A stretch of 21,322 bases of DNA from a virus. A program made the translations under genes and the position numbers. How positions within the stretch are numbered: position 1 is the stretch's first letter; the number at the start of each line of letters is the position of its first letter. Positions 1-21,322 of this stretch are shown one piece after another. The stretch lies in IMG/VR virus record IMGVR_UViG_3300011115_000652, positions 1-21,322 of that record. The stretch is one strand, 5' to 3'. A model generated the notes under the pieces. That model was not told the origin of the DNA, did not search any database, and saw only the letters and a list, made by a program, of their open reading frames with translations.

Positions 1-50
1 GTCGTGACTTCGGAAAAAAATGGGAGATTCACCCACTTTTGCTATTGGGC

Positions 51-63
51 CAGGATAATCCTG
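51..63. promoter_or_regulatory. Short inverted repeat before the terminase operon
   Basis: CAGGAT and ATCCTG form a perfect 6-base inverted repeat around one central base, 15 bases upstream of the small terminase start. Such symmetry is typical of a dimeric protein-binding site, but it could be chance. The rest of bases 1 to 78 holds no gene I trust: an open frame runs through it into terS, but its translation before residue 26 does not resemble a terminase N-terminus. I see no convincing sigma-70 promoter pair there. Confidence 0.25.
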
Positions 64-78
64 CCACGGTTCCCCACA

Positions 79-747
79 ATGGCGTTAACTAACAAACAGA
101 TCGCGGCGCATTTCGGTTTTACACCGGCCCGAGCTGCGGCGCTTATCCGCCAGGGTATGCCGTTGGATTCCCTGGAGGCCGCAGAATCCTGGCGCCACGC
201 CCGGCTCCTCCGGGGGCAACGCGGCGGCGTGGAGCAACGGGCGGCAATCGTTGTTAACCAGGACGACGTATCGCCCGATCTGGATTTCGAGGATACGGTC
301 GTCCGGCATCGGGAGCTTAAGGAGGCGGCCCGTCAAACCTACATCGTCGCCCGCAACGCCGGGGATACCCAGGCGCCCAAGCTGTATACGACGTACCAAT
401 CAATCGTCCAAACCCTGGTTAAGCTGGAACGGGAATCCCTCGCCCGTAAGATTGAATCCAAGGAATTGATTAAAACGGCGGCGGCAATCGAGCGTTTCGG
501 GCGGGTTATCGCCGAGATCAAATCCGATATGCTTTCCTTTGCCAACGCGGTGGCCAACCAGGTTAACCCGGATAACCAGGGTAAGGCGTATAAGGTTATC
601 GACGAAAAGGTTAACGCCCTTTTGGCCAAATGGTCGGGCAGCGCCGAGGCGGTAATCGAGGAAACCCTGGAGGCCCAGGTTAACGGGGATCGGCCCGATT
701 TCGAGAATATGCCCGGAGAGGAGGAGCCGCCGCCTAATGAAAGCTAA
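79..747 (+). CDS. terS: Terminase small subunit (Nu1-like)
   Basis: DNA-recognition subunit of the packaging motor: it binds the packaging site of the phage DNA and delivers it to the large subunit. The predicted product is 222 residues; lambda Nu1 is 181. I chose the ATG at 79 because the following residues (MALTNKQIAAHFGFT) are a helix-turn-helix of the Nu1 kind, reading on into an arginine-rich stretch at about residues 37 to 45. The frame stays open 25 codons further upstream, but that part is not terminase-like. The middle is charged and helical, which suits oligomerisation. The C-terminus (about residues 205 to 222) is acidic and proline-rich, where Nu1-type proteins contact the large subunit. 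The gene overlaps terL by 11 bases, so the two are probably translationally coupled. Identification rests on fold-like features plus position. Confidence 0.85.
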   Translation: MALTNKQIAAHFGFTPARAAALIRQGMPLDSLEAAESWRHARLLRGQRGGVEQRAAIVVNQDDVSPDLDFEDTVVRHRELKEAARQTYIVARNAGDTQAPKLYTTYQSIVQTLVKLERESLARKIESKELIKTAAAIERFGRVIAEIKSDMLSFANAVANQVNPDNQGKAYKVIDEKVNALLAKWSGSAEAVIEETLEAQVNGDRPDFENMPGEEEPPPNES

Positions 748-2569
748 CGGTTTCGAGAGGGATTTGAGGCATATCCTAACGCCGAACCCGTACCGGCGCC
801 CGGTCGAATTCCTGGAGCATTTCCTTACCCGTATCCCTTATTCGGCCCGCGGTAACGGCGGGGGTTTCTCGATCTCGTCGGCGCCTTGGCTGCGGGAACC
901 CCTGGAAGCAATATTCGACCCGGAGGTCCAGGAGATCGGGGTCCAGGCGGCGGTCCAGCTCGGAAAATCCCTTTTAATTGAGGGGGCGTCCTGCATTATC
1001 CCGGTAAACGATCCGGGGCCGACCCTTATCCTTACGGATATCGACCGTAACGCAAAGGATTACCTGGAATCGCGGTTAACAAGGGTATGGAACGTATGCG
1101 AACCGACGCGGGCGCAGCTTCCGGCCCAGGTCCCGAAAGAGGGGGTTATTAACTTTGCGGCCAATCCCTGTTGGGTATTGGGGGCCAAAAACGATTCAAA
1201 CCTCCACGGGCGTTCGATCCGTTACCTATTCGGCGACGAGGTTTGGCGCTGGGATTCCGGGGCGTTGGCCAGAGCCGAGCGCCGCGTATCGGCAAACAAG
1301 GCCAGGAGTAAGGTCGTATTCGTTTCCCAGGCCGGGTTAGACGGCGGGGAATGGGCCTTTTGGTATTCGGGTACCGATCAAAGGGTATGGACCTGGATTT
1401 GCCCGAGCTGCGGGACGGCGCAGGGGTACGAATGGGAACAGGTTATTTTTCCCAGGGAGGCCAAAAAGGCGACGGGTTGGGACCTTAACGCGGTTAAGAA
1501 GGGTACGACGTACCAATGCAAAGGATGCAAGGTCCATTTCCCGGACCGGGTATCCGTCCGAACCGATCTAAACCTTTCCGGGCGGTACGTCGCCCAAAAC
1601 CCGGACGCCTCCCGACGCGGTTACCATTGGAATTCCCTTTGCGCCCAGGAGCTTGGCCTATCCTGGGGGGAGCTTGCGGTGGAATGCATCGAGGCCAAGC
1701 GCCACCATTCCGAGAATGGGGATAACAGTAAACGCCGGGATTTCTTTATGCAGCGCCTGGCCCAAACGTACAAGGAGGAGGCCGACGAAATCCAGATCGG
1801 GGCCGCGGAGGGTAAGTATAAGATTGGGGAACCCTGGGACGACGAGGGCGGGTTTGTAATGGGTAAACCAAGGACCGGGAATGAGCTTACCGCGGATATG
1901 CGGGCGGCGCCGGATTTCGTCCGTATGCGTTTTATGGGCGTGGATTTCCAGCAATCGGGCTTTTATTGGGTTGTCCGATCCTTTTCCGGCGATGGTCGGT
2001 CCCGGTTGGTTGGCTGCGGGTTCGCCCTTACCCTGGCCGACCTGGTGGATATCTCCAAAAAGAATGAGGTCCACCCCGCCAACGTGTTCCTGGATTCGGG
2101 TTATAAGCCCGACGACGCCCTTATGGCTTGCGCCGCCCACGGTTGGACGGCGACCCGCGGCGACCAACGTAACGAATTCCCCTGGAAGATTCGTACGCCT
2201 ATGGGGAATAAGATCGAAATGCGGGCCTATTCTACGCCGGTGGTCGAGGCCGTCGGTCAAAAACGCTGCAAACGATTCTATTTTTCCAACCTCCGTACAA
2301 AGGATACCCTTTCAATGCTTATCCGTAAGGGGTTGAATACCTACGCAGTAGACGCCCCGGAGGAATACCTTAAGCAAATGCAATCCGAGCGCCGCGAGGT
2401 TAAGACGGGCGGGCGCCCGGTATGGGAACAGATCGACCGACGCCCTAACCATTTTTGGGATTGTGAGGTTATCATTACCCTCCCCGCGATGGCCTGGCGC
2501 CTTATCGGCAAGGCGACGCAGCTGGCCGAGGAACCGCAGCCGGAAAACCAGGAGGCCCAGGAGGGTTAA
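737..2569 (+). CDS. terL: Terminase large subunit (GpA family)
   Basis: ATP-driven DNA translocase and endonuclease that fills the procapsid through the portal. The product is 610 residues; lambda gpA is 641. Visible parts, in order: a degenerate Walker A (AAVQLGKS, residues 71 to 78), a Walker B (YLFGDE, about 163 to 168), and two CxxC pairs at 222 to 225 and 261 to 264, the zinc-binding knot seen in many GpA proteins. The C-terminal nuclease domain has acidic candidates Asp403 (GVDFQQ) and Asp453 (FLDSG). The start overlaps the end of terS. The purine-rich GGAGAGGAGGAG run upstream also encodes the terS C-terminus. Codon use follows an almost strict rule linking the third base to the next codon; see findings. 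Assignment is secure from motifs, length and position. Confidence 0.96.
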   Translation: MKANGFERDLRHILTPNPYRRPVEFLEHFLTRIPYSARGNGGGFSISSAPWLREPLEAIFDPEVQEIGVQAAVQLGKSLLIEGASCIIPVNDPGPTLILTDIDRNAKDYLESRLTRVWNVCEPTRAQLPAQVPKEGVINFAANPCWVLGAKNDSNLHGRSIRYLFGDEVWRWDSGALARAERRVSANKARSKVVFVSQAGLDGGEWAFWYSGTDQRVWTWICPSCGTAQGYEWEQVIFPREAKKATGWDLNAVKKGTTYQCKGCKVHFPDRVSVRTDLNLSGRYVAQNPDASRRGYHWNSLCAQELGLSWGELAVECIEAKRHHSENGDNSKRRDFFMQRLAQTYKEEADEIQIGAAEGKYKIGEPWDDEGGFVMGKPRTGNELTADMRAAPDFVRMRFMGVDFQQSGFYWVVRSFSGDGRSRLVGCGFALTLADLVDISKKNEVHPANVFLDSGYKPDDALMACAAHGWTATRGDQRNEFPWKIRTPMGNKIEMRAYSTPVVEAVGQKRCKRFYFSNLRTKDTLSMLIRKGLNTYAVDAPEEYLKQMQSERREVKTGGRPVWEQIDRRPNHFWDCEVIITLPAMAWRLIGKATQLAEEPQPENQEAQEG

Positions 2570-2596
2570 ACCGTGGGCATTTGGACCTTGGCCGGA

Positions 2597-2602
2597 TTGA
2601 CA
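2597..2602 (+). promoter_or_regulatory. Perfect TTGACA hexamer in the terL-gpW gap
   Basis: The gap 2570 to 2727 holds no gene I can support. It contains a consensus -35 hexamer TTGACA. At 16 to 18 bases downstream there is only an A/T-rich AAATTT (2620 to 2625), a poor -10 element, so this is a weak promoter candidate. The gap also carries a terminator-like hairpin at 2691 to 2710 and the first copy of the 15-base repeat. A GTG-started frame at 2573 runs across the gap into the next gene in another phase and looks spurious. Confidence 0.25.
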
Positions 2603-2690
2603 GATCGGGAAACCTGGGCAAATTTGGGTTGCGCCTCTTACGTTCGGGCTTGTTCGCGGGGGTGGCATCGGTCCTCGTATCGCATAGGGT

Positions 2691-2710
2691 ACGGGGATCG
2701 CCCGTTTTTT
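2691..2710 (+). terminator. Possible rho-independent terminator after terL
   Basis: ACGGG (2691 to 2695) pairs with CCCGT (2701 to 2705) around a GATCG loop and runs into six T. The stem is short at 5 base pairs, so termination may be partial. The last two T are the first bases of the 15-base repeat that precedes the next gene. Confidence 0.45.
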
Positions 2711-2723
2711 GACTCCCGCGTTG
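2709..2723 (+). repeat. 15-base element, copy 1
   Basis: Perfect copy of TTGACTCCCGCGTTG, preceded by T and followed by a 4-base spacer (GCAT) and the ATG of the gpW-like gene. It lies at the foot of a terminator-like hairpin, so transcription of the next gene may restart here. Confidence 0.9.
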
Positions 2724-2727
2724 GCAT

Positions 2728-2994
2728 ATGGCACGTCCGACGGGTTGTTTCCTTATTCTTTCCCAGGCCCGAATCGAGGCCCTGGTCGAAAAGGCATACG
2801 AAAACCTGGCCTCGGGCCGCGTCCTAATGAGCTATTCCGATTCCGGGACGAGCGTATCGAAAGATTGGCCGATGACGGTCGAGCAGGTCCTTGTGGAGTG
2901 TCGATATGCCCTACAAATCAAGGACCCCCAACAATATGGGGGTATCGACCGCGTCCGCGTTTATAACGGCCTTTGGAATTTCCGGGGCCTTTAA
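2728..2994 (+). CDS. Putative head-tail joining protein (gpW-like)
   Basis: Small 88-residue protein between the large terminase and the portal, exactly where lambda W (68 residues) lies. gpW proteins bind the portal-proximal end of the filled head and create the platform for tail attachment. Residues 12 to 33 (LSQARIEALVEKAYENLASG and on) look like the first helix of this family. A short strand-like part follows (VLMSYSDSGTSVSK), then a second helix (MTVEQVLVECRYALQ). The order helix, hairpin, helix matches the gpW fold. The start is the ATG 4 bases after copy 1 of the 15-base repeat, with no Shine-Dalgarno sequence. It ends 9 bases before the portal. Without a search the family call rests on position, size and secondary-structure pattern. 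Confidence 0.65.
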   Translation: MARPTGCFLILSQARIEALVEKAYENLASGRVLMSYSDSGTSVSKDWPMTVEQVLVECRYALQIKDPQQYGGIDRVRVYNGLWNFRGL

Positions 2995-3003
2995 TTTCGA
3001 TCT

Positions 3004-4590
3004 ATGGCCCCCCAAAAGAAGGATAACCTAAAGAAAAAGGTCCGCCAGGCGGTCCGCGACGTTAAGGATTTTGCCAAGCGCAAGGGCCTTAAGGCCAAGG
3101 CATACGGCGGCGCCGGTGGGGGATCGGGCATTTTCTCGCAATTTGAGGGCGCCAAGTATAGCAATAAGCGCCAATGGGTTAATACGCCCTGGCCCGCCGA
3201 CCAAAAGCGGGTAATGACCACGTTCGACCGCCAGGAGCTAACGCGGAAAATGCGTTGGTTGGCGGTTAACGCGGGGCTGGTGAGGCAACTTATTGCGGAT
3301 ATGGCCTTATATTCGGTCGGTTCGGGTATCCGATCCCAGGCCGCGACCGGCGATTCCAATATCGACGCCCTATACGATTCGTACTTTTACGAATGGGCCA
3401 ACAAACCTTGCGAGATCACCGGGCGCTTTAACTTTTGGGAATGCCAGGCCCTTATGAGCCGCCGGGTCGATATCGACGGCGAAATCTTTATCCTTAAGAC
3501 GTATAGCTCGTCCGGCGCCCCCCTTATCCAGCTTATCGAATCCCACCGCGTTGGCGCCTCCTCAACGGCCCAGGGCCAGGTCGATGGGGTTTGGGACGGT
3601 ATTATTTTCAATAAATTCGGGGCCGTGGTCGGGTATAATGTAATCCGATCCGACGGAACGGCCCGGAACGTCTCGGCCAATTCGATTCTCCACGTCTACC
3701 ACCCCGAAAGCTCGTCCGGCGCTCGGGCATATAGCCCGCTGCAACATTCAATCAATAACTTGATTGATATTCTCGAAATCCTTTCCCTGGAAAAGGTTGC
3801 GATGAAAGTAGGGGCCGACGTGGTCCGCACGATTACCCGCGAAAACCCGCAATTTGACGGATCGTCCGCGGATTTCGAGGCGTTTGGTATGCGTCCCCAG
3901 GATTACCCGAACCAGGTTTACCAAAACCCGGAGGAGGTCGGCGCCTTTATCGGCGGTAAGACGGTCGCCTTGGCCCCCGGCGAGGACCTTAAAATGGTCG
4001 AATCTGGCCGCCCAAGCCCGAACACCGTATCGGCCATCGAATATCTCGAAAAGGACAGCTGCGCCGGGTTCCTACCTTGGGCCTTTTCGGGCGATCCCAC
4101 TAAAAGCGGGGGAGCTGCAACCCGCCTGGTCGTGGCCAAGACGGAACGGACCGTTAACGCCCGCCAGGATATGCTTTGCCACCGCGCCCTTACCCCTATC
4201 TACGCCTACGTTATCGGTACCGCGATTGCCAATGGCGATCTCCCGGCGCACGATAATTGGACCAAGGTTAATTGGGTTACGCCTCGTCGTATCTCGGTTG
4301 ACGCGGGCCGCGAGGCATCGGCCAACCAAAAGGATATCGAAATGGGCCTTAAGACGTTGTCCGACCATTACGCCGAGCTTGGGGCCGATTTCCGCCAGGA
4401 GGTCCGGCGCCGAGCTGCCGACGCCAAGCTTATTAACGATACCGCAACCGAATTCGGCGTCCCGCCGTCCTCGATCTTCGCCCCGGCCAATACGCCGTTG
4501 GCCGACATTAACCAGGCCGCCGCGAATGGCGGTACCCCCGGCCCTGGTGCAACCGATTTCCAACCCCTTTTCGACGGGGAACCCTCCTAA
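3004..4590 (+). CDS. Portal protein (lambda gpB family)
   Basis: Forms the ring at one head vertex through which DNA enters and to which connector and tail bind. The product is 528 residues; lambda gpB is 533. The N-terminus is very basic (about residues 4 to 34, rich in Lys and Arg), followed by a glycine-rich linker. Typical lambda-type portal stretches follow: MRWLAVNAGLVRQLI near residue 80, RRVDIDGEIF near 158 in the wing region, and a middle part with SAIEYLEKDS and LPWAFSGDPTKSGGAATRLV (about 340 to 375). The C-terminal 100 residues are helical and then turn Pro/Gly-rich. The gene sits between the gpW-like gene and the head protease, as in lambda. The start at 3004 follows a short leader without a Shine-Dalgarno sequence. 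Confidence 0.93.
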   Translation: MAPQKKDNLKKKVRQAVRDVKDFAKRKGLKAKAYGGAGGGSGIFSQFEGAKYSNKRQWVNTPWPADQKRVMTTFDRQELTRKMRWLAVNAGLVRQLIADMALYSVGSGIRSQAATGDSNIDALYDSYFYEWANKPCEITGRFNFWECQALMSRRVDIDGEIFILKTYSSSGAPLIQLIESHRVGASSTAQGQVDGVWDGIIFNKFGAVVGYNVIRSDGTARNVSANSILHVYHPESSSGARAYSPLQHSINNLIDILEILSLEKVAMKVGADVVRTITRENPQFDGSSADFEAFGMRPQDYPNQVYQNPEEVGAFIGGKTVALAPGEDLKMVESGRPSPNTVSAIEYLEKDSCAGFLPWAFSGDPTKSGGAATRLVVAKTERTVNARQDMLCHRALTPIYAYVIGTAIANGDLPAHDNWTKVNWVTPRRISVDAGREASANQKDIEMGLKTLSDHYAELGADFRQEVRRRAADAKLINDTATEFGVPPSSIFAPANTPLADINQAAANGGTPGPGATDFQPLFDGEPS

Positions 4591-4601
4591 CCAATACTTT
4601 T

Positions 4602-6038
4602 ATGCGTAATCTCTCTAACGATATCCGGGCCAATCGCCCCGTCCTTATCCAACCGACCATTGCCAAGGCGTTCCTGGAACGCTGCGCCGACGTCAAGCTC
4701 CCCCTGGGTACCAAGGCGTCCGATATGTCGGAAATGCTTGCCGCGATCTTCGGCGCCAAATCGGCGTTGGAGAAATTCCCGCCTTTCGCAATCGTGCCGG
4801 TCAAGGGTGTGATCGGTCGTAACCTTTCGGACCTGGAGGCCGCTTGCGGCGCTTGCGATATCGAGGCGGTCGAGGAAATGCTGGAGGACGCGGAACGGGA
4901 CCCGGCAATTACCACGATCATTTTCGACGTGGATTCCCCTGGCGGCACCGCGGTCGGCGTCCCCGAGCTGGCCAAGCGCATTCGGGAATGCTCCAAAAAG
5001 ACCATTAGCTTTACCTCCGGGGATTGCTGCTCGGCGGCCTATTGGATTGCTTCCCAGGCGTCGGAATTCTACGCAACCCCGTCGTCCAGCGTGGCCAATG
5101 TCGGTTGTTATATCGTGTTTAACGATATGTCCGCGGCCTATGCCCAGGAGGGCGTCGCGGTTGACGTTATCCGATCCGGGCGCCTAAAGGGCGTTGGGCA
5201 GCCGGGTACCTCTCTTTCCAAGGAGGGCCGGGATATGCTCCAGGCGGAGGTCCTTGAGATCGCCGACAATTTCAAGGCCGACGTTAAGCTCGTCCGCGAA
5301 TTCGTCCAGGACGTCGATATGGAGGGCCAGGCGTTTTCGGGTACCAAGGCCGCCGAAAAGGGGTTTGTTACCGCCCTAATCAATGGTTTCGACGAGCTTA
5401 TGCAAACCCTGGACGCCCAGGTCGCCGCCCAGATCGAGGCCGACGAGGCGAATGACGCCCGCGCCGGTGTCGGCGGCGAGGCCGAGGAATCCGGCGAGGA
5501 TGAGGGTATGGGCCGTATGGCTGCATTCCGCGCCCTTAAGGGTATCCCTGGCGGTATTGCCGCCTTGATTGCCAAGGCCGAGAAAACCCCGGACGAGGAA
5601 AAGGAGGAGGGTACCGAGGCGACGCCCAAGAAGGGCAAGAAAGCCAAGAAAGCTTCCGATCAAAACGACCAGGAGGACGACGACGAGGAAACCCCGACCA
5701 GCCCGTACTCCGAGGACGACGACGAGGACGGCGAGGAAATGCCCGAATCCGAGGAGGATAAGGACAAGCCGGAATCCGAGGACGACGAGGAAAAGAAGCC
5801 CGACGCGGACGATTCCGAGGAGGACCCCAAGGCCGAGGAGGGCGCCGACGAGGATAAGAAGGACGCCAAATCCGAGGAGGACGACGAGGACGACCAGGAA
5901 CCCAAGGCCGAGGATGAGGAATCCGACGACGGTAAGGAAAAGGCCGAGGAGGAATCCGACACCGGCGACAAGGCCGTCGAAACCGACGAGGAGCCGGAAA
6001 AGAAGGGCGTCCGCAACCGATCCCGCGGCATTTCTTGA
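4602..6038 (+). CDS. S49 (ClpP/SppA-like) head protease with long acidic tail
   Basis: Prohead maturation protease that cleaves scaffold and portal during head assembly, like lambda gpC (439 residues; 478 here). The protease domain spans about residues 60 to 270. FDVDSPGGTAVG (108 to 119) forms the oxyanion strand. Ser144 in CSAAYWIASQ is the nucleophile and Lys196 in RSGRLKG the general base, the Ser-Lys dyad of the S49 family. From about residue 310 to 466 the protein is low-complexity and dominated by Glu and Asp with Lys, and it ends in a basic clip (KKGVRNRSRGIS). In lambda the C-terminal part of gpC doubles as scaffold through an internal start. Here an in-frame ATG at 5508 with GGAGGATGAGGG just upstream could do the same (inference). 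The 11-base leader CCAATACTTTT has no G. The stop overlaps the TTG start of the next gene. Confidence 0.93.
   Translation: MRNLSNDIRANRPVLIQPTIAKAFLERCADVKLPLGTKASDMSEMLAAIFGAKSALEKFPPFAIVPVKGVIGRNLSDLEAACGACDIEAVEEMLEDAERDPAITTIIFDVDSPGGTAVGVPELAKRIRECSKKTISFTSGDCCSAAYWIASQASEFYATPSSSVANVGCYIVFNDMSAAYAQEGVAVDVIRSGRLKGVGQPGTSLSKEGRDMLQAEVLEIADNFKADVKLVREFVQDVDMEGQAFSGTKAAEKGFVTALINGFDELMQTLDAQVAAQIEADEANDARAGVGGEAEESGEDEGMGRMAAFRALKGIPGGIAALIAKAEKTPDEEKEEGTEATPKKGKKAKKASDQNDQEDDDEETPTSPYSEDDDEDGEEMPESEEDKDKPESEDDEEKKPDADDSEEDPKAEEGADEDKKDAKSEEDDEDDQEPKAEDEESDDGKEKAEEESDTGDKAVETDEEPEKKGVRNRSRGIS
5575..6010 (+). repeat. Low-complexity purine-rich tract (GAG/GAC/GAA runs)
   Basis: Encodes the acidic tail of the protease. 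The plus strand is largely GAG, GAC, GAA and AAG codons. The complementary strand therefore reads as an open, Ser-rich frame that I regard as an artefact. The tract is prone to slippage and to length variation between relatives. Confidence 0.7.
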
Positions 6039-6922
6039 GCTATAAGGCCGTTATAACCGATATCGACGGGACGATCCTGGAGAAAGGCGTCCCCGTTTCG
6101 GTCGTTATTGAATACGTCCAGGCGCAACAGCTGCCGGTTATCATCCTTACAAACCGTAAGGAATCGGAACGGAATACGACCGAATCCGAATTAAAGGCCA
6201 TTAACTTTGGATATACCGCCCTGGTAATGAATCCGGGCGACGACCCTGCCCCGGTATTTAAAAAATCGGCGGTTGCCAATATGATCGAGGACGGGACCGA
6301 ACCGATTGATTTTATAGACGATTCCCCCAGGAACCGGGAGGCCGTTAAAAGCTTGGGCGTAAAGGTTACCGACCCTTCCGAAATCGTGCAAAAAGCAAAC
6401 AAGGGGGAACAACCTATGTCCCATAAACTTGACTCCCGCGTTGTCTCAATTCCTAACCGTATGACCCTCGAACAGTCCCTTAAGGCCCTCAAGGCCGCAT
6501 TCGGCGCCAAATCTACCGAGGCCGAATCCGCTGCCAAGGAATTGTCCGCAGCCAAGGCCAAGGTTTCGACCCAGGCCGCCGAAATTTCCGATCTTACGGA
6601 AAAGCTGGCCGCGGTTTCCGGCGTTGTCGCCGAAAAGGAATCCCTGGCCGCCAAGGTCGAGGAGCTTACCAAGGCCCTGGCCGCTGCTAACGAGCTTAAG
6701 GCCCAGGCCGCCGCCCAAATCGAAACCGTCGGTAAGGTCGCCGCCAAGATTGCCTCGTCGGTCGGCGTTGCCCCCGCGGAAATCTCCCCGGCCGATAACG
6801 TCGTCGCCAAGAGTAACGACGAGATTTGGTCCGAATATTGTGCGATCTCCAATCCTTCCGAAAAGGTCGCCTATTACAATAAGCACCGGGCCGCCATTGT
6901 GGCGCACCTGGGTATCAAGTAA
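6035..6922 (+). CDS. HAD-type phosphatase fused to coiled-coil scaffold-like domain
   Basis: A 295-residue frame starting at TTG 6035, overlapping the protease stop. Residues 1 to about 120 are a HAD hydrolase: ITDIDGT (Asp9, Asp11), ILTN (Thr39), a Lys at 76/77 and FIDDS (Asp95, Asp96) are motifs I to IV, resembling the phosphatase half of phage polynucleotide kinases or acid phosphatases. Its substrate is unknown. Residues 143 to 245 are an Ala/Glu/Lys coiled coil of the kind found just upstream of capsid genes, and the C-terminus (SEKVAYYNKHRAAI) looks like a conserved terminal clip. The link, residues 131 to 135 (KLDSR and on), is encoded by copy 2 of the 15-base repeat. Separate translation of the scaffold part could start at ATG 6416 (AAGGGGG 8 bases before it, 168 residues) or ATG 6461 (153 residues). 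Phosphatase confidence is high; scaffold role is inferred from position. Confidence 0.8.
   Translation: MSYKAVITDIDGTILEKGVPVSVVIEYVQAQQLPVIILTNRKESERNTTESELKAINFGYTALVMNPGDDPAPVFKKSAVANMIEDGTEPIDFIDDSPRNREAVKSLGVKVTDPSEIVQKANKGEQPMSHKLDSRVVSIPNRMTLEQSLKALKAAFGAKSTEAESAAKELSAAKAKVSTQAAEISDLTEKLAAVSGVVAEKESLAAKVEELTKALAAANELKAQAAAQIETVGKVAAKIASSVGVAPAEISPADNVVAKSNDEIWSEYCAISNPSEKVAYYNKHRAAIVAHLGIK
6401..6418 (+). promoter_or_regulatory. Possible internal ribosome-binding site and start in the HAD/scaffold gene
   Basis: AAGGGGG at 6401 to 6407 stands 8 bases before an in-frame ATG at 6416. It is one of the few good Shine-Dalgarno-like sequences in the window. It may make a separate scaffold-type product of 168 residues, comparable to the nested start of lambda Nu3. 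Confidence 0.4.
6429..6443 (+). repeat. 15-base element, copy 2 (inside a reading frame)
   Basis: Perfect TTGACTCCCGCGTTG, preceded by C and extended by TCTCAAT, an extension shared only with copy 4. It is read in frame within the HAD/scaffold gene. An in-frame ATG (6461) follows after 17 bases, comparable to the 21 bases at copy 4. Confidence 0.9.
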
Positions 6923-6954
6923 CCCCTTTCCCCCTAATCTAATCCCTAAATAAT
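6923..6954 (+). other. G-free leader of the capsid gene
   Basis: The 32 bases between scaffold and capsid genes contain no G at all and end AATAATATG. A leader without G cannot pair with the anti-Shine-Dalgarno sequence in the usual way and cannot form GC or GU pairs within itself, so it should be open. Similar leaders precede several other genes in the window. Confidence 0.6.
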
Positions 6955-7875
6955 ATGTCCACTAACTCCGTCCTCAACCAGGGCCTGGCCCCGCAGTTTG
7001 TCGCCGCCGAAACGCTGCGTACCCTCGTCCCGGTCCTCGCCCCCCTGAACAAGATCGTTACGACCGATTTCTCGGCGTACGTCGCCGAAAAGGGCCAGGT
7101 CGTCCATACCCGTTACGCCGATGCCTTCACCGCCTCGACGTATGACCGCGCCACCGGCTTCGTCGCCGAGGACGCCGTTTCTAACGATGTTGCGATCACC
7201 CTGTCCGACCATAACTACGTTATGACGTCGTTCACCGATACCGAGGTCGCCACGATCTCCCTCGATATGCTGCGCCGCGTGTTTATCGCCCCGATGGCCA
7301 ACGCCACGGTTACCAGCATTTTCAACGGTGTGATCGGCCAGACCACCGCCGCCGCTTATCCCGGTACGCCCTTCTATTCTGGTACCAAGGCCAATTTCAA
7401 CCGCCTCGCCATCGCTGGCGGCGCCACGAATATGACCAAGGCGAACCTTCCGTTTAACGACCGTTCCCTCCTGCTTACGCCGGACGCCTTTGGCCAGCTC
7501 CTCCAGGACCCGAGCGTTGCGCAGTACCTCTCGATTGGCGACACGTCCGTTATCCGCGACGGTAAGGTCGGACGCCTCCACGGCGTTGACATTTACGAGG
7601 TCAACACCTGGAGCGCCGCCCCTGCTGGCGAACACCTTAACGGTATCGCCTCCTGCCGCGAGGGCCACGTTATCGTTACCCGAGTCCCGGCTGCCCCGAC
7701 CACCGGCGGCGGCGAACAGCTCACCGTCCAGGACCCGGATTCCGGCTTCGCCTTCTCCCTCCGTAGCTGGTACGATTGGACCAAGGGCCTTTCCAATATC
7801 TCGGCCTCCTGGATCATCGGCCAGAGCGTTGGTAACCCCAACGCCGCCCTCCGCGTCGTTATCTCGGACCTCTAA
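6955..7875 (+). CDS. Major capsid protein (HK97 fold, P22 coat-like)
   Basis: Main building block of the head, 306 residues. Position after protease and scaffold, and before a strong terminator, is diagnostic. Sequence features agree with the P22-coat branch of the HK97 fold: an N-terminal helix region, then a long strand part (GQVVHTRYADAFTASTYDR, about 48 to 66), a typical ITLSDHNYVMTSFTDTE stretch (about 82 to 98), and the helix MLRRVFIAPMANATV (about 104 to 118). There is no obvious protease-cleaved N-terminal domain. Codon use is more C- and CTC/CTG-rich than in neighbouring genes, as expected of the most highly expressed protein, and the codon-context rule seen in terL is relaxed. The start follows the G-free leader; no alternative start is nearby. 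Confidence 0.92.
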   Translation: MSTNSVLNQGLAPQFVAAETLRTLVPVLAPLNKIVTTDFSAYVAEKGQVVHTRYADAFTASTYDRATGFVAEDAVSNDVAITLSDHNYVMTSFTDTEVATISLDMLRRVFIAPMANATVTSIFNGVIGQTTAAAYPGTPFYSGTKANFNRLAIAGGATNMTKANLPFNDRSLLLTPDAFGQLLQDPSVAQYLSIGDTSVIRDGKVGRLHGVDIYEVNTWSAAPAGEHLNGIASCREGHVIVTRVPAAPTTGGGEQLTVQDPDSGFAFSLRSWYDWTKGLSNISASWIIGQSVGNPNAALRVVISDL

Positions 7876-7898
7876 TCCTAACGGGTTAGTCCGAAAGC

Positions 7899-7925
7899 AA
7901 GGCCCCCAGCTCGGGGGCCTTTTCT
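7899..7925 (+). terminator. Strong rho-independent terminator after the capsid gene
   Basis: AAGGCCCCC (7899 to 7907) pairs with GGGGGCCTT around an AGCTC loop, followed by a TTTTCTTTT tail. This is the best terminator in the window. It would limit read-through from the head operon into the connector genes, so these probably need a fresh start signal. Confidence 0.85.
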
Positions 7926-7954
7926 TTTGGGTAGGCCATTAGACCCCTCCCGGC

Positions 7955-7973
7955 GGCCCGTGGCGGGCCTTTG
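7955..7973 (+). terminator. Second hairpin abutting copy 3 of the 15-base element
   Basis: GGCCCG (7955 to 7960) and CGGGCC (7964 to 7969) form a perfect 6-pair stem with a 3-base loop, followed by only three T. The T run overlaps the start of the repeat. It may be a weak terminator or a transcript-end-protecting hairpin. Confidence 0.35.
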
Positions 7974-7985
7974 ACTCCCGCGTTG
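7971..7985 (+). repeat. 15-base element, copy 3
   Basis: Perfect TTGACTCCCGCGTTG preceded by T, with a 4-base spacer (CGGT) to the ATG of the next gene. It lies downstream of the capsid terminator, so it is the only conserved signal between that terminator and the connector genes. Confidence 0.9.
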
Positions 7986-7989
7986 CGGT

Positions 7990-8331
7990 ATGGGCCTATA
8001 TGATGCCGAATGGGCTGCGGACGCCGCCTCGATCCTTGCGGAAATCCCCAAGGCCGTAACGGTTCGTCGCGGATCGGGCGCCGCAACGGCGTTTAACGTC
8101 CTTATGGGGCCGCCGATGGTCCAGCAAAACCTCGAAACCGGCGGTTTCCTTAATTCGACCGCGTTCGATATCAAATTCCTTAAGGCCGACGCCGCCGCCC
8201 ACCCTGGGGTTATCGTTTACGGCAACCTGGTAACCTATAACGGCCAGGAATTCCGAATCGTCGCCATTAATGATCGCCCGCCCAGCGCCTGGGTAATGGC
8301 CCGCGTCGAAAGCAAGGCCGGTCCCGCCTAA
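7990..8331 (+). CDS. Putative head-closure / head-tail connector protein (gpFII-like)
   Basis: A 113-residue protein directly after the capsid gene, the position and size of lambda gpFII (117). Such proteins cap the connector after packaging and accept the tail. The N-terminus is helical (AEWAADAASILAEIPKAVTV). The rest is predicted mainly beta (AFDIKFLKAD, VIVYGNLVTYNGQEFRIVAI, AWVMARVES), consistent with the small beta-barrel of FII/gp16-type stoppers. Start: ATG 4 bases after copy 3 of the 15-base element, without a Shine-Dalgarno sequence. It ends in TAATG, overlapping the next start by one base, so the next gene is probably coupled. The exact family is not proven from sequence alone. Confidence 0.6.
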   Translation: MGLYDAEWAADAASILAEIPKAVTVRRGSGAATAFNVLMGPPMVQQNLETGGFLNSTAFDIKFLKADAAAHPGVIVYGNLVTYNGQEFRIVAINDRPPSAWVMARVESKAGPA

Positions 8332-9227
8332 TGGCCACGACGGCCCGGAAAAACGTCCAGGTAGACGCCTCGGCGCTTATCGGGCATTTGCACGATTTTG
8401 CCTTGGTAATGGGCAAGACGATGGGCGAGGTCGTCCGCGACCAGGCGGCCCTCTTTTGCCAGGATATGATTTCCTATTCCCGTCCGTTTTCCGGCAAGAC
8501 GCCGGGATCGGGCGGTACCAAGGGGGCTAAAGACACCGGGGACAATAATGTAAAACAGTCCATTCGTAAGATTTTCCGCCCCGTCGAGCTTGCGACAAAG
8601 GAACAGATCGCGGCGGTCGGCAAGTACGAGGTCTTTAAGCTTTGGACCAAGCGCAACGGCGAAAAGGTCCAGGGTAAGGGTAAGGCCCTCCGTTGGCAGC
8701 AATTCCAAGAGAAATTCGGCGGGGGTCCCTCTATGGTTTTCGTCGATTCCGGCGACCTGGCCACGATGGGGCGTATCCATAGGTCCCTGCGTACCGACCA
8801 CGGCCACGGGTCCCTTTCCAGCACCGCCCGCGGGGCCAAACAACCCTTTGCAATCGTGGCAAAGGATAAAGATATCGAACGATATACCAGGCAGGAGCAA
8901 AAGGTTATCGGAACCCTTAAATCGGCCTATTACTTTGCCGGGGTCCGTATCCGCGGTAAGATCAAGGCGCCCGCCTGGGTAAAACAACCTGGCGGCCAAG
9001 AAAACACAATCGCCCAGGATAAGACGGCGCAACCGATGAAACCCGAGGTTACCGTCGGAAACCTTATCGGCGGCAAGGCCGGTAATAACAAATTTGTGCA
9101 GCTGGCCATTTCCCACCGGGCCTATGCGATGCGGGTTAAAATGGCCGCCGAGCTGAATAAAAACAAAATTCCCCTTTGGGTTGCGACCGCCAGGGGACAA
9201 ACGACCCAAACCGCCAAATATTTCTAA
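8331..9227 (+). CDS. Putative neck / tail-completion protein (gpZ- or gp10-like)
   Basis: A 298-residue basic protein in the slot of lambda Z (192 residues) or HK97 gp10, proteins needed to complete the tail top before joining. Visible features: helix-rich N-terminus (ALIGHLHDFALVMGKTMGEVV), a Gly/Lys-rich segment around residues 60 to 80, a central part with FVDSGDLATMGRIHRS, and a C-terminal part ending IPLWVATARG. It is longer than the families named, with extra material in the middle. It starts within the stop of the preceding gene (TAATG). The following gene begins 4 bases after its stop. I am fairly sure it is a connector or tail-completion protein, less sure which. Confidence 0.5.
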   Translation: MATTARKNVQVDASALIGHLHDFALVMGKTMGEVVRDQAALFCQDMISYSRPFSGKTPGSGGTKGAKDTGDNNVKQSIRKIFRPVELATKEQIAAVGKYEVFKLWTKRNGEKVQGKGKALRWQQFQEKFGGGPSMVFVDSGDLATMGRIHRSLRTDHGHGSLSSTARGAKQPFAIVAKDKDIERYTRQEQKVIGTLKSAYYFAGVRIRGKIKAPAWVKQPGGQENTIAQDKTAQPMKPEVTVGNLIGGKAGNNKFVQLAISHRAYAMRVKMAAELNKNKIPLWVATARGQTTQTAKYF

Positions 9228-9231
9228 TCTT

Positions 9232-9666
9232 ATGCCTACCCTCTACGGAATCCGTACCATCGCCGAACAATCGGCCCTTGCCTGGTTTACCCAAAACGCC
9301 GCCGAGCTTCCCGGCGTCCAAGTCCACGCGGGCCAAACGGACGAAATCCGATCCGTCCCGATTATCATCCTCCACGCCGAAAGCGCCCGCGCCCACCCCG
9401 ATCTTGGGGCGTACTCCCTGGGTAATTTCGAGATTACCCTTAAAATCTACGTCTATTCGTCCGCGGACGATTCCACCCTCCAGCAGCACCGGGAACGGGT
9501 CGAGGCCGTCCAGGGCATTATGCAGGACGCGGACGGCCTTATTGCGGCCTGGACCCAGGGTACCTTATACGCTGCTTGGGTCGTCTCGGACGACGAGGGC
9601 GTCGCGGATCGCCGGTACGGCAATATTATCGAATATACGTTGGTTGCGGTATACCCCCCCGCTTGA
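9232..9666 (+). CDS. Putative tail terminator protein (gpU-like)
   Basis: A 144-residue protein in the position of lambda gpU (131), which caps the tail tube and fixes its length. I start it at ATG 9232, just after the TCTT spacer, rather than at the upstream in-phase codon 9181 inside the previous gene. Features: an N-terminal helix (IRTIAEQSALAWFTQNAAEL), strands (SVPIIILHAESA, GNFEITLKIYVYSSADD), a helix (LQQHRERVEAVQGIMQD) and a final strand (YGNIIEYTLVAVY). This alpha/beta order is that of gpU/gp17 terminators. The stop codon TGA is part of copy 4 of the 15-base repeat. Confidence 0.6.
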   Translation: MPTLYGIRTIAEQSALAWFTQNAAELPGVQVHAGQTDEIRSVPIIILHAESARAHPDLGAYSLGNFEITLKIYVYSSADDSTLQQHRERVEAVQGIMQDADGLIAAWTQGTLYAAWVVSDDEGVADRRYGNIIEYTLVAVYPPA

Positions 9667-9677
9667 CTCCCGCGTTG
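9663..9677 (+). repeat. 15-base element, copy 4
   Basis: Perfect TTGACTCCCGCGTTG preceded by C and extended by TCTCAAT, as at copy 2. Its TGA is the stop codon of the upstream gene. The next ATG (9699) is 21 bases downstream. Confidence 0.9.
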
Positions 9678-9698
9678 TCTCAATAACCGACCGACCTT

Positions 9699-10037
9699 AT
9701 GGCCCTCCCTAAAACTTACGGAACGGAACACGTTTTCGGCGTTCTCGATACCTCCGCTTTTATTACGATTCAAACGGATTCCGTTGACCAAAAGCCCGCC
9801 CTGGACGTTGAAGTTATGGACGAAACGGGCCGCGTTATTACGGACCGCCTGGACGACCAGCGCCTCGAAACCACGGTTTCCGGCGTCCTTAAGGATACCG
9901 CCGCAATCCCCGCCGCGGGAGATCAATTGGATTACGATAGCGTCCTTTATATCATTAAGGATGTAACGAACGACGGGTCGAATAACGCCTTTCGTAAGGT
10001 TACCCTTAAGCTGGTTAAGTACCAGGAGATCGCCTAA
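9699..10037 (+). CDS. Small tail-region protein, possible tube or tube-associated
   Basis: A 112-residue acidic protein between the presumed tail terminator and the tail-chaperone-like gene, where siphophages usually encode the tail tube. The sequence is predicted mostly beta (HVFGVLDTSAFITIQT, ALDVEVMDETG, RLETTVSGVLKD, SVLYIIKDV, FRKVTLKLVKYQEI), which would fit a short tube or tube-like protein. However, it is smaller than typical tube proteins and lacks a motif I recognise. Start: ATG after copy 4 of the 15-base element plus a G-poor spacer. I infer a structural tail role from context only. Confidence 0.4.
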   Translation: MALPKTYGTEHVFGVLDTSAFITIQTDSVDQKPALDVEVMDETGRVITDRLDDQRLETTVSGVLKDTAAIPAAGDQLDYDSVLYIIKDVTNDGSNNAFRKVTLKLVKYQEIA

Positions 10038-10049
10038 CCCGCGAACCTT

Positions 10050-10652
10050 TTGCCCGTGGCCTCCCGATGGACACAGGCCGCGACAATCCTGCGCCCGGAA
10101 ATCCGGGTTTGCGGGGTTCGGCTTTTGCCTTTTTGCCTACGCCACCGCGTGGCCCTGGAGGCAATCGATTCGCCGGTTTTGCTGCCGGACCAACCCCTTA
10201 CCGCTAAACATATGATCGCCGCGGTCCGTATCCTATCGACGTACGACCTGGAATACGTCCGGCGCCCGCATACCCTCCGCGAATCCTGGTGGATTGGCCG
10301 TATGACGTTTAGTAACGCCGTATTGGCCCAAGAGGCCGCCAAGCTTGTGGCGTATATGGAGGCCCAATCCCTTTGGCCTCGTTTCTGGACCAAGGAGGAC
10401 ACCGCAGCCCGATCTGGCGGGGTCCCTTGGCCTTTGGCCGTGGTATCGAATTTAACGCGGAACGGTTGTTCCTTAACCGAGGCGTGGACGATGCCCGAGG
10501 CCGAGGCCGTTTGGTTGCACGTTGCCAATACCATCGCCTCCGGCGCCAAGGTCGAGGTCGTAACCGATAAGGAATGGGAAGCAATGGAACGTTATAAGGC
10601 CGAAAAGGCCGCCAAGCTTGCCCAAGCAACCCCAGGAGATCGCAAAAACTAA
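10050..10652 (+). CDS. Putative tail assembly chaperone
   Basis: A 200-residue protein immediately before the tape measure gene, the fixed position of tail assembly chaperones, which coat the tape measure until the tube polymerises. It would start at TTG 10050 or GTG 10056, both without a Shine-Dalgarno sequence. The body is largely helical (LTAKHMIAAVRILSTYDLEY, MTFSNAVLAQEAAKLVAYME, MPEAEAVWLHVANTIASGA). The C-terminus is charged (EWEAMERYKAEKAAK). In lambda a -1 frameshift makes a second, longer product (gpGT). Here the tape measure starts 3 bases after the stop and I see no second frame, so a frameshift product is unlikely. The role is inferred from position and helical character. Confidence 0.5.
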   Translation: MPVASRWTQAATILRPEIRVCGVRLLPFCLRHRVALEAIDSPVLLPDQPLTAKHMIAAVRILSTYDLEYVRRPHTLRESWWIGRMTFSNAVLAQEAAKLVAYMEAQSLWPRFWTKEDTAARSGGVPWPLAVVSNLTRNGCSLTEAWTMPEAEAVWLHVANTIASGAKVEVVTDKEWEAMERYKAEKAAKLAQATPGDRKN

Positions 10653-10655
10653 CTT

Positions 10656-11870
10656 ATGGCCGACGACGTAAAAGTTAAATTTGGCGGGGATTTTACCGAC
10701 GTTGCCAAGGGCGCCGGGGACGCCGTAAACAAAGCCGGAACGGCGCTTAACTCCTGGTTTGGGGATTTTAAGAAATCCACGGAGGCAAGTATCCTCTCGT
10801 CCCTGGCCCTATCCAATATTTTTTCCAATTTCGTAAAGGGGGCCTCCGAGGCATTACAGTATTTCCGCGAAATGGATTTGTCCCTTAAACGATTCGGGGG
10901 ATCGGGCGACGCCGAATTCCAGAAGCTGGCCAAATATGGCAAGGAGGTCGGCGTATCTATGGAAACGGTGTCCCGGACGACGAATTACTTTAACAAGGTC
11001 CGTACCGAGGCAGCCAAGGGGAACCAAAATTACGTCGCAATTCTTAAGCAATTTGGGTTTACCCAAAAAGAAATCGCCGCCGGTAATATCTCGGCAATCG
11101 AGGTCCTCGGTCGCCTGGCCGACGCATATGATAAAACGGGATACGAGGGCCTGGTCGGCGAAAGGGCGATGAATGCCTTTGGTATCCGCGGCAAGGAGCT
11201 TACGGCGATCTTTAAGAATGGCCGGGAAGCTATGGAGGAATTTGCCAAATCGACGGCGACAATGTCCAGGGAATCGATCGAAAAGCTGTCCAATACCCAA
11301 AAACAAATCGAGCGTTTTAAGAAATCCCTTGAGGTTATTTTTTATCAAAAACCTTTGCAATTCGGAGGATTTGTCCAATCGGCAATCGAGGCCACGTCAA
11401 TCGTAAGCGGGGCAACAGCCAACGCGGTGTCGGCCGGAGGAACCAAGGAGCAACAGGCAAAAACGGCCTTTAATTATGTTAAATCTGAATTCGGGGACAA
11501 TATCTCCGGGTTAAAAACCGCTATGGAGGCAGCCGAAACGGAATTTACCGCCTTGGATCGGCGTTTGTTTACGTCGTCGGAGCGCCAAGACGTTGCCCGC
11601 GATCTGTTTGATATGTTGAACAAGGAGATTACCCGCCTCCAAACGGCGCCAAAAGAGGAAAAGAAAACGGCCTTGGATATCCCCTTGGTTAAGGAGCTGC
11701 TTACGTCGTCGTCCCTCCAGGCAATCGGGGGCGGGGATATCTCCTCGGTCCTCTCCGGCACAATCCAGGCGAATATGCTTACCGCAATGCAGGAAACCGC
11801 CGCCAATACCGGCAAGATCGCAGCGGGTACCGATGCGCCAAAGGTAACCCCAAGCAACGTTGCCAAGTAA
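10656..11870 (+). CDS. Tail tape measure protein (short)
   Basis: Sets tail length and passes into the host at infection. The product is 404 residues, short for a siphophage; if length scales as in other tape measures (about 1.5 angstrom per residue) the tail would be near 60 nm. Evidence: helix-rich throughout, many Ala/Lys/Glu, N-terminus of the tape-measure kind (VKFGGDFTDVAKGAGDAVNK, residues 6 to 25), a middle part (ETVSRTTNYFNKV; AMNAFGIRGKELTAIF) seen in tape measures where LGI..lssl-like repeats occur, and the C-terminal MQETAANTGKIAAG stretch common near their ends. I see no transmembrane helix or peptidase domain. It starts after CTT following the chaperone stop. Confidence 0.8.
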   Translation: MADDVKVKFGGDFTDVAKGAGDAVNKAGTALNSWFGDFKKSTEASILSSLALSNIFSNFVKGASEALQYFREMDLSLKRFGGSGDAEFQKLAKYGKEVGVSMETVSRTTNYFNKVRTEAAKGNQNYVAILKQFGFTQKEIAAGNISAIEVLGRLADAYDKTGYEGLVGERAMNAFGIRGKELTAIFKNGREAMEEFAKSTATMSRESIEKLSNTQKQIERFKKSLEVIFYQKPLQFGGFVQSAIEATSIVSGATANAVSAGGTKEQQAKTAFNYVKSEFGDNISGLKTAMEAAETEFTALDRRLFTSSERQDVARDLFDMLNKEITRLQTAPKEEKKTALDIPLVKELLTSSSLQAIGGGDISSVLSGTIQANMLTAMQETAANTGKIAAGTDAPKVTPSNVAK

Positions 11871-11873
11871 TTT

Positions 11874-12734
11874 ATGCCCAACCCATCCGATACCCGAATC
11901 GATTACGGCGCCGATCTAACGATTTCGACGCCCCTCCCGTCCGGCTCAATCAATCTGGACGCATTCGGCCTGGCCCAAGCTCAATTAAGTTTTACCGTCG
12001 ATTCCGAGGACGCAAACCTTGCGACCGCCTTGGCGTTATTTTCGACGGGGACGCCTTATCCGTACGACGTAAACGTCGAAATGAAATCCTATAAGGTTAA
12101 CGCTGCGCTTAACAAAGGCGGCGTTGCGACCATTACGGTGGATTATATGGGCGTCCGCGGGTTTTTCGGTTACTCCAAACCCCAGATTACCGGCGTTGCA
12201 ACGTCCACGGCCCAACCTATTGAGGCCCATCCTAATTTTACCAAGATCACTAAACCCTGGTCTGGTGCCTCAATTTTGGCAGGATATCCACCGGCAAATT
12301 TGGCAACGGCCAATAAACCTATTTTCGTCCAGGGGACCGATCCGTATGCGACGTGGACCTTTCGAGGATTCGGCCTTAAGACGGACGGCGAGGTTAATAT
12401 TAAAGCCGGTATCCGGCAATACCTGGCCCCCTTGGCAACGGTCCGAGGCCAGATTTTCCTCGCCCCGATGAAACAGGATTCTGCGGCGGCCTTTATTAGC
12501 GCCGTTGGCCAACGTCTTACAAATCTCGACCTGGATAAGCTTATCGCCCCCGCGTCCCTAATCGGCGCCATTCAGTCCGAGGGCCAGAATTACGCCCTAT
12601 TGAGCGCGGCAAATTGCGAATGCATCGGCAACCCAGACGACCCCGCAGCCATTAAAGTTACTTACGATATTATGGTCGGCGGCGAAATCGGTTGGGACCC
12701 CGATATTTACCCCTTGGCCGACCCCATCCTCTAA
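11874..12734 (+). CDS. Unassigned tail protein downstream of the tape measure
   Basis: A 286-residue protein of unknown family, starting 3 bases after the tape measure stop. The sequence is mostly beta with many Ala, Thr, Pro and Gly (ADLTISTPLPSGSINLDAFG; AQLSFTVDSEDANLA; VATITVDYMGVRGFFGYS; ATWTFRGFGLKTDGEVNIKA) and short of charged helices. A late segment has CECIGNPDDPAAIKVTYDI. Position after the tape measure is that of distal tail or tail-tip proteins. It could also be a tube-like hub protein. I do not recognise catalytic motifs, signal peptide or membrane segments. The overlapping codon context is that of its neighbours, so it is unlikely to be a recent insertion. Confidence 0.5.
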   Translation: MPNPSDTRIDYGADLTISTPLPSGSINLDAFGLAQAQLSFTVDSEDANLATALALFSTGTPYPYDVNVEMKSYKVNAALNKGGVATITVDYMGVRGFFGYSKPQITGVATSTAQPIEAHPNFTKITKPWSGASILAGYPPANLATANKPIFVQGTDPYATWTFRGFGLKTDGEVNIKAGIRQYLAPLATVRGQIFLAPMKQDSAAAFISAVGQRLTNLDLDKLIAPASLIGAIQSEGQNYALLSAANCECIGNPDDPAAIKVTYDIMVGGEIGWDPDIYPLADPIL

Positions 12735-12736
12735 CA

Positions 12737-13798
12737 ATGCAGGACCAAGGTTTTAACGGTACGGGATCGCGGTTTAACTCTCGTTTCGAGGCCGGGTCCC
12801 CAATCTACGCAAAGCAGCTCAACGACCTGGCCGCTGGCGTCCAGGCGGCCCTACCGCAACCCTATTGCGGTACCGGGCCGTCGGTATCCTTCACAGCTGG
12901 CGGCGCCGTTATCGCCTCGCAATTCGATACGTCCGACGGGTCTGGTATCGTCCAGCAATTCCAATGCGTCATTTCCTCGGAAACGACCGGCAGCGGGGAA
13001 TCCGCGGTAACCAAGTATTTCCTTAAGATTGCCAAGGGTAATATTACAACCGTTGCCTCGGGTTTCCCGTTTACCCAAGGTATAAACTCCCCAGGATCGG
13101 GTACCGAGCAGCCAGATCAACCGCCCTATTACGTTACCCCGTCCGAACAGGTATGCATTTTCGATGCGGCAATTTCCCCGCTTGAATCCCGGACGTCGGG
13201 ATCTGACATTAATTCAATCTGGTTTGCCGCCGGTGGAAAATTTGAATTAGACCCCGAGGTCGGCCATTATTACGTTACGGCCTCCTTTTTCGATTATAAC
13301 GACCTTTTGGATTGGTACGCGGACGAGGCGCTTATCCATACGCACGAACCTTGGGTATCGATTGTACCCAATTCCGGGTCCAGCTATAACTCCATTTTTG
13401 CCCGAAATACCCCGCATATTGTTACCGATTACTTGCGGACGGGTAACGCTGCCTTGGGTTGGGCGCCTGGTACCGATGGCATTATGCCGACAAGTATCGG
13501 TTATTCGATGAAAGTTATTGCCCGGATTAATTGGGACGCGGAAAAGGAGGTATGGAAGATCGCCCAAGAGCTGATTGGGCCGATTACCTTGGATTACCCC
13601 GTTATTTGCAATACCCTATTCCAAGACGGCGGCCCCGCCGCCCCTGGGGTGGTTTATGGGACGTTTTTGACCGATAAGTTTATCGGTACAATCTATAACT
13701 TTAATTATTTGGCCAAATTCGCCGATTCTTCGTTTGACGATTCGGATATCCTCGACCCGGCTGTGGTCGAATGGTGGTACGACGTTAAGACGATTTGA
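12737..13798 (+). CDS. Unassigned tail-tip or receptor-interacting protein
   Basis: A 353-residue protein. I use ATG 12737, two bases after the stop of the previous gene, rather than the in-phase TTG 12692, which would overlap it by 43 bases. The N-terminus (SRFNSRFEAGSPIYAKQLNDLAAGVQ) resembles the attachment part of tail-tip proteins: an alpha-helix that names where the fold begins. The rest is Gly/Ser/Asp/aromatic-rich and predicted beta (VCIFDAAISPLES, FELDPEVGHYYVTASFFDY, VVYGTFLTDKFIGTIYNFNYL), typical of exposed tail proteins. No enzyme motif is visible. It stands before the fibre gene pair, so a tail tip or adhesin role is likely but not shown. Confidence 0.5.
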   Translation: MQDQGFNGTGSRFNSRFEAGSPIYAKQLNDLAAGVQAALPQPYCGTGPSVSFTAGGAVIASQFDTSDGSGIVQQFQCVISSETTGSGESAVTKYFLKIAKGNITTVASGFPFTQGINSPGSGTEQPDQPPYYVTPSEQVCIFDAAISPLESRTSGSDINSIWFAAGGKFELDPEVGHYYVTASFFDYNDLLDWYADEALIHTHEPWVSIVPNSGSSYNSIFARNTPHIVTDYLRTGNAALGWAPGTDGIMPTSIGYSMKVIARINWDAEKEVWKIAQELIGPITLDYPVICNTLFQDGGPAAPGVVYGTFLTDKFIGTIYNFNYLAKFADSSFDDSDILDPAVVEWWYDVKTI

Positions 13799-13813
13799 CC
13801 GTTTTAAGGGGGT

Positions 13814-13828
13814 TTGACTCCCGCGTTG
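13814..13828 (+). repeat. 15-base element, copy 5
   Basis: Perfect TTGACTCCCGCGTTG preceded by T, with a 4-base spacer (GTCT) to ATG 13833. It marks the junction between the tail-tip genes and the fibre gene pair. No clear terminator hairpin precedes this copy. Confidence 0.9.
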
Positions 13829-13832
13829 GTCT

Positions 13833-14147
13833 ATGGCCTCCCCGACGGTATCCTGGAAACGTGGCAGCACCTTTGCGGCCTCGGTCGCCTATACCCCGGG
13901 CGCAGGGGACCCCCCTACGCTGGACGGTGTGATCGTCGAATGCTCGATTATGGACCATCGGGAAGCTCGGCACCCCCTCCTGGTTACAATCCACCAGGAT
14001 AAGCTCGGATTCGATATTCGGTACATTGGGGATACCTCGGAATGGGCCGTAGGCACCGCGGCGCTCGATTTCCGATGCCTGGAGGACGGGATCGTATTCT
14101 ATTCCACGACGGCCCGGTTTACCATCGAACCCCAAATTACCCTTTAA
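13833..14147 (+). CDS. Small beta-domain protein linked to the tail fibre
   Basis: A 104-residue protein ending exactly where the fibre gene starts. Predicted structure is a small beta-sandwich (TVSWKRGSTFAASVAY, GVIVECSIMDHRE, LLVTIHQDKLGFDIRYIG, TAALDFRCLEDG, ARFTIEPQITL). This layout is found in many short genes next to siphophage fibres and in baseplate-type adaptor domains that dock receptor-binding proteins. It starts at ATG 13833, 4 bases after copy 5 of the 15-base repeat; no Shine-Dalgarno sequence. The fibre follows with no gap, so both are probably co-translated and may assemble together. The adaptor role is inference. Confidence 0.5.
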   Translation: MASPTVSWKRGSTFAASVAYTPGAGDPPTLDGVIVECSIMDHREARHPLLVTIHQDKLGFDIRYIGDTSEWAVGTAALDFRCLEDGIVFYSTTARFTIEPQITL

Positions 14148-15980
14148 ATGGCCACCCTTACGACGACGATTAATTATTCGGAACCCGCCGGGTCGATTAT
14201 CGCCTCCCTTGGTACCCCTGGTCCAGCCGGTCCTGGCGTACCTCCAGGCGGCAGCGCCAACCAGATTTTGGCCAAGATTGACGGGGTTTCCTATAATACC
14301 GAATGGGTAAACCCCCAGGATATCGCCGCGGTTTGGGGACAGATTACCGGCAATATTGCCAATCAGTCCGATCTCCAAAGCGCCTTGGACGCCAAGCTGG
14401 ACAGCTCGACCGCGGCCTCGACGTATCTACCACTTGCCGGGGGTATCATTACGGGAGATATCCAATCAAACAACGGATCGGGTTATCGGGCTTACGACGG
14501 CGCTTTGAATACGTCGGTATTAACCCCGGCGTACCTCCAATTTAATAAAAGCGGGATTCCTGGTGGCGCTTTAACGGTTGAATGGGACGGCATTACATTT
14601 GCAACCGGCAAGCAAACGGTCGCCTACCCTGGTACGGTTATTCTCGACGGGTATGCGACCGAATCCTGGGTAAACCTCCAGCTCGGTTCGTACCTTACGA
14701 TCTCCTCGGCCTCGGCAACGTATTACCCCCTAACCAACCCGGCGGGATATATTACCCTTTCGGCGCTTGCGGGATATGCGACCGAATCCTGGGTTACGGG
14801 CCAAGGGTACCTTACCGCGTCGGACGCCGCCGCGACGTATTACCCCCTAACCAATCCCTCCGGCTTTATTGCCGACGCCCCGGCCGATGGTACGACCTAC
14901 GGACGAAAAGACGGCGCTTGGTCCGCGGTTGTCAGCTCGGTCGCCTGGGGTTCGATCACCGGGGACCTGGCCAATCAGTACGATCTTCAGGGGGCGCTCG
15001 ACGCCAAATACGATGCAAGTAACCCCGCAGGATTTATTACGTCCGCGGCGCTTGCAGGGTATGCTACGGAATCTTGGGTATCGTCGCAGGGATATCTAAC
15101 CAGCGGGGACCTTTCTGGATATGCAACCGAATCTTGGGTATCGTCCCAGGATTATCTCCAATCCTCAACCGCAGCGACTACTTATCAAACCCTTGCGGGA
15201 ATGGTCAATTATGCTGCGTTAGGCGGGGCATCGTTTACGGGATTGGTGCTTACCAAGGCGTCTAATGGGGCCGGTGCCGGTTTTCGGATTCCGATTGGTA
15301 CGGCCCCAAGCTCCCCGGTATTGGGCGATATTTGGAATTCTGGATCAGCGCTTACGGTTCGTTTTGGGGCATCTACCGAAACAATCGCAAATCAATCTTG
15401 GGTAACTTCCCAGGGGTATATTACGTCGTCGGCGCTTACCCCTTACGCCCTTCTTTCGGGGGCGACGTTTACGGGCAAGATTAATGCGGCCGCGTCAAAT
15501 GCAGGATCGGCGGGCCTAAACCTGGGCGCAGGAACCGCGCCGACCTCACCGCTTCCGGGCGACGTTTGGACCGCGGCCAATACGGATACCCTCCGTTATC
15601 GTGCGCCTCTTACCAATCAAACGTTCGACGTTGCCGTCCGAAATGCGACCAATACGTTTAGCTCTCCCAACATAATTGATACGACGGCGACGACCGCCGC
15701 CCTCCGCGTTACCCAAAAAGGCACCGGGAACGCAATCGAGATCGAGGACAGCACGACCCCGGACGCAACCAGGTTCGTCGTCGATCAATTCGGCAAGGTC
15801 GGTATTGGCGTCGCCCCCGATGCCACGGCGGCCATTAAGATCGACGGCAACGGTATGTCCTTTAACGGGTTGGTCTTTAATCCTACGGCGACCGCTGCCC
15901 ATACCGGCGGTACGGATACCCTCGACCTCCTGGTTACGATTAACGGTACCGCGTACCGTATCGGCCTACGCCCAGCTTAA
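14148..15980 (+). CDS. Tail fibre protein with repeated YATESWV motifs
   Basis: Receptor-binding fibre, 610 residues. Near residues 24 to 36 a short collagen-like stretch (GTPGPAGPGVPPGG) leads into ANQILAKIDGVSYNTEWVNP, a linker very common in phage fibres. Two WGxITGxxANQxDLQxALDAK units follow (about residues 62 to 83 and 266 to 287). Four copies of YATESWV plus a fifth degenerate NQSWVTSQGY lie between residues about 168 and 430, and two TFTGKI/SFTGLV-type units (about 361 and 440). The C-terminus is beta-rich (ALRVTQKGTGNAIEIEDS, KVGIGVAPDATAAIKIDG) and ends RIGLRPA. Such short repeats build trimeric beta-helical or triple-helical shafts. No S74 self-cleaving chaperone is visible, so folding help may come from another protein. 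The start abuts the previous stop. Confidence 0.88.
   Translation: MATLTTTINYSEPAGSIIASLGTPGPAGPGVPPGGSANQILAKIDGVSYNTEWVNPQDIAAVWGQITGNIANQSDLQSALDAKLDSSTAASTYLPLAGGIITGDIQSNNGSGYRAYDGALNTSVLTPAYLQFNKSGIPGGALTVEWDGITFATGKQTVAYPGTVILDGYATESWVNLQLGSYLTISSASATYYPLTNPAGYITLSALAGYATESWVTGQGYLTASDAAATYYPLTNPSGFIADAPADGTTYGRKDGAWSAVVSSVAWGSITGDLANQYDLQGALDAKYDASNPAGFITSAALAGYATESWVSSQGYLTSGDLSGYATESWVSSQDYLQSSTAATTYQTLAGMVNYAALGGASFTGLVLTKASNGAGAGFRIPIGTAPSSPVLGDIWNSGSALTVRFGASTETIANQSWVTSQGYITSSALTPYALLSGATFTGKINAAASNAGSAGLNLGAGTAPTSPLPGDVWTAANTDTLRYRAPLTNQTFDVAVRNATNTFSSPNIIDTTATTAALRVTQKGTGNAIEIEDSTTPDATRFVVDQFGKVGIGVAPDATAAIKIDGNGMSFNGLVFNPTATAAHTGGTDTLDLLVTINGTAYRIGLRPA
14649..15432 (+). repeat. 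Imperfect repeats within the fibre gene
   Basis: The phrase GGxTATGCxACxGAATCxTGGGT occurs at about 14650, 14772, 15059 and 15119, with a shortened relative at about 15388. Copies at 15059 and 15119 share a further TATCGTC(G/C)CAGGA. They encode the YATESWV motifs. Spacing is uneven, pointing to duplication plus insertion rather than simple tandem copying. Variation in copy number would lengthen or shorten the fibre. Confidence 0.75.
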
Positions 15981-15981
15981 T

Positions 15982-16089
15982 ATGATTACCGCCCTTATCG
16001 CCTTTTCCCTTGGGTTCGCCTCCGGCGTCTACCGCGACGTTATCGCCGAAAAGGCCAAGGCCCTCTTTATCAAGTATTCGGGCAAGTAA
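15982..16089 (+). CDS. 35-residue single-pass membrane protein
   Basis: Starts at ATG 15982, one base after the fibre stop; ends 3 bases before the lipoprotein start. The sequence has an N-terminal hydrophobic helix (MITALIAFSLGFASGVY) followed by a charged cytoplasmic-type tail rich in Lys and ending KYSGK. Such micro-proteins at the start of lysis cassettes act as holin or antiholin helpers, but nothing in the sequence proves this. Tight spacing on both sides argues that it is a real gene and not a chance frame. No homologous family is recognised. Confidence 0.55.
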   Translation: MITALIAFSLGFASGVYRDVIAEKAKALFIKYSGK

Positions 16090-16092
16090 CCG

Positions 16093-16869
16093 ATGCGCCC
16101 CCTCCTGGCCCTCGTTTGCGTTGCGTTGGCCGGTTGCGCCACGCCCAAGAAGGACCCGGAACCGCCCGTCGTCGTCCAGGCCGCCGCGTCCCAAGGCGCC
16201 TTGCAAACGGTAGGCGAGAAGATCGACCAATCGGATTCCCGCGTGGCCGCCGCCGTGGCCGTGGTCGTCGAGAATAAGGACAAGCCCGCCGTGGTCGAGG
16301 CCGAGGGTAAGCTGGCCCTTTCCTATTTACCCGCCCCGACATCCGGCGATCTGGCATACGCCCGCCAACGTGCCGCCGCCCAAGACGCAAAGGCGTACGC
16401 CGACCAAATGGCCTTTGCCAAGGGGTTCCTGGCCAAGATTGATGCCGAATGGGCCGCCGCCGAGGCCCAATCCAAGCGCAACGCCGCCGACCTGGCTGCC
16501 GCCTTAACCAAGGTTAATCAGCTGGAGGCCAAGGTCCGTACGGTCCAGCAGGAGGCCGACGAGCGTATCCGTAAGATCGAGGCCGAGGCGTCCCGCAATA
16601 TCTGGACCCTAACCGCCGCGGGGTTGGCAATCGCCGGGGCCGCCGCATCGGCGTTCCTGGGGTTCCGTACCGGCGGTGTCCTCCTCGTATGCGCCGCCTT
16701 TTGCGGGGCCGTCCCTCATATCTACGGGTCCGCTTTTTTCCCTTGGGTTGCGGGGTTTACCCTGGCCGCCGCCGCGGGCCTTGGCCTATGGCGCCTTTAC
16801 GATTACGTCCGCGATCTTAACGCCGAGAAGGACGGCGACCGTTCCACCGATGGGCCTCCGTCGTCCTAA
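16093..16869 (+). CDS. Lipoprotein with coiled coil and three membrane helices
   Basis: A 258-residue protein of an unusual build. The N-terminus MRPLLALVCVALAGC is a lipoprotein signal with the lipobox LAGC and Cys15 as the lipidated residue. A Pro/Val-rich linker follows, then a coiled-coil region (about residues 95 to 168). The C-terminal third has three hydrophobic helices (about 170 to 190, 193 to 212 and 216 to 235) and a charged tail ending DGPPSS. Lipid anchor, coiled coil and membrane helices in one chain recall a fused (unimolecular) spanin, or a superinfection-exclusion or lysis-control protein. The organisation differs from classic spanins, which have one membrane helix. Position between fibre and holin supports lysis. 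It overlaps the next gene by 20 bases. Confidence 0.55.
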   Translation: MRPLLALVCVALAGCATPKKDPEPPVVVQAAASQGALQTVGEKIDQSDSRVAAAVAVVVENKDKPAVVEAEGKLALSYLPAPTSGDLAYARQRAAAQDAKAYADQMAFAKGFLAKIDAEWAAAEAQSKRNAADLAAALTKVNQLEAKVRTVQQEADERIRKIEAEASRNIWTLTAAGLAIAGAAASAFLGFRTGGVLLVCAAFCGAVPHIYGSAFFPWVAGFTLAAAAGLGLWRLYDYVRDLNAEKDGDRSTDGPPSS

Positions 16870-17137
16870 AGTTATCGTCCGAAAGCTCGGGCGAGAGGGC
16901 GCTTGGGGCCAATGTCATTACGACCCGGCCGCCCCGACCGTGGAAATCGACCCCCGCCTCGGGGCCAAACGCCGGTTGGAGGTCCTCGTCCACGAGGCCG
17001 TCCATTTGTTTTTCGGTCCCGATCTTCCCGAGGCCAAGGTAGACGCAGCGGGTAAATATATCCGCGACGTCCTTTGGTCGCAAAATTACCGCCAGGTCCT
17101 TCTGGAAGCTAACGCCAAACCTCCGCGTATTTCGTGA
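16850..17137 (+). CDS. Mini HExxH protein (putative zinc metallopeptidase)
   Basis: A 95-residue protein; I start it at ATG 16850, inside the end of the lipoprotein gene. Residues 48 to 52 read HEAVH, matching HExxH, the zinc-binding catalytic motif of gluzincin-type metallopeptidases; the preceding part (EVLVHEAVHLFF) has the hydrophobic helix pattern of such sites. A third ligand could be Glu60 or Asp63 (LPEAKVDAAG). At 95 residues it is far shorter than usual zincins, so it may be a minimal SprT/ImmA-like fold or have lost activity. It lies in the lysis cluster, but a role in lysis, anti-repressor cleavage or host-protein removal cannot be told apart. Its stop overlaps the GTG start of the holin gene (GTGA). 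Confidence 0.6.
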   Translation: MGLRRPKVIVRKLGREGAWGQCHYDPAAPTVEIDPRLGAKRRLEVLVHEAVHLFFGPDLPEAKVDAAGKYIRDVLWSQNYRQVLLEANAKPPRIS

Positions 17138-17511
17138 GCGCCTCGCCTATCAATCCCGACGACGTCCCCCAGGAGGTAAAGGACGGCCTCGTCGCCTCCG
17201 TCCTCGGCGGCCTTGCTATGGCCGGACGTTTGCTCCTATCCGAAACGCCGGTATCGGCGGGTTGGGTTACCCGTCGAATCCTCGCCGCGGCGATCACCGC
17301 CCTATTCGTCGGATTCTACGCCCAAGATAATATTACGTCGGTCGCCTTACGATATTCCGTTGTCGGCGCATCGGGGTATGCGGCCCCGGAATGTCTCGAC
17401 GCCCTTTTACGTTTCATCCGCAAGCGGGCCGAGAAAGAGGTCGGCAAGATCGGGGGAAAGACATTGGAGAAAAAACCGAATGCGAAACGAGGAGCAAAAA
17501 AGAAACGGTGA
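17134..17511 (+). CDS. Holin (three membrane helices, basic tail)
   Basis: Inner-membrane hole-forming protein that times lysis. The product is 125 residues, starting at GTG 17134, which overlaps the previous stop by 4 bases. Three hydrophobic segments are visible: about 18 to 36 (GLVASVLGGLAMAGRLLLS), 46 to 63 (RRILAAAITALFVGFYA) and 68 to 86 (TSVALRYSVVGASGYAA). They are followed by a strongly basic C-terminus (RKRAEKEVGKIGG, KKPNAKRGAKKKR), a hallmark of holins. It resembles LydA-type holins. The endolysin is not visible in the window and may be elsewhere or of an unfamiliar type. Neighbours on both sides are membrane or lysis candidates. Confidence 0.75.
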   Translation: MSASPINPDDVPQEVKDGLVASVLGGLAMAGRLLLSETPVSAGWVTRRILAAAITALFVGFYAQDNITSVALRYSVVGASGYAAPECLDALLRFIRKRAEKEVGKIGGKTLEKKPNAKRGAKKKR

Positions 17512-17803
17512 TCGAAACCTTTTGGTCGTCGTCCTGGTCGTCGTCGCATCGGCGGCGGTCGTCGCGGTAACGACCTCCTGGATTTGCTCGTACGTCCTCG
17601 ACGGGTTCGCCTCGTCCAATACGATGGTCCTTCTTATAACGGACGCGGGTTTAAAATCGGACGACGTTAAATTGGAACGCCAGCTTACGACGGCGACGAT
17701 TGCCTTGCGGAATTGTCGGGACCTTGCGATGGCCCTGGCGGTCGGTTGCGGTATAGTCGGGTTGGCTGCGGGTTGGCGTAGATACCGGCGTCGGGCGGTA
17801 TAG
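17480..17803 (+). CDS. Two-helix membrane protein overlapping the holin (putative antiholin)
   Basis: A 107-residue protein, ATG 17480, overlapping the holin gene end by 32 bases in another frame. A GGAGA about 9 bases upstream may serve as a ribosome-binding site. Membrane segments: about residues 13 to 33 (NLLVVVLVVVASAAVVAVTT) and 80 to 98 (DLAMALAVGCGIVGLAAGW), with a soluble loop between and a basic end (RRYRRRAV). Membrane proteins that overlap holin genes are often antiholins or Rz/Rz1-like partners. It has no lipobox and its middle loop is short, so antiholin is the better guess. The stop is TAG. Confidence 0.55.
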   Translation: MRNEEQKRNGDRNLLVVVLVVVASAAVVAVTTSWICSYVLDGFASSNTMVLLITDAGLKSDDVKLERQLTTATIALRNCRDLAMALAVGCGIVGLAAGWRRYRRRAV

Positions 17804-17863
17804 TATATAGAGGAGGCGCAAGATCGGTTGCGGTATCGTCCGCCCGGATTGTGCGTATTTGCT

Positions 17864-17887
17864 GGGGTTTTCGTATGAAAATACCCC
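17864..17887 (+). terminator. Hairpin after the lysis cluster, possible terminator
   Basis: GGGGTTTTC (17864 to 17872) pairs with GAAAA..CCCC (17877 to 17887) with a TA bulge and a GTAT loop. T-rich sequence follows only after CCTGCA, so it is an imperfect terminator. It lies between the lysis genes and the promoter of the next block, where a terminator would be expected. Confidence 0.4.
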
Positions 17888-17893
17888 CCTGCA

Positions 17894-17922
17894 TTTATTT
17901 TGCAAATTACTCTTGTCATAAT
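17894..17922 (+). promoter_or_regulatory. Promoter candidate for the second gene block
   Basis: CATAAT (17917 to 17922) preceded by TG one base upstream makes an extended -10 element. The matching -35 place holds only TTTATT. The heptamer TGCAAAT occurs at 17901 to 17907 and again at 17922 to 17928, 21 bases apart, so both copies face the same side of the helix and flank the -10 element: a likely operator pair. The A/T-rich composition differs sharply from the surroundings. An AAGAGGAG lies 17 bases before ATG 17965, too far for normal ribosome placement. Confidence 0.45.
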
Positions 17923-17964
17923 GCAAATCACTCCCCATACAAGAGGAGTACCCAATAACTACAT

Positions 17965-18510
17965 ATGAACACGCCCAATACCAAGACCACCGTCCCCCGC
18001 CTCGCCCTTAAGGGTTTCAAAACCGTCCGCTGGATGTCCGAGGAAACGATCTGCTTCACCGCAACGCTCCTCCTCGACGGCAAGCCGGTCGCCGTCGCCT
18101 CTAACGAGGGCCACGGCGGTTCGACGTTCCTCCACTACTCCAATAAGGACGCCGAGGCCGTCGTCGATTCCATCGCCGCGTCCCTTGAACCCGCCGAATA
18201 CGGTTGGGGTTTCCTCAATCAGTACGGCAAAAAGCTTTCGGCTGCCGACGTGGTCGATATCCTCGTCGAGATCGAGGACAAGAAGAAGGGCCTCGAAAAA
18301 CTCCTTAAGAAGATGCGCAAGGCGGGCGTCGAATGCCTCGCCTACATTACCAAGGGAGCAAAATCCGGGGAGTATCGGGCGTACCGCAAGGGGGCCGTTA
18401 ACGACCTCAACCGCCAGAAATATATCGACGCCGTCAAGGCCAAGCCCGATTTCCAGGCGTTCGTCGCCGACCTTACCGACGCCGAAATCCTCGCCCATTT
18501 CGCCGCCTAA
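17965..18510 (+). CDS. Unknown protein, first gene of the second block
   Basis: A 181-residue protein, ATG 17965. N-terminal half: basic start, then SEETICFTATLLLDGKPVAVASNEGHGGSTFLHY (residues about 25 to 58), a beta-rich pattern seen in a family of small phage and plasmid proteins without known function. C-terminal half: helical and Lys/Glu-rich (DILVEIEDKKKGLEKLLKKM), ending in ADLTDAEILAHFAA. Codons end in C more freely, also before A, unlike terL; together with the capsid gene this suggests high expression. It is the first gene after the promoter candidate, hence probably expressed early or constitutively. No catalytic motif, signal or membrane helix. Confidence 0.6.
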   Translation: MNTPNTKTTVPRLALKGFKTVRWMSEETICFTATLLLDGKPVAVASNEGHGGSTFLHYSNKDAEAVVDSIAASLEPAEYGWGFLNQYGKKLSAADVVDILVEIEDKKKGLEKLLKKMRKAGVECLAYITKGAKSGEYRAYRKGAVNDLNRQKYIDAVKAKPDFQAFVADLTDAEILAHFAA

Positions 18511-18543
18511 TCCCAACCGATCACAACCCAAACAAACCATCCT

Positions 18544-18783
18544 ATGGACCCGAACCCCAAGACCCCCGCCAACCTGGCGGCCTCTAACCGCCTCGCCCGT
18601 CGCCGCGAGGAGCGCCTCCGCAAGGAGGCCCAGGTCGCCGCCCTTCACGCCGCCCGTCTCGCCCGTAACGAGGCGGTCCGAGAGTACCGCAAGGCCAAGG
18701 CCAACGGAACCCTCCCTCCGGCCACTCCCCCTAACGAAATCCCCGACGTTGGCGGTTACGATAACAACGGGAACCTCCTCTAA
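18544..18783 (+). CDS. Small basic protein of unknown function
   Basis: A 79-residue protein after a leader with one G in 33 bases. Residues 13 to 52 form a long, Arg/Lys/Ala-rich helix (ASNRLARRREERLRKEAQVA and on) that could bind nucleic acid or form a coiled coil; the C-terminal 25 residues are Pro-rich and end DNNGNLL. The basic helix plus disordered tail recalls small phage proteins that act on host RNA polymerase or RNA, but there is no recognisable family. Its neighbours have the same start context (CCTATG), suggesting one polycistronic unit. Confidence 0.5.
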   Translation: MDPNPKTPANLAASNRLARRREERLRKEAQVAALHAARLARNEAVREYRKAKANGTLPPATPPNEIPDVGGYDNNGNLL

Positions 18784-18787
18784 TCCT

Positions 18788-19021
18788 ATGGCCCTCCAAC
18801 CCAAAAAGCTAACCGACCAGGAAATCGCCGAAATCGCCGAGGAGGCGCTTCACGCGGCCTTTTCCCTTATCGCCGAACGCCTCGACCCCGACGCCCGCCA
18901 CGACCTTGGCGGTTATTACGGGTATCATATGGAAACCTATGTTGATCGAATCCAGGAGGACCTCGATAGGGCCGTCCGATGGGGCCAGGCCCACGTCAAC
19001 GGCGAAACCCCCGAATCCTAA
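18788..19021 (+). CDS. Small acidic helical protein of unknown function
   Basis: A 77-residue protein, ATG 18788, 4 bases after the previous stop (TAATCCTATG). Helices are predicted for residues 8 to 31 (LTDQEIAEIAEEALHAAFSL and on) and 50 to 70 (METYVDRIQEDLDRAVRWGQ). The acidic N-terminal helix contrasts with the basic protein encoded just before, so the two may interact (inference only). The frame continues far upstream in phase, but the tight spacing and start context favour 18788. No family recognised. Confidence 0.5.
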   Translation: MALQPKKLTDQEIAEIAEEALHAAFSLIAERLDPDARHDLGGYYGYHMETYVDRIQEDLDRAVRWGQAHVNGETPES

Positions 19022-19025
19022 CCCT

Positions 19026-19133
19026 ATGCCCATCGCATTTACCGACGCGGACCTCCGCGATTTCCTCGACGTGGCCCTCGCCCCGTTCCTCCTCCTCGCC
19101 TTGGTCTACCTGTTCCGAAAGGCGACCAAGTAA
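19026..19133 (+). CDS. 35-residue single-pass membrane protein
   Basis: ATG 19026, 4 bases after the previous stop, CCCTATG context. The sequence is an acidic amphipathic start (MPIAFTDADLRDFLD) followed by a hydrophobic helix (VALAPFLLLALVYLF) and a basic end (RKATK): negative outside or at the surface, positive inside. It is the second 35-residue membrane micro-protein in the window; the two have no visible sequence relation. A role in membrane stress, superinfection exclusion or host takeover is possible but unsupported. Confidence 0.45.
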   Translation: MPIAFTDADLRDFLDVALAPFLLLALVYLFRKATK

Positions 19134-19214
19134 TCCGACCGACATATCCGGCGCAGGGGTTGATTTTCATTTGGCCCGCTGCGTCGGTATTGTCCAAATC
19201 ATATGCCTATACCT

Positions 19215-20843
19215 ATGCGTTACATATCCGTTTGCTCGGGAATGGAGGCGGCGACCGTCGCCTGACACCCCCTGGGTTGGACCCCCATCGCCTTTTCCGA
19301 GATCGAACCTTTCCCCTCCGCACTCCTAAAACACAAATACCCAAATATCCCTAATTATGGCGACCTCACAAAATTCGACGAATGGCCCGTTTCAAATGGA
19401 GATGTGGACCTCATCGTCGGCGGGACACCCTGCCAAGCTTGGTCCGTCGCCGGTAAGCGGTTGGGCCTCGACGATCCTCGGGGCCGCGTCGCCCTCGCAT
19501 ATGCTGGCCTTATTGAAAAACTCCGACCCAAATGGATTGTTTGGGAAAACGTGCCAGGCGTCTATTCAGCAGGGAAGCCCGGAGGATCCGATTTCGCCGC
19601 CTTTGTCGGGACGTTGGTTAAACTCGGGTATCATATCGCCTACCGAACGCTTAACGCTGAATACTTCGGAGTCCCGCAGCGACGCCGTCGATGCATACTT
19701 GTCGGATATCTTGGAGATTGGCGACCTGCCGCGGCGGTACTTTTTGAGTCCGAAAGCTTGCGCAGGGATATTGAGAAGGGCCGAAAGAAGGGGCAAGGCG
19801 TTGCCAACGGCCCTCAAGGCGGCGTTGGTCCAGGCGTCGAACAATCAAAAGGATTAAACACCGTATGCGCCACCGGCGATACGACCCATTCCCTAACGGC
19901 CTCGCATCGGGGTTCCGAGGACGGGACGGGTCGAGGTACGCCGATTGTTTGCGCCACGGGTTCGACGACCCACGCCTTAACCGCCTCGTCGAACAAGGGG
20001 GCCACCGAGGATGGGACGGGTCGAGGTACCCCTATCGTTATAGATCGGGCGGCGTTCAACCAGGGGGTTAACGCCCAATACGAACCGCATATCGGCGAAT
20101 CCGAGACAATGGATACCCTTATTTCCAAAGGCCCCCACGCGGTCGGCGTACCTATGCCAATCCCAATCCAAGACGGTCGAGATATTGAAAAGAAGCAAAA
20201 CGGCCTTGGGATTGGCCAACCTGGAGATCCGTCTTATACGATTGATACGACCGGGGCGCAAGCTGCCGCAATTCCTTTCCGCAAATCCAAGAGGGCGGCG
20301 ACCGATAAGGACGACGAAACTTGGGTCGAGGCCGACAAGGCGAATACCCTTAACCTTTTCGATCTCGGCGACACGCGGACGACCCACGCCATCGTCGAAC
20401 CCGTCGCATTCCAACCTGGAAACCTAATGCGTCGGGCCGGTTCCGATCCATCGACCGAGGTTTTTCCGACGGTCGAATGCGACACCGGCGACCAATCGCC
20501 CCACGTTGCGTACCCTATGGCGTTCGACGCCTATAACCAAACGGTTTCCGATACGGCCCAAACAATCAATTCCGCCAGGACGGGGATTCAGCACGTCGGC
20601 GGCGTATTAAACCCGGCCCACGCTATGGCCGTCCGACGCCTTACGCCGGAGGAATGCGAGGCCCTCCAAGGGTTCCCCAAGGGATATTCCCGTATCCCGT
20701 GGAAAGGCAAACCCGCCGAGGAATGCCCCGACGGCCCGCGTTACAAAGCTTGCGGCAATTCTATGGCCGTCCCCGTTATGCGCTGGGTCGGCGAACGCAT
20801 CGCCGAGGTTGAGAAACTCCTTTCCGAACAAGCCAAACCCTAA
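19215..20843 (+). CDS. C5-cytosine DNA methyltransferase, interrupted by an in-frame UGA
   Basis: Transfers methyl from S-adenosylmethionine to C5 of cytosine, usually to protect phage DNA from restriction. Reading from ATG 19215: motif I region (ISVCSGMEAATVA, then UGA at codon 17), motif II (SEIEPFPSALLKHKYPNIP), motif IV with catalytic Cys73 (GGTPCQAWS), motif VI (ENV, 111 to 113), motif VIII (QRRRR, 155 to 159), a long specificity part with two CATGxTTH units, motif IX (RRLTPEECEALQGFP) and motif X (GNSM, 514 to 517). The frame is unbroken except for the UGA. Without it, translation from GTG 19404 gives 479 residues that lack the cofactor motif. Relatives that I know have Trp at this place (VAWHPLGW). 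Possibilities: nonsense mutation, read-through, sequencing error. Confidence 0.85.
19263..19265 (+). other. In-frame UGA codon in methyltransferase motif I
   Basis: TGA at codon 17 of the frame from ATG 19215. It is followed by C (UGAC), a context known to be leaky. Elsewhere in the window UGA ends genes normally (6036, 9664, 13796, 17135, 17509) and Trp is TGG throughout, so general reassignment of UGA to Trp is not supported. Confidence 0.85.
19863..20036 (+). repeat. Imperfect tandem duplication in the methyltransferase specificity region
   Basis: Unit 1 (19863 to 19946, 28 codons) and unit 2 (19947 to 20036, 30 codons) both encode VCATGxTTHxLTAS followed by EDGTGRGTPI. The units differ at many third positions, so the duplication is old. 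Such units are common in this phage methyltransferase family and are part of its variable, non-catalytic region. Confidence 0.7.
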
Positions 20844-20861
20844 TCCTAAACCAATAATCCT

Positions 20862-21122
20862 ATGGGCAAACTCCCTACCATTCACCGCCTCAACGCGGGC
20901 GATCATAAGCAAATCAAACTAACCCAACCGATTTGCGATTACCGGGCCAGAAAGATCGAGGCCCTCCTGCCGCAGCTTCTCGCCCTTAACGCCGCTGAAA
21001 AGACCCAGGTGGACGCCGCAACCCTCCTCGGCCTTTCGGTAAATACCCTCCGTAATTACCTCCGCGTTACCCGCATCGAATGGCGCAACGTCCGCAAGTA
21101 TACCGTCAACCGTATCCGATAA
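20862..21122 (+). CDS. Small helix-turn-helix DNA-binding protein
   Basis: An 86-residue basic protein after an 18-base leader with no G. Residues about 49 to 69 (QVDAATLLGLSVNTLRNYLR) fit a helix-turn-helix: a first helix, the LGLS turn, and a recognition helix NTLRNYLRV. The N-terminus is basic and the C-terminus ends in KYTVNRIR. Size and motif suggest a transcription regulator of the phage, perhaps of this gene block, or a replication-linked factor. There is no dimerisation or effector domain. Start choice is clear since no other ATG in phase lies upstream. Confidence 0.6.
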   Translation: MGKLPTIHRLNAGDHKQIKLTQPICDYRARKIEALLPQLLALNAAEKTQVDAATLLGLSVNTLRNYLRVTRIEWRNVRKYTVNRIR

Positions 21123-21142
21123 TCCTCATCCTCCCCAACCAT

Positions 21143-21322
21143 ATGCCCGACCCCCTCGCCCATTCGCACGATATGCTTAACCTCGTCCGACCCGCCCCCC
21201 TCCCTCGTTTCTGGTGGTTGTTCCCCTGGTTGGTTGTGATCGAGCAGCGCCGGAACCTCCAATACCTGGAAACCCTCGTATCCCTCGACGACCGTATTAT
21301 CCGACGCCAGGACCGAGAGATT
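21143..21322 (+). CDS. Partial gene of unknown function, cut by the window end
   Basis: The first 60 codons of a frame starting at ATG 21143 after a 20-base leader without G. Residues 21 to 33 (PRFWWLFPWLVVI) are aromatic and hydrophobic and may be a membrane or interfacial segment; then a charged helix follows (RRNLQYLETLVSLDDRIIRR). Such a short hydrophobic part followed by a coiled-coil-type helix is compatible with a small membrane-attached protein, but the C-terminal part is missing. It is probably co-transcribed with the helix-turn-helix gene. No family recognised. Confidence 0.5.
   Translation, partial: MPDPLAHSHDMLNLVRPAPLPRFWWLFPWLVVIEQRRNLQYLETLVSLDDRIIRRQDREI

Follow-up and report, generated by a model that had tools for sequence, protein, structure and literature searches.

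A codon-junction rule in a phage contig is the visible side of a DNA-level signature of strong/weak neighbor matching

Genes of the contig and base matching at codon junctions

The DNA analyzed here (the window) is the 21.3-kb virus contig IMGVR_UViG_3300011115_000652, which carries terS, terL, portal, protease, capsid, and tail genes (Table 1). Genes were picked by hand in the window and with a simple longest-ORF caller elsewhere. The holin family assignment rests on the match of the homologue in the related genome G001, in which the homologue of the 86-amino-acid protein lies at 21826-22086. A further ORF, at 6035-6922, overlaps the protease stop codon and has a weak HAD-hydrolase match under the Pfam cut-off; most relatives give partial matches to it only.

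Table 1 Features of the window and adherence of each gene to the neighbor-matching rule
Feature	Position	Strand	Assignment	Excess log-odds	z	Remark
Terminase small subunit (terS)	4..747	+	phrog_57, 1.3e-12	2.10	7.6	Rule obeyed
Terminase large subunit (terL), GpA family	737..2569	+	Pfam GpA_ATPase 2.1e-26, GpA_nuclease 5.7e-17	2.28	12.3	Strongest rule among long genes
Portal gene	3004..4590	+	Phage_portal_2, 4.1e-36	1.96	10.8	Rule obeyed
Head maturation protease (S49)	4602..6038	+		2.20	10.2	Rule obeyed
Major capsid gene	6955..7875	+	phrog_283, 4.1e-27	1.36	5.2	GC3 0.80
Ten more head/tail genes	7990..15980	+		1.06 to 2.43		All obey rule
Gene	16093..16869	+		1.74		Rule obeyed
Gene	17134..17511	+	Holin relative	1.35		Rule obeyed
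Gene	17965..18510	+		2.06		Rule obeyed
C5-cytosine DNA methyltransferase	19404..20843	+	phrog_116, 1.6e-62	1.03	5.6	Weakest for rule
86-aa protein	20862..21122	+	Homologue of G001 g21826 (weak MerR-type helix-turn-helix)	1.82	3.7	
Intergenic gaps (among the window's five)	2570..2727, 7876..7989, 15981..16092					Same neighbor matching as genes

The initial annotation had reported, from a hand count of the first 111 codon junctions of terL (from position 737), that codons ending in T or C use T before A (10 of 11) and T (9 of 12) and C before G (12 of 13) and C (20 of 21). These counts were reproduced exactly and departed clearly from shuffled controls: 51 of the 57 pyrimidine junctions agreed with the rule, compared to a mean of 35.0 (sd, 3.1; maximum, 47) in synonymous shuffles preserving both the protein and codon use, none of 20,000 of which reached 51. 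The description "near-deterministic" suits this start of terL but not the genes at large. Over the whole of terL, T was used before A in 48/68 cases, before T in 47/70, before C in 9/89, and before G in 13/94, and the range of T/(T+C) among listed genes of at least 100 codons was 0.34 to 0.89 when A followed and 0.04 to 0.35 when C followed.

The rule was also broader than had been described, because purine-ending codons obey it as well as pyrimidine-ending ones; Glu in the window was encoded by GAA 5 times and GAG 138 times before G, compared to 67 and 3 times before T. For Val before G, GTC was the commonest codon (100), as claimed, but GTT (38), GTG (28), and GTA (5) were also used. Thus, the third base is weak (A/T) before a weak base and strong (G/C) before a strong one. 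Over the 6,315 junctions of 22 genes, weak-weak (1,425 versus 891 in shuffles) and strong-strong (3,130 versus 2,592) junctions were in excess and weak-strong (642 versus 1,177) and strong-weak (1,118 versus 1,654) junctions were depleted (z about 31.5). The rule was positive in all 22 genes (z, 2.5 to 12.3), as in a genome signature. T|A junctions were 1.6-fold enriched (535 versus 331 expected), without the underrepresentation that NNU-ANN rejection would produce, and C|A junctions were cut to 0.6. The reported weakening of the rule was confirmed for the capsid gene, with an excess log-odds of 1.36 versus 2.28 in terL, and did not extend to the gene at 17965 (2.06), which merely has higher GC3 (0.80); the weakest genes were 14148-15980 (1.14), 13833-14147 (1.06), and the methyltransferase gene.

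Range, symmetry, and intergenic presence of the signature

The matching is confined to nearest neighbors. With bases of the same codon excluded by design, the correlation of third-base strength was 0.41 at offset +1, it differed from zero by no more than 0.09 at all other offsets from -12 to +12, and no periodicity or long-range correlation was found (offsets 9 to 12, at most 0.05). The effect in log-odds was 1.83 at the codon boundary, 1.06 between codon positions 2 and 3, and 0.44 between positions 1 and 2. In a logistic fit to four contigs of the window's clade, the log-odds of a strong third base were 0, 0.08, 1.75, and 2.26 when the next base was A, T, C, and G, respectively, and the baselines of the codon families tracked the base at codon position 2 (no more than 0.31 from 0 for A or T, 0.6 to 1.5 for G, and 1.0 to 2.4 for C), those with A or T second agreeing irrespective of the amino acid. 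T was used before A in the window in only 43 of 225 cases after C, compared to 233 of 284 after T. Avoidance of out-of-frame stops leaves a second-order mark on the window's genes (T, 0.47 before AA, 0.26 before AG, 0.74 before AC, and 0.77 before AT), so codon choice is not wholly neutral.

Relative to a full model, two strong/weak terms accounted in the window for 87% of the information on codon choice and a single strand-symmetric term for 83%. The share of the symmetric term was 81% in G001, 57% in G011, 19% in G010, 12% in G012, 9% in G013, and 4% in L015; it was 5% in Verrucomicrobia phage P8625 and 45% in the Akkermansia phage Moulinsart, in which the second-base effect is dominant and TA stays at 0.67. 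The coupling was 0.85 in strength, with a larger 3' than 5' effect (1.02 versus 0.67). Junction ratios were nearly strand symmetric over six mirror pairs (r = 0.87 of log ratios): AA 1.55/TT 1.54, CA 0.61/TG 0.55, CC 1.37/GG 1.28, and AC 0.82/GT 0.77, with AG 0.39/CT 0.60 and GA 0.79/TC 0.55 uneven. GC steps were not enriched (0.94 in G001).

Intergenic DNA has the same property. In 15 hand-picked gaps of the window, G001, and G002, which are homologous and thus not independent, 0.613 of 1,324 steps matched, compared to 0.510 after shuffling (z = 7.8); in the window's own five gaps, 290 of 445 steps matched. Script-called gaps of ten capsid relatives with a strong signature (13 gaps, 1,977 bases) had odds ratios of 1.03 for TA, 0.67 for CA, and 0.66 for AG, compared to 0.65, 0.96, and 0.95 in 40 relatives without the signature, limited to those with GC over 0.53 (53 gaps, 5,647 bases). 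Whole-sequence odds ratios for TA, CA, AG, AA, and CC were 1.03, 0.65, 0.65, 1.45, and 1.21 in the window versus 0.41, 0.86, 0.91, 1.27, and 0.92 in L015. Because the second codon base acts alike across families, the coupling is symmetric, and intergenic DNA carries the signature, the codon rule is the visible side of a DNA-level genome signature and not of decoding.

The avoidance of CpA/TpG proposed in the initial annotation described the depletion of both steps correctly. However, simple CpA avoidance fails as the cause, because AG/CT is depleted equally and C before A is retained when the second codon base is C but not when it is T.

Distribution among relatives and rewriting of a transferred capsid gene

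The signature switches on and off between close relatives. Five protein queries yielded 233 viral loci in 170 clusters at 95% nucleotide identity, which are relatives of the window phage's proteins rather than a random sample. Excess log-odds exceeded 1.2 in 13 clusters, 12 of them in the window's clade (median non-capsid identity of 77% or more) and one (L220) outside it. Among the 158 clusters under 75% identity, one exceeded 1.2 and eight exceeded 0.6 (median, -0.09), and T|A was under 0.9 in 120. Signature was absent from L015, which has the same gene order and a 77% identical TerL. On a capsid tree of 67 rows (11 of 78 having been removed for short length), the minimum number of changes in the signature label is five, three of these forced by well-supported branches.

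A second group of phages (L218, L221, L229-L231, L233, L235, L250, and L259) has about half the signature, with T|A at 1.3 to 1.5, a CA odds ratio of 0.66 to 0.73, and a milder loss of AG (0.81 to 0.87), as if the group were partway through a change or infected a related host. A further odd signature occurs in L084, a phage fragment of 5.2 kb that carries a methyltransferase gene (T|A, 1.19; C|A, 0.52; C|G, 1.48; G|C, 1.38).

The capsid protein of L191 and L194 is 96% identical to that of the window, compared to 48% for TerL and 69% for the portal protein, which indicates that the capsid gene has moved between lineages. The opposite case was also seen, with capsids 82 to 83% identical where terminases are 92 to 94% identical. 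The major capsid gene thus moves on its own between phage lineages, as seen among the window, L191, L192, L194, G003, and G005. Phages without the signature have rewritten the synonymous codons of the 96% identical capsid: T before A occurs in 6 of 50 cases in L191 and 26 of 56 in the window, and synonymous changes from the window to L191 went from weak to strong before A (21, with 4 reverse) and from strong to weak before C (17, with 2 reverse). Thus, the surrounding genome rather than the protein sets the signature, which is imprinted on a capsid gene moved between phages. Synonymous changes before A were balanced within the clade (76 versus 76, to G001) and one-sided toward L015 (192 versus 18).

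Between the window and G001, the third base switched after a first-base change in 121 of 225 cases, compared to about 0.25 in controls, and third bases followed first-base changes toward matching 107 times and against it 17 times. In the closest pairs, coupled changes were not above the within-class control (25/58 versus 7/15, window to L009). Control switch rates were 0.10 to 0.47 over five pairs. Patchy divergence makes up roughly half of the raw clustering, and what counts is therefore the excess in wider pairs alone. Tandem double mutation was rejected as the source of the coupled changes, given the many types of double change.

Possible sources of the signature and comparison with known systems

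The reading that we favor, at a probability of roughly 0.6, is a genome signature imposed by neighbor-dependent mutation or repair in the host. At free sites, a base is usually weak beside weak and strong beside strong, on both sides and both strands; like-strength neighbors make CA/TG and AG/CT rare, AA/TT, CC/GG, and CG common, and TA common relative to other genomes. The signature would be the equilibrium of neighbor-dependent mutation or repair in the bacterium replicating the phage, and a lineage entering a host with another mutation pattern would be rewritten at its synonymous sites. We infer the host step from the likeness of phage and host genome signatures, as described in a previous study (PMC2917420). 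A host-supplied replication environment is the likeliest source because gene order and the helicase, Erf, exonuclease, resolvase, and nucleotide kinase are common to phages that have the signature and phages that lack it, the methyltransferase is uncoupled from the signature, and no DNA polymerase gene was recognized among the proteins scanned. More tentatively, an unrecognized bacterial lineage might make neighbor-dependent errors in replication or repair that cluster like-strength bases. If so, TpA would cease to be avoided in the lineage's chromosome and phages, CpA, TpG, ApG, and CpT would be shed from both, and phages jumping in or out of the lineage would be rewritten at synonymous sites. 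Mutation in Bacillus subtilis is neighbor dependent, although strong/weak matching is not among the results given in the available part of that report (PMC11890065).

Comparison of terL with genome contigs yielded seven distant Desulfobacterota-type loci, none with the signature, and no tRNA genes were found in ten clade or sister loci. Searches with tblastn of terL, helicase, methyltransferase, capsid, exonuclease, and portal against phages, and of methyltransferase against plasmids, returned only distant matches or methyltransferase homologues. None of these searches yielded a host. The nearest cultured relatives found, P8625 and Moulinsart, infect Verrucomicrobiota; identities of 23 to 29% do not name the host of the window phage. 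The cellular DNA measured consisted of those seven Desulfobacterota-type loci, all short, plus 12 kb from Escherichia coli, so the signature may already be known in some bacteria. It would provide a sharp compositional tag for host finding.

Selection at the DNA level for like-with-like neighbors, for instance via stacking, melting profile, packaging, or host-nuclease evasion, fits the same data, composition alone does not separate it from mutation, and the coupling is large for a mutation bias. It nevertheless seems unlikely, given the lack of periodicity, the weaker rather than stronger signature of the capsid gene, and the relatives that have the same packaging genes without the signature.

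Less probable still is a phage gene product acting on the phage's own DNA or nucleotide pools. The 86-amino-acid helix-turn-helix protein was found in the window, G001, G002, G003, and G011 and not in G010, G012, or G013. However, one gene in 36 tracking a trait in a few related genomes may do so by chance, and the methyltransferase, kinase, recombinase, exonuclease, and helicase fail to track the signature.

Decoding kinetics had also been suggested. Codon-context selection acting at the ribosome during translation would account for the effect being greatest at the codon boundary, but positions 2-3 are affected too, families with A or T second share one baseline, and junction ratios are nearly strand symmetric; the intergenic result refutes it as the main cause, leaving it very improbable. 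Restriction or methylation pressure stripping CpA/TpG-type sites, another earlier suggestion, could draw on the phage's C5-methyltransferase and its homologue in G001, yet it scarcely merits belief because site avoidance does not track the enzyme (found in G010, which lacks the signature; not detected in G011, with half of it; excess log-odds above 1 in 4 of 80 methyltransferase-bearing loci, all in the window's clade) and CA loss varies with the preceding base.

Among the records listed by literature searches whose coverage omits most subscription journals, none described a signature based on strong/weak matching. Like other dinucleotide genome signatures, which are of the Karlin type, that of the window is genome-wide, coding and intergenic, roughly strand symmetric, and common to all genes. 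Unlike the usual ones, it has TA at about 1.03 to 1.09 and CA at about 0.62 to 0.65, its departures lie mostly on one strong/weak axis, and close relatives differ completely.

The annotation's view that the pattern is unusual agrees with the published norm of T|A rejection. In one survey, NNU-ANN rejection is called the unique universal codon-pair rule in 119 genomes, with most codon-pair patterns also occurring in the total genome sequence (PMC1952141); in another, of 138 organisms, nnUAnn is avoided more than any other pair and nnCAnn is one of the preferred types, five genomes being atypical (PMC2585594). The window reverses, at the same codon junction, the T|A rule of nearly all the genomes so surveyed (PMC1952141, PMC2585594), and its C|A junctions, of a preferred type, are depleted. 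The codon-pair rules here come from DNA, and PMC1952141 likewise ascribes its rule largely to genome dinucleotides. So clean and strong a reversal, on or off among close relatives, offers a natural experiment for telling translation from DNA as the origin of such rules. In another study, the TpA ratio was 0.96 in Demerecviridae and 0.77 in other sequences (PMC11409064). Of the cultured relatives found, P8625 (KP792622) is the nearest; it has a 33-kb genome with a methylase before terL and similar head genes, at 28.8% (capsid) and 23.5% (TerL) identity to the window. Its signature, unlike that of the window, is ordinary (TA, 0.61; CA, 1.10; excess log-odds, 0.17).

Follow-up and report, generated by a model that had tools for sequence, protein, structure and literature searches.

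A lone in-frame UGA at a conserved tryptophan codon in an otherwise intact phage C5-cytosine methyltransferase gene

Orphan C5-cytosine methyltransferases of phages (Pfam PF00145; PHROG phrog_116) have a set order of motifs that includes PCQ, ENV and a conserved C-terminal block, with a variable region in between. The gene described here has the same arrangement and is an ordinary member of this group except for an in-frame UGA at Trp17; its closest solved relative by sequence is M.HhaI. Leaky UGA read-through genes of bacterial viruses, such as that for the Q-beta coat read-through protein, likewise have an in-frame UGA that interrupts an open frame. In known genes of this kind conservation extends to the stop, and both of their products have a use, whereas the stop reported here occurs in a single record and would leave a product of just 16 residues. 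Lone nonsense codons in metagenome contigs provide a further comparison: they show the same single stop, intact frame and intact relatives, and we found no difference between them and the present case.

The stretch of DNA analysed here (the window) is an entire IMG/VR record of 21,322 bases and, judged against its sisters, appears to cover the left two-thirds of a tailed phage genome (Table 1). Downstream (3′) of the major head protein gene lie tail genes, followed by small genes and the methyltransferase. Three syntenic sister records of 27–33 kb (G001, G003 and G004), with terminase proteins 92–93% identical to that of the window, carry a methyltransferase at the same position. A terminase search in bacterial genomes returned no relative, and the nearest terminase of a named phage, that of Verrucomicrobia phage P8625, is merely 23.5% identical, so that no host could be assigned. 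The remaining window genes are free of stops when compared with the sisters, and the record is therefore not generally poor; a single wrong base within 21 kb is entirely possible.

Table 1. Features of the window, with positions counted from its first base.
Feature	Position	Strand	Basis or remark
C5-cytosine DNA methyltransferase frame, 542 codons, one internal TGA	19215..20843	+	translation, PF00145
TGA replacing conserved Trp17 codon (TGG in relatives)	19263..19265	+	translation, relatives
16-codon peptide MRYISVCSGMEAATVA that ordinary termination would leave	19215..19262	+	translation
Frame from next listed start, GTG, 479 aa	19404..20843	+	PF00145 from profile position 62
Variable target-recognition-like region; contains an imperfect repeat of 35 nt at a spacing of 90	19861..20620	+	
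Terminase	737-2569		
Lambda-type portal	3004-4590		
S49 protease	4602-6038		
Major head protein	6955-7875		
TGA-terminated gene with stop at 17137	16844-17137		
Fifth TGA-terminated frame	12692-13798		sister comparison covered the other four only

An earlier note had described a single methyltransferase frame from ATG 19215 that is broken by TGA at codon 17 and nowhere else, and translation bears this out; a further in-frame ATG lies upstream, at 19203. Each of the other five frames of the interval contains 7–19 stops, and the open methyltransferase frame is thus no accident. The part beyond the stop scores far above the curated cut-off of PF00145 (E = 1.6e-40, 140 bits; cut-off 22) and also matches phrog_116, DNA methyltransferase, while the intact sister copy matches PF00145 from profile position 1 (3e-46, 158.8 bits). 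SAM-binding motif I and the catalytic PCQ share one frame, but under the standard code the stop between them keeps them out of a single translated product. When the intact sister is aligned to M.HhaI (gap-free from query residue 2, HhaI residue 13), codon 17 corresponds to Leu28, approximately 8 residues past the FxGxG-like turn (CSGME). The TGA had been placed within motif I; it does fall in the tail of that motif, but not in the loop that contacts SAM.

The variable region has features of its own. Its imperfect repeat lies at 19861–20040, with 89% identity between the copies. The length of the methyltransferase protein varies among the sisters, and the differences in length of the variable region suggest modular change of target recognition.

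Relatives had been said to carry Trp where the window has TGA, and in the alignments they do so without exception. Trp occupies this column in 75/75 of a first set of viral relatives, in all 168 distinct relatives from viral contigs and in 33 of the 33 alignable copies from bacterial genomes, and its codon is TGG wherever it was read. All three syntenic sisters have TGG, from which the window differs by a single G-to-A change. A scan of IMG/VR viral contigs for the family motif carrying TGA gave no match, while the TGG form of the motif, used as a control, gave at least 120. Near-identical strains were sought with the exact DNA around codon 17, and none was found, a weak result in that the scanned records may omit such strains. 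Conservation of the stop across relatives, as in programmed UGA read-through, is therefore absent (0/168 distinct viral relatives, 0/33 genome copies).

How often lone stops arise in this family bears on how the TGA should be read. One of 198 viral relatives that have the N-terminal part, L022, likewise contains a lone in-frame stop, and isolated stops at conserved positions are to be expected in single metagenome contigs from time to time. TGG becomes TGA by a transition; besides codon 17, this gene has 46 further transition routes to a stop, 18 of them in Trp codons. TGA at a Trp codon is therefore among the likeliest single nonsense outcomes, and the coincidence of the stop with Trp, being expected, is no evidence of read-through. 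In the L022 methyltransferase the stop is a TAA near codon 56, where its near relatives have Gln. As a source of the change in the window, we considered methylation-driven deamination at the CCTGG that the ancestral codon presumably formed, and rejected it on our own reasoning, since the changed base is not paired with the cytosine methylated by Dcm-type enzymes.

Apart from the stop, the gene shows no decay. Over the first 190 codons, dN/dS was 0.14–0.21 between the window and the sisters and 0.09–0.20 among the sisters; over the last 72 codons the corresponding ranges were 0.16–0.25 and 0.13–0.30. The frame is under purifying selection, and the window values match those among the sisters. 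Within the first 175 codons there are six departures from columns that are at least 95% conserved, and the same six occur in all three sisters, leaving the TGA as the sole private departure of the window gene from strongly conserved columns. Private to the window branch are, apart from the stop, 7 amino-acid changes and 10 synonymous codons, compared with 7 and 11 for the intact sister G001. In a simple Poisson calculation of modest power, absence of constraint gave P = 0.05 over half of the window branch and P = 0.003 over the whole of it. The calculation accordingly disfavours a loss of constraint that lasted for more than about half of the branch, and a shorter, more recent loss is fully compatible with the data. 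The earlier observation that the frame shows no further decay thus holds up, as does the suggestion of a recent change, which fits a single private TGA in an otherwise intact frame; with no further decay and no other private departure from strongly conserved columns, the stop is of recent origin or else a mistake in the record.

Based on these comparisons, we consider it highly probable that we are dealing with an ordinary orphan C5-cytosine methyltransferase gene of a phage, with an isolated G-to-A nonsense change at Trp17. The change would be either a null allele of very recent origin in this phage (or a minority variant that the consensus picked up) or an erroneous base call in the metagenome contig. 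If the change is real, translation would stop at codon 17, leaving a 16-residue peptide; any protein restarted farther downstream would be inactive for want of the SAM-binding motifs, and full-length enzyme would arise at most in trace amounts through background misreading of UGA by the host Trp-tRNA. An early stop in an otherwise intact, selected frame also fits occasional functional read-through, and this counts against the preferred explanation, as does the chance that near-identical records escaped the scans and that the TGA is fixed throughout the population.

UGA is the leakiest stop codon, and its read-through in bacteria inserts mostly Trp (PMC11126739), which is the family residue here and would restore the normal protein. 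A host Trp-tRNA that read the codon at a useful rate could thus supply a little full-length enzyme from an intact frame under purifying selection, perhaps as deliberate dosage control. We regard this as unlikely. Intact codons downstream of a stop give no preference to read-through over a recent lesion or a record error, and are in themselves no indication of recoding; moreover, TGA is present in no relative and is a working stop in this phage. Neither a suppressor tRNA nor a stimulatory element came to light: no tRNA genes were found in the window or the three sister records, there was no match to Rfam elements, and structure after the stop, including a check for selenocysteine insertion, did not exceed chance (fold z = 1.23), the window being a fragment of a phage with no assigned host genome. 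Read-through of UGA reaches approximately 12% in E. coli and only 0.04–0.08% in two Pseudomonas species (PMC9481147), and with such variation among species and no host assigned, its background level is not predictable. The C that follows the stop had been taken as a sign of leakiness, but it is the first base of the His18 codon, with TGGC in 63 of 75 relatives. Because it is set by the usual His codon, it is not a sign of selection for leakiness, and the base singled out as raising read-through at this position is G, not C (PMC11126739). The proposal of functional read-through is therefore not sustained by these results.

The two other readings that we considered fare worse. A shorter functional protein could start downstream of the TGA, and the long frame that opens at GTG 19404 retains the PCQ, ENV and QRRRR motifs together with the C-terminal part. 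It lacks SAM-binding motifs I–III, however, as had been anticipated for any product made without read-through; no intact alternative cofactor motif is present downstream, and relatives carry the N-terminal part, all of which makes such a protein very unlikely. A variant code in the phage or its host, in which UGA specifies Trp (code 4-like), would account for a lone in-frame TGA at a Trp site, and UGA-to-Trp recoding is found in some bacteria (PMC13092985), as is stop reassignment in some phages (PMC11210395). We give it next to no credence. TGA serves as the stop of four window genes (at 6038, 9666, 17137 and 17511) and of their counterparts in each of the sisters, the approximately 6,100 codons of the other window genes contain 0 in-frame TGA as against 92 TGG, and no tRNA gene was found at all. 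As the general code of the phage genome, UGA = Trp is refuted by the use of TGA as a stop and by the lack of any other in-frame TGA.

Several other features of these phages were observed. A 15-base element, TTGACTCCCGCGTTG, occurs in five exact copies on the + strand (2709, 6429, 7971, 9663 and 13814; chance 0.02), close to or directly at the starts of genes. The three sisters keep every copy at the same junction although the surrounding DNA is approximately 76–86% identical, and three copies are present in L099. The element is similar to sequences associated with gene starts in some mycobacteriophages; it may have a role in regulation or as a recombination boundary, and the repeat is arguably more interesting than the methyltransferase stop. 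A stretch of approximately 390 bases at 6039–6428, which the three sisters lack, codes for a HAD-type phosphatase-like domain (phrog_415 polynucleotide kinase, 2.6e-13; PF13344 at E = 2e-5, which does not reach the cut-off of that profile). This insert is in one open frame with the next gene, ahead of the major head protein, and ends exactly at the TTGACTCCCGCGTTG copy at 6429. Between 18541 and 20864, several genes start in a CCTATG context, often AATCCTATG, without an obvious Shine-Dalgarno sequence, hinting at a host that initiates without one. Beyond the part covered by the window, sister G003 (L207:7896–8573) has a second, short C5-methyltransferase-like gene (PF00145, 9.4e-8; phrog_757, 8.4e-26). 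If the phage of the window has this gene as well, it might partly make up for loss of the first enzyme.

An isolated nonsense change or base-call error at Trp17 remains our preferred reading of the methyltransferase gene. We think it decidedly unlikely that the UGA is real and fixed in the phage lineage, with host misreading providing a small, host-dependent dose of full-length methyltransferase. Were the UGA shown to be both fixed and read through, modification of the phage DNA would depend on the leakiness of host UGA decoding, and would thereby be tied to the fidelity of host translation.
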